Positions 1-64,000 of a stretch of 64,000 nt of DNA are shown here, piece after piece (the stretch's first letter is position 1; every line of letters starts with the position of its first letter). The DNA comes from Rhododendron vialii. Lineage: Eukaryota; Streptophyta; Magnoliopsida; Ericales; Ericaceae. Location: the NCBI RefSeq assembly GCF_030253575.1, contig NC_080557.1:40097001-40161000 (forward strand), written 5' to 3'. The position numbers and the translations under genes are program-made. The notes under the pieces are model-generated. The model had not been told where the DNA came from and made no database searches. It was given only the letters and a program-made list of their open reading frames with translations.

Positions 1-1
1 T

Positions 2-2333
2 GGCGTGGATACTCTGAAGCCTCTTCCTCCTAAACAGCTGGGCGAAATATGGGTTCGGGGAGCTAACATGATGAAAGGTAAGTATTGCCAAGTTTGGTAG
101 TTCGGTGGTTGTCATCCAGTTCATCAGAATGTAAATATCTCTATCATTCAGTCAAAAAGTAGACAAAACAGAAATTGAAATTTGCTAAGTAGTTGCTGGT
201 TTTCATCTTGGAAGAGGCGTAAATTTTGAGCGTGTATTCAGATCCTATTGAGTTTTGTAACATACCAGGACGTTCTCATCTGGACACTGAGGAAAGCAAA
301 ATAGTTGCAATGTGATGGGCTACGTAAAATATACTGTAATCGCTGAAGATTTGACTTTTTAAGGCTATCATATACTTTTCAAGAAATTTTAGGTAACATC
401 TCATTCTTTCAGGGGCACTATTGAGTCAAAGTCTCTTAAAGAATGATGCTTTGGTAACATGAGTAGTGGTCGAGTGTTTGGGTGTGTTGCTTTTTGATAT
501 TTGTTTCTCTCACAAGACTCATCAAAGGCCAAGGATTACATCTAATTTATTGCGCTTAGCCACTTACCATGTCACTGCGGTTTGGCTATGAGTCTATGAC
601 GCTCAAGGCATTTGCTTCATTTACATTCAACAAAAGTTAATATGAGTTCAACTGTATTTTTTTCAGGTTATTATAACAATCCACAGGCCACCAGAGCTAC
701 TATAGATAAGCAAGGTTGGGTCCGTACAGGAGATCTTGGGTATTTTGATGAGCAAGGACAACTATTTGTTGTTGACCGAATTAAAGAGCTCATCAAGTAC
801 AAAGGCTTTCAGGTAACTTTTTTAACTACAACTTATTTGGCCTTAATTGGTGGGTTTCTTTTACTTATATCAAATGGTAGTATCTTTCATCGTTCTCATC
901 TAATTTGCGGAAGCACCTCTGTAATGAAGCAGTGTGAGTCATGTGGCCGAGTGCTTCCTGTCTTGAGCAGGATTGTTCTTGTATGATATGCCGTCCTTGA
1001 ACTCATATTTTACCCTACTGGAAAAGTTCGTGGTAGTAAGCCTCATCTTTGTGTTTATGTGTCTCTGTTTCTTTCTTATTTTTGTCCTCAAAGCAATATT
1101 GTCTTCTTTATGTTTGCATCAGACTGAGTTATACCTAGGGTACTCACTTAGCTGAAATCTTAAGTAGCAGTTCACCTCATAGGCCTTGCATAATTATGGT
1201 TTTATTACCCTTGGTTCTTCATATGCCATTTTGCTTGTGGGAAGGAGCTTTGCGATTGGAAGACGTGTTTTCACAACCATCTTTTTTTTATCGGCAAAAG
1301 AAAATTTTATTGATAGAATAACCAAGATGTTTTTCACAACCATCTGGTGATTAGTCATTAACATGATCATGTTTTTGCACTTGAGTCATCGTATGGCTCA
1401 TCATGTTATTATGTTCTTTTTTATTCATGCTAGATTGCACCAGCAGAGCTCGAAGGATTGCTTGTTTCTCACCCTGAAATACTGGATGCTGTTGTCATTC
1501 CGTAAGCAAACATTCAAATTTTCTACAGCTTTAAACCTGTTAATTCAGGAAATTTGTAACTCTTATTTGGTACTTTATTCCTTTTAGGTTCCCCGATGTT
1601 GAAGCTGGTGAGGTCCCGGTTGCATATGTTGTCCGCTCGCCCACCAGTTCTCTTACAGAAGAAGATGTGCAGAAATTCATAGCAGAACAGGTAGGGTTAC
1701 ACCGTTAAGTGGCCAGTATTTCATAAATCGTAGATTGCATGCCCAAGTCGATGTTCACTGGAGAGATTTCTTCAGGAATTTTCCAAAACCTGACAATTAG
1801 TGATCTCCGTTGATAATTTAGAAGAGTCAATTGTCTGAAAAGCTAAAGCCCCAAGTCGCTCTAGAAGAAAAATTAATGGCCTCTAGCATGCCTACTGGTA
1901 GGTAGCATGGATAGATGATGATGTGGGAGAAGTTGATCGTTGAAATAGTTGCAAAACATGTAGTATGTAGTATTTGGCTAAACATCTGTTTCTGGTACTC
2001 TTTGATTGGGTAACATTCCGGCTAGGCCTTTAAGTGTAGCCTTAGTACACAAAGACAAGTTCAACTTCTGGTGGTTGGTTCTTAGACTATGGTCCAGGAG
2101 GAGTGGGAGAATTCTAGGCTACATGTTTTGGTCTCTATGTTTGCTGTTATTGACCATTTCCCTTTCTTAACTAACCAAATCAAGAAATGCTTAACAAGCA
2201 AGTTTCTTTTCTTCTTCAGGTCGCACCTTTTAAAAGATTGCGGCGGGTAACATTTATAAACAGTGTTCCAAAAACAGCTTCAGGGAAGATTCTCAGAAGA
2301 GAACTCATTCAGAAAGTCCAGTCCAAAATTTGA
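2..2333 (+). CDS. 4CLL7: 4-coumarate:CoA ligase-like protein (4CLL7 type), 3' part
   Basis: Acyl-activating enzyme (ANL superfamily) that forms acyl-CoA from a carboxylic acid via an acyl-AMP. Exons read from the sequence: 2-77, 667-812, 1434-1501, 1588-1690, 2220-2333; all junctions are GT-AG and phases agree, giving 168 codons plus TGA. Visible motifs are GEIWVRG (4CL box II-like), [24 protein letters not shown] (hinge), [13 protein letters not shown] and the C-terminal GKILRREL, which holds the catalytic lysine. The wording resembles Arabidopsis At4g05160 (4CL-like 7) more than true 4CLs. The protein ends in Ser-Lys-Ile, a non-canonical but PTS1-like tripeptide, so peroxisomal location is likely; jasmonate-precursor or fatty acyl substrates are possible. 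The first exons lie outside the window, so the AMP-binding motif cannot be checked. The true substrate is unknown. Confidence 0.93.
1283..1330 (-). mobile_element. 48-bp LINE 3'-end relic with 15-bp target duplication
   Basis: The 15-mer ttttcacaaccatct occurs at 1268-1282 and again at 1331-1345. The 48 bp between them, read on the minus strand, end in an AATAAA-like stretch followed by an A-tract, as plant LINE 3' ends do. This is best explained as a severely 5'-truncated retroposition into intron 2 of the 4CL-like gene, antisense to it. Similar 'poly-T plus cgacaaaagaaa..ttttatt' ends occur near 7018 and 18757. Confidence 0.7.
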
Positions 2334-3149
2334 TATCCTTCAACAAACATGCATGAAACAAGTGGTTTTGGGAGAAGTCAGCAATCGTATGGCGTGGTTG
2401 CTTGTTGGCCCCCGACGATCTCTTAAAATCCAAGTTTTGCCTGTTTGGTTCAAAGAGTGGTGTAGGACGATGTATGATTCTCCAATAATTCGCAGTATAT
2501 GGCAATGAAGCTTTTGTCTCATATCTATCCGATACATGCCTTCATTCAGATTAAGTGCATGAAATTATGTTTTGTTCGAGGAGAAGTGCACCTTTGCCGT
2601 TCAGTTGTCTTGTATTTACTCCTACTATTTATGCCTGTGTTGTGTGATACCTGAGGCAGAGGCACAAGACAAATGTGAAGTTCCTGATCTTGTTTTGGCA
2701 ACGACTCCAGGAACATACAAGTATTTCAGAATCGAAGAAAAATGTTGTTTCTATTGATTTCAGTGTTCAAAAAGATATACGAATAATCTCATTCTCGATA
2801 TCACAATTTTCAATATAATTATGGAGATTTTATTTTTTCCCATGGTGTCGGCGGACACCACAGATTACTACCTGCCGTCGCCACCGGTTTGAGTACATGA
2901 ATTCCAAAAGCATTTGTTATACCAACTCCCTTGGCTTTCTATGTAGAAGAGTAGAACCTCAACTAATATCAACTTTTATTGCTATTCATAATCAATTGAA
3001 CCATATCCATTGTACAGTTCCCCACACCACTGAAAACCGAATTCACAACTAACTCCTTAAACCCAACTCACCAAACAAACACAGAATTAATCGCAAGAAT
3101 TGAGAGAATTAGGTGAAACAGAAACTTTAATTAATAGCCACAGAAGCAA
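2334..3149. other. 3' flank of the 4CL-like gene, no gene seen
   Basis: Probable 3'UTR of the 4CL-like gene followed by AT-rich DNA. Small open frames at 2263-2508 and 2572-2757 carry no recognisable domain. I see no RNA gene or clear element here. Confidence 0.6.
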
Positions 3150-3175
3150 AATGCCCCGAAGAGCCTGCCGAGCGG

Positions 3176-3348
3176 GTGCAGAGCGGCCGATCTGAGCCAT
3201 TCATCTCGGCACAGACGGTTTGGAATATCGAATCTGAGTGTATACAAATCGCATACAAATCTGACTCGTCCATTGCTCAGTTAAGATCCAAGTCGTCGAT
3301 TGCCGAGATGAGCGGATGAGCGGCCGGCCGCTCATCACCGCTCTGCAG
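3176..3348. mobile_element. MITE-like inverted repeat (ATTGCCGAGATG family)
   Basis: The ends gtgcagagcgg (3176) and ccgctctgcag (ending 3348) are inverted copies. The interior holds the core attgccgagatg in both orientations (around 3210 and 3299). The same core is found in the better preserved elements at 12689-12820 and 43264-43654, so I group them as one family. Exact ends and a target duplication were not resolved. Confidence 0.45.
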
Positions 3349-3817
3349 GGAGGCATCTCCCATTCGACTCCGAAATACTATATGTACAACTGTTCCTTGT
3401 GTGAAGTTACGTAATGTAATGTAATGTAATCCGTTTTAGACCACCGGTTTCAGAAAATTCACATGCAAAGCTTCGATAGGCATTCAATTTTGAATTACTT
3501 TTTAAAAATGGTCATTGACAAATGTGTCTTTGACCGTGTACTTAGCTTAAATTGAAGTGTAATTAGTATTATACTCCGAACCCTAAACTCAGGTGTAATT
3601 TATTAAGTATTATACGAATTTAATTTAATGGCCGTAACTCACGATGTATATATCCACTACCCACCAAAGGACGTCAGTCATGCCAAGCCGAGAATGATTT
3701 TGTTCACTGTGAACATTACATTCCCTCCGATCGGTGAAAAAAGGTTGGATCCCAGCACGTTAACTTCATTATTACCAAAAAGTGTATTGATCTGGTGGAC
3801 GTATATTCATCTCTTTG

Positions 3818-4564
3818 TGTAGTGGACTGAACGATACGGCTCAGACCATGTGTCACAGCGAGACAGCCCGGAGCCAAGACAGAATGACCCGAGCTGTCGC
3901 CCAGAGACTCTCCCCCATATCCACCGAAGTAAGCTCAAGGCCGAGCCACTCAGGCTCGGTGGGAGCCGAGTTCAGACAAAGGGACTCCACTCTCAGATCT
4001 CGTTCCATCAGCTCATTGCCTTGGCAGAAGGACGAACAACCTGGGTTCGGCCGAGGCCAAAGCTCGGACATAGCATCTTGCTTCGTCCTTCCTCTTCAGG
4101 GGCACCTCGGACGGCACCGAGTCTCCAAAGCTCGGCCACGTTCAGTGTCACGTACCCCCACGCGGAGGAAATGATTATGCCAAGAGATAATGATCGATTG
4201 ACGCACGTGGGGTGCCAACTCAACCTGGAAACGGTTATCAGGCCTTATCGGTGATATCACGGACACACGGACACGTGTAGGGCGAATTCGCGTACTTGGA
4301 AAGCAAGCAAAGAAGACTTTATAATTAAATACCCCTCGATAGCAGCCCTAAAGAGATGCATACTTCTCCCCTAGAAAAACCCTAGTACTTCCCCTTCTTG
4401 CTCTTCACATTTTCTCATCTACACACCAGATGGTCATTGCGGAACTCCTCCTATGTGGTCTCTAATCGTGCTTCCTTGTGCAGGCTAGGTGGAAGCTAGG
4501 AGTTCTCACTCTCACTCGAGCCACACTTCCAGAGGAAGCGAGCCGCGTTCATAAAAGTCCCACA
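3818..4564 (+). mobile_element. Solo LTR of an LTR retrotransposon
   Basis: The segment begins tgtagtggact and ends agtcccaca, an imperfect inverted TG..CA terminus typical of LTRs. It is flanked by a perfect 5-bp target duplication, ctttg, at 3813-3817 and 4565-4569. A TATA-like tataattaaat lies near 4319, followed by a GC-richer R/U5-like part. No gag-pol, primer-binding site or second LTR is present, so this is a solo LTR left by recombination. Open frames at 3815-4254 lie inside it and are not taken as genes. Gypsy or Copia origin cannot be decided from the LTR alone. Confidence 0.8.
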
Positions 4565-4569
4565 CTTTG

Positions 4570-5737
4570 TAAGTTACTAATGCCATAGGCATGAAAATTA
4601 TTTACACCAAATGTCATTAAGAACAAACTAAAATCGAATACTAATTCCTATCAAGTGTAAGTTTTTCGTTTTGGTTTATTTACCCGGGAAAGTTGAAAAT
4701 TAGTCGAAAGGGAAACGTCATGTGCAACATGCCAAGTCCAACACCACCTTCAAAAAGTCAAGACTCTTGAAAAGAGTGGTGGCACCTTTAGACACACAGG
4801 GATGACAGTCTTGGAAGATTTGTCAAGAAGATTTGAATATCGTGATCGGTCAGTGAGTCCGTCTCAACAAAAGCCGACTCTTTTAAAAAAAAGAAAAAGG
4901 AATGACCATAACATTTAAGAAAGCTTTCTCTAATAGTAATAAACAATCACTTAAAGTGATTTATTCATTATGCTAATAACAACATAGGCTACACTATTCT
5001 CTTATTCATTACATAACCATATCACTAGCATAATAATATTAATACTCGGCCCATCTCTCTAATCCTGATTACCTGAAAAGAAATATTTCAACAACATAAG
5101 CAACTACTTGTATGAGATTATGAATTATCAGAGTTACATGATCTACCATAGAATTTATAAAATTCTTTTTATCGAATAAAAGCAGGAAACATAATTCAGT
5201 TTTTTATGTCTTGAACTGTAATCAAAATCATAACTTCAGTTTTTCTCGTCTTAAACTGTAACCAAAATCAAACTGCATATAACATAATACGATATACCAT
5301 CCAATGATTTCTATAGGTACTGAGGGAGCGACCCCCAATGCGTATACAGTGAATTGATCAATTCAGACGAACACCCGACTATGCCTCTTTTCATTATGCC
5401 CTTATTACATCGTTTCCACTAGTATCTTTAACGTCCCCTAGATTCAAAGACATCGTTCAGATGTATCAATAATACTTTTTCATATACTGTTTAAATCATC
5501 ATAATTCCATGGTATATTTGCTACAAAAGAATTCAAATGTTAAATAACAATACTTTTGTAAACCAAAAATATAAATTTTACAAAAAATTCATGTAACAAT
5601 GATAATTCATAACTCACCTCTTTGATTCCGAAATTAATGGTAAGATCTATTGAACCTTCTGAAAATTCCCTTCCTCTTTCTTTCTTTTTTCTTCCCCTCT
5701 CTTTTTCCTTCTATTTATTTGCTAGTGGTGGTGTGTG

Positions 5738-5778
<41 letters not shown>

Positions 5779-6196
5779 GTGTTGTGTTGTGTGAGGTATG
5801 TGCTGATATGAGTGTGGTATTTATAGTAGAAAAGTTAAGAGAATAACCCAAGCATATTCCTTCCTTAATTAACCTTATGTGGAATAATTCTAAGGATATT
5901 CTTTTGTGCCCAAGCATATTCCTAGAATAATAAAAATCTAGAGGTTTGATGCCGAGAATATTCTTAAAATAATAAAATCTAGGATTTGATGCTGAGAATA
6001 TTCTTTTGATGCTTAGGATAAAATCTAGGGATACCTAGAATATTCTTTCTCCGGATTATTCTTCTTAAACTTCACAACGTTACGTCTCGCGATCAACTCA
6101 TGCCTCAAATTTGATGCCGCAATGCGCCATTTGGGACAATATCTAAACATCTTTTTTAAGAAAACATACATAGGAAATGAAAATTTTAATACTGTA
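4570..6196. other. Gene-free AT-rich interval
   Basis: AT-rich DNA without a recognisable gene. It holds a (TG)n microsatellite near 5741 and repeated 'aagcatattcctagaataat'-like stretches near 5850-6040. Nothing else is supported. Confidence 0.6.
5741..5776. repeat. (TG)18 microsatellite
   Basis: Eighteen uninterrupted TG units, followed by ttgtgttgtgttgtg, an expanded imperfect tail. Confidence 0.95.
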
Positions 6197-6211
6197 AGCT
6201 TCAAGTCATAC

Positions 6212-6395
6212 AACCACTGCTTAGTGCAGTTGATCAGTCATTGTCTCTCCTTTGTGGAAGGTCTTGGGTTCGAGCCTCACAGAGGGCAGGTCCTTTAAGG
6301 AACCAAGGCTATGGATAGCTTCTGGTCTCCTCGTGCTAACTCTAACACCCTCACTAACACCCACTGATGTATATCGCCGTGGCAAAAAAAAAAAG
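6212..6395 (+). mobile_element. tRNA-derived SINE with 15-bp target duplications
   Basis: A 184-bp insertion between two copies of aagcttcaagtcata (6197-6211 and 6396-6410). It starts with a box A-like stretch (cttagtgcagttgatcag) and has a near-perfect box B, ggttcgagcc, near 6269. It ends in an A-rich tail. These are the hallmarks of a Pol III-transcribed SINE mobilised by LINE machinery. The perfect duplication suggests a fairly young insertion. Confidence 0.88.
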
Positions 6396-6577
6396 AAGCT
6401 TCAAGTCATATATATTTCCTAAATCCTAACGGTAAACAGTTCACTAAATGTTAACTCCTTACTATTTTATTTTCATCATTTTTATCATCTTACTTGTATT
6501 TTTAAAAGTCGGGGTGTTACAAGATTGGTGACACATTTTTTCATTTTTGTGATTCGGACCAACACAAGCATTCACTA

Positions 6578-6987
6578 GGATGCTGGGAGCGTGCTGCGCG
6601 GCTGCTGGTGCGGCCTTGCCAGCATCTGCCCGACGATCGGAGACGTCCACTGCGTAGAGCTCGTCGAGTATTACAAGTATACCAAAAATCAACCCGATCA
6701 AATATCGTTAAATACTTCATCGGAATACATATAACTTGAAAAAAAATGAATCCTAATGGATACGAAATTCTAGATCAAAACCACTGAATCCATTCTTTTT
6801 GAATTATATGTGTTCCGATGAGGTATTTAACGATATTTGATCGGGTTGATTTTTGGTACACTTGTAGTACTCGATGAGCTCTACGCAGTAGACGTCTCCG
6901 ATCATCGGGCCGATGCCGGCAAGGTGGCACCGGCTGCCGCGCAGCACGCTGCGCAGCACGTAGCTGTGCAACATGCTCCCAGCATCC
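6578..6987. mobile_element. Long inverted-repeat (foldback) element
   Basis: Two arms of roughly 160-190 bp (about 6578-6737 and 6795-6987) are inverted copies around a loop near 6765. The outer ends are ggatgctgggag and ctcccagcatcc. Because of the symmetry, the same peptide-like frame (beginning MIGLIFG) appears on the minus strand of the left arm and the plus strand of the right arm; I regard this as a by-product of the repeat, not a gene. The right arm has a short tandem duplication of gcgcagcacg. Confidence 0.75.
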
Positions 6988-7229
6988 CGCTCACAAATGG
7001 CAGAGGTGACGCTAACTTTTTTTGCTCGACAAAAGAAAAGATTTTATTAAACTTGAAAAAGAATACATCGAGTAGAATGGAAGGGAGAACCAAAAAGTTC
7101 ACCGCAACCCCAAAGGAAAAAAGAGAAAAGCGCACGGCTCCGTTTGTTTCGATGTAAAATGTTTTCCATTTAAATTTTTTTTTCAAAAAATAAACTTCAA
7201 ACTTTTATTTTTCGGTTTTTGGTTGGCAC

Positions 7230-8669
7230 TAGAGGTGGCAAACGGGCGGGTCTAAACAGGTTTGGACGGGTTAAAACGGATCGCATGTCAAATATGGGCG
7301 GGTCGAATATAGATCAAAAAGTAAACGGGTTAAAATGGGGTCGGGTCGAATATGGGTCAAGCCAAACCCAAACCGCCCGACCCAACCCGTTTTCTTCTTT
7401 CTTAAAAAAAAAAAAAAAAAACTAATTCCCCTATATCAAAACTCAGACTTGCTAAACAAAAATACCACATCTACAAACCTTTCAAAATCAATAAGAAAAA
7501 AAAAACCCAAGTCATGCCTTAAAAAAAAACACGAAATCATCTCTGATTTTACTATTAAATTATTGATGCTTGTACAAGAATATGGGTACAGAATGTGGTT
7601 AGTTTATGTATGCAGAGAGAGAGAATTACGAAGAGGCAAAGCCACCGCATAAATTTGGATTAAAAAGTTAAGTGATTTTTTTTTCCATCTCTATTCAAAT
7701 CTTTTTTGTATTTGCTTGTTTTGCGACAAACTTTTTACCCCCTTTTTTTCCCCTCCCCCCTTCCTTCTTTTCCTTCTCCATTATCTTCCCCCGATATGGG
7801 TTGAACCACGTTCATAAATGGGCAAAACTCCATGGGCTCTTTCAACAATATAAGCCAATTGGTTTTTTTTTTTTTTTGTCTTTATTTTTTACTTATTTTT
7901 GTCTTTTTTAAAAAATTATGAGTTTTGATCAAACTTTTTTTACTTTTTCGGCTCTCTCGTCAAGACGAACCAATAAGTCATAAAAGTTTAATGCAAAACT
8001 AACAAATGCAATTTTTTTTGAATAAAGATGAAAAAGATCGGAGCCGTTTAATTTGATCAAAATATGTTTTTAAGATATTTGTCCCTAAATTTGACAAAAT
8101 AAAAACTGAACGAATTGATCAAGTCCTTATCGATATCTAAGTGAGTTGATTTTTTAATAAGAGTTCTTAAAAATATGTTTTAAACTAATTAAACAACTCC
8201 GATTATTAGCGTATTTGGGTCAAATTCTGTGTTTAAAACTGTGTCCGATTATTCAAGTAATTAACTTGCTTCTTTACCCAAAAAAAAGTAATTAACTTGC
8301 TTGTGGTTTTCCAGAGAGAGAGAGAGAGCTTTTTTTTCCAAATCAACTAACATGCTGTAAATTTTGCGTGAAGCTTTGAATTTTTTTTTCAAAAACAACA
8401 TATAGGGATTTCACACATTTGAGGAGTATTTTCCAAATCAACTAACATGCTGTACAATGCCCACATTTTGCGTGAAGCCTTGAATTTTTTTTTCAAAAAC
8501 AACATATAGGGATTTCACACATTTGAGTAGTATAACAACTCTTTTGGAGAGAATGAGTCTTTAATTCCAACCCATCTAAATCCATTATACAATATAGGCG
8601 GGTTGGGTTGGATTATAAGTTGGCGGATTTGGGCGGGTTAAAAAATATGAGTTGAGTTTGCCACCTCTA
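7230..8669. mobile_element. Non-autonomous hAT-like element, 1.44 kb
   Basis: Terminal inverted repeats tagaggtggcaaac and gtttgccacctcta match perfectly over 14 bp. They are flanked by an exact 8-bp duplication, gttggcac, at 7222-7229 and 8670-8677, the length expected for hAT transposition. Subterminal regions are rich in cgggtcgggt-type repeats near both ends. The interior is A/T-tract rich and encodes no transposase, so it would depend on an autonomous relative. Confidence 0.88.
8335..8531. repeat. Tandem duplication of ~100 bp inside the hAT-like element
   Basis: Two adjacent copies (8335-8428 and 8429-8531) share the order ccaaatcaactaacatgctg, tttgcgtgaag, a T-tract and acatatagggatttcacac. 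The second copy has about 9 extra bases after atgctgta. Confidence 0.85.
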
Positions 8670-9207
8670 GTTGGCACTTGAAAATATTTTCAGAAATCGA
8701 CAAAATAGTGTAGAGAGAGAGAGAGGAGGAACTTCAACAGTGAAGAGATTTGAGAATATTGGAATTGAACATGGATCAGGACTGACGATCGAAAAAACTG
8801 AGCAGTGAGAATTGCAGTAGAAGGCAGCGAATTCATTTCGAAAAATAACTTACAGAAGATTTAAGGGTAAGTCATTTTCATTCAATTAATAGAAAATGTT
8901 TTACATGTAAAATATTTTTCTCATTTTTTACACAACCAAACACCAAAAAAATAAGGAAAACATTTTACCGGAAAATATTTTACGCCCAAATAAATGGAAA
9001 CACTCAAGGAATGAATACACCTAAATTACGAGTCTTCTAACACCATCAAAATTCCTTTTAAAATCTTTCATCGTATACACCTTTAGAAGCCGTGGGGTAG
9101 CCTGGTACCTCATGCTAAAAAGTTACCAGATGGACTCTTCTCTCTCTCTCTCTCTTACCTAGGGATGGTGTTGTGCAGCAGCCGCACCTCTCTCTCCAAA
9201 CTATGGA

Positions 9208-9228
9208 AACTCAAAAGTTTATGGCAAG

Positions 9229-9273
<45 letters not shown>

Positions 9274-9294
9274 CTCAAAAGTTTATGGCAAGAA
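9208..9294. repeat. (TC)n microsatellite bracketed by 24-bp direct repeats
   Basis: The direct repeat beginning aaactcaaaagtttatggca lies at 9208-9231 and 9271-9294, on both sides of a (TC)n run at 9232-9270. This looks like a slippage or duplication product. Confidence 0.85.
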
Positions 9295-10322
9295 TTGATG
9301 TAGAATTCGATTTAATTATTAACGGCAAGGATTAATTACTACATAAATGTTTCAAGAAGTACGTATATAAACCAATAAGCCATGAATGTTGTATGTAACA
9401 CTCCTATATTTAGGATTCTATTTCATTAAAAGCTTGGGTTTATGGATATGGATTTTAGAGTGTCTTTTTAATTGACCTCATGTACAGATATATCTATATG
9501 GACTGTGGATATATTTGAATCTTTATTTTTTTTGTTGAAAATGAATGATTATATTTTTACTAATGTGAAGTAGTTTCTCTGTAAAACGATTGAAATTTGG
9601 ATATGTGAATGGCCCCACCTATCATAATTTTTAGAGTTGCCACTAACTAATGAGGTTTCAAAAAAAAAAAAAACTTGGGCTAGCTAGCTAATTGATCTAA
9701 TCCCTTGTGGCTCTTTAATATTCTATTGTTTGTGTGCCAGTAAACTCTCTCTATCATATTTTGTTAAGCGTTCTTAAAAAATAAGTACTTATTTACAATT
9801 TTCAAACTTAAAAATAAATGTATTATGAAAATAATTATTTTGCACCGTTGAAAAGATATCATCAAAATCTATCAAATAAGATCCATATTGCACAAAAAAT
9901 TATTAGTAAGTCGATTATTTTTAAACTTGAAAAATGCAAATAAATACTTATTTTTTGAGAATCCTTAGCGGAACACACAAAATTGAAATTCCTACTCTTC
10001 CTTTGAAAAAAAAAAGGTTGTGCAAATTCCCGTACGAACGGACTCAACAAAAAAATTAATAGCAAGAAACCTAGAGTCGAACTCTAGACCAAAGACTTTC
10101 TGAGACCGAAGATAACACATTTTTGATAACTCAAAGTCAGTGCCGATGATAGAATATATATGGTGGCAGACCCAAAGCAAACAGCTTCAAATGTTAATTA
10201 GGTCTTCTGTATGTTTGAAATACAAACTTTTCGAAAGACAAAACTCATCCGAAAAAATCTCAAAACTTCAAACCATAAGAATATGATGCCGATCAAAAAA
10301 GGGAAGGGAAAAAAACCCTACG

Positions 10323-10378
10323 AGTGGAGTGCGAAAATCAATCCCTCTATGTAATTGATTTTCGCAGTACTCCACTTT
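10323..10378. repeat. Short inverted repeat (hairpin)
   Basis: gagtggagtgcgaaaatcaat is followed, after about 11 bases, by its near complement attgattttcgcagtactccac. A third partial copy (agtgcgaaaatcaatttt) lies near 10411. It could fold into a hairpin of about 20 bp, but nothing shows that it is transcribed. Confidence 0.6.
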
Positions 10379-11917
10379 TGGAGTGCAGATGATAAATTTC
10401 GAAGTTCGAAGTGCGAAAATCAATTTTCTAACATTGACAGTGTGATTCTCGTCAAAATACCGTTTTGTATTCCGCTGTTGTGATTCTAATTATTTGATTG
10501 TGTGCGTGTATTTTGGTAGATGTTTGCAACTAATTAGAACGTCCCATGAAATGATCAGTGACATAAGAAACCTACAACTGAGATGCTCCACCATTGAATC
10601 TCTCTTCTTTGGATAAGATTGTTACAACCATAACTAACGAATATTTCTCTGTGACAAGAAGCCGAAACCTCAAGTTATCACTCGAGGCAACATCTTCTGT
10701 GCCGAAAACCTATGTGCCTCTGTGCCGAGAGATTTTCCAACCTCTAAATTTGAAAACATAAAATATAAATAAAAAAAATCACGCAATCAAACGGCCAGAA
10801 AATCTCAAGTCATCACTCTCAACTTGAACACAAATAAACAATGAACATTCACTTAAAGATTTTCATATTAAAGAAATTGAATGAAGCCATATCTCAAAGT
10901 CGTCGATCACTAATTTGTTACGAACATAGATGACCTAGGTATTTGAGGTAACTGCTGATCAACAATATATGTTCTTGAATTCGCACTTGGCCATGTATCC
11001 TTCACTTTGTTAGTCTAAGATTTTAACTACCAGATCGGTACATGTAATGGCAGCGGTCAAATGATACGTAGCAAATTGTAGCAATTGTAAATGTTTAGAA
11101 CATACCGTATGTTTGAAAACAAAAACTTCTAAAGTGCCATGACCCTGTAACAGTCGAGTATCGACTACAACGGCCGTGAAACCAATTTGTGTATCGGAAA
11201 CAAATCGATGCGTTATGGGAACTGGCGGCCGATACGCATGTGATTTTCCATCGATCCAATTGGTATATCGGCCGGTGTGTAACTGGTACTATCCAAAGAG
11301 GCAAAAAACGTTGGTGTTTTCTGCCATACCCGAAGGGTCAAGTACTTCCATATGCTCTACCATTATGTTATCCTCAGGAATTCACGTACACAATTGGAAA
11401 TCTAGGGTTTCCAGTAGGTGTTTAATTACTTCTCAGCTACTGTAAAATTGCCAGTAGGGTTAATCCAGAGTCCCATGCCCCCTACAAAACCACTTCCACG
11501 GTTCGATCTATGAGATCATCGTGTTATTGTGGAGTGGTTTTGCACATTTTCAAAAGTCATGTCCACAGTCATATTATGTACTAGTATTAAAGTGTTCTAT
11601 TAATTTGAGCAGTAGCACCGTGTAATTTATGATTTCTGGGCTTCAGGTGTTGATTATAAACCAAATGGTGATCCAACAACTCAAAATCACGCGCGCGCGC
11701 ACAAGAGGTTATTTCAGAAGTAGTCGTATTTGAGGAGTCGAGAGAGAGAGAGAGAGAGAGTTCAATATTTTTATCCTTGTATGTCAAGAATGAAATTTCT
11801 TTTGCCGATGAGAGAGAGAGTGAGTTCAATACCTTCAGACGCCTAGATAGAGTGTCCTGTGTCCATAAGTCCATTCCTTGAGAACACCTGCACGTAGCTA
11901 GGTTGATGATCTGTCTC

Positions 11918-11922
<5 letters not shown>

Positions 11923-11968
<46 letters not shown>
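11923..11968. repeat. (GA)23 microsatellite
   Basis: Uninterrupted GA run. Shorter GA runs lie at about 11742-11760 and 11811-11820. Confidence 0.95.
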
Positions 11969-11970
<2 letters not shown>

Positions 11971-12099
11971 CATAAGCATAAAGTAAGAGTCGTCGTAAAC
12001 TTAGTAGAAGAGGGAAAAAGAGATTTTAGCATACCTCGTATGTGAGTTTCAACTCTAACATGCAATTTGGATCAATAATTTTGTGGAGGAAACAAATAT

Positions 12100-12102
<3 letters not shown>

Positions 12103-12165
<63 letters not shown>
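12103..12165. repeat. (TC)31 microsatellite
   Basis: About 63 bp of uninterrupted TC, the longest pure CT run in the window. Another CT run lies at about 12401-12434. Confidence 0.95.
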
Positions 12166-12167
<2 letters not shown>

Positions 12168-12395
12168 AACCCTTTCTAAAGACACACTCAGGAGACAATA
12201 CTGACGATGACACAGCACTAAAATCCAGACCAAAATGGCATTCAGCTGCAGATGCACCTGCACCTCATGATCCTCTGTGCACCAGACCATCATCTGATTT
12301 ACAGAGCGCATGTATGATCAGGTGCAGGTGTAAATGCAGATAAAGGCTACATCTTGGTTTATTGTTTTGAATTTGATCACAGCTCATGCATGACT

Positions 12396-12437
<42 letters not shown>

Positions 12438-12688
12438 CCCATCGATGTACACTTAATTAAAATGGAAAAGTCACACATAAAAATCTACTCATCATGGGGT
12501 ATATATAGAATCAGCCAGATATTAATTATGTGTTGATGAGCAACTCTACGTACGTGTGCCTATTACGTGAACTACGTATCCCCTTCCTATGCCCTACGAC
12601 ATTTTCAGTTTATTTTATTTAATTTTGAGGTTGAGCTTCAACCCTTTTAGAATTATATGGAGTGCAACACATATACGATGAGTGGAAT

Positions 12689-12820
12689 TGGAAAATCCTG
12701 CGGTGCACTCCCCTATAATGCATCCTGTAAGGTAGCTTCGAACCGTATTTAAATAATTAATTGCCGAGATGGACTGCCCCACAGGGTGCACTACAAGAAA
12801 TGCCCTACAGAATTTCCAGA
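12689..12820. mobile_element. Small MITE (ATTGCCGAGATG family)
   Basis: The left end gaaaatcctgcggtgcact and the right end tgccctacagaatttcc are imperfect inverted copies. The interior carries gtgcactacaag and attgccgagatgga, as in the element at 43264-43654. No clear target duplication was found. Confidence 0.55.
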
Positions 12821-13925
12821 TCACGATAAGTACACTTATATGTAACTCACGGTATCGAGGCTAATTAACGCATGCCTTAACTAATTCTTAGAGGACAATT
12901 CACATTGTTTATAACAAGCGAAAGCCCCGACCAATTAAAGTCTAAGACTTATGTTACCTAAAACATGGGTCATACCGATACCGGTACAAGGAGCATGAAC
13001 GAAAAACGTGGTACGTCGCATGCTTGAATATTGATACACTATGGGTAGTCTTCTATGAATTATTTATACAAATCACATCTCTAAGAGCATAGTAACCAAA
13101 TTTGTTTACATTTTCTCTTATCAAAATTCCACTCTCTCTGGATTTTTACATTAATAATTAGATATTATGGAAAAAAGAACTTTGGGATTGCTTTGAATCG
13201 CTAAATTTACCGGTTTGAAATGGAATTGTACCTTTCGAAATGTGCACATCGTAATTTAATTCACTTGGGCCGGTATCCGCGTTCCCTGCACGCACAAGCC
13301 ACTCATCAAGATAAAATCCACATGCACTTTGCTATACTTGTGTCTCTTTTACTATTTTGAAATAAAAGACATTTGAAAGTGTCCCAGCATTGACTTCCAA
13401 AAGGACACATAATCCATAAAACATATACCTAACTCTTGAAAAGCCCAACAAACACACATTAATGGGACCGACGAGAAATCTTCCCGTGCCGAATAGATAC
13501 GTTCCAAGTGATATCTGTTTGGCATATTTGGGCCTTTCAGTATAATTTTGAATGGTTCGGATTGAAATTTTATCTCTCCTTTCACCTGAACATTTTCTCT
13601 CTCCAAATCTGAAAAGTTTAAAAATGCAATGGACATTTCGAATCTGTCGAGCGGGCACCACGTGACACCTAACTGGCATTGAAAAATTTTCCGAGACGCA
13701 TTGAGGACGCCGGCCCCGCCCCTTGTGGCCTTGTCTGTTTCCTTACCCAAAAATATGGCCTTTAAAAATAGGGGCCACGTGATGCATGGCCCGTCGAGCA
13801 CGTGTGATGGGATGCACCCACTAATCAGAGGATGACACGTGGTACGCTACGACGTACAGTCCACCTGAACTGACTGGGTCGCCTCGTGGCCTCGGTCTTG
13901 CTTTATCTAACTAGAGTAATGGAGT

Positions 13926-14180
13926 GAGAAGATTTTTAGTGTCGAGCGGGTACCACGTGGTGTCCGTTCGGAGCATCGGGCTATTCATTTTGCTTTTGGA
14001 TGGCTTAGATTTGGAGAGAAAAAAAGAAGAGAGAATAAGGAGGGAGAGTGTTGAGATGAGAGGAGAGAGATTGTTTTAATCTAGATCATCCAACACACTT
14101 TCGGACGACTCGAATGTGTTGCTCGGGTATCACGTCAACTGAGTGACGTGGTACCCACCCGACACCCAAAAATTTCTTAT
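13926..14180. mobile_element. MITE with G-box-bearing terminal repeats
   Basis: The left end (gatttttagtgtcgagcggg, then taccacgtgg) and the right end (gtacccacccgacaccc, then aaaaatt) are imperfect inverted repeats of about 35 bp. Fragments with the same cgagcgggcaccacgtg motif occur at about 13648 and 14237. The left end contains the CACGTG palindrome. Exact borders are uncertain by some bases. Confidence 0.6.
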
Positions 14181-15274
14181 GGTTTGGGAATTGGGCATAA
14201 TGTGCCAATTGCCATAGTGGAGTAATTATTGGGTGGGCACCACGTGGTAGTGTTGTAGTCATGTGTAATCTTTCAAAACTATCATGCGCTCTTTAGTGTT
14301 GATTCTCGCATTATGCCCGCGCTTTCAACCATTGCTCTTACGATTTTTTATGTCTTGTTCTCTTTACAATTCAAAAAGAATTTTTCAAAAGATTTCTCCT
14401 ATTTTCAACGTTTCTTTCTTTATCTCTCTCCACTTATTACCCTTACTATTTTTCAAAAAAAATTTCAAACACCAATCCAAACAAATTTTGAGATGTGTTT
14501 TCAAATATGCTTTTACACTCGCGCCTTTCAATTCTTGCTCTCACGAATTTTAGTAATTTGAGATGTGTTTCAAAAATACTTTCACACTAGCTCGCGCTCC
14601 TACCCTCGGACAAACGCTTACATGCACGTGCACACAAATTACATGACTTAGTACGGTGCCCCATAAACACCCAATAGTTTTTTCTTATAGTTTTTCTTGT
14701 GACACCCATTACAAGATGATTTCTTTACTCCCTTTCTTTGAAATTTTTTTTTAATACATACGGTGATTATTTGTAATGTCCCCTTTTATGGTGGGAGACC
14801 TACACATATAGTAATAAAAAATAAAAATAAAAAGACCTACACATATGGAATTCATATGATCATGTGAGAGGGCGTCGCAAGTTACTATTGCAGTATTCAA
14901 AAAAAAAAATTTTCCTTTTCTTGCTGGAAGATTATTTTAGCTCACTAGTAATTTTTGTACCTCCAAATTAAGAACCTTGAAAATGCTAAATATTGAAAAA
15001 TTCATGTAAAATTCCGAGCAAAAATTACTCTTGACAAAGTTTAGCCAGCACTATGCTCAACTAATGGAGCAAGCCAATGACAAGTATTGTGTCTAACCAA
15101 ATGGAGATTCTCCAAAATAATAGTAACACTTACTTTTTCATATAATACTCAAAACACAATCATCTCTCACTTTTATTTCTAACGTTAAAATATTAATTTG
15201 TCCATATTTTTATCAAATAAATTCAAAATTGGTCATATTTTCAAAATATCGTTGATATGTTTTTAATGGTTACT
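14181..15274. other. Gene-free AT-rich interval
   Basis: No gene recognised. Two tandem-like blocks (cgcgctttcaaccattgctct near 14319 and cgcgcctttcaattcttgctc near 14520) suggest a degenerate duplication. Otherwise AT-rich filler. Confidence 0.5.
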
Positions 15275-15760
15275 TGTAGTGGGCTGGACTGTGGGTCAGC
15301 TTGCTGGGCCACTCGAAGGGCCCAAATCGGGGGAAAGCCTAATCAAACGCAACTGCCAACGCCCCGGGGCTTCGTGGGCGGGTCGAGGTGTTGAATCGGT
15401 TCTTGAAGGGTCGCATATGGATTGATCAAATTGCATTTGACATCGAGCTGTCCGATCACGGCACGTGGCGTCGCTTTTGGTCAGGTCATGTACTCCCCCG
15501 ATAGTGTGGCACTCGGCAATAATCATGGGTGAGCCCATACCAAATGGCAGTTATTTGTGACGTCACAACCGGCACGTGCTCGGCACAAGCTACCTTAGAG
15601 GTCAAGGCAAATAACTCACTATATAAGGTACAATGTTTAACCCTAAAAGAGATACACCGTCCTTATTCACTTATTAAAGCTTTGTATTTCCCTTCAATTG
15701 AGGCTTACTTAGCCATTAGAGTGTCTGTCGATCGGTCTATTTCGACCGACTAAGCACTAA
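15275..15760 (+). mobile_element. LTR-like fragment adjoining a LINE
   Basis: Begins tgtagtgggctggact, similar to the start of the solo LTR at 3818 (tgtagtggactgaac). It has a TATA box (tatataag, 15620-15627) about 345 bp in, followed by a transcription-start-like region. No matching 3' terminus or target duplication is found, because LINE coding sequence begins at about 15766. The fragment therefore appears truncated by, or joined to, the LINE. Confidence 0.6.
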
Positions 15761-15761
15761 C

Positions 15762-17899
15762 GTGGTTTCTTGCATTGCAAATTTAGGTATGGACATGATC
15801 TGTCATGCCATTGATGAAATCTTGCGGAAATATGAGATAGCTTCTGGCCAAATGGTGAATAGAGATAAGTCCTCTTTGTTTTTTAGTCCTAATACTCCAG
15901 CGGCCGTGAAACAGGGGATCTTGGAAGCTCTTAATATTCGCTTTGAGAATCATGGTGGAAAGTATTTGGGTTTACCATCTATTATTGGCAAATCGAAAAC
16001 CGGTGTCTTCCAGTATGTTAAAGATCGGGTTATTGCCAAACTTAAGAGTTGGAAGGACACGGTTTTGAACTTGGCTGGGAAAGAGACCATGCTTAAATCT
16101 GTTGCTATTACGATGCCAAATTTTATCATGCAATGCTTTCTATTGCCAAAGCGAGTATGCAAGGACTTATGCAGTGTGATTAGGAAATTTTGGTGGGGCT
16201 CGAAGGAAGGTGAGAACAAAATCAATTGGGTTAATTGGAATAAGCTTTGTGATAGTAAATTGCAGGAAGGGCTTGGCTTCCGTGATTTTCATGATTTCAA
16301 TTTAGCATTTCTTGCTAAGCAAGGATGGCGTTTGGTTAATGGCCCTGATTCTCTGTTCCAGCGTTTGTTCAAAGGGAAATACTTTCATCATTCCTCTTTT
16401 TGGGAGGCCTCCTACCCAAAGTCAGCCTCCTGGGCTTGGAGGAGTATTTGTGCGGGTCAAACAGTGTTGCAAAAAGGGTGGAGATGGTGCGTTGGTGATG
16501 GTAAAACTATTAGTATTTGGCGTGATCCTTGGCTTCCCCGTTCACTTAACTTTCGTGTGCTTAGTCCCGCTCCACCTGTGGATTCTCTTTATCACAGTGT
16601 CACTTGGGTCTCTGATCTTATTGATGAGGAAACTCACTCTTGGAATATCCCTTTAATCAAGACTTTATTTTCTGATATTGATATGGAAGCTATTCTTTCT
16701 ATTCCAATTAGCTCTCAAGGGGCTCCGGATAAAGGGATATGGCATTATACAGATGATGGTTTATTTTCAGTCAAATCAGCATATCGCTTGACGAGATCTA
16801 GCAATATTCCGCACAACTCTAGAGAGAGAGGAGAATCTAGTTCGGGCTCTTTACAGGATGGTATTTGGAGACTAATCTGGTCCTTACGAGTTCCCAATAA
16901 AATTAAAATGTTTTTATGGCGATGCTCTCACAACGCTCTTGCAGTGTTATTTAATCTTTTCAAGAAAAAGATTGATGTTTCTCCTTACTGTCCGAGGTGT
17001 AATTCTGCTTTTGAAACTATCGAGCATCTCATTTTTCAGTGTAAATCATCCAAAGAGGTGTGGAAAAATTCCCCCTTTGCTAATGTAGTCTTACCATCTT
17101 GGGATTCTCTCTCATTTACTGAATGGTGGATTTGTATGATCCAATCTGTTCGTAATTCTAGTGGAGTGGAGGATCTCCAGGCTATTTTAGCCACTTTGTG
17201 CTGGATGTTATGGAAGGGGAGGAACACTACATACTTTGATAAAAAGCTATGGACTTGCTCTGCTATAGTTGACAAAGCGATCACCCTTTGTGAGGAGTTC
17301 AAAGCAACTACAGAAACGGTCTATTCCGTCCTTAAGCTCTCCACTCCAACCCACCCCTCGTCCTGGCTTCCCCCTCCACCTAATGTTATTAAACTTAATG
17401 TTGACGGTGTAGTTAACAAAAAGAATGGCATTTCTGGTGTGGGTATTGTAGCAAGAAACCATCTTGGTGAAATTTTGGGGTTCATTTCGATTCCTTTTGC
17501 TGGTTTCTTATCGGCACGTTCTACTGAGGCTTTGGGATTTTGTGAAGCCCTTGTCACTGCGGCTATTAAAGGATTTGCTGAAATTATTGTTGAAGATGGC
17601 TCGTTGGAGGTAGTTCAGGCTTTGATTCAAGATGAAAAGTCTCTCTCTGATTGTAGCTCTATTCTTGCTGATTGTGTAGAGCTTTTTCCTTTATTTTCAT
17701 CTTGTTCCTTTATTCATGTTAAGCGTTCTTGTAATAGGGTAGCTCATTCATTGGCTAAGCGTTCCCTATTAGGTGCTAGACTGGAGTGTTGGGGGGGTCC
17801 TGTCTCCCAACATCTCGCTAGTCTTGCCCGTGATGATTTTCGGTCCTCGGACCGCTCTTTGTCTTAATAAAATCATCCCTTCTTCCGTGGAAAAAAAAA
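15762..17899 (+). mobile_element. 5'-truncated LINE (L1-like non-LTR retrotransposon)
   Basis: Only the 3' half is present: the C-terminal part of ORF2, then a very short 3'UTR with aataaa overlapping the stop (ttaataaaatc) and a poly-A tract ending at about 17899. The endonuclease and the catalytic palm of the reverse transcriptase are missing, as expected from incomplete target-primed reverse transcription. No clear target duplication was found. Confidence 0.88.
15787..17867 (+). pseudogene. LINE ORF2 C-terminal fragment: RT thumb, zf-RVT, RNase H
   Basis: An uninterrupted frame of about 700 codons. Its order matches plant LINE ORF2 after the FADD motif: the RT connector (ASGQMVNRDKSSLFFS, then GGKYLGLPS), a 'WWGS..NKINWVNW..LC' block, the zf-RVT zinc-binding region (RVPNKIKMFLWR, CPRCNSAFETIEHLIFQC), and an RNase H-like domain starting LNVDGVVNKKNGISGVG. 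In the RNase H part the Asp after LNV, the EAL glutamate and the VEDGSLEVV aspartate are present, so the fold's acidic residues look kept. The upstream Met at 15762 is probably fortuitous. Without the RT catalytic core it cannot be autonomous; the open frame suggests recent insertion. Confidence 0.88.
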
Positions 17900-18239
17900 A
17901 GATTGGAGGGAGGAGCTCATTCTAGATCCAAAGACCCACAAGAGAAGATCCAACTAGAACACCACCTCACATTACTAATCGTATTACCATTGGATTATAA
18001 TCTCAAAAAATTCCACATCATTTATCATCGTGTATACGAAGAATCATGTTTGATTTTGGAGAATCATGTTTGGTTCTTGATTTTGGAGATTGATTTTCAG
18101 GATATTAGTTGGAGATGGTCTAAGAAACAAGCTTGTGTTTAGCGGAAATTCGCCATCAATTATGTACTCTTGCTGGGCTATCAAATCTTATTCATTACTA
18201 TCACTTTAGGCATTGATATATACAACTATAAAGAGCGGA

Positions 18240-18452
18240 CCTCGGGTTGGTGTTGTGTAGCTGTGCTGCGTCTTATATCGGCAACCAACGATTGAGAGTT
18301 GTTTATTGTCAAGATGAGATCCGAACCCTCAGATGCACGATCCGACGACTCGGATGTGCGCAGCACGGCACTACGCACATCTCTGCACAGCACCATCCTC
18401 CTCTACACAGCACCATCCCCATCCTCCTCTACACAGCACCATCCCCATTCGA
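18240..18452. mobile_element. MITE-like element with repeated right end
   Basis: The left part ggttggtgttgtgtagctgt and the right part ending gcacagcaccatcc are imperfect inverted copies. After the right end, ctctacacagcaccatcccc is repeated in tandem, giving three copies of the terminal motif up to 18448. Single ends of the same type occur near 9166. Confidence 0.5.
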
Positions 18453-18453
18453 T

Positions 18454-18664
18454 AAAGAGCAACTTGCAATAGTAATCATTCATTCATTAATTAGAAAAGA
18501 CAATTGTGACCGGGATCACCGTGGCTCCCTTCCTAAGAAATTGAATCATGAGTTTTTTAAAGAGCAACTTGCAATATTAATCATTCATTCATTAATTAGA
18601 AAAGACAATTGTGACCGGGCTCAACGTGGCTCCCTTCCTAAAAGAAATTGAATCATGAGTTTTT
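18454..18664. repeat. Tandem duplication of ~105 bp
   Basis: Two copies (18454-18558 and 18559-18664) share aaagagcaacttgcaat, a cattcattcattaattag block, gacaattgtgaccggg and cgtggctcccttcctaa, with only a few differences. Confidence 0.9.
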
Positions 18665-18754
18665 GCATTCTTTTCGCCTTTTAAACCATCATGATCATGC
18701 AAAGCCCAAAGCTAGCTGCCGTGCGAAGGTTCTGATGAATTATACAATTAATAG

Positions 18755-19145
18755 AGGGTTTTTTTTATCTCAACAAAAGAAAATTTTATTATGAACTCAA
18801 TAAATACATTTGGAAAAAAGGAAAGAAAAGCAAAAAAATAAAAATAACCGAAGAAAGAGGTGGAATCACATCAAAGCAAAAGAGATGCATCTCAATTAGG
18901 TTAGCACCCAAACCTTTTGCAACAAATCAACAATCGTGTGCACTTCCCACTCCATACTGACATACATCCAACAAAGTATTAATGGCATGGATCCAACCAA
19001 AAAGCACCCAAATAGGACTACAAACGAGTCAAATCTAGCCGGCCTCCAAGTTTCCAACGGTCACATTTTTTTGCACAGGCAAGTTTATCCTAACCTCTAT
19101 GTGCGTATCATGGTTGAGCACACCATAGAACTCATCGCCAATTTC
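18755..19145 (-). mobile_element. Probable LINE 3' fragment, minus strand
   Basis: On the minus strand this reads as low-complexity T-rich 3'UTR-like sequence ending in aataaaattttcttttgttgag and an A-tract (seen on + as gggtttttttttatctcaac near 18757), like the ends of the relics near 1283 and 7018. No domain is recognisable in the body, so the assignment rests on the end only. Confidence 0.4.
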
Positions 19146-19148
19146 AGT

Positions 19149-19150
<2 letters not shown>

Positions 19151-19184
<34 letters not shown>
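19151..19184. repeat. (AT)17 microsatellite
   Basis: Pure AT run followed by a T-tract and ctttttctttttctttt. Confidence 0.95.
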
Positions 19185-19192
<8 letters not shown>

Positions 19193-19839
19193 TCTTTTTC
19201 TTTTTCTTTTATCTCTCAAGTCATGTCTGACAAAATACACCTTATTAATCCACGCAAATTCACCAACATGCTCGAGCGATCAATCCAAGGGGATTACCTT
19301 GTTGTCAACGTGTGGAACTTAAGAGTTCGCTTTCTTTTAAATTTCAGGTTTGAAACCTCATAGGCGCGATATATTAACTTCTTGTAACTTTTCCTCGACT
19401 TTAATCAGAGACTCCGCTAGTAAACGATGGAATTGATCCTTCGAGAAATACTACTCGTCAACACGTTCGTGAGTTAGCCCAAACATCTTGATCGTGACTA
19501 TACATTTTACATTTGGTTCCCATATAATACATCCATGTAGAACTTAGTTGTCCAGATCACTTGTGGGCCTAAATGACGCAGGCAACGGTCCTAAAATTGT
19601 GCACGTTGCTCTGATTGAGGCCTAGCCTTTCTTGAGCCCAATAGCTGGGGACCAAGTTAAGAAAAGGTTTCGGCATGGGGTAGAATTGGGCCGTCCCTGG
19701 TGGCTCAAGAAATTAAAGTAAGGCATTGGGCTCATCAAGAGCACAAGTAGAATTTATAGAAAATTAATCTTAGGTTCATTATGTAAACTTTATAAGTTTC
19801 ACAAGTCCACCTATTAATTTTATAAAGTTTTAAGTCCAT

Positions 19840-20075
19840 TTTAGAGTACCTTAGGGTAGGATAGGGTACTCTAGGATTTAGGCACTTTCAAATTTTAGGG
19901 TGCACTTTTTTATTATAGGACAGGGTACCCCAGGATAGCGACTAGCGTAGGGTACCTTAGGGTTTAGGCACTTTTAAAGGGTTTTAGGGTGCACTTTTCT
20001 ATTATAGGGTTTTAGTGGTTTAGACACTTTTATAGGGTTTTAAGCACTTTCATAGGATACCCTAAGGTTTAGGTT
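19840..20075. repeat. Degenerate minisatellite-like repeats
   Basis: Several imperfect copies of agggtaccctagg, tttaggcactttta and gggttttagggtgcactttt occur in alternating order. They resemble telomere-like ccctaa/ttaggg words but are too degenerate to be an interstitial telomere array. Confidence 0.6.
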
Positions 20076-20362
20076 GTGTGGACTTGTAACTTTACAAAAC
20101 TATTAAGTCGACTTGTAGACTTATGAAATATTTATAGTGGATCTATCACTAAATCTCCCTAGAATTTAATTTCACTGCATTTTCCATTTCCATTCATCAC
20201 GAGATTCTAGATTCAAACATAGCATTAGCCTGTCTCAGAAACCTAGCATTAGCCATTAATCTGTATTATCATGCATAAAAATGAGCATTTACAAGCGTTC
20301 AATCGACCTGATTCTTTTTCCCTTTATAAATTCAGAACTCTTAACACAATTTAACTTGTTTG

Positions 20363-20576
20363 GGAGGTCAGGAGTTCGAGTTTCTCCATCTGCGTGTGAG
20401 TGTTTTTTCCTTAAAGGGCTTTTCCTACCTAATAATGGGCTTATTTCTTATATTAATTGAGTTGTTGGGCTTTGTTATCTCGTGGACTCTCACAATTGAT
20501 GTAGTGTCCCGGTTAATTTGTAATCTGTACTTCATATCTGATGTAAAATTATCTCTTCTATCAATTGAAAAAAAAA
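20363..20576 (+). mobile_element. SINE-like retroposon with 10-bp target duplications
   Basis: A 214-bp insertion flanked by aacttgtttg at 20353-20362 and 20577-20586. A box B-like ggagttcgagtttct lies close to its start and it ends in an A-tract. Box A is missing or very degenerate, so it may be 5'-truncated. Confidence 0.7.
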
Positions 20577-20586
20577 AACTTGTTTG

Positions 20587-21779
20587 ATTCATGACATGTC
20601 ATTTGTCATTACAAATGACATATGAATGCATTTGTTTGGCATGACATGAGCACGATGTTATTCGCATTAATTGGAAGTTATAGGGTACTCTCAAAAAACA
20701 TGGAATCGTCCCTCTAATCATCATGAACCAATTTTATTTCTTCACAATCTTCCGTCACTTTAGGAAATGTAATTGACCTGTTGCAGATTTTTTTTTTTTT
20801 AAACGAGGATGATTGGGTTAAACACCGAAAGGTCATTTCTAAGAGAAGGATATGCATGATAGTTAAGTGATTTATCGGTTCCTCACTCATGTGCTTGTGA
20901 TCCTCTCGAGGATTGAGCATGAACGTGAGAGGGATTGCCGTCGCAAAAAAATTCATCCCATTTCAAAACTAAATGAGCAATATTCAACCCCAACCCTTTT
21001 CAAAACTAAGTAATTAAAGGTTAACGATTAGAGGATAAAATGGAAAAATGAAGTGATAAGACATGTAACGACTGTATTTTCTTATTAAGTTAAAATCACC
21101 AAAAGAGACCAACAAATTTGGAAACGGAAGTAGTAGTTAGATGTGATTTGATACTCTAATGTCTATGGCAATAATCACCTGAAACACTCGCTATTTTCAA
21201 AGACAATTGACAAACACACAAAGATTCGATTATGAATCCTATCTCCCATCCCTACCCACCTCAAGCACAAATGCTCGATCCACAGCAGCTAACAAATCTA
21301 GTTGTTTCGTGGTTCAAAAATTGTCGAATCTTGTCTCAATCATCATTTTAACGTGACTCTTTGAAGTACGTTTATTAGCTTAATTGGACGAGACATTTAA
21401 TACACGTTATCCTTGGTCGTTATTCCTGGATTCATGGGAGAGTACCATTTTATAGGATGTTATTTGTCACTTATCACGTGCTATTAACAATTTAAGGAAA
21501 TTGATTTATACACTTTTCTAATTGATTCACACATTCTTTCTTTTTTTGTCTTTTAGCCCATGAATTTATAAAACAGTCCCTTAATTTTGTAAAAAGTGTA
21601 AGCATGCAGGAACTGTTTTGTAAATTCATCTGCTAAAAAAACGATGCTTTTATCAATTAAAGGAGTAGAAATCAATTTCCTTTTAACATTATATGAATGT
21701 GTAATCCACATGGTACAAAAAAAACACAAAACAAACAAACAACATAAAAGCCCAGAGAAAATAAGGCTTCTATTGTGGT
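20587..21779. other. Gene-free AT-rich interval
   Basis: No gene recognised. Small open frames on both strands (for example 20714-20956 and 21553-21792, minus) show no domain. Confidence 0.55.
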
Positions 21780-22131
21780 TAGGGGTGTGCACGGGTTGGA
21801 CGGGGTCGGGTTCGGCTCCGAATCCGACTCAACATGTCGGGTATCAATTTTTTTTTGCCTCAAACCGAACAAGTGAGAATAACCGTCCGCGTGCCCGATT
21901 TTTTTTTTTTGTCTGGTCGGGTCGGGTCCAACCAAAACCGATGTAAATCTATATGAATTTGTCGGTTTTGGTCGGGTCGGGTAAGAAAAACAGCACCCCG
22001 ATTCCCGAATCGAAAATTGATTTTTTACAAAAAAATTGAACCCGTACCTGACCAAACCACATGTTCGGCCCCGCCCGAGACCCTTCGGGTCGGGTCGGAT
22101 TTGTCGGATCACGGGTTTTTTGCACACCCTA
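21780..22131. mobile_element. Small hAT-like MITE with cgggtcgggt subterminal repeats
   Basis: Ends taggggtgtgcacgggtt and the inverted tgcacaccct-a. Flanks attgtggt (21772-21779) and attgtggc (22132-22139) agree in 7 of 8 bases, consistent with an 8-bp hAT target duplication that has mutated once. The interior is rich in tcgggtcgggt-type words, as in the element at 7230-8669. No coding capacity. Confidence 0.75.
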
Positions 22132-22348
22132 ATTGTGGCATTAATTAGGAAAATCCTTGGGGGTTAAGTAATTATAGGGCACCACCACCATCACTTTTTC
22201 TCTCACTAAAATGTCAGTGAAAATTTCGCAGCAACCGCCAATGTTTGTAAAATTACAAACACACTCTGCACCCCATCATCATCACATTAATCCGCATACA
22301 GTACACATGACTCCTATTTAACTTGTACGAGTATCACCACCCCACTCA

Positions 22349-22374
22349 CTCTCTCTCTCTCTCTCTCTCTCTCT
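22349..22374. repeat. (CT)13 microsatellite in the HIPP 5' leader region
   Basis: CT run 25 bp before the HIPP start codon, probably inside the 5'UTR. CT-rich leaders recur in this window (before the glycosyltransferase, dolichol kinase and ILP1 starts). Confidence 0.85.
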
Positions 22375-22398
22375 TGAATCCAACTCAGGGAATTCGTA

Positions 22399-24477
22399 AT
22401 GGGGAAGGTTCGTTCAAGCCTCGAAACTTGACCTAACTCTGAATTCATCTCTTCTCTCTCTGATTCTGTTTCTGTTTGTTGCTTTCTTATCACAGAAGAA
22501 GAACAAGAACGTAGTAATCGAGGGCAAGATCCAAGACGACCTCGAGCCACTGAAGAACGACGATAACAACAACGACGACGACGAGGGCAAAGGACAGAAG
22601 GACGGCGGCGCTATCAAAGTGGTTCTCAAGGTCGACATGCACTGCGAGGGCTGCGAAACCAAGATCAAGAAGTACGCGCGGTCCTTCAAAGGTTCGTTCT
22701 CCGCTCCGCATTTAACAGCTTCATTCCCAGATGCTCTGTTTCTTTGATTTTTTGCGGTGGTTTCCTTGTTACTGCTGTTCCGTGCGTTTCAATTTTTTGC
22801 ATTATCTTTTGATTTTTCTGGAATCGTTTGGTCAAATCGTTTAAACTTGTCGAGACTGATCATCTAGCGATTTCTCTGTGATGTTTTGAAGGTGTTGAAT
22901 GCGTGCAACGGAGCAATGACGGTTCGAACAAACTGACGGTGATCGGTGACGTGGATCCGAGGAAGCTCCGTGAGATGCTTGAGAAGAAGACGAAGAAGAA
23001 GGTCGACCTCGTCTCTCCACAGCCTAAGAAAGACAAGGACAAGGACGCCGGAGATAAGAAGAAGGACGGAGAAAATAAGCCGGAGTTCAAAGAGGTTGTA
23101 AAAGTTAAAAGAAAAATAAAATGAACACTCTTCCCTGCTAATGTGCGCGTCTGTGGCGTATTGCTTGCTTTTCTCTTTCCTCTGCAATCTGGATATTCTG
23201 GTTCTTTGTCTTTTTCCGCTGCGCATATAGTGCACGTCGTAGCAATCTTTGGCAAACAAACCGAATTGTCGTTCGATGCTCGGCTCGGCTCGTTATGCGC
23301 ACTCGGCTCGAGTGGTTTAGTTAATAAATGAGTCGAGTTCGAACTCGAATTTTAAGTTTGTTCAATAATTAGGCCGAGCTCAAGTTGTAACTCCGTTTGA
23401 TTATAAAAATTCGTCTCGTTTTTTAGAGGCTCGGCTCATTTATAAAGGCATGTGTAGTAACGAGCCGAACTCGAACACCTCAATAACAAAGGAGTCGAGC
23501 TTGAACAGCTCGATAACAAACGAGCCGAGATCGAACACGCCGGAGTGTGGGCGTATCATTTGGAGTCGCATTTTTGCAGCGCCCGTTCAGCGCTTGCTGT
23601 TTTTGGGAACTCTAAATTAAATTGATTCCCTATCATTGTTAGAAGATTTGATTATCGATTCATTCATTCACTCTGTGCTTGTAGCGCACGTTATACCAAA
23701 TCACGTGGAGGCGCATTTTAGCAGCCCCTGTTTAGTTTTGCTCTGCGTTGTGATTGTTTTTGGATACTCCGAATCCAAACCCACTTGATTCCTAATTACG
23801 TTACTAGCATTTGAATTACATTTTTCCAAAATTAATCTAATCTCCTTTCGGAGTTTTATTTGTCGGATTGTCAAGCTGATTAAGAAATATTGTTTTTCGT
23901 TTGTGTTTTTCTCAGATTCCGGTGACGACGGCGGTGATGAAGCTGAACCTGCATTGCGAAGGCTGCATCCAGAAGCTTTGCAAAGCGGTTGCAAAAACCA
24001 AAGGTGAGAGAGAATTTCATATCGTATCCCCTTCCTTTCCGTACAAACAGTTGAATAACGCCTTCTTTAATTACTACTGTACTGTATAATTTTCCATGTG
24101 ATTAACGGAGAGTAGTAAACGGCGTTACAGGATACCACGACATGTCGATTGACGAGCAGAAGAATCAGATAACGGTGAAAGGTGCGATAGACATGAAGGC
24201 ACTGGCCGAGTCGCTGAAGGTGAAGCTGAGGAAACCGGTGGAGATAGTCCCGCCGAAGAAGGAGAAGGACGGCGGCGGCGAGAAGAAGGAGAAAGGCGGC
24301 GGGGGCGAAAAGGGCGGTGGCCAGGGAGGGGAAATCCTGCAGTGGCCCCAGCACGTGCAGTACGGTTACCCGGATCCACAGTACGTGAACGGGTACGGGC
24401 CGGGTTATCCAGGCGAGCTATTTCATGCCCCGCAAATTTTCAGCGATGAGAACCCAAATGCCTGCTCCGTTATGTGA
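22399..24477 (+). CDS. Heavy metal-associated isoprenylated plant protein (HIPP), two HMA domains
   Basis: Metallochaperone-like protein, probably membrane-anchored through a prenyl group. Exons: 22399-22407, 22496-22691, 22892-23094, 23916-24003, 24131-24477; all GT-AG, phases consistent, 280 aa. HMA 1 carries MHCEGC (residues 51-56, M-x-C-x-x-C) and HMA 2 carries LHCEGC (148-153), both with intact metal-binding cysteines. A Lys/Asp-rich linker follows each HMA, then a Gly-rich and Tyr/Pro-rich tail (GYPDPQYVNGYGPGYPG), and the C-terminal CSVM is a CaaX farnesylation box. The first exon encodes only Met-Gly-Lys; this start was chosen because it gives an in-frame GT-AG junction and no other upstream Met fits. 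Length and layout match HIPP proteins with two HMAs. Metal specificity (Cu, Zn, Cd) cannot be told from sequence. Confidence 0.93.
23270..23545. repeat. Dispersed gctcggctcg-type repeat in HIPP intron 3
   Basis: The intron holds many cgagccgagctcgaac-like words in both orientations (for example ctcggctcggctcg near 23280 and gagccgagatcgaac near 23523). The same sequence type occurs at about 31935-32050. It is probably a degenerate transposon; borders were not found. Confidence 0.55.
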
Positions 24478-25184
24478 GGAAGGGAATCGGTGTGGGTGGA
24501 AATAGTAGTTTTGGACTAGAAGATGTAAATAAAATTGCGTACAGAGAGATATGGGGGATTTTTGGATAGGGATTTTTATGGTAAAGAACTAAGTTTTGTT
24601 AATTGGTTGAAGATCAATTAGAGGGATTTTGTCCCGAATTTTGATGATGTCTGTTAGTATTATGGTAGTGAGATTATGGCTGTGATTAAGCCAGGTACTA
24701 ATCTTGTTTCTAAAATTCATGCTTTGCCACTTTCCAATTCCTAGCATTTCTGTCTCGTGTTTTTCACACTTGGTATTTTTCAATTATATTCGTGTTTTTC
24801 GCAATTGCTATTTTTTTTTTTTTTTTGGAATTTTTGTGAGTATTTTTTAGCTTTGTTTGGAATTTTTGTGAGTATTTTTTAGCTTTGTTCTGCGTTTTCC
24901 TCAATAAGGCCATTGTTGCAAAAGACATTTGGACAGCCAAATTGAGTTTTGCTACTTGTAGAATCACTTTGATGTGAAGGTTGGGTCCCAATCACACACA
25001 CATACACGAGTGTCAAAAATGTTTTGAATTTTCGTTTGACCGAAAAAGAAAATAAATTTGTTTCGAGCCATGTGGACATTACTTGTATTGAATTCCTTGA
25101 ATTTGGTTCCCATGCATATATATGAATTGGCATGAATTAGCAATACTTGAATGTGAAAGGACATCTCCAAAGTTTTCCTTTGAA

Positions 25185-25275
25185 CTGGGTAGCCTAGTAG
25201 TAAAGAAATTGTTCTTTTTTTGTGTCCAATTCAAGGCTCAAATCCTCATTCAATACAATATGTGAAGTGCGAAAA
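25185..25275 (+). mobile_element. Degenerate SINE-like segment
   Basis: A box A-like gtagcctagtagtaaag (about 25188) and a box B-like aaggctcaaatcc (about 25241) have tRNA-like spacing, as in plant SINEs. No target duplication or clear tail was found. Confidence 0.4.
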
Positions 25276-25689
25276 TCCCAGTTGTGCATAGCGTGCCAAA
25301 TTCTTGCTTGTTTGTCAAAATTTTGAGACTTAAAATACTATAATAGCCTGTAACGTTTATGTTAGATATGATTTTCTAGCAACCTAAGAGGTTAGCTTGG
25401 TGATGACACCTGCAATTAATTAGGAGCTTCCTCCTTTGTAGATCTCAAGTTAAAAAGCTCATAGGTATTATGGGCCTTCCGCTGATAAAACGTGAGATTG
25501 GTTTTCTATATATTAGATGAGGTGCATCTAACTTGATCTAGACCCTAAGTTATCTAGAAGAAATGCAATTTCCCAACAGATAACCGCATAAAGGCATGAA
25601 AGAAATCACAGTTCTTCGAAGTTTGTGACCTAATCATATACTCAAGTTTGTATATCAAGCATGCCCCAAAGACAGAGGAGAATAACTCC

Positions 25690-25855
25690 AAGGGTTAGCT
25701 TAAGTGGCAATAACGATGAGCTGTAAACTCAGACATTCTAGGTTCAAAACTTGGCAACCTCGTGGTGCACCTGTGTAAGGTTGCCAAAGAGAAATCTATT
25801 GTGAATACCCAGTCGCGGTATGAATGGCTTACTTTTGATCAGACCGAGAAAAAAA
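25690..25855 (+). mobile_element. SINE-like retroposon
   Basis: Box A-like ggttagcttaagtggcaa (about 25693), box B-like ctaggttcaaaacttgg (about 25738), and an A-rich 3' end near 25848. Flanking aataac words (25681 and 25853) may be the remains of a short target duplication. Confidence 0.6.
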
Positions 25856-26183
25856 ATAACCGAGGTGCGTGTAAATTAGACTAAACATTCCTAATGGTCC
25901 AGCGAAAAAAAAAGAAGGTGAGAGACAGGAGAATGGTGGGGTGCAAATTTGTGACAGAGATCTCAGATGGTCTCAGTGTTGTTTGCTACTGTCCTTGCTG
26001 TTTGTCCTGCACTTCCCGGGGGTGCTGTTTGTCATTTTCTCTGTTAGGTTTTGGGGTAGAGGCATTAGCCGCATTACGCAAACGTTTTCGTTAGTGGAGC
26101 TTCGCCAGCTCACAACGGTACACCCGGCTTTATTCCCCAGCTTATTGTACCAAATTGCCCTCCTCTTTCAGTTCTATTTACAT

Positions 26184-26433
26184 TCTGTATTCACTTTGCA
26201 AGATTTCTGCTTTGTTTGATTTATGTGTTGTTTGATTTGTGCTTTGAGTAGTATTTTTGGATAATGAGTGGAGAGAGAAATAAGAATAATAATTAGAGAG
26301 AGACAAAAATTGGAGAGAGATAAAGTGAAAAATGAGAGTAATGATAGAAAAGTAAGAGAGAAAAATGAAAGTAATGATTGAGTTGAGAAATACTTTTTGA
26401 ATAGAGTAGTGAAGTGAACAATACAGAATTCAT
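26184..26433. mobile_element. MITE-like inverted repeat
   Basis: cattctgtattcactttg at the left and gtgaacaatacagaattc at the right are inverted copies separated by GA-rich DNA. Target duplication not resolved. Confidence 0.45.
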
Positions 26434-28125
26434 AATGCAAAGCAAAAAGAATGAACAATTCTTCCTGCTCGATTTTGGTTTGAGCTTCCCATTTTTCTGG
26501 GTTCTCTACCGTCTCACCTTATACTGACGTTGCCCCCGAACTCGATTTGGATCTCCTTAATAGAGCACAGGAGAGGCTCGCGTCTAGATGAAAGTGGTTT
26601 GGGTTCTTGCAAGATTGTGTTGAAATCCTTCTATAAGTGCCATCGAGTATCTTGAATGAATGATACCGATAAGGAAACAAATTTTTAAAAAGTGGGAACT
26701 ATTTTGTTCCCTCAATAATCATGGGGACCAAGGACTGGTAACGTTTTTAAAGATATTTGCTGCTATCAATAACAGAAAAATGAATTTCCGCTTGACCAAA
26801 AAAATAGATAGTAGAAAAAACTTGGCAATTTACTTCCCGAAAGTAGTTTCCGGAAAACTTATTCGAACAACCTAACTTTGGGAAACATCATTAGCTTCAA
26901 AACTAATCTTTTCAAATAAATGAGGAAGCAATTGATTTTACGAACTGTTTTTGTTTCAAATGCCAGAAAAATCAAGAATGAAATATAAAGACAATGTCAA
27001 AAACAAACCTATTTGCTTGACCAAAGATGATTACATTGTACGCATCTTTTCTGAGATTGGGAATTGTATGTATAGTGGAAAGTTACCTACTACCCTAAAA
27101 AGTTCTTTTTTATTTTTGAATAGCACTACCCTAAAAAGTAACCACAACCAAGCTCTATGTAGCCTGTAGGGTGCCAAAACCCTTTTCAATTTTTGGTGAA
27201 ACAGGCCACCAAGGCCTGCACACTTTTTTTTCCTGTCAAAAAAGGTATTTGCAGAGGGACAGAGTTGGAACGAAAAAATTGTTCGGCATTCTAATGATAC
27301 TTTGCTCCAGTGACTTTAACACTAAATGTGGCCATGTGGGTCATGGGTCGGACCTAAATATGACTTGGCCTTTACAGGAGTTGCACCTTGCTAATGCAAA
27401 TTGAAGTATTAAACCATGCACATTGCGGTGAAAGAGGACTGATACAGGAGCCTACCTTGCTTATGAAACAAGTTTCATCAACAAAATTCAAAGCACATAA
27501 ACACGTATTCAGATATGGAGAGAACGTCTTTGCATACATCCGTAAAAGTATGTTCCACGTGGTCTTGAATGGTAAAGCAATATAACCTAAAGTTCATCAA
27601 CTTTAGCATCCAGACCTCAGTTATTAAAGTTTGTGTAAAATGAAGAACGATACACACTTTGCATTTTCAACGAATTCCGACAACTGGGACAATTCAGATA
27701 CAAAGGTTTAAGGATCATCATACAAAGTTTGAAGATCATCAGCAGATTGAAAATTGTCGATTTCGCCCAGAGTCAATTTCCAATGTCGAAGTGAAAAAGG
27801 CTTGGTGCACAGATGTATGCTCCATACAGAAAGAGTTAGCCTCTAAAGACTTGGTAGAATAAACTCCCGGTTTATGCTGTGTTTGGACCATCATTTTCTA
27901 TTTTCAGGAGAAAAGAAAAGGTAAACGAAACGATAGAAAGACAATTAAGTGAAGAAGCTATATTATTTCTTTTGCTTACTAAATCAGGTGCACAAATGTA
28001 TGCTCCATATAGAAACTTACAATAACTTCAAAAAACAAAGCACGACATCAAAGGTCCCTTATTTGTCCAGGCTTTCTATCTCTATCATCAACAGAAAGAC
28101 AAAGAAGAATCTTCTAGATACATAA

Positions 28126-28512
28126 TCAAATATAGGGCCGTGAGGTACCGTGGTTGTCATCATCATTAAGAATGAGTTTGACTCCATTGTTCTTGAGAGA
28201 ATTTACGATGGCCCAAATCTTAGTCTTGTTCTTGAAACCTTTCTTCTCAACCTCTTCGTTAACATCAACATGGATACCCCTCCCCTGTCCATGCTCTAGA
28301 CCCTCCACCTTGAGCCGCATTGCCAATACATCTCCCACAACTGCCGCTGCCTTTGCATTGCAAGACCTACCACACTCCAACGTGCTCTTCAGGGAATGTT
28401 CCACTGTGGACGCTGTCGCGACAATCCGTCCATTGTTTCTGTCTACAACATTTGTTGTAATGTACTTCAGCGATATGAATAATCTTAGCACGTACCTCTT
28501 CAGAACTGTCAT
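28126..28512 (-). CDS. Ribosomal protein uL18 (L18p/L5e) family protein
   Basis: A 128-aa protein in one uninterrupted coding exon. The central part (LFISLKYITTNVVDR, then ATASTVEHSLKSTLECG, KAAAVVGDVLAMRLKVEG and VWAIV/IWAIVNSLKNNGVKLIL) has the uL18 fold pattern: a strand pair, a helix with AAxxVGxxLAxR, then a second helix ending in G-V-K-L. Plants have several short L18p/L5e-family proteins of this kind, some organellar; this one has no obvious N-terminal transit peptide in the frame shown. An acceptor-like ttccag lies 9 bases before the ATG on the coding strand, so the 5'UTR is probably spliced to a distant exon. Role in the ribosome is inferred from the family only. Confidence 0.82.
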   Translation of the reverse strand: MTVLKRYVLRLFISLKYITTNVVDRNNGRIVATASTVEHSLKSTLECGRSCNAKAAAVVGDVLAMRLKVEGLEHGQGRGIHVDVNEEVEKKGFKNKTKIWAIVNSLKNNGVKLILNDDDNHGTSRPYI

Positions 28513-28599
28513 GTTATGGACCTGGAATGCTCTCTTTCACAATGGAAAGTAACCAGATATGAAAGTGAGAGGGTTGCAAAAAGCAAGATAAGACAATAA

Positions 28600-31170
28600 A
28601 GTTAAAAACTTGAAACATTTTTTTTTTATAAATAATTTCAGTTATCTAAAGCTGCAAAGAGAACAAGTGGTGTTTAATTTAACTACTTTATTTGACATAC
28701 AAACAAAATCGGGAATATACCAAATTGTGGTAAGTTGCACCGAAACAATTAAATATTTAAATCTATTTATAACTCCTCCCAGAAATGACAAACACAATTA
28801 ATATAGCCGAGGTCTAAAGGGAGTGGGACTCAAATGAGAATACTGAAAATGCTACAAAAAGTTAATTTCAAATCAAAGCCTGAAATGGACAGTGATTTGA
28901 AATTTCAAAGAAAAATGGCTACCAGGCTATGCAATTTAATTTGCTACCCTGATTGTAACAGCAGCACCGTAGTTATCCCAGAAACCCCTTCTCTATAGTA
29001 GATGAAAGAAGGTAAGAGCAAAATATTTGAATTTCATTTCTGAAAGGCCACGCAAATGATTAGAACATAGAAACTGATTCGATGAATACTGGACAGGAGC
29101 CAGATCACATATCTAGCAAAAATTGTACTTAAAGTCTGCAACACAGTTTAGCATAGTGAAGCTTCAAGTGAAAAGATGGAACAAGTCGTATTTATTCCCT
29201 TCCCGTCTTGCTAATTTTGTTGAAAGTGTGAGTTGGAATCATTACCACATACTGACCACAAACATATTTGAAAGCATGCCAATTGTCAAACAAGCACTTT
29301 CCATTTTAATGACAAATCTTAACATTAAAGTATAATTGGAGTCCACTGAGCTAATTGTTCAAGTCTTCAAGATGACTTTTTCTTATTGTACACTGAAATT
29401 ATAAAGCAGCTTTTCTGTCATAACTATTTCTGTACCTGTGAGTAAACTAAACAGCTTGAATAGGCTTTTACGGTCTACACTTGGAGTAACCTGGATTATG
29501 ACACTTAACATAGATGACCAATAGGTAGGAGAAGGGGTAGTGTTAATTTGTGTTGATTGCACACATATTGGGGGTGCAAAGTGATTGTTTGAGGGTTGTG
29601 ACTTGTAAAGTTGTGAGTACTAACCCAAAAATAGTATTTGACTGATTCACTCGTAAATAAGAAAGAACAAAAAAAAAAAAAAAAAGGCCAAAGAGGAGAG
29701 AAGTGCTTCACTCATATTCACAGATATTCAGTCCCAAAATATTCACAGATATTCAGTCCCAAAATGTCATTATTAACCACTTTCGAACAATACCGGCGTG
29801 GGTGTTCAGATGCTAGAGGAGAATACTATGGATCCCAACAATCTAGACCTGCCAAAAACCACATATTTGACACGAAATCATAACTTCGTCTAAATTAAAC
29901 AACAAAGAGCTATGTTCATGAAATCACAAAATTACCATAACACCGATAACACTTACCTAGTAAATTAGAATTCATAATAGCAATCCATCAACTCATAAAA
30001 ACATGAATTGAAAAAGAAACATAATCACGAAATCATGATTTCATCTTGCCCTAGGTTTGCTACATTAAAACTTCCTGGTTCTCCAACTTTTTCCTTCTTT
30101 CCATGATAGTCATCACCTCCCTTAAGAATTATAATTGGGAAGTATAATATAATTACATGAATCAGAAATTCATTGAGCCATGAGAGAAACAAGAGACAAG
30201 GAGAGGACCACCCTCTACGACTAGGGAGACAAATTCAATAACAAATTAAGAGTGACTTAGAAAGCAGTGATAACACGAAAATAACTAGATGGAGTCACGA
30301 ATAGAGTAAATACTAGCTCCACTCTAAGCTCTTGGCCAAACAAGGCATTAAAGAATATCTTATATAGATTTATTGACACGGTATATTTATCTTCCCTAGA
30401 CCATTTAATGAGTGGATTAGCACGAGAAAACCAAAAAGCATCCCAATCTACATATTATGGCAGCAGCTTCCAGAATGATATACTCTTAGAACCAATGACA
30501 ACTATAAAACGTCCCGTGTCAGAAAGAGATACATTCAAGTCGGATAGCCCTTGAAACTCGTACTCATCTAGACATTTCATGTTTCTCTTACTTTGGAAAA
30601 ATGAGAACCCGCACTTCGGATACTTGACGGAATCACATGTCAATTGTTAAGAGATACTTGAAACACCTCGCAAGTTATAGCAAATTAACCAGCGAAATTT
30701 GATTAAAATTTAAATCCAACCAATGTGAAATTGTCCATATAAATCTCTCCTCCTTTAGGTTTCTAATCTTACGCTTACAGTACCAAAGCCCAAAACTTTT
30801 ATTTCCTTCCCAACCTGATCATTCGATAATAGATAACCGACCTTTTCGTTTAATATTTTAGCCTACAGTGTGTGCAAACATCATTTCCTTAGTCTTTTGA
30901 AACAAAGAATTAACGCATTGGCAGGAAATTGGATTTCTCCACCAAATAACTTAAGCTTTTCACACGTAATCAACATATATCAGGCTCGGGCCGTCTGCAT
31001 GTCCTGGACTAGCGACTCTTATCTATTCCTTCAATCAGTTTTGGGTACGGGAAATTGGCATGCATACTTCTTAAGTACCCATCAAAAAACTAGAAAATTA
31101 TGTAAAAATATACATCAGTGTATATGAAGGTTTATCATAAAGTATGAAAATAGAAACCAGAGCAAAGAAA
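28600..31170. other. Probable long 5' intron or intergenic DNA upstream of the uL18 gene
   Basis: No coding sequence recognised. It is AT-rich, with a short duplication (atattcacagatattcagtcccaaaat, 29714-29765). If the leader exon near 31180 is real, this stretch is a 5'UTR intron of about 2.6 kb. Confidence 0.4.
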
Positions 31171-31179
31171 ACTCACCAT

Positions 31180-31400
31180 AAAAAGAGAAGAATTCAATCG
31201 GCTGATTGTACCGGTAACCCTAACATAAACCCCAAAACTCCCCAAATGGCCCCTTCATGACGAATCGAGTCAAAAATACCCAATTCTAATAACTGGGTTT
31301 CCACTAATTGGTTGAGTGATTCTCGATCGATCGAGAGAGGGAGAGAGAGAGAGGGTTCACCGGTTCAGTGACAGCTTGAATGGCGGGGTGATATGTTATC
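31180..31400 (-). other. Possible 5'UTR exon of the uL18 gene
   Basis: On the minus strand a CT-rich leader (around 31330-31350, ctctctctctccctctc) is followed by a short upstream ORF (ATG at 31259, 12 codons). A strong donor, tttttatg|gtgag, lies at about 31175. This looks like a plant leader exon, and the nearest minus-strand gene downstream is the uL18 gene. Transcript data would be needed to join them. Confidence 0.35.
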
Positions 31401-31934
31401 AAAGCAGTTTCATTTCGAGCAAATGCGTTATCAAAAAATAAAATAAAAATTCGAGCAAATGGGGTATAACTACAATTATAGTCCATGAAACGTGTGCTTC
31501 TTGTCAATTTGGTCCTTTGTGTTTTATTTTTATCAACCTTGTCCCGAAATCTTTCAATTCCAGTCAATTTGGTCCCACTTTTTTTTTAACAGCCGTTAAA
31601 GTCATTGACAGGAATAATTGGCAACACTCTGTTTAGTCTTTGAAGGATTATAGTATGAGTTTATCACCATTCCTTAACTAATCTCAACCTTCTACCATAT
31701 TTTTTTCTTATCCCCTTCTTAGTTAATCCTTCAAAACTAATTCGGCTAACAAACAGGCTCTGGCTCTTTAGTGTAATGGAAAAACAAGTTGGAGATTGCA
31801 AGATTGCAAATTGCAATTACACTAGAGAATTGGAGTAGGTGATGCGTTTGAAGTTCCATGCACATATACGCTTTCTCCTTTTTTTCAATCAACACATACG
31901 TAAAGTTGCAAACGATCCGAACTGTTCGCAAGCA

Positions 31935-32050
31935 GCTCGTGCCTCGGCTTATTAAGGTTCAGCTTGAGCCGAGCTGAGTTCGAGTTTTAGACTTGTTTCG
32001 TAAACGACCAAGCTTAACACTCAAAAGCTCGGCTCGTTTTTATAGGCTTG
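31935..32050. repeat. Second copy of the gctcggctcg-type repeat
   Basis: Holds gagccgagctgagttcgag and aaaagctcggctcgttttta, matching words in HIPP intron 3 (23270-23545). Confidence 0.5.
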
Positions 32051-32053
32051 GCT

Positions 32054-33305
32054 CCAATGGCGGCTCCACATGTTGACATGGGTGGACACTTGAACACCCC
32101 GATTTTTATTTATTTTTTATAATACATGTAGACGTTTTTGTTCTTTTTATAGTTTTCCTCTTCTTGAACATCCTACTCAAAAATAATTCAACACCCTACC
32201 TAAAAATATTTGAACACAACCCAAAATTAAGCCAACAATTGAATCCAAAGGAAACAAACCAATCAAAGCCCACAACAAGAGTATATGCATGGGCAAAGCC
32301 ATAAGTAATATGCGAGGTGAGTTCAATGGTCTCAAAGCTTTAATCTTAACGGAGAATGAAATTGCATTTTATGTCTATTACTTTGCTCATAAACTTCAGT
32401 TGACTCTTGTTGTTGCTAAGAAGCATGTCGATGATGCTGATATTGTAAAATGCTATATATGGCACTTGATGAAATGTTTAAGCAACGATTGCAAGTGAGA
32501 TGATGGGTGAGATTATTTATTGGCCGAAGTACCTTCGTTTTCAGAAATATTCCTTTTCCTATCATGAGTAAAATATTTGTATCTAGTAATCGGCCACAAT
32601 GCAAAGCTCCAGAAATCACGATTTCGCATCATTGTCACGTTGAGCTATTCTATACAATCTCCAAATATGCAACTTCAAGAGCTAAACAATCATGCGGCAA
32701 ACACGGAGTTGCTACTTTGTATGACTTGAATCCCATAAATTCATTTTCTGCTTTTGATAGAAAAAAGTTGATTCAGTCTTGTGAAACTCTATTGGTTTGA
32801 CTTTTCTGAGGTGGCTTTAGTGACATTAGACATTCAACTTCAAATTTTTATTGTGGATGTGAGATCCAATGAAAATTTTTTAGAGCTCGAAGGGATAGGT
32901 GATCTGTTGCAAAGTTAGTGGAAATAGATAAACATGTCTTATATAGATTGGTTTATTTGCTTGTGACATTAGTGTTGAATCTTTTTGTCGACAGTTAAAA
33001 GAAAATTTTCAACAATGAAGTACATAAAGAGCAATTTGCATAATCGAATGGGAGATCAGTGGATGAATGATTGTTTGGTTACTTATATAGAGAGATGTAT
33101 ATTTAATACAATTGATAATGAGGTTATTATGCAATTGTTTCAAAATGTGAAATTTCGTCAAGAGCAATTATAATATTCAATATACTTTGATGTTTTTGGG
33201 TGGCATTGTTGATATTAATGGATGAATTTTTGTTTATATAATTATGATTTGCAGAGGTCATATAGATTTCTGAACATTTTTTCTAAATTTTTGGAAACAC
33301 CACTG
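32054..33305 (+). mobile_element. Decayed hAT element
   Basis: The left end ccaatggcggctccac and the right end ggaaacaccactg are weakly inverted, as in plant hATs with CA-TGGCGG-type termini. The interior carries hAT transposase remnants. An 8-bp target duplication is not recognisable. Confidence 0.6.
32289..33173 (+). pseudogene. hAT transposase relic (TTF-type/DUF4371 family)
   Basis: Two blocks survive. 32289-32498 reads NMRGEFNGLKALILTENEIAFYVYYFAHKLQLTLVVAKKH, the catalytic-core region of DUF4371-type hAT transposases (normally 'yDGA..M.G...GL'). 32985-33173 reads STVKRKFSTMKYIKSNLHNRMGDQWMNDCLVTYIE, the C-terminal hAT dimerisation domain. The roughly 480 bp between them are frameshifted and interrupted by stops. 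The zinc-finger N terminus is absent. Not functional. Confidence 0.82.
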
Positions 33306-33527
33306 CTCAATTCGTTTAAAGAAACTTGTTAAATAAATTAAATTGGTATTATAGTCAAACCGACCTTGAGTTGCAAAAATAGTTACCCCTACTATTTCCC
33401 GTGAGAAAATTCTTTAATCAGGCAATAATTCAACCTACTCAACCCACGGCATTTTCTTATTTTTTATTTATTTACTTAATAACTTTTATATTTTTTTTCA
33501 TTTTTATTTATTTAATATTATTTAAAT

Positions 33528-33781
33528 GTTCCAATTTTCAATCCGGTTGAATCGATGCAAAGATCTTATTTTTTTTTATCATTTTGTCTTCAATGATCAT
33601 AATGAATTTTTGGCTCGAAGGCCTTTCAACAGGTACCCTAAGACTTATTATTTAGTTTTAAGTTTCTCTTAGGGTGCTCATTGAAAGGCCTTAGAGCCAA
33701 AAATTCATTACGACCATTTAGGATGAAATGATAAGAAAAATAAGATCTTCACACCGGTTCAAACGAATTAAAAATCGGAAC
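33528..33781. mobile_element. Foldback MITE
   Basis: Arms of about 105 bp, from gttcc (33528) to the complementary ggaac (33777-33781), are inverted copies around a loop near 33645-33660. The arms share aagatcttatttttt, aatgaatttttggctc and aaggcctttcaa. It sits immediately upstream of the OTU relic and may have inserted into the same older element. Confidence 0.75.
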
Positions 33782-33841
33782 ACTTATTTTTTTACGCTTT
33801 ATATGTATTTTAAAATTATTTAATATTATATACGTGAGTAA

Positions 33842-34396
33842 ATTTCTCACATTAATGACGTCCGAGGTGACAGTCATTGTGGATTTACGGCGATAGCCGC
33901 TCACATAGGGTATGGTGAAGATTGTTGGGCTCAAGTTCGAAGAGATCTCATTAATGAGATTGAACAAAATATGGATCTATACAATGCGATATATCCAGAA
34001 ATAGGTTGGGCAGACCACCTAATACGGTCTTTAAATTACTTTGAAGATTCGGCACCAGATGAGTATTGGATGGACGCTATGAATATGAGAGTTGTCATCG
34101 CTTCGGCGTACAACCTTGTTCTGCATACATTTGATGGCCTTCCTTCAGGTTGTTTTACTCACTTCCCATTGAGATCCCCTCCAGTTCCAGCCCAAGAGCG
34201 CATTGAAATAGCTATTGCCCGTGTTGGGAACAATCACTTTGTGCAACTTTTCTTGCAGCCTCATTACCCTGTACCACCCTTCCCAATATGGTGGTGGGAC
34301 AATTCATCAGACTAAGCTAAAAGATGGGTTGCTCATTATGCAACACAAATTAGTTTGTGGCGAGAAATAATGGAGACAAGACCAAGAGGGACATGA
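33842..34396 (+). pseudogene. OTU cysteine protease domain from a MULE-type transposon
   Basis: Open from 33842 to a TAA at 34313-34315. It reads INDVRGDSHCGFTAIAAHIG, then WMDAMNMRVVIASAYN and NNHFVQLFLQPHYPVPPFPIWW. This is the OTU fold found in plant Mutator-like (MULE) proteins: the GD-S-HCGF block holds the catalytic Asp and Cys, and NNHFVQ holds the catalytic His. After the TAA the same frame continues for 26 codons (AKRWVAHYATQISLWREIME) to a TGA at 34394-34396, so the TAA looks like a nonsense mutation in the original reading frame. No MULE transposase core is found upstream, where a foldback MITE and stop codons intervene. Confidence 0.8.
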
Positions 34397-35007
34397 GCGG
34401 AATTTGGTGGAAATATTGATTAGAAATTGAATTTTCATGTATTTTCACTCTTCCATGAAATTAGTACAAGTTATGTTAGTATAAGTTATATTTTAATTAT
34501 TCATTTATTAAATTATAGTAAGAAGTTTTTTAAAAGTAAAATAAAAAACTACTAAAAGTAAAACAAAAAAAAGCTAATAAAAGTTTTAAAAAAATAGTAA
34601 TTAAAATTTTTTATAAGTAAACAAAAAAAATTAGGCAAAATTAAAAAAAATTAAAACAGTAATTAAAGTCTTTTAATAGTATAAAAAAATTAGTAAAAGT
34701 AAAAAAAAAACAGTAATTATTTACTTTTAAAAGTAAAACAAAAAAAAAATTAGTTAAAATGAAAAAAAAAAAACCAAAAAAAAAGGGGCAGGGGTAGAAA
34801 GGCAGCGGGGCCGGAGGGAGGGAAGTGTCAGGGGGTGCGAGAGGAGGGTCTCAAACGTAATACACGGCTCGGATGCGACACGCAGTACCTACCTGGCAAA
34901 AAGTTTCCGGAATGTGGATATCACACGCAACTTACTTAAAGTGGGTCCTAATTAAAACATCACCGTTCAATTTCACCACGTGTTCCCCCCTCCTTTCCAC
35001 ACACCCA
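34397..35007. other. A-rich interval upstream of ABCF1
   Basis: Long A-tracts with repeated agtaaaa and taattaaa words (about 34500-34790), then GC-richer promoter-proximal DNA. No gene seen. Confidence 0.6.
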
Positions 35008-35015
35008 TATAAATA
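35008..35015 (+). promoter_or_regulatory. TATA box of ABCF1
   Basis: tataaata lies 256 bp upstream of the ABCF1 ATG, followed by CT-rich DNA (ccttctctctcgaaaattctctc) typical of plant transcription start regions. Confidence 0.6.
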
Positions 35016-35204
35016 TTGAAAAATGTTCCCCCTTCTCTCTCGAAAATTCTCTCAGAAAAGTAGAGAAAACAGGAGAAATCAAACTCCACTGAGAGAAAGC
35101 CAAATCACAACTCTCTTCTGATTCTCTCTCATCAACCGAATCCGATCTCTCCCCAGTCCATCAAAGGCACGATATCCACCGCCGTAATTTTCTCTATTTT
35201 CTCC

Positions 35205-35480
35205 ATGAATTTCGTGCGGATTTTGATTTTTTGTTTGTTTGTTTGTTTGTTTGTGGGGAATAGATGGTGTCGGACGCGAGCAAGAAGAAGGCGGCGCAGA
35301 AGAAGGCAGCGGCGGCGGCCAAGAGAGGAGGGAAGGCGGCTGCAGCGGCGGCATCGTCGAAGGCGGCTGATTCGCAAGCCGTTGATAGCTTGGCGAACGG
35401 AGTGGACAAGCTTCAGATTTCGGATCGGACTTGTACTGGCGTGCTCTGTTCGCATCCTCTCTCTAGGGATATTCGTGTGA
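35205..35480 (+). other. Upstream ORF overlapping the ABCF1 start
   Basis: An ATG at 35205, 59 bp before the ABCF1 ATG, opens a 91-codon frame that runs across the ABCF1 start in another frame and ends at 35480. Its early part translates a (TTTG)n run into Leu-Phe-Val-Cys residues and its later part is an out-of-frame reading of the Ala/Lys-rich ABCF1 N terminus. It is listed for possible translational effect only, not as a protein. If 'aatag|atgg' is a 5'UTR splice acceptor, the uORF would be removed. Confidence 0.45.
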
Positions 35481-38400
35481 GTTATTGGATTGTCTTAGCT
35501 TTGTTTTGGCGTGGAGATATTACTCCGGTGGCTTTATTTTGCATTTGGAAGAGTGTTGTTTTGAAGTGTGTTTTATAAGCATGCTTTGATTTCTAGGAAC
35601 TAGCCTTGAACCCAACTAAAGATGGTGATGAATCGTTGATTGAAACCTTTTAATAATGTATGCATCAACTATTCTCAATCGCCGTTTGCAAAATTCGTGA
35701 TAATAGTAGATTAGTAGTATATGTGACCTGTTGCACTTGTCTCGGGACAAGGACGGGCGGATGAGCCCAGGCGACCTCCCCACGTGCAATTCAAATTTTT
35801 ATTGGACTTATAGTAGTAGCTTTTTTCTCAAGAATTTTACAAGTATGTAAGTTTCCCCGCCCAACATCGCTTGAACAATGCAAAACCTGACCAACCAAGA
35901 AGTTTTGGAAAATTGGTATTATATGTAGCGGTAATACTTTTAGTTTTGGCAATATTATTTTGATATTTAAAAGGGACATGGATGCAGAGGATTCTGTGCA
36001 ATTGGAGTTTTAGATGATCATATCTTGCTAATCTAAGAGGTTTATTCTTTTGGTAGTTCATATATCAGTATATTACAACTTGTATTGACAAAATTGATAT
36101 TGCCTTTTATATATTACAAATTTGACTTCTAATGTCCGCCCACCAACGGTAAAATCCTGTGTCTGCCCTGTCTGAGAAGTTTTACAAATTTGTTTCAGGA
36201 ACTTTCAATGATTGGAAGGAAAGTTAGTGTAGTATGCTTTATATACAGCTATACTGGAGAAGTGGACACAGAACTGATTGTAGGTATAATACTAGCAGTT
36301 ACTAGGGAAAATGAAACGTTGATGCTTTGTAAACTTTTCATTGTCACTGACTGACATTATAGCATTGTCTGTGAACTTTTAGTTGGAGAGAGAAAAATGT
36401 AAAATTAATGGTATGCGTGTTCACAACTTCTCACACCGCAAATAGGATTTGATGAACATGTTGAAGGGGAATATGTGATCAACTGGATGAGTTAATGCAA
36501 GAGATACCTCCAGGCTCCAAGGGATGAGATACTTATTGGTGGAGAATTCAGCTGTCATGTAGGACAGGTAATGAATGGGGTGAGATGGTGGCTGCTATCT
36601 CCTTTTTACCTTATGTAGCTGATTTGGTGGGATCAGACCCAAGAACTTTTCAGTGAGTGGAATCGTCGGTCTTTTTCTTCAAACTAGGTTTTTTGTCTGG
36701 ATTGTATAGGTGGGCCTTGGGGTCTGTGACACGAGCATGAAATTATAATTGATTTTGCTGATGGAAAATGCTAGTATCGGTGGTTATCAAGACCGTTCCT
36801 TAATTCCCTTTTTTTTGCAAGCAGTCTTGGTCATTTTTTACCAAAAAAAGAAAAAAGAGAGGAACAACGAAGGGTTTAGAACAAGATGGTATCCCAATCG
36901 AGTCTTGAAAATGCTAAGGTGAAAAAGTGGTGTTAATTATGTGAGTTGTTTGGACTTTGATACTAGTACCCTCTGTGGCTACACATATTCCACAATCTAT
37001 GATCTTGCCCGAAGTAAAAATACCGACTTTCAAGTTATTCCTGTAAGTCTAAGCGGAGGACATGATTGTAGAAATATGACAACTTGTTTTAGGGGATTCA
37101 CAATCAAGACATCAAATGCTTACAGAAACTAGTTTCTTTGTTGCAAACCGGTGGAAAAGCCATGGAAGAATTAGTTTCTTCATGGCTTTGTATTTATGAC
37201 TCCATTTGTGACCACTGACAACTAAAGGCTCTTTAGTGGACTGTGGACGATACTTGAGAAATAATATTATAGAGTAAGCCTATAACAAGAGAATATCTAG
37301 AGCCATGAACTTTTATCTTGCACTTCTTCCTCGATCTATCATCAGGGAGTGGTTTTTTTTCGTGGAGATGATTGCAATAAGATTTGCTATTACCATGGAA
37401 AACATTTTCTGCAGAGCTATTTACTTCTAGAGAAATATATCCTGGGGAGCATTATTGAAGTGTGGTCACACAACCCACAGTAATAAGTTGTATTAGGGAG
37501 CTTTTAGAAATTGTGGGGAGGGCGCCGATAGTATATTTCTGCCTGACAACTGTAAGATATTTATACCATACATAGGGACTTATCGAGAAAATATGTGCAC
37601 TCTGAAAGGGGGTTTACAGAGAAATAATGGGTGTCATGGCCCCCTTCAACCCCACTACTTTTGCACCCCTGGACATCAGGCATAGTTTGGTTGTATACCT
37701 TTGTGTATTGATTTAATTCGAAAAGCATATAATTGAGATTGAATTGTTAGATAAACTTGTCAAAAGAAAAAAGAGATTGAATTGTTAGATAGAAATCTAC
37801 TTATCAGGGCCTGATAAAGTAGAAGAACACGCATTCTCTTTAGTAACTTATTCGGACTGTTTTAGCATAGCTGCAACCAACCAATCACAAAAAAAGGGGA
37901 GACTTTTGTCAGCCTGGCTGGTTCGTGATCTGATTTGGAGTTGGTTCGGGCATATAAACTCTCTTTAATAGTTTGGTGGCAACAAATCTAGTGACTCTCT
38001 TTGAGTTTATTGATGCTTGCTTGTTGCTCCTAGATAAGCACCTAGGCCTGCAGATGTGACCCAAGTGTTCTGCCAATCATGTTGCCTGGGTTAATTGCAT
38101 GAACACTTCTTTTATACAACCTCTGGCAAAGGAGGTAAATGTGTGAACCTTTACATCTTTTCTTAGAACTGCACTAATTATCTTTTGTTTCTTTAAGCTG
38201 CATGGTTGTTAGTAATGATGATAAACTGATCTGTATGTGTGGCCATTGCAGATAGAGTCTCTATCGCTGACTTTTCATGGACATGATCTGATCGTTGATT
38301 CTGAACTGGAACTCAATTATGGCAGGTTTTTAACTTATGCATGACCATTTTGCTCATTATAGTGCCCCTTTTAGATGCATGTATGATTGTATATATTTAT

Positions 38401-40565
38401 TTATTTATTGCATTTTTCTTTCCAGACGCTATGGTTTGCTTGGATTGAACGGGTGTGGAAAATCTACCCTTCTTACTGCAATTGGTTGTCGCGAGCTTCC
38501 TATTCCTGAACACATGGATACTTATCACCTCTCTAAGGAGATTGAGGCTTCCGACATGTCTTCACTTGAGGCTGTCATAAGCTGCGATGAGGAGAGGCTG
38601 AGGTTGGAGAAAGAAGCTGAAGCATTGGCAGGACAGGTGTGTCTAAGTGGTTAATGAACATTGTGCTTTAATTTGTTATGGTCAGGAATTTAATTGCAGA
38701 CTGTGTATTGCTTGGGTGGCTTTAGGAGGATGGTGGTGGAGAAACTCTTGAACGCATTTATGAGCGTTTGGAAGCCCTTGACGCGTCAACTGCAGAGAAG
38801 CGTGCTGCTGAGATCTTGTATGGTCTTGGGTTTAACAAGAAGATGCAAGAGAAGAAAACACGCGACTTTTCTGGTGGCTGGAGAATGAGAATTGCTTTAG
38901 CACGGGCTCTGTTTATTAACCCAACCATCCTGTTGCTCGATGAACCTACCAATCATCTTGGTAAGTGCCAATTGCTCTAAAGCTGCCCATGGTGGTTAAA
39001 ATTTGGTTGCCTGCCTTCATGTTTTTTCAATATTTGGACTCTCTTAATGTTCTGAAGTTAAATAACGTGTTTTTTAATATAATTTTCCCTCTTTTTGCAA
39101 ACAACTTTCATAGAAATACTAATTACTAATTTACTATGATTATATATATGGTGGCATGGTGGAACCTTGTTTTAGTAGTTTGTAAGCTATTGCAGCACTT
39201 TCAATGGCCTTAGAGTTGCCAAATAATGTTGTTTTGCATTCGGACATTCAAAAAGTTGTTTTGCACTGTTGCTGTGGTACCGCGCAAATTTGGCTAGTTG
39301 TTTAGAGATGAATCAAAAAACGACATGTTCATAGATTTTTATTTAGTTTTACCTTCAGGTCAAGATTTGCCCAATCCAAGTATCGATTTTCCTGTTTGTT
39401 CTGTAGTAGTTGGTGATTGATATTCCGAAAATTCCCTGGTCTATTGGTTATAAACTGACTGATTAGCACGAATGTGATGTTGATGAGACACCGTTTTCTG
39501 ATGACAGATTTGGAAGCTTGTGTGTGGTTGGAGGAAACTTTAAAGAAATTTGAGCGCATTTTGGTCGTGGTTTCCCACTCCCAGGACTTCTTGAATGGTG
39601 TTTGTACTAACATCATCCACATGCAAAGCAAGAAACTGAAGCTTTACACAGGGAACTATGACCAATACGTTCAAACCCGATCTGAGTTGGAAGAAAACCA
39701 AATGAAACAATACAGATGGGAACAAGAGCAAATCGCTTCGATGAAAGAGTACATCGCCCGGTTCGGACATGGATCTGCCAAACTAGCCCGTCAGGCCCAG
39801 AGTAAGGAAAAAACCCTGGCAAAAATGGAGCGTGGCGGGCTCACAGAGAAGGTGGCGAGAGATAAGATTTTGGTCTTCCGATTTACCGACGTGGGAAAGC
39901 TTCCCCCTCCTGTGCTTCAATTCGTGGAGGTAACATTTGGTTATACACCCGATAACCTCCTCTACAAGAATCTCGATTTCGGGGTGGATTTGGACTCCAG
40001 AGTGGCTCTTGTAGGGCCCAATGGAGCTGGGAAGAGCACATTGCTGAAGCTGATGACGGGGGATTTGGTCCCACTTGATGGCATGGTCCGGCGGCACAAC
40101 CACCTGAGGATTGCACAGTTCCATCAGCATTTAGCTGAGAAACTTGATCTCGAATTGTCTGCTCTCCAGTTTATGATGAAAGAGTATCCTGGAAACGAGG
40201 AAGAGAAGATGAGGGCAGCGATTGGGAAGTTTGGGCTCACAGGTAAAGCCCAGGTGATGCCCATGAAGAATTTGTCTGACGGGCAGAGGAGCAGGGTGAT
40301 TTTCGCGTGGTTGGCATGGAGACAGCCCCACATGCTTTTGTTGGATGAACCTACAAACCATTTGGATATCGAGACGATAGACTCGCTGGCCGAGGCTTTG
40401 AACGAATGGGATGGGGGAATGGTTCTTGTTAGTCACGATTTCAGGCTCATTAACCAGGTGGCGCAGGAGATTTGGGTGTGTGAGAATCAAACAGTGACCC
40501 GATGGGAGGGTGATATTATGGACTTTAAGGAACACCTGAGAAGTAGGGCTGGTCTTTCTGATTGA
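35264..40565 (+). CDS. ABCF1: ABC transporter F family member 1 (GCN20-type ABC-F ATPase)
   Basis: Soluble ATPase without membrane segments. ABC-F proteins act on ribosomes, and the plant GCN20-like members are tied to GCN1/GCN2 control of translation. Exons: 35264-35476, 38252-38325, 38426-38636, 38726-38960, 39508-40565; all GT-AG with matching phases, 596 aa, the usual length. An Ala/Lys-rich N terminus (about 1-45) is followed by ABC domain 1: Walker [10 protein letters not shown] (102-110), signature FSGGWR (214-219), Walker B LLLDEP (235-240). A charged linker (about 300-360) leads to ABC domain 2: Walker [10 protein letters not shown] (414-422), signature LSDGQ (500-504), Walker [12 protein letters not shown] (about 521-531). 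All ATP-binding motifs are intact. The protein is nearly identical in wording to Arabidopsis ABCF1. Confidence 0.97.
35477..38251 (+). other. ABCF1 intron 1 contents
   Basis: A 2.8-kb first intron, by far the longest in the gene. Near 35745-36180 it holds phrases typical of degenerate plant hAT-like insertions (gcccaggcgacctccccacg at the left, cccaccaacggtaaaatcct at the right). Nothing coding is recognised. Confidence 0.4.
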
Positions 40566-41612
40566 AGCAAGATTTGATGATTCGTCGTCATATATATTTG
40601 CTAGTTATGTGTACCTCGGATGATGATCCTTCAGCGTGTTCCAATGGAGATTATGACAAAAAGCCGAGGAGAGGGGAGGCGACGAGGTTCTGGAGGCTGG
40701 GTTAATGCTTCGAGCTCGTCGGCCCGCTACTCCTCTTGATTATTGGGAAATTTCCTGCTTAGGTGTTTATGCATGTATTCTTGGCCCGGACCGAGGGGTG
40801 TATTTAAGGGTATTTACTAGTTAATTGGAACCCATGTACAAAACCTCTACGTTTGTCATCCGTGCAACTTGAATCTAGTATGGTAATCTGGAATTAATAG
40901 GGAACCTATATTTATTGAATAAACAATACAATTTCGATTGTATTTTAAAAAACGGTAGTTTTCGCGTTACCTTGTCTCCTACCAAGTCTTTTCACTTGGA
41001 CCTGGTTTTAGTCAGGTTTATGGACTATATTAGCTTGAAATAGATTATTAGCTTGTTCTTTTAATCTAAAGAACCGAACCAAGTCGAGTTTTACGTCCCA
41101 ATCTAATGGGGCTCGGATCGGCTACATGTGTGTTTTCTTTATTGAGTGGTTTTGGATCGGCTACATGTGTTTTTTCTTCATTGAATTATGTCGAGGGCAA
41201 ATCAGGTTATGAACTCGGCATATCGGATTTAGTTCATAACGATCTAATCTAACGGTGCTGTGTAAAAGATACATGACACAGAAAGTTTCCATTCCATCTA
41301 AAGAAAAGTCATAAATATTATCGTACTCTTCTTGTGAGAGGCTAAAAGAAAAGAAAGAGAGTGCGAGTCTGAACTCAAGATTTTCACCTAGTTACTGTAA
41401 CATAAAGATAAAAGGAAACTTTAGCCTTTCAAAAAAAAAAAGATAAAAAGGAAACTTTAGTCTCCATCAATGGAGATTAACAGGAATAGGCTAAACTGTC
41501 TTCATGATAATTGATAATCACCCAAAACTGCTCTGTCTGCGGGTAAGTGCGTGGGCGGATATTGGCATCCCGTTCACATTCGTGCTCGGTTGGCCTAAAA
41601 AAATGGGTCCCC
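40566..41612. other. ABCF1 3' flank and intergenic DNA
   Basis: ABCF1 3'UTR for a few hundred bases (aataaa-like signals near 40915), then AT-rich DNA with a short tandem repeat of ggatcggctacatgtgt (41112 and 41153). No gene seen. Confidence 0.55.
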
Positions 41613-42210
41613 AATGGCGGACTCAGGAATTTGACATAGTGGGGGCACCAATTTTCTTTGTAACACCGTAATATATGAGTTACAGTTAAGCACATTCACA
41701 CCAAATAATTTTAGCATTTATGATAACGTAATAATTTTAAAGTATATATGAATTTGAATAAAAGCTACTTGGACAAACTGCACACCTCGACTATATGAGT
41801 TAAAACAAAATTATCACATACTCATTATCTATTTTTTTATTATTAACTCTACAAGTATAAGTTTCGGGGACCAAAATATAAAAATATTAACTAAAAACAT
41901 TGGTTGTGAAAGAGTTCTGGAATTTGACCGAAAACAAAAAGAAAGAGTTCAGTGCCACTTACCCCTACTGTACAAATTACGACTTAAAACAAAAAGAATG
42001 CCACTGGGCTCGAACCCACGTCGTTTGCTCCCAAAGAGTGCCACTTGCCCACTGCAACGCACACTAATTTATTGCACATATAGAACATATATACATATAT
42101 ATATATATATATGTATACATAAACACACAAATAAACAAAATCTGGAATTTTTTTTTTAAAAAGGGCGTAGAGGAACGTGACCCCACGTGCCCTAAGGTGG
42201 ATCCGCCCCT
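41613..42210. mobile_element. hAT-like non-autonomous element with a tRNA-like module
   Basis: The left end caatggcggactcagg and the inverted right end tggatccgcccct resemble hAT termini, and the left end shares CAATGGCGG with the decayed hAT at 32054. Inside, on the minus strand, gtgggcaagtggcac and gggttcgagcccagtgg (about 42005-42062) look like tRNA box A and box B. No coding capacity and no clear 8-bp duplication. Confidence 0.55.
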
Positions 42211-42373
42211 AACATCACGATAATCACCCAAAACTACTATGTGCTTTTAACCAAAAAAAAAACTCAAAACAAAAAAACAGGGGTACGAAATCTAGATCAC
42301 AGAAAAACGCGAGAAATTCTCAGAACTACATAATCGTTCCAAGTATTTCATGCATTTTCTCAGTGATCTAATT

Positions 42374-42826
42374 CTATGCACGTAACCAAACCGTTTTTAA
42401 GTTCCAACAGCTCTTCACGAGGTTTTTAGAGGAACAGCAATTACCATCGACCATATATCCTCTCTCCCTCTCCTTTCCCCACTGCTCCGCCAGTATCCTC
42501 TCCAACTCCTTCGGCCGACAAGGAACCATAACCACACCCTCGTGATCATACCCATATTCCTCTGCTGCTTGCTCCAATAGCCTCAAGAAGGAAGGGTGAG
42601 TCAAATAACTCAACGGAACAACGAATCTCTTGCTCTCACCATCATCCACTGCAATCACAGCAAAATGCCCTTCTTTGACATCTTTGGGCACGTTAGTTGA
42701 GTCGCTAACATCTTCGAAATCATCAGGTTTTTTGGCCAACAGAAGACTCTTTTGAAGCTTTTGTACCACTACCTTGAGCTTTACAATGCTGTTCTTCTTT
42801 TTACCATTCATTCTAAGCTTGGCCAT
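42374..42826 (-). CDS. SAUR-like auxin-responsive protein
   Basis: Small auxin up RNA family protein, 150 aa, intronless as is usual for the family. SAURs regulate cell expansion, mostly by inhibiting PP2C.D phosphatases. The SAUR core spans about residues 47-116: VPKDVKEGHFAVIAV, then RFVVPLSYLTHPSFLRLLEQAAEEYGYDHEGVVMVPC. The N terminus is basic (KLKVVVQKLQKSL) and the C terminus extends past the core. The start was chosen as the first ATG, 74 bp downstream of a TATA box. Which SAUR subgroup it belongs to cannot be fixed from motifs alone. Confidence 0.93.
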   Translation of the reverse strand: MAKLRMNGKKKNSIVKLKVVVQKLQKSLLLAKKPDDFEDVSDSTNVPKDVKEGHFAVIAVDDGESKRFVVPLSYLTHPSFLRLLEQAAEEYGYDHEGVVMVPCRPKELERILAEQWGKERERGYMVDGNCCSSKNLVKSCWNLKTVWLRA

Positions 42827-42898
42827 GACTTCAATTATTTGTCTATTTTTTTCTCTCGCTTTACGAATTTAGCGACTCTTCTTAGAGTTGTAGCGCGA

Positions 42899-42906
42899 CT
42901 ATATAG
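42899..42906 (-). promoter_or_regulatory. TATA box of the SAUR gene
   Basis: ctatatag, about 73 bp upstream of the SAUR start codon on the minus strand. A (GA)n run (42911-42941) lies directly upstream of it. Confidence 0.6.
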
Positions 42907-42907
42907 T

Positions 42908-42910
<3 letters not shown>

Positions 42911-42941
<31 letters not shown>
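42911..42941. repeat. (GA)15 microsatellite in the SAUR promoter
   Basis: GA run next to the TATA box, followed by a G-tract. GA repeats in plant promoters can bind BPC/GAGA-binding proteins; whether this one does is not shown. Confidence 0.9.
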
Positions 42942-42948
<7 letters not shown>

Positions 42949-43263
42949 GGACATGGGACTCGAGATGAAGAGCCATGAAACATTGAAACGTCCCTTTTAG
43001 GTAGTCACATCTGCCTTAAAATTCTATAGTAATGACTAATGGGCACTGACTGAGTATTTCCTTTTGTTTATCGACCTTGTCTCGTTATGATCATGGCTAA
43101 GCTTATGGTCATGACTTGGTTTCCTACATCAATCTAACCTTCTACACACGCTATACTATTTCTAGTCTTCTGTTAGACCCATTCTTATACTAGTAAATTT
43201 CTACACACTGTTTTTCTTTTCCCGAAGAAAGAGAAAGAAGTAAGAGAATAGAGATCTGGGAAT

Positions 43264-43654
43264 CTTGCAGGGCACTCCCTGTAGTCCTTGCCGGTCAGAT
43301 TCAGACCGTCAATCCTTGGTTGCCGAATGGACGGTCTGGATCTGCCCTGCATGGTGACTATAAAGGAGTGCACCGAGATAGACGGTTTGGATCTGCTCTG
43401 CAGGGTGCACTACAAGGGAGTGCACCATCTGCCCCGGAATTGGAAATCTTGTGGTGCACTACCCTATAGTCACCTTACAGGGCAGATCTAAACCGGTCCA
43501 TTCAGCTATTAATGAATCAGATATGTTCGTTATTTTTTACCGGTCAAAGTTAATTATTACCGATAAAAAATAATAAACATTTCTGAACTATTGATTGCCG
43601 AGATGAACGATCCAAATCTGCCCTGCAGAGTACACTACATGGAGGGCCTTGCAG
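43264..43654. mobile_element. MITE (ATTGCCGAGATG family), full-length-looking
   Basis: Ends ttgcagggcactccctgtag and the inverted right end (actacatggagggccttgca) match at 17 of 21 positions. The interior repeats ctgccctgca and gtgcactacaagggagtgca several times in both orientations and carries attgccgagatgaac near 43598. It is flanked by aat on both sides, possibly a 3-bp target duplication. Confidence 0.65.
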
Positions 43655-45059
43655 AATGAGCATCCCATTGGACATCATCGCATTAGATAAATGAGCCTTG
43701 GTCTATAAAACATGAGATAGCATCAAAACACAAAAAGTGATTATTGATCATGCTTTAGTGGTCCAGAAAATATATACGTAACAAATGTGATGACCTGGAC
43801 ATGAAGTAAAAATTAAACGTAATCGTACACTAAAACATACTCGATAGATTTGCTTGGTGCATTACAGAATGATCATATCTCATTAAACGAAACTACGTTT
43901 GATTTTCGCAATGAGTGATTGTTCTCTTGACCAAACTTTCAAAAAATTGCGTACCGTGAGTGATTGTTCTCTTGACCAAACTTTCAAAAAAATTGCGTGC
44001 GCATGGTACGTCGTGGAAGTTACGGGCCTCAAATTTGATCAGTACATGTCCAGCCACAACTCTGTCTTAACCTGTTTTCTGTATTGTGCCCAAAGAAAAT
44101 GACATACCAAGTATACCTTCTTGCACAAAATGTAAGGACATCTAGTCCTCCTCCATGTGGTAGAAAATGGATTAATGGACCGAAAGAGGTTGAACTAGTA
44201 GCTAAGCTTAGGCAGATAGGATTATCAGATCAGATTACCAGCTAATTACGGCCTTACGAAGCTTCTTAATTAATGCTACACAAGCAGGTTACATACGTAA
44301 CAAATTAAAGTGAATGAGTTGTTAAGCATCACCCTAATTCAAGAACTTAGAAAGACATTTTTCCAATTGTAAAGAACTACATTCTGTATCTATACTTGAA
44401 GAGAGTAAAAAAGACAAGAAATCAGGCCTAGAGAGAGAGAGAGAGAGAGAAAAGACGGTTTTACATCCACGATTCAGGAAACTCGAGTTTGAGGAAACTC
44501 AAGTTCAAACTTGAGGGCAAATAGCATTTGTCATCGCTCGACACAAAACTAATCAAGTTGCAAGTCTATTTTCCCTTGTTTACAAAATAATGTGGTGCAA
44601 TCCAGATAAAACAACAAAAAATGTATAAATAAAGTACTTAACAGTTGCAAGAGCCAACATCTCTTGCACTAATAGAAAACAAGAGACTAACACTTCGCAT
44701 AAAGATGTTGCAAAAACTCCTTAGGAAAAAGAAGGAAATGGGATGATAAAAACTTCACTATGTTATATCAACTGTTCGAAAGTTTTCTAAAGCACTCAAT
44801 CCCTATCTCTATAGAATCACTCTCGCCATTCTTCCCGGACACATGTATGTAAAGGTTAGCACTTCATGTACCAGAAAAAGTAAAGGTTAGCACTTTGTAT
44901 CTATACAGAACGCAAAATCCCAAGTAAACCACGAAAAGATTAACCAAGCTATATCTATTATCTACCAACAATCAAGAAACATGGCTCTTGCAAAGAATTT
45001 GGTTATTTCCCTTTTGAAAGTTCCTGTGAGCTTATTTTTAGTGGTCACCAAAGCTTCAG
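43655..45059. other. Gene-free interval between SAUR and dolichol kinase
   Basis: No gene recognised. It holds a 40-bp direct duplication (gtgagtgattgttctcttga, near 43910 and 43957) and a GA run at about 44431-44450. The last few hundred bases are probably dolichol kinase 3'UTR. Confidence 0.55.
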
Positions 45060-45478
45060 TTACAGACAGAGAAGGCTGTAGAAAACGAGCGGTATGAAGG
45101 CATTATCAAGTTGTGCTGTGTAGGCCTCCAACAAACCACTCACAGTCACGGCTAAGAGAAGAGAGAACCAATGCTGCACAAAGTGGCATCAAAGACATCA
45201 GCGATAGTAATTTAATTTGTACCATGGGTCAAGGGAATTACCATATGATTTATCAAAATGATTTTAGCATCTTCCATGTGAAATCAAAAAAGAGGAGCAG
45301 GTAATGATGCGTGGGACCCAGGGTGCATAAAGTGCACAAAGAACTCCATACATGGATTTTGATGAAAAGCATTGAACCAGCGCCAGTCTAAAGTGAGTGA
45401 GACCCCAGAGGCAGTTTGATTGCTTCACTGAACTAAAATTCTAGTAAATCCGTGCACATGTCCAAGAATGCATTCCTC

Positions 45479-45519
<41 letters not shown>

Positions 45520-48500
45520 CCTGAGTGAAAATATAGCCAGTCGTTGCTAGAAGAGGAAGTAGAACTGAGCAAGCCACAAGGACAGATGTTATACCAGCTG
45601 CAGTACCTTCCACGGTTTTCTCTATGAAATGAAAAAGTGTACACAAGTTATACGACTTAAACGGAAGAAAAACCCAACCAATGGAAGAAACCACACTTAC
45701 TGCCTGTTTTGCTCCACCTGAGGACACCATACTTGTGGCCAACCATTGATGCCTAAACATAAAAGCAACACAATACAGTTAACTCATGACAATTTCAAAC
45801 TTCCAACACAAATGAGTATCTAGTATGCTGTCAGTCTCATTAACCAAACGGAAGGATGTAATAGATTCTCATAATCTGCAAGAAACTAAAGTTCCTGCTA
45901 GTCCATAGAATCATTAACAGAAATAGTTCCTCTCATCGATCTCTTGCTAAGTGACAGTAAAACTAGAAAATTTTGACAACTTCTTGTTTCCATGGCCACA
46001 CACATTTCTCAACATTTGCAAACACAATAAAAGTGAAATAAATCAAATATTCAGCTAAATTCACAACCCAAATGTGTGTGTGTGTGTGTGTCTAACATAC
46101 ACAGAATCATAAGCAAAGATATACATGATTTCCAGTTCAACTTCCTATGTAATCCAAATGCACGCAGTAAGCACTTGTCTGGCTCCAAAACTGCTAAAAA
46201 TTATCAAGGTCCTGCAAATAATATTTTCACTTTGCTTTAGATGGGTATATTTAGTATAGCCTTTATTCATCTACGTGCAGTGCGCCAGTGTGGCAGCGTT
46301 CAAGCAGAATAAGCAGAATGTGGAGAACATGTACAACAAGAAGACATTGAATTCCATGAGAAATTCCGTTACAGTGTCACTACGAGGGGCCTCATATTAT
46401 AGATGGAGATTAGAAGCCTATAGTTACTGTCACAAAAATTCTCCTCCATGAGGGCTACGCATGTATAGTGAGCAACAGAGGTGCACAGTGTGCTTCCAAC
46501 CATTATCCCGTCCCCCATACAACAAGAAGCCATGCTAAACTGACTTGGAACATAAATGTACGATGGTCAAGCGTTTGAGACAGCTAAAAGTGAATTCCAC
46601 CCTATTTTAAGCTTAATAAAGATTGCAATGCCACCACAATGTAAACATGATACATAGCAACCAGATAACTGACCATCGTATCTCCAATTCCGAGACTCAA
46701 AATTCCAGCAAAAGGGGCAAGAGGTCGATCGTTGAACCCAGAAGACATCCAAATAGGAAGCGCACAGCCCAATAAGAGTGAAAAATGGCTGAACAACGAA
46801 AACGGATCAAAATGCAAGAAATAATTTGTTTTACAATGAACAAAAATCAAGTTGTATCTGTGTGCAATAAGGGAAAAATGACAGACCTGACAATAAGGAG
46901 ATCCGAATCACGATGGTCCGTAAAAGCATTCATGAATTGGTGCACCAGCTGTCCCAAAGGCCAAATTCTCCACACCTGCCATATCAGGAAGAAAACAGAG
47001 GGGAGCCCTTAGTAGAGTTGTCAATCATCTAAAACAACTGAAGCCCAACAAAAACGATCACCACATCCTTTTCAAATAAGATAATTGCTAAAATGATTTC
47101 TTGAATTTTTCACAGTAATAGTTTTTGAATCAACTTCTTGGATGATGATGGTGATGATGATATGCAAACCCTTGAATATTAGACATGAGAGGAATGAATT
47201 TGAGCTCTGACATTTTTCTTTTATACAGCAAAGAAAAACAAGAAAAATTGTACACCCATTTAATGAACTTACTCGAATAATTTCCAACACCAAGAACACT
47301 GCCAAAGCTGCACCGAATGCCAGATCAAGAAACTTAGGCTGGAAACCAAAAAAAAAAAAAACAAAGGTCAGCATAGATTAAAAAACTACCAGGAACCGAC
47401 TTGATTAAGAGTAGGGATACATAGAAGTTCACTGACTGAATGCTAAATACCTGGAAGATTAGAGCAGGCAGAAACATTAAAACAGCCATCAGATGGTAGT
47501 ACTTTCGAAGAAGGATCCTCTCAATCTTACTATTCTTTGAGATGTTGTAAAATCGTCGGACAGACACAAGTATAACAGCAACCCAGTAGATACACAATGA
47601 AAGCCTCTTAAAAGGTTCTGAGACAATAAAATCAATTACCCTGGAAAATACATAAAAAGAATAAGATGACATAATTGTCTTATCCCGACTAAATTCACAA
47701 ATTAGATCGACAAGAAAACTAGGATTCATTAGCCACAATATTACAATGTAACTGGTGTCAATTGATACCATTCATCCATAAATTGCATGATTAAGGCAGC
47801 GAGTAAACAAAGGTGGGCCTTAATTCTCAAAGAATTTTATCTCAATATATAGAAAGATGTTCTAATAGCACTTGAAAATCATAAGTACACAGAAAAGTCT
47901 GTCATACCATAATAAAGGATGCACATGAAAAGTTTGAACAATTTGCATCCACAACGGAACAATTACAATCAAGACCGAAGCCAGAGAAGCATAGAACATA
48001 ACAGATTTTCCAATCTCATGATAAGCCCTTCCATTGGAGTATTCTGAAGTTGTGAAGCATTCCCAAATTGGTAGAATAAGTTTAAGGAATATCGGGAAAA
48101 GAAGAAGTCCAAGTACCATGCCCTGCATGAAAAAGACAAATAAACTTTTGGATCTAGCTGCACTACTCATGATGACCTCCTTTTTCAGGTATTCTTCCTT
48201 CGCATGGGAATGACCGTACCTGAATAATGATACTTATTTCACTTCTTTTGATTCCATATTGCACATATGTCAACTCTGATTGCGATAAGTATCCATGAAT
48301 CTGCTCAAAAGAAATTGCTGCGTCTAAGATTTAAATCAAGTGGCTAGCTTGTCTGAATGAATGAAGTAAAAACTATCAAGCATGTCAAAGAAACTAACCT
48401 TTTACTAAGAGATTTTTAAAAGAACTGACCTTCGCGAAGGTAAGTGCAAACATGTCCCCAAAATAGATAACAAGACCACCAGTCACCAAAAGTGCCTCCC

Positions 48501-49333
48501 CTAAGAAGAAGGCAAATGGAATTAATTAGTAACAGAGAAGAAAATTTGACTTAACCAACCAATACTTCATAATGCATGCATTATAAAAGCTTTACAAAGC
48601 TGTAAGTGTAATCCGTTCATATCTATCTGTCTAATGACAAGTGGTTAACGGCATTCAATCACTAAATGAAGATCGTAGAGTAGCATAACATACCAATGGA
48701 AGCACAAAAAGGGAAATTATGAACCACATGCTGAATTAACTTCACAGTAGCAAGACCCTGACTTAGCACCCACAATAACTTCAATGCCGCAGACCAGCCT
48801 GTGAAAGTAGTATTAACATGTTAGTGTTAACTAATTCTGTAATCTCAAATCTAACACTCAATATGTTATGAATTGCAATAGGTACTTAAAAGATAGACAA
48901 AACCTTTAAAGCAGAAGAAGAATCGAAAGGTTACCAATATGATATTTCGTAGCAAATAACACACAATAGACTGTTCCACACAATGCTAGGCAACTGAAGA
49001 TAAACTTCACATCCCAAGTAGTACGCACAGAAATGGGCTGTATATTGTTGGGTAGTTGCCAAAGACGGTAGCCAAGGAAACCAAGCACATTGAAGCCACA
49101 GGCAAATGTGGCCCAATATTGAAGCCGCAGATATTCAAGATCTGTAGAACAGAAAAACTGAATGGAACTTCAAAACAGGCAAAACGATAGTAGAATGAAG
49201 TACATAAAATACCTGGAAAAGGAAACTAATCGAAAATATGTTAATGAATAGCCATGATGGAACGACGAATGATCTACCGAAACCACTTTTGATGCAGGAT
49301 AGGATCAAGTATGAAACAATCTTTTGATCTTTT

Positions 49334-49377
<44 letters not shown>

Positions 49378-50109
49378 CTATGGTATATCCTTGCAATCGT
49401 TTTGATTCTTTTGAAGTTACCAAAGGTCATATCTTTGATATTTTTAGCTGCATTCACCACTGTGGGTTCAGTTAAAGATTAGTTAAACACATGTTTACCT
49501 TGACATTTACATTCAGCATAAGACATGCTCACAAACTGACAGTGAGAAATCTCAAAAAGTGCCATTTATAAGATACTCACAAGTGTAAAATGTGAAGGAA
49601 ATACGAAAACTATCCTAATTGGGAATACAAGATCAAATCCCTCCAAAAATTCATCCGCTAATGTGGGTCTGATATAGCTAAACACCCCATATCAAAATCC
49701 CCTCCTGAGAGTTTGTCTTGGTAGGGAACTGTACCATCTTTTCTCCTATAAAATTCTCGGAGAAAAGAAACAGATGAAGTGTACACTGAAACCTATAATC
49801 GACTGAATTAACTAGCGTACCACATCTGGATAACACCATGCCCATATAAGCAAGAAAATTGAAATGCACATACTTATACATGATTTTGTACTACCAACAC
49901 GAGTCAATTTGATTTAACGAGAACTCGGTACCTTGAACTCCAATTTCATGTAAAGACAGAGCTCTCAATAGCTGTATCAACCTCGAGATCATTAGACAGG
50001 GAAGCGTAACCGCCCCAAGTAGAATCCCAGATGAAGCCCCTCGCCTGAAACAGAATACGAAAAATAAGACCACAAAACAAAAGGTAAATAAATCAACATA
50101 TATATATAT

Positions 50110-50174
<65 letters not shown>

Positions 50175-50773
50175 CTACAAACGGAACACCCCTCTCGGTG
50201 TGAACGGAAGCTATGAAGCTGGCTCACACTTCTAATTTCCTAAACTACCCCTTTCAACTACTCAAAGAAACTACCAAGAAGAGGAAAAAACACCACCTAA
50301 TTTTCCTCTCCCCTCTCTTCTACTTTCACATCTCAGACTTCATTACGGATTAAGGGGATTAATCTCAACGTAAAGTTTTTTTTTTAATTTTCCTGTTTTA
50401 CATAATTCGATTTGCACTTGCTTCGCAGCGCCCGGGCGTCTAGTAACCCTAAATAACGGAATTCAACCCTGACAAGAAGAAATCCACAAAATCAACTAGT
50501 CAACATAAACCCTAAACTCCAAAGAGGGAACCCTAAAGTAACGAAAAAATGTAAAATTGGATGAGAGAGAGAGTGGGAATTATACCTGGTCTTGAATTGG
50601 GCGAGTTGGGAATTGGGGGAGGAGTCGGCGAATACCTCGATGACGAGGGCAAAGAGGGCGAGGAGGGAGAGGGAGAGGGCTTCGGGGAGGAGAGAGAGGG
50701 GAGTAGCGTGGAGGATGGGAGCGATGAAGAGCAGAACCACGGCTCGCTCGCCGTTCAGCAGCGACGAAGCCAT
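45060..50773 (-). CDS. DOK1: Dolichol kinase
   Basis: CTP-dependent kinase of the ER membrane that makes dolichyl phosphate, the lipid carrier for N-glycosylation, GPI anchors and O-mannosylation. Fourteen exons in coding order: 50586-50773, 49932-50044, 48935-49141, 48694-48798, 48430-48500, 48220-48303, 47908-48122, 47451-47640, 47273-47338, 46887-46975, 46674-46788, 45701-45752, 45521-45621, 45060-45173; every junction is GT-AG and phases agree, 569 aa. The protein is hydrophobic throughout with many membrane segments. The motif DTMASMVGHKYG (residues 479-490) fits the D-x-x-A-x-x-x-G-x-x-x-G pattern of CTP:lipid kinases, and KTVEGTAAG follows (about 499-507). The C terminus AQLDNAFIPLVFYSLL is typical. 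It looks intact and matches Arabidopsis EVAN/DOK1. Confidence 0.96.
45481..45518. repeat. Compound (TG)8(AG)11 microsatellite at a splice donor
   Basis: On the coding strand the last intron of dolichol kinase starts gtctctctctct..., so the repeat begins immediately after the GT donor of exon 13 and continues as (CA)8. Length changes here sit within the U1 recognition site's edge. Confidence 0.9.
49336..49376. repeat. (AG)20 microsatellite in dolichol kinase intron 2
   Basis: Pure AG run in the intron between exons 2 and 3. Confidence 0.95.
50098..50169. repeat. (TA)36 microsatellite in dolichol kinase intron 1
   Basis: About 72 bp of TA with one G interruption at 50111, some 50 bp upstream of exon 2's acceptor on the coding strand. 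Confidence 0.95.
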
Positions 50774-50869
50774 GGTTGACCGGCACTGGGTGGGGGGGCG
50801 GGGGCGGGGGTGGGGGAATTGAGAAGAACGATTCAGACTGCAGCAGGCGGTGGGAGAAGCTGCAGGAAG

Positions 50870-50874
<5 letters not shown>

Positions 50875-50903
<29 letters not shown>
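50875..50903. repeat. (GA)14 microsatellite in the dolichol kinase leader
   Basis: Read on the gene's strand it is a CT run about 100 bp before the ATG, followed by a C-rich tract (cccccacccccgcccccgcc) just before the start codon. Confidence 0.9.
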
Positions 50904-50908
<5 letters not shown>

Positions 50909-51896
50909 TTTGGCGCGCACAGGTGGAGTGGTTGAATGAGCCGTTAAAAGTTGGTGCCATTCGTCTGACCAGTACCGTTTGTTTGGCCCGTGGTTTCTGG
51001 TTTCTGATTGGCGGAAACAGCGTGTCCAGGGGTGCTTGACTGCTGACTTTTCTAATAAAAAATACGCTAACGGCTTTTTGGAATTTTTGAGTTTTTTTAT
51101 TATGTTCTTATTTAAAAAATTTCGTGATTTTTCGTTTTACGATAATTTTTTTGTAAATTATTAATTTGTCTAGATGAGAAGAATTAAAAAATTAAAAATA
51201 TATATTACTTCTATCCTAATTTATTTTTTACTTTTTCTATTTCTCTCATCGCACAAATCAATAATTCACAAAAGTTTATCACAAAGAAAAAAACAGAAAA
51301 AAATTTTGAATAATGACAACAACAGCAAAAAAACCCTTAGTAAAAATCGCTTTTCTTATTTTCATCATCGAATTTACCTATAGCACATAAAATTCGCATT
51401 CTTAATTATAGTTTGTGTTTTCGCCTCATTTCTTGTTCTCGTTATTTTAATATGAAATGTTTTCGAAATACACTTTCGACGTCCAGCTTGTATTTTTGCT
51501 TATGCTTATGCACACACACGTTATATGACTTGGATCTCGACATAAGTTGAGGGGATTTTGAATGTTGAAAAATTGGATTAAACTAATCTGCAATCTCATT
51601 AGTTTTTATTGCTTGTAATTAAAAATTGAAAGGAGATTAAATAATTTGAAGAATTTTCTATCGAGTGAGACACCGTTTAGGTCCACGATTTAAAACTTGC
51701 CCTACATATTATATGTCCGCGTAGCCGCCCGGACTGAATTACTAATTTCTACGGTTTGCTATACAAAATGTGAAAATGATAAAACCGTTGGCTCGATGGT
51801 CTTTGTGTTCTAAATTTGCATTTTTTAACACATTCTATTGGTAAAGATAATTCACAAGTATTGTGAAAATCAAGTTTCATGCGTACAAGAACCGGA
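50904..51896. other. Gene-free AT-rich interval upstream of dolichol kinase
   Basis: Dolichol kinase promoter DNA, then very AT-rich sequence. No gene or repeat of note. Confidence 0.55.
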
Positions 51897-52354
51897 GGTG
51901 CTGTAGTGCACCCCGGTGTAATGCACGTGTAGTGCGAAACACGGACCGTTGATCTCGTCAATCAACGGTTATGATATGTTTTTAATCTTTGACTGATAAT
52001 AAATACTCTCTCAGTCCCAAAATCGTGGTCATTTTTGAGAGTACGTGTCATTTTTCAAATGATTATGTCTTACAATCTATAATCTTTTAGGTGATTTTAA
52101 AAACTTTGTGTAAAAGAGCTCATTAAGTTCTATCAAACAAGATTCATATTTGATATTAAAAAATATTACAGTATAAATTAGAAGATATAACCAATCTTTT
52201 GAGACTTCCAAAAAAGAAATGAGGACCAAGAATTTGGGACGGAGGGAGTATCTTTTACTTGTAAAAGATTATTTTTAATCTGGACCGTTAATTAATAAAA
52301 TCGACGATTATGTGCCGCTCTACACGTGCACTACACAGGGTGCACTACAGCACC
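51897..52354. mobile_element. MITE with perfect 16-bp terminal repeats, host to a Stowaway
   Basis: ggtgctgtagtgcacc at 51897-51912 and its exact inverse ggtgcactacagcacc at 52339-52354. Further matching words (gtagtgcgaaac, ggaccgtt, cgtgtagtgc) lie inward on both sides. About half of the element is the Stowaway MITE at 52006-52248. The outer target duplication was not resolved. Confidence 0.78.
52006..52248. mobile_element. Stowaway (Tc1/mariner) MITE nested in another MITE
   Basis: Flanked by TA (52004-52005 and 52249-52250). Ends ctctctcagtcccaaaat and the inverse of atttgggacggagggag are close to the plant Stowaway consensus ctccctccgtcccaaa. Confidence 0.9.
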
Positions 52355-53535
52355 ACCATCATTGTACAACTATCTTGTTTAGTTTTTGTTCTTAAGTTAT
52401 CGAGCACCGACCGTAAATAGAGAACCGAAACAAAACCTTAGTTGTTCGTTGATCTGGTTTGGTTTCAACTCCAGCAGATCGATCTGGTCAGTAGTTTTTA
52501 CTAAGATCGCATCAATCCGAACTATGAACACCGCTTGTAATTGTACGAATGGAAATATTTGTGACAAAAGAACAGAGTTGGTGACCTAACAAAACTAATT
52601 AAAGCCGATGGGCGCCCCGTGTGATTCAAGTTAATTAGTTGGAAATCTGGGATATCCTACACTGATGTATAACTTGGACTTCTTGTTATTACAATTACCA
52701 AAAAAAAAAACTTCCTCAAGTCTCGAACCAAACATGGCCTCAAAGTCGAAAACCAAGTCCAAGGTGGATTTGAAGGCTAGGTCTGGATGAACGTATTTTC
52801 TCCCCTTCAATGCATGGCCATTTTGATGACTACATGTGCAGAACAAAGTAAATTTAGGGACCCAGAAACCCGTGTAGTGCGTATCCCAACCCTTGGTGAA
52901 TGTTTTAAACGGTCCGGATAAACTCTTTTCCGGAAAAATTTCCTTTGAATTCGGATCGTTGAAAACACTTACGGAAGATTGAGATTTGCCCTACAGAGCA
53001 CTGTAGGATCCCCAGCCGAAGCTCTGGCCATATATGGGCCTACGGCCGAGCAAATTAGAGTTGTGAATCGTCGTTCTTGCCCGTCACATGCATCATTTCT
53101 AAGGGCCGAGCATAATCTAGGTAATTAATTTTGGCACTCGATTTTTTTATAATTACATTTCAATATTTTGTAGTTTTCAAAAATGCACATGGCGACAACA
53201 CTAGAAAAAAAAATATTAAACTTGGATTATCAAAAAGTGGAGTGTCAATCCTATAATTTATCCACTTGGTTTTTCTTTTGTCTTTCGTATTATACTGCGA
53301 GTAACAAAGTATACTACGAAACATATCTAGGACTGCCCAATTCGATGAAAAGCCACGTCCAAGGAAAGACATGTAGCTGTTTTTTGGACAAGACTAATAC
53401 TTGTTCCTAATCTCATAACTGAAATCAATGGATAACAGCCTTCCAACATTATAGCCAATGCAAATCCGACTATTATGCTTAATCACTCTTTTTTCGAATC
53501 CTTCATAATCCCTTTAAAACTACTTATCTCTTAAC

Positions 53536-53538
<3 letters not shown>
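52355..53538. other. Gene-free interval upstream of the glycosyltransferase gene
   Basis: No gene recognised. The last part is promoter DNA with a weak TATA-like ctttaaaa near 53512. Confidence 0.55.

Positions 53539-53592
<54 letters not shown>
53539..53592. repeat. (TC)27 microsatellite in the UGT 5'UTR
   Basis: Ends 7 bp before the start codon at 53600, so it almost certainly lies in the leader. Confidence 0.95.
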
Positions 53593-53595
<3 letters not shown>

Positions 53596-53599
53596 GAAC

Positions 53600-56275
53600 A
53601 TGGAGGAAACGCACCAAAAACCGCATGCAATCTTCATACCCTACCCTCTCCAAGGCCACGTTATCCCATCCGTTCACCTGGCAATCAAGCTAGCATCAAG
53701 AGGCTTCACCATCACATTCATCAACACCCACTTCATCCACCGCCAAATCACCGCATCCTCCTCGGCCGCCGACATCTTCGCCACCGTCCGCGACTCCGGC
53801 CTCGACATCCGCTACGCCACCATGAGCGATGGCCTGCCGGTGGAGTTCGACCGGTCGCTCAACCACGACCAGTTCATGGCCGCCCTTCTGCACGTGTTCT
53901 CGGCCCACGCGGAGGCTGCGGTAGCGGAGGTAGTGAGGTCGGGGACGACGCCGGCGCCGAGTTGCTTGATCGCGGATACGTTCTATGTTTGGCCGTCGAA
54001 GGTGGCGAAGAAGTTTGGTTTGAAGTATGTGTCTTATTGGACGGAGCCTGCATTGGTTTTTACTCTCTATTATCATATGGGCCTTCTGAGGCTAAATGGC
54101 CACTTTGGTTGTCTTGGTAAGCACGCTCCCTCTCTCTCCAACCTCCCTCCTACGCTAATCGCTAGGTAGCAAATAAGAAAATGCGAACAGTGCTACAGAT
54201 ACAGATGTATTTGAAGTCATTTGACTCGTGGATGTACATGATGCACGCGAAGTTCACACGATGCACATGTAATCTATGCGTGTCAAAATCGTCCGAACCT
54301 TTGCGTCTCAATCACTTCTCTGGGGCAAAGTGGTTTCATGTAGAATTGAGAATAATTCTCCAACTTTTCAGGAAATTTTCCAAGTCCTTTACTTTAGTCT
54401 GTTACCTTTTCATTTAGGAAAAGGCTACGCACATGAACATGCATATCTCAAATTTGCGGACAGCCTAAATATCAGGCGAGCCCATGCTCGTTTCTTTTGA
54501 GACTCTATCTGTACTCGTAATGTGGTACTCTTTTTTGTAATTTTTATTGAATTTCCGTTTGACCGGAAAAAAAACTCAAATTTGCAAAGAAAAATAAATA
54601 AATAAAGAGATGTTGTAGTGTTTCTTCAATTTGATAATCAGGTGTCCGAGACAGTTTACGTGCATCTTAACTAATCCTGGAGGACCATAACCCACCGTCT
54701 ACTAGCCGGTGCCTGAGTTAAAACCGGAGCAAAATGCTCCCTATTCACTTTAATCAAATAAAAATAAGAATGAAACTTCACGTACTTGCCGATCAAAAAA
54801 AAAACTTCACGTACTATATGTAAAAGGTAGCTGGCACCACCAAAAAATTGTGTATAAAATTCTGCTTGTATACTTTCTCTGTCTCAATTTATATATCCAA
54901 TTTGGGAAATACAACTTATTGAGGTGACATAATAATTACACTTTAAAAACTTGAAATTTCAAAAAAAAATTCAATTCAAATTCCAATTGTCGTTCAAATC
55001 AGGATACAAGGGTAAAAATATATTTTCATGCGACTTTATCATTAGACATCTCAAAACGGAATAACAATTCGGTTTCTTAAAAGTAAAAAAGTTGACAAAC
55101 AATATGAAACAAGGGAGTAACATATTAGCTATTAACGATCTCAAAAATGTCTTTTGAAAGGCGATCCACCTATTTAATATTTATCGTTGGTCACTTTAAT
55201 AATTGGTCTCATACGTAACTAGTTTCGTGTGTCTCTTCTTCCAATTTACAATCGCACTTAAATATTTCAATGCACCATGGGATCTTGCACTAACGTTATA
55301 CATCCATTTTTCTCATGATCAGAAGCCAGAGAGGACGCCATAGATTACATACCGGGGGTCCAATCCATCAATCCAACGGACACGACATCGTACCTCCAGG
55401 AATCAGACGGTTCATCGGTGTGCCACCAGATCAATTCCAAGGCATTCGAAGACGTCAAGGGTGCAGATTTCGTTCTGTGCAACACAGTACAAGAGCTCGA
55501 GCTCGACACCATATCAGCTTTAAAGACAAAAATGCCCTTCTACTCAATAGGCCCGATTTTCCCGACCGGGTTCACCAAAAGCCTCGTGCCCACGAGCCTG
55601 TGGTCCGAGTCGGACTGCACCCAGTGGCTCGACACCAAGCCTCGTGGCTCTGTTTTGTACGTCTCCTTTGGCAGTTATGCCCATGTCACACACAATGATC
55701 TAGTAGAAATAGCAACCGGGCTTTTGCTCAGCGGAGTGAGTTTTGTTTGGGTGCTTCGCGCGGATATCGTGAGCTCCGAGGACCCCGATCCTCTGCCCGA
55801 GGGATTCAGGGAGGAACTCGGCGACCGTTCGATGATCATACCTTGGTGCTGCCAGATACAAGTCCTGGCACATTCGTCCATAGGGGGGTTCTTGACCCAT
55901 TGCGGATGGAACTCGGTACTGGAGAGCATGTGGTGCGAGGTTCCAATGCTGTGTTTTCCCCTGTATACCGATCAATTCACGAACCGAAAATTGGTGGTTG
56001 ATGATTGGAAGATTGGGATTAACCTTTGCGATAAGAAGCGGATCATGAGGGCGGAAGTTTCGCAAAAGGTTGGCCGTCTGATGAGCGACAAAACCGGAGA
56101 TAAGTATAGGAGTGCGATCAAGGATGTGAAAAAGGGATTGGAAAATGCATTGAGACCCGATGGATCATCCGAAATGAATCTTGATCAGTTCATCAAAGAT
56201 CTGAAGTTCAGCATCCAGAAGAAGAGTGGGGGCACATTGGATCAAAACAAAGACCGGTTATCTAATGGAACTTAA
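53600..56275 (+). CDS. UGT86A1: UDP-glycosyltransferase, UGT86A type
   Basis: Family 1 UGT that transfers a sugar, probably glucose, to a small molecule in the cytosol. Two exons, 53600-54116 and 55323-56275 (GT-AG), 489 aa. The catalytic pair is present: His20 in PLQGHVIP and Asp126 in CLIADTFYVWPS. The PSPG box spans residues 347-390 (starts WCCQIQ, ends PLYTDQ), 44 residues long, with HCGWNS and a final Gln, which favours UDP-glucose. The opening 'WCCQ' instead of 'WAPQ' and the phrase YVWPSKVAKKFGLKYVSYWTEPA match UGT86A proteins. The single intron position also fits. The acceptor substrate is unknown. A (TC)27 run sits in the 5'UTR. Confidence 0.93.
54873..55117. mobile_element. Degenerate Stowaway MITE in the UGT intron
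   Basis: Flanked by TA (54871-54872 and 55118-55119). The end ctttctctgtctcaattt pairs imperfectly with the right end gaaacaagggag. Size (245 bp) matches the two other Stowaways here. Confidence 0.6.
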
Positions 56276-56568
56276 ACCATCGTCTGATGTATGCCTTTCG
56301 TGCGCGTCAGAACTTACCCGACAATGAATTTTGCTACCTTAGGATCCTTATAGTTACAGCCGCCCTGGAGCTTTCGGTCGCCGGCTCCCCTATCATCAGG
56401 TCGCCAACATCCTTGATCTTCCGGCACTGGGCAGACATCAGCCCCTATACATGGTCTTACGATTTTGCGAAGACCTGTGTTTTTTATAAACAATCGCCCG
56501 AGCCCCGATCACTGCAACCCCTAACAAATTATTGCCAGTATTTCTTTCACCTAATTTTGTTAAATTTA

Positions 56569-56998
56569 GGGCGTGTTTGATTGCAGATTTCGTTTTGAGG
56601 GGATTCGTAATGACGTGGGATTAGGATTGGGATTGAGAATGAGGTGGGATTATTAATGAGAAGATGAATTATTTATTCATGTTTGTTTTGCACGGGATTA
56701 GGATTGGGATTCGGATTGAGAATGGGAAGGGATTGTAAATAACATGTTTGTTTTGGTTAGGATTAGAATTGGGATTGGGATTGAAGTGTGTTTTTAAACA
56801 TGTATTGCTCAATCCCATGGGGATGGGATTACTAGTAACACCTCCCCCATGGTATTGCTAATACCCCCATTTTGGGGGATTAACAATCCCATGGGACAAC
56901 TAGTCCCCCCTCCAAAAACCTAACCAAACAAGGAATTAATAGCCCCATGGGATTATTAATCCAATCCTCCCCTCCCAAACCTCCTATCAAACACGCCT
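56569..56998. mobile_element. PIF/Harbinger-like MITE
   Basis: Ends gggcgtgtttgat and the inverse of atcaaacacgcc. The interior is rich in gggattaggattgggatt words at the left and their partial complements at the right, so the whole unit can fold. A 3-bp target duplication could not be fixed. Confidence 0.65.
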
Positions 56999-57531
56999 GT
57001 AATTTGCTCAACTTAATCTTCATGGAGTTGTAAAAAAGTTGCTTGGGAAAACCTCGGATTCACAGAATTTGCGTCCGAAATTCGTAGAGTATGTTTCTTT
57101 CATACTTTCGATCCGATTTCTTTGATTTTTTAGCTACTCGTGTAAAAAGAAAGAGCAAGAGAACAACATAATTTTCCAAAGTTAATTGAACCTCAAAAAA
57201 AACGCAGAAAATTAATTGAACCTCCAGTAGTCAGGTAGTTCTTTCACTTACCTTGCATTTTCATTTCATTCACCGATAAAAATCAACGCATAGCAAACTG
57301 TAATTTGTTTGGGCAGTGGTGAAGCCAATTTTTTTTTTTTTTGAAAATCCTTGCAATTTTCAAATCTGAGGTCGATAATTAATTGATAATTTTAATGACG
57401 TATAACGATAAATGACATACAACCGTGTGCATAAGTTAGTGATCATGATCAAAATGTTTTGGAGAATAGAAACACGATTAACGAAAACCAATAGTATATG
57501 TTAGGTCAACTAATAGTTTGTTTGGTACGTA

Positions 57532-57867
57532 CAGGGCCGGCCCAAGATATTTGAATGTCCAAGGCTAAATGATAAAATAGTGCCTTACATAAATTTTCTA
57601 ATTTAAAAATAATAAACAGAAATATTTATCTATATAGGAGTATCATTTTCATTCATACTATTCAATATGGTAAATATTTCGACTACCAGGATTTGAACCT
57701 AGGCATCTTATATGTGGAAGAGCAAATACTTTACCACTGAACCAACCAAAGGAGTTTGTATTATAGTTGGGCACAGAAAATATATATGAAGAGGTGTCCC
57801 ATTTTTTGCCCAAAATGTGGGGGCCTAAGACGGCGGTCTCTTGGGCCTTGCCATTGGGCTGGTTTTG
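57532..57867. mobile_element. hAT-like MITE containing a tRNA-like segment
   Basis: Begins cagggccggccca and ends tgggctggttttg (inverted, 9 of 13 matching). It is flanked by an exact 8-bp duplication ggtacgta (57524-57531 and 57868-57875). On the minus strand, about 57675-57752 reads ggttcagtggtaaag ... ctaggttcaaatcctgg, a tRNA-like box A and box B pair. No protein coding. Confidence 0.82.
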
Positions 57868-58107
57868 GGTACGTATCAAAGATGGAGCTAAGAGGTCTAG
57901 TGACGACGGCCATCACGACAAGAATTTTAGAAAATGCATTTATTACATGTAAAAAAAATTATCTCTAACTTGTATAGACTTGTTACCACTAGATTTTTTA
58001 GTATATTTTTTGCTATATATACTAGTCCCTAATCCTTTAATTTTTCTCAAGAAAGGATACCCAAAAAAAGTATTCCCAAACTAAATTTAATGGGCCAAAG
58101 TAAAATA

Positions 58108-58343
58108 CTCCCTCCGTCTGGATTTAATTATCTCTAGTTCTATTCTAACCGGCTAAAAAATGGGTTATATCTTTGAATCCGTAATGAATTTCATATCGAA
58201 TATAGATATTGTTTAATAGATCTCGATTAATTATATAATACAATGTTTTCGAAATCACGTAAAACATTATAAATTGGAAGATATAATCGATTGAAAAATG
58301 ACACAAACTCCAAAAAATGACTATTAAATCCAGACGAAGGGAG
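58108..58343. mobile_element. Stowaway (Tc1/mariner) MITE
   Basis: Flanked by TA (58106-58107 and 58344-58345). Ends ctccctccgtctggatttaa and the inverse of ttaaatccagacgaagggag match almost perfectly. It lies about 470 bp upstream of the ILP1 start. Confidence 0.92.
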
Positions 58344-58720
58344 TAATGATCTAGGAGAGTTTTCATATTTTATTTCTATTACTTTATAATAAGATTTTTA
58401 CGAGGAATATTTTCGTTTAGGTTAAAATTATTAATTTTCGTATTCGATTTGATTTTAATTTCTTACTTTATTAGAAATTTTGTTCTACAAGAATTAAAAT
58501 TTTATTTTAATTAATTAAAAATTAACTCTTCTTTAATACAGCCTGACATGATTTAAAATTTTCTTTTTCGGTAGAATTTTTAGGATTTTATTATTACCTT
58601 ATAAAAGGGATTGTAAATTAATATTTTATACAACTACTTCGTCAATAATTTTCTCTCTCATTTTTCTCATTTTCTCTACGCGCAAGGTTGCTCGTGAATT
58701 CGAGTGTAGTACGCAAGCTT

Positions 58721-58722
<2 letters not shown>

Positions 58723-58752
<30 letters not shown>
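58723..58752. repeat. (TC)15 microsatellite in the ILP1 leader
   Basis: Ends 60 bp before the ILP1 ATG, followed by a (CCGCCA)-rich stretch. Confidence 0.92.
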
Positions 58753-58755
<3 letters not shown>

Positions 58756-58812
58756 TCACCGCTGCCCCCGCCACCGCCACCCCCGCCACCGCCACCGCCC
58801 CAGCCCCAGCCC

Positions 58813-61800
58813 ATGAGCATCAGAACCAAAAACTTCCGCCGCCGTGTCGACGATGACGATGACGATGACACTCCCAATGGGACTGTTCCCCCCTCTACCT
58901 GCTCCACCAGAAGCCCCCACCACCAAGCCCCCAAAAAACTTCTCAGCTTCGCTCAAGACGACGACGAAGACGACTCCTGCTCTTCTCGCCTCAACAAGAT
59001 CAAACCCTCCCCTTCCCATATCCACACGTCTTCCAATGTCCGCCCTCCCCCTCCCCCTCCCCCCTCCAACGTCCAACCCCTCTCCGGCACCTACACCCCC
59101 GAAGCCCTCCTCGAACTCTGTAAAAACACCAAAACCCTACTCCCCTCCTCCCACCACCGCCTTCCCCCCTCCGAACTCGTCATCCTCTTAAAAGGTCTCG
59201 TCAAGCCAGTTTCCGAAACCCTAAAACAAGACGACGAATCGGACCACGACGACGACCGAGAAGAAGAAGCAACCACGGCCCAATTGGCCGGGATAGGGCT
59301 GGGGAAATCGTTCCCGGATCAAGCGACGATAAACGCGATCCGAGCCAGGAGGGAGCGGCAGCCGCAGTCGCGGGCTGTCTCACCGGATTTTATATCCTTG
59401 GACGGGGGGAGTAATCAAGGGGAGGCGGAGGGATTGAGCGACGAGGAGCCCGAGTTTCTTGGGAGGATAGGGTTTTTCGGGGATAAAATCGAGAAGAAGG
59501 GTGTATTTGATAATCATGATGGTGTTGGTGAAAGTGTTGTGGCTATGGAGGGTGTTGGGTTTAGGAAGGAAGTCGTTGATGAGGAAGAGGAAGAGGAGGA
59601 GGATAAGATTTGGGAGGAAGAGCAGTTTAGGAAAGGGTTAGGGAAGAGAATGGATGAGGCTTCATCTAGCGGTGGTAGGGTGGTAGGGACTAATAGTAAT
59701 AGTGTGGCTTTGCCAGTTGTAGCTCAGAGCATTATTCCGCAACAAAAGTACGCATACGCTCCCGCAGTAGCTTCGTATCCTTCGGTCCCGAGCATAGCAT
59801 TGGAGGAGCGGTCGATGGATTGCCAGGATTAGAAGTGATGTCAATACCGCAGCAGGCTGAGCTTGCTAAGAAAGCTTTGCACGACAACCTGAAGAGGATG
59901 AAGGTACGCCTTGGAAATTTCACTTCTTTGACATACTTAATAGTTCTATGGAATGGTATGAGGTGTTGATGCCGTTGTTATGCGAAATTAAGTATATAAA
60001 GTCGAAGTCATGAAGGGAAAAGAACAAGAAATTGCATTCAGGGTTTGTTTTTCTGCATCATATTTGTATGCTAGAAAACTGACTTTGCAACCTGGAAATG
60101 GTATCCGGTCGTTCTTATGTTAAGTCAATTTGTTGATTTGGATTGTACAACCCATCACTACCACAAAGCATAATTTAGGTGGTATTGTGGTTAACTTAGT
60201 GTGGTGTGCCCTATGCTCATACCAATATTCAACACCTTCATACAAAATGGTTCTTGTTGAACAACTTAATGGTATGCGTAGAAGTAGTTTTCAATGTTTC
60301 TTCTGATCTACGTTTCTATGAAGTGCATGTGATGCAGATGATGCAGATGAAAGGTCATTTTCAATAGTGTTCCCTTTCGCAGAAAACATGGATATAGGCA
60401 CCCTTTTGTTTCTTCATTGGCAGGAATATCATATGATTTTCTTATCCATATTCATCTCCATGTAAAAATGGATGTGGCATCATGAAATTCAATTGGCCGA
60501 ATGTGAACTCATTAGAGACGTTGAGCACTCATCATAACCAAGGAAAGGAACTTTGTGATGATTGATACTAACTTGTATGTGGGACATTTGGTGAATCTGA
60601 AGTTATAAAATTCCGCACCAGCCTCAGTAATGACTTACATGTTAACACTCTGAAATGCTAATTTAACCTTCCAAAAAATTATATAGACACCCTTCTCATA
60701 TTGTTTTGAGGTTCTCATAGTCATAGCTATCTGTAGGTGGTCTGTGGGCGGCAGGCCTATGGTCAATATATAGTATGTGGTTTCAGAGGATACTTACAAA
60801 GTCTTCGTCGAACAGCCTGATTGAACTCCTTTAGTGGGGACAGCATATAAAAGGTCTCCCTCAATCAAGAGAAAGTATTTAGATTGCCAATTACCAAGTG
60901 TTATCAAATTTGTTCCCCATACATTCCCCGTTCGTTCCTCAATAATTTTTCCTTAGTACCATAAACTTTGTCCACCTCTTTTTTAGTTTAGTTCATTCAG
61001 CAACCTTTTGCTGTTCTTGATAAAAACAGTGTTCTAAATGGCGGCCGCCGAGGCCGCCTAGGCGCTTGGAGGTACCCTGCCGCCACACCAATACCCCTTG
61101 GCGTTTGATTTGGCGCCCAGGGAGGTTTGGCGGCCGCCTAGGCGGCCTTGGCGGGCCTTGGCGGCATCATCGACGTCTTTGGAGGCCTTTGGCGGCCTAA
61201 AATGTATAGTATTAAACTAATGTAGATCAAGTTTTGGAAGGGTATGAAGGAGAAGAGTTAAAGAAAGAAGATGAACTTTTAACTTGGCATTAGGGATCTC
61301 CGATCTCGTTTATTTCTACTTATTGTCTTATTCAACTTATTTGCTAGTTGCTACTACTTAATTTCATTTGGGTTTGTACATTAAACTTTGCATTATGGTT
61401 ATGTAGAACTTTGAACTTGTATTATGGATGCATAGAATATAATTTGATTGGATAATGGTTGGTTAAAAAAAAAAAAAACGCCGAATTGCTTGGCGGCGCC
61501 TAGGCAGCTTGGCGCTTGGAGGTGGGTCTCCCCCCTACTAGCGCCAAGCGTCATTTAGAACATTGGATAAAAATTGTTTGATCATCTCGTTTGTATGCCA
61601 AGTTCTTTTATAGCTATTCTTATAACAGCTGTTTTCGTTCCTATTTTATCTGTCCACATGACCTCTTCTGGATTACTTCTTATTTATCTCATGTCTTTGC
61701 ATCATTAGACAATTTGTGGTGGTACACAGAAATGTATTGCATGAATTTAATTAACTGATGCCAGTGTTTTTCATGTTTATCTGTCTCCTTATCAGGAATC

Positions 61801-61963
61801 CCATGGCAGAACCATGGCATCATTGGTTAGGAATGATAAGAACTTGACCACCTCGCTGTTGAAAGTCACTGCTCTTGAGAAATCTCTATCTGCTACTGGT
61901 GAGATGTTCATCTTTATGCAAAAGCTTCGTCACTTAGTTTCTGTTATATGTGACTTTTTGCAG
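58813..61963 (+). CDS. ILP1: ILP1 / GCFC-domain splicing factor, 5' part, with frameshift in exon 1
   Basis: Nuclear protein of the GCFC (PAXBP1) family; Arabidopsis ILP1 works with NTR1 in spliceosome disassembly and affects endoreduplication. Exon 1 is 58813-59903 and exon 2 is 61796-61963; the rest lies beyond the window. N terminus: basic KNFRRR, Asp-run, Pro-run, then LSGTYTPEALLELCKNTKTL, VSPDFISLDGG, SDEEPEF and EEDKIWEEEQFRKGLGKRMDE, all ILP1 landmarks. After PSVPSI (about 59795) the original frame runs into a stop at 59830, while the ILP1-like continuation (DGLPGLEVMS, QQAELAKKALHDNLKRMK) is in another frame. The cause is agcatagcat at 59791-59800: one agcat unit too many. Exon 1 is 1,091 bp; without five bases it is 362 codons and joins exon 2 (ESHGRTMASL...VICDFLQ) in phase. 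As given, the product stops at 339 aa, before the GCFC domain. Confidence 0.9.
61027..61565. mobile_element. hAT-like MITE in ILP1 intron 1
   Basis: Ends cagtgttctaaatggcggcc and the inverse of cgtcatttagaacattg, flanked by an exact 8-bp duplication gataaaaa (61019-61026 and 61566-61573). Both subterminal regions are very GC-rich with ggcggccgcctaggcgg-type words, in contrast to the AT-rich centre. Confidence 0.88.
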
Positions 61964-63059
61964 GTATAAATTAATCTGATGGGTTGCTTCGTTTTGTGGC
62001 TATTTTGATTATTTTCACAATAAATGATGTATGGAGAGCTGTATCTTTTTTGTACTCCTGATTTTTCTCTTGTAATATAAGTCTGCTTCAGGAGTAACAT
62101 GAATGGACATTTATTTTTCGAAATATCTGTCTGATGTTGTGGTAGTAGTTTTAACCTAAGTTGGGTTCAATTTCGTATATCAAGTCTGTTAGCCTATAAG
62201 TTGCTTAGGGACCTTCTATCCTGATGGATTTAGAATGTTTTCCAGTTAAAAATGCTGAATATGTAAGTTCTAGAAAGTTTAAGCGTTCCTGTAGGTTTTG
62301 TAGCATTCATAAAAGTGGTGGCTTGTTATAGAAAAGGGTGGGAGTTTATTGAATGTTTTTTCTTGATTGATCAATTACTTTGTCCCTCTGCTGTTGAGCA
62401 TTGATTTCTATATGTTCTTCATAGTCCCCTGAGGAGAAAAGCCTTTCTCTTGTCCACTCTCCTCTTTCTTTTTTTTCTTTTTTTTTGTGTTTAATCCTCT
62501 TTTAGTGCGCTGTTTATAACTTCTTTCATTATCAATATAAACCCATTGTTATAACTTTTTAGAAAGTTTGCATCATAGCTGATGTTACAGGTTTTCATTG
62601 TAATGTTAGATCAATGAGGTTATCACTATGATTGCAGAAAACACATGCATGTACATCTATGGGTCCAGTTAGGAGGTAAGATTTCATAGGCAGAGCCACA
62701 GAAGCTTCTTAAATTTGCGCGCTCTGGCCCATTGAAATAGGCCCGTTTAAATAATGGGTCATAACGTCTAGATATGTAAGGCCTAGTCAAATAATTTTGA
62801 GTAGTATTTTTACACTATGACATATGGTGGTCAAAAATTGGAAACTCTTCTACTTACACATTTCTCTATTAAATTAACCATGATCAGATATGCGCATTGC
62901 AGCTTTTCATTGCAACTTGAAGATTACTAATTTTTTTCAAAGGCATACAACCTAAACCAAATATGAAACTCGTTCATAAACTATACAGTAATTGTTCAAT
63001 TTGCCCATATGCATTTATGCAGCTCATACGCTTATGCATGTTTACACCTATTAAGTGTC
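61964..63059 (+). other. ILP1 intron 2 (continuing)
   Basis: AT-rich intronic DNA. I looked for the next ILP1 exon up to 64000 and did not find it, so the intron appears to exceed 2 kb. Confidence 0.5.
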
Positions 63060-63290
63060 AATCACATTGGCGTCTGTCCCAAAGTTGCCCCAGGGGTAAG
63101 GGTGGATTTGCGCCTCCAACGTGGCAGGGTTCGATTCCTCGTGGGGGCATTCGGGATTTAAGTGAGGGGCCGTGGCGGTGGGTTGCTGCGCTAGTTCCCC
63201 GTAGGTTTACATGGCATGGGTGGGTCCAATGTGGCCCTACCATGGGGTGGTTCCTACGTCATCAAAATAATAATAATAAATAAATAAATG
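63060..63290 (+). mobile_element. SINE-like retroposon in ILP1 intron 2
   Basis: Box A-like gttgccccaggggtaaggg (about 63083) and box B gggttcgattcc (about 63128) at tRNA-like spacing. The body is GC-rich and the end is a (ATAA)n run (about 63266-63288). Target duplications were not resolved. Confidence 0.65.
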
Positions 63291-64000
63291 CATATCCAGA
63301 TATGATATTGTACCGAGACATTTGTGTTGATGCATAGACTTGCATGATTCATTGGGGTTTCTTCAAGTAATGCAGTAGAAACTCCCATCCAACTTCGTTC
63401 ATGTACATTCTTCCAAACTACTAAACCATCAACAACCATTAATAGGTTGGCGAGCTTTAATTTTCAACCACCAAAACAAATAACTTCACGTTCCAAACAG
63501 AGGGACTTTCCAAGTTAATTTTCATATTGGTTACCTTTCATCTGAAATCAATTTCCTTAAAAAATAAATCTACTAGGAGCTAGAATTTTACAGAGAGAGG
63601 AGATTAGGCTTTCAAAGTTTCAATTATATTATTCTTAACCGACTGGGGTGGAACAAAATGAAATCTCCTCTCTATAACAGCAAAAAGTACAGCCTAATCG
63701 ACCAAAAAACGAATATTTTGGTTTAGGTAGGATATAAATGACTGAAAATTGACGAGTTTGAAGTAGTTAACAAGATTCCACTTAAGCATTCTAGTATGGT
63801 TGAAGATCAATAGAGTTAATGGTTTCGGTTTTCCAATGGGAAAAATTAGGGTTTATGAAATTGGGGTCTATGCATTCTTACGTAGAAAGAGGGGGAGAGA
63901 GAGGCCAACATATCTAAACATCCAGTCCAGGATAGAGTGGTGAGAGCAATTGGTGGTGCGAGCTGTCAATTACCAGCAGTGGAAGGGAGGTCGCCTGTGA
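63291..64000. other. AT-rich DNA to the window end
   Basis: No exon, RNA gene or element recognised; presumably still ILP1 intron 2. Confidence 0.4.

Follow-up and report, generated by a model that had tools for sequence, protein, structure and literature searches.

A probable duplicated ILP1 pseudogene with a frame-breaking 5-bp repeat in Rhododendron vialii

Plant ILP1 works together with NTR1 in the intron-lariat spliceosome, according to PMC9871932. The Arabidopsis ilp1 T-DNA mutants described there are plants with lower heat tolerance, the passages on these mutants giving no null status for the allele; being plants with reduced heat tolerance, they indicate that loss of the factor need not be lethal. 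The ILP1/GCFC family also comprises the animal proteins PAXBP1 and GCFC2. Among the matches listed in a literature search, no paper deals with both ILP1 and Rhododendron. In the genome of Rhododendron vialii, a gene located on contig C3 shares its NTR2 and GCFC domains with this family and can be aligned to both PAXBP1 and GCFC2. In contrast to the working members of the family, a second copy, located on contig NC_080557.1 (C1), has exons 1, 2, 4 and 5 only and two frame breaks, as expected of a relic. It resembles duplicated (non-processed) pseudogenes in having a parent-like gene, introns, frameshifts, lost exons and a transposon insertion, and when compared with that class no unusual feature was found in it.

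The window that we analyzed is the 64-kb stretch C1:40097001-40161000, within an assembly of 532,647,506 bases in 13 contigs. We refer to its ILP1 duplicate as the C1 copy and to the second locus of the same genome as the C3 copy; positions given without a contig are those of the window. The gene name ILP1 (INCREASED LEVEL OF POLYPLOIDY1) is taken over from an earlier note on this DNA and agrees with the NTR2 and GCFC domains; for the C1 and C3 genes the name is presumptive, the domains being what was tested. A haplotype A assembly of R. vialii (2n = 26) has been obtained from HiFi and Hi-C reads (PMC10338486). A 50-base repeat printed in that article is called probably centromeric by its authors; it occurs in the genome in 5,867 exact copies (4,756 forward and 1,111 reverse, the reversed control yielding 0). 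Other open reading frames of the window encode domains of a reverse-transcriptase retroelement (15720-17867; RVT_3, zf-RVT), of an ABC-type ATPase (39459-40565; ABC_tran, ABC_tran_Xtn) and, in part, of a UDP-glycosyltransferase (55319-56275).

Exon 1 of the C1 copy extends on the forward strand from the ATG at 58813 to 59903, followed by a GT donor at 59904. The earlier note had claimed that two adjacent AGCAT units, located between 59786 and 59835, break its reading frame, and that this frame stops at 59830. Both units are present, at 59791-59795 and 59796-59800 (forward strand), the C3 copy having a single one. The stop-to-stop frame that contains the ATG at 58813 spans 58552-59832 (426 aa) and ends in a premature TAG at 59830-59832 (forward strand), which is reached once the frame has changed. 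When the C3 exon 1 protein was used as tblastn query, its residues 1-362 matched frame 1 of the window at 58813-59796 and its residues 361-396 matched frame 3 at 59796-59903; the continuation of ILP1 in another frame, which had also been claimed, hence appears as a jump from frame 1 to frame 3 at 59796. The exon is 1,091 bp long, that is, two bases beyond 363 codons and not a multiple of three, and its frame is broken; the arithmetic of the earlier note, by which removal of one unit leaves 1,086 bp or 362 codons, is right (1,086 + 5 = 1,091). A tandem 5-mer as such is unremarkable in this DNA: perfect ones with more than two different letters start at 104 positions of the 64-kb window, overlapping registers included. 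AGCAT AGCAT is nevertheless the sole tandem 5-mer of C1 exon 1, and C3 exon 1 has none. A small missed intron that would excise the duplication was considered and rejected, as the C3 exon, with its one unit, runs straight through that place. The 339-residue reading of 58813-59829 scores 28.8 bits for the NTR2 domain (cutoff 27). A Pfam search with the 66-aa piece in the downstream frame gave no domain, and a PDB search with the window exon 1 reading alone gave no match at E up to 10. Repeat-rich sequence accounts for much of the first half of exon 1.

Genome-wide, window positions 59600-59900 match two loci, namely themselves and C3:32948083-32948378, the latter with 95% identity and being 5 bp shorter. 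The second ILP1 locus that the earlier note had suggested looking for was thus found, and it has a single AGCAT at the equivalent place, where the frame reads straight through. Its gene model, for which open frames and splice signals alone were used, consists of six exons with GT-AG introns (C3:32947194-32948381, 32949670-32949837, 32951769-32952448, 32953386-32953665, 32954108-32954397 and 32955279-32955471) and encodes 932 residues in one frame, open from start to stop. The protein contains GCFC (7.4e-31) and NTR2 (1e-6) domains. It aligns with PAXBP1 (8ro2; E 4.9e-59, query 175-499 and 535-930) and with GCFC2 (9s2e; E 2e-32), these being its nearest solved relatives and two of the three distinct solved sequences obtained at E up to 1. 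With an open frame, a GCFC domain and similarity to PAXBP1 and GCFC2, the C3 copy has the features of an ILP1/GCFC gene, and ILP1 function is presumably supplied by it. Just after its stop codon, at C3:32955478-32955531, the last 18 residues of exon 6 are repeated in part. Exon 1 of ILP1 is represented a third time by a fragment of about 260 bp at C8:18459715-18459974, in which an internal stretch is missing.

A tblastn search of C1 at E up to 0.1 detected exons 1, 2, 4 and 5, the first and the last of which have a frame break. Exon 2 (61796..61963, forward strand; 168 bp) is open and its protein is 89% identical to that of C3 exon 2. In exon 5, a 2-bp insertion relative to C3, at about C1:40163556, shifts the frame, so that neither exon 1, with its TAG at 59830-59832, nor exon 5 allows an open frame through all exons. 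Exons 1, 2, 4 and 5 all keep their donor GT. In the same tblastn search (E up to 0.1), which extended to 43 kb beyond the window, no match to exons 3 and 6 was obtained on C1. At a relaxed limit of E 10, applied to 20 kb of C1, the best exon 3 match had an E of 0.40 and lay on the opposite strand and those of exon 6 had E of 4.5 and 8.6; these weak matches were taken as chance. C3 exon 3 has one match genome-wide in a DNA search, on C3; exon 6, in a protein search, has one full match, on C3, in addition to the partial repeat behind the C3 stop codon; exon 5 has two, on C1 and C3. These genome-wide counts cover exons 3, 5 and 6 and refer to the best candidates scored, so that a very diverged copy could escape them. 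In place of the rest of intron 2 and of exon 3, the C1 copy has about 2.1 kb that match nothing in C3 (62596..64000 in the window and on to about 64722, forward strand). This DNA includes an element of about 190 bp (about 63084-63270), which we take to be a tRNA-derived SINE; it has at least 40 matches besides its own, obtained by scoring the best 40 of 107 candidates. The GCFC domain of the C1 copy is incomplete: against a cutoff of 28.1 bits, the piece from exon 4 scores 33.7 and that from exon 5 21.9, and no C1 sequence was found for the exon 3 part.

Introns 1 to 5 of both copies align at least in part and occupy the same places. As they align collinearly, the gene must have been copied as DNA; a retrocopy origin of the C1 copy was rejected for the same reason, its introns being present and aligned with those of C3. 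Intron divergence, gaps left out, is 5-9%, and collinear blocks of exons and introns show 84-92% identity, gaps counted. Intron 1 of the C1 copy (59904..61795, forward strand) aligns to C3 intron 1 in pieces (59904-60522, the short 60999-61026, and 61566-61795). Between the last two lies a MITE of 539 bp (61027..61565, forward strand) with similar inverted ends (CA.TGTTCTAAATG) and, on either side, the 8-bp target site duplication GATAAAAA (61019-61026 and 61566-61573); its features are, we presume, hAT-like. C3 intron 1 has the insertion site of this MITE and lacks the element. Just 5′ of the C1 copy there is a second MITE (58102..58346, no strand assigned), with CTCCCTCCGT ends and presumably Stowaway-like. 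The C3 gene has a 90.6% identical copy of it in its third intron, whose corresponding place in C1 lacks the element.

The 5′ match between the two genes stops at 58737, 76 bp before the ATG and within a CT-rich run. From there, 57514-58736 has no long collinear match to C3, and 57351..57513 (forward strand) is 81% identical to DNA that precedes the C3 start codon by about 0.6-0.8 kb. Further upstream, scattered pieces within 19201..28617 (19201-19488, 20754-21307 and 28289-28617, forward strand) match, in order, DNA further upstream of the C3 gene. For 20935-21307, the sole other full-length match genome-wide is that upstream of the C3 gene (81%), at least 13 further matches being all partial. 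The piece 28289-28617 has a C3 match of 92%, but there is a full and closer copy on contig C5 (95%) and an incomplete one on C13, so that this piece could have spread independently. When identity is computed alike for all, with gaps counted, three of the upstream pieces have 82-84% and one 92%, most gene pieces having 88-92%. The order of the upstream matches suggests that the copied segment was probably at least 12 kb long and was later split by insertions, the upstream part being the weaker claim.

We compared the two copies over 588 codons. Ks is 0.097 and Ka 0.046, with a Ka/Ks of 0.48 (bootstrap 0.32-0.71), a value that would fit one constrained and one unconstrained copy and does not prove it. 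By exon, and with small counts, Ka/Ks is 0.37 (exon 1), 0.87 (exon 2), 2.15 (exon 4) and 0.25 (exon 5); taken alone, the values of exons 1 and 5 would also fit two constrained copies. No stop due to substitution occurs in the compared codons, 1.2 being expected under neutrality. As zero stops were obtained in 28% of the runs in which 49 neutral changes were simulated, their lack is uninformative. Indels were counted in the aligned C1/C3 pieces, four gaps at exon-intron edges (65372 twice, 65648 and 65650) having been left out by hand. Twelve of 14 coding indels are divisible by three, against 4 of 23 in introns (Fisher P = 8e-5). Since most coding indels are multiples of three, one of the copies at least must have been under coding constraint; this pairwise comparison does not polarise the indels, and the C1 copy may have been coding during part of its life.

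Taken together, we consider it very likely that the C1 copy is a duplicated (non-processed) ILP1 pseudogene, which arose by segmental duplication at the DNA level and was then pseudogenised. A DNA segment with the gene and its introns was copied between what are today parts of C3 and C1, as the collinear introns and exons show, and decay of the C1 copy came after duplication. In the course of that decay, the 5-bp AGCAT duplication, probably a product of replication slippage, shifted exon 1 into an early stop and a 2-bp insertion put exon 5 out of frame; unrelated DNA took the place of the exon 3 stretch, exon 6 is missing from C1, the proximal 5′ flank ceased to match that of C3 and a MITE entered intron 1, the C3 copy retaining the open frame. 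The C1 copy combines a similar parent gene in the same genome and retained introns with several independent disabling lesions, namely the 5-bp and 2-bp frameshifts and the lack of exon 3 and of exon 6. Among the options of the earlier note, that of a decayed paralogue is borne out by the open-frame locus on C3 and by the further lesions on C1, and the AGCAT duplication is most likely one among several lesions of an ordinary pseudogene. Judged from its sequence, the C1 copy appears to have lost function. We counted against a pseudogene the lack of substitution stops, the frame-keeping indels, the exon-wise Ka/Ks values and the kept donor GTs.

Some of these observations would instead suit transcription of the C1 copy, with a role either for a truncated N-terminal ILP1 piece or for an RNA that regulates the C3 gene: exons 1 and 2 closely resemble those of C3 and their donor sites are kept, the 339-residue N-terminal reading scores for NTR2 (28.8 bits, cutoff 27), and most coding indels keep the frame. 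A stop in an exon upstream of introns usually exposes the transcript to nonsense-mediated decay, and the exon 1 stop at 59830 is placed in this way; moreover, the proximal 5′ flank differs from that of C3. We hold such a role to be very improbable. The narrower proposal, that exon 1-2 RNA of the relic or its 339-residue NTR2 fragment regulates the intact C3 ILP1 gene, would be slightly less probable still.

That the AGCAT repeat stems from an error in assembly or base calling, within an otherwise decayed copy, appears as improbable as transcription with a function. Short tandem units can be miscounted, but a 5-bp unit that is not a homopolymer is not a typical long-read error. If the sequence is that of the R. 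vialii HiFi assembly, the single-base error rate given by the authors of PMC10338486 is about 0.00021%, which is not an indel rate. As the C1 copy is also broken elsewhere, by the exon 5 frameshift and the missing exons 3 and 6, such an error would not make it whole and the conclusion of a pseudogene is independent of it. That the lesion represents a genuine allele, null or hypomorphic, of the only ILP1 gene of the plant, an option in the earlier note consistent with a frame break that is real in the assembly and with the conservation of the family, can practically be dismissed, since the sole complete gene found is that on C3, full-length and open from start to stop, and the C1 copy also lacks exons 3 and 6.

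A duplicated pseudogene at this place leaves the knowledge of ILP1 itself unchanged and bears on annotation: automatic gene calling at the C1 locus could yield a chimeric or truncated "ILP1-like" model, and the C1 copy could mislead into thinking that the plant has no ILP1. If the relic did regulate the C3 gene, it would represent a natural dosage control of spliceosome disassembly. The pair also provides a clean example of one gene copied with its introns and receiving later MITE insertions on each side, which postdate the copying because the matching site of the other copy has no element.
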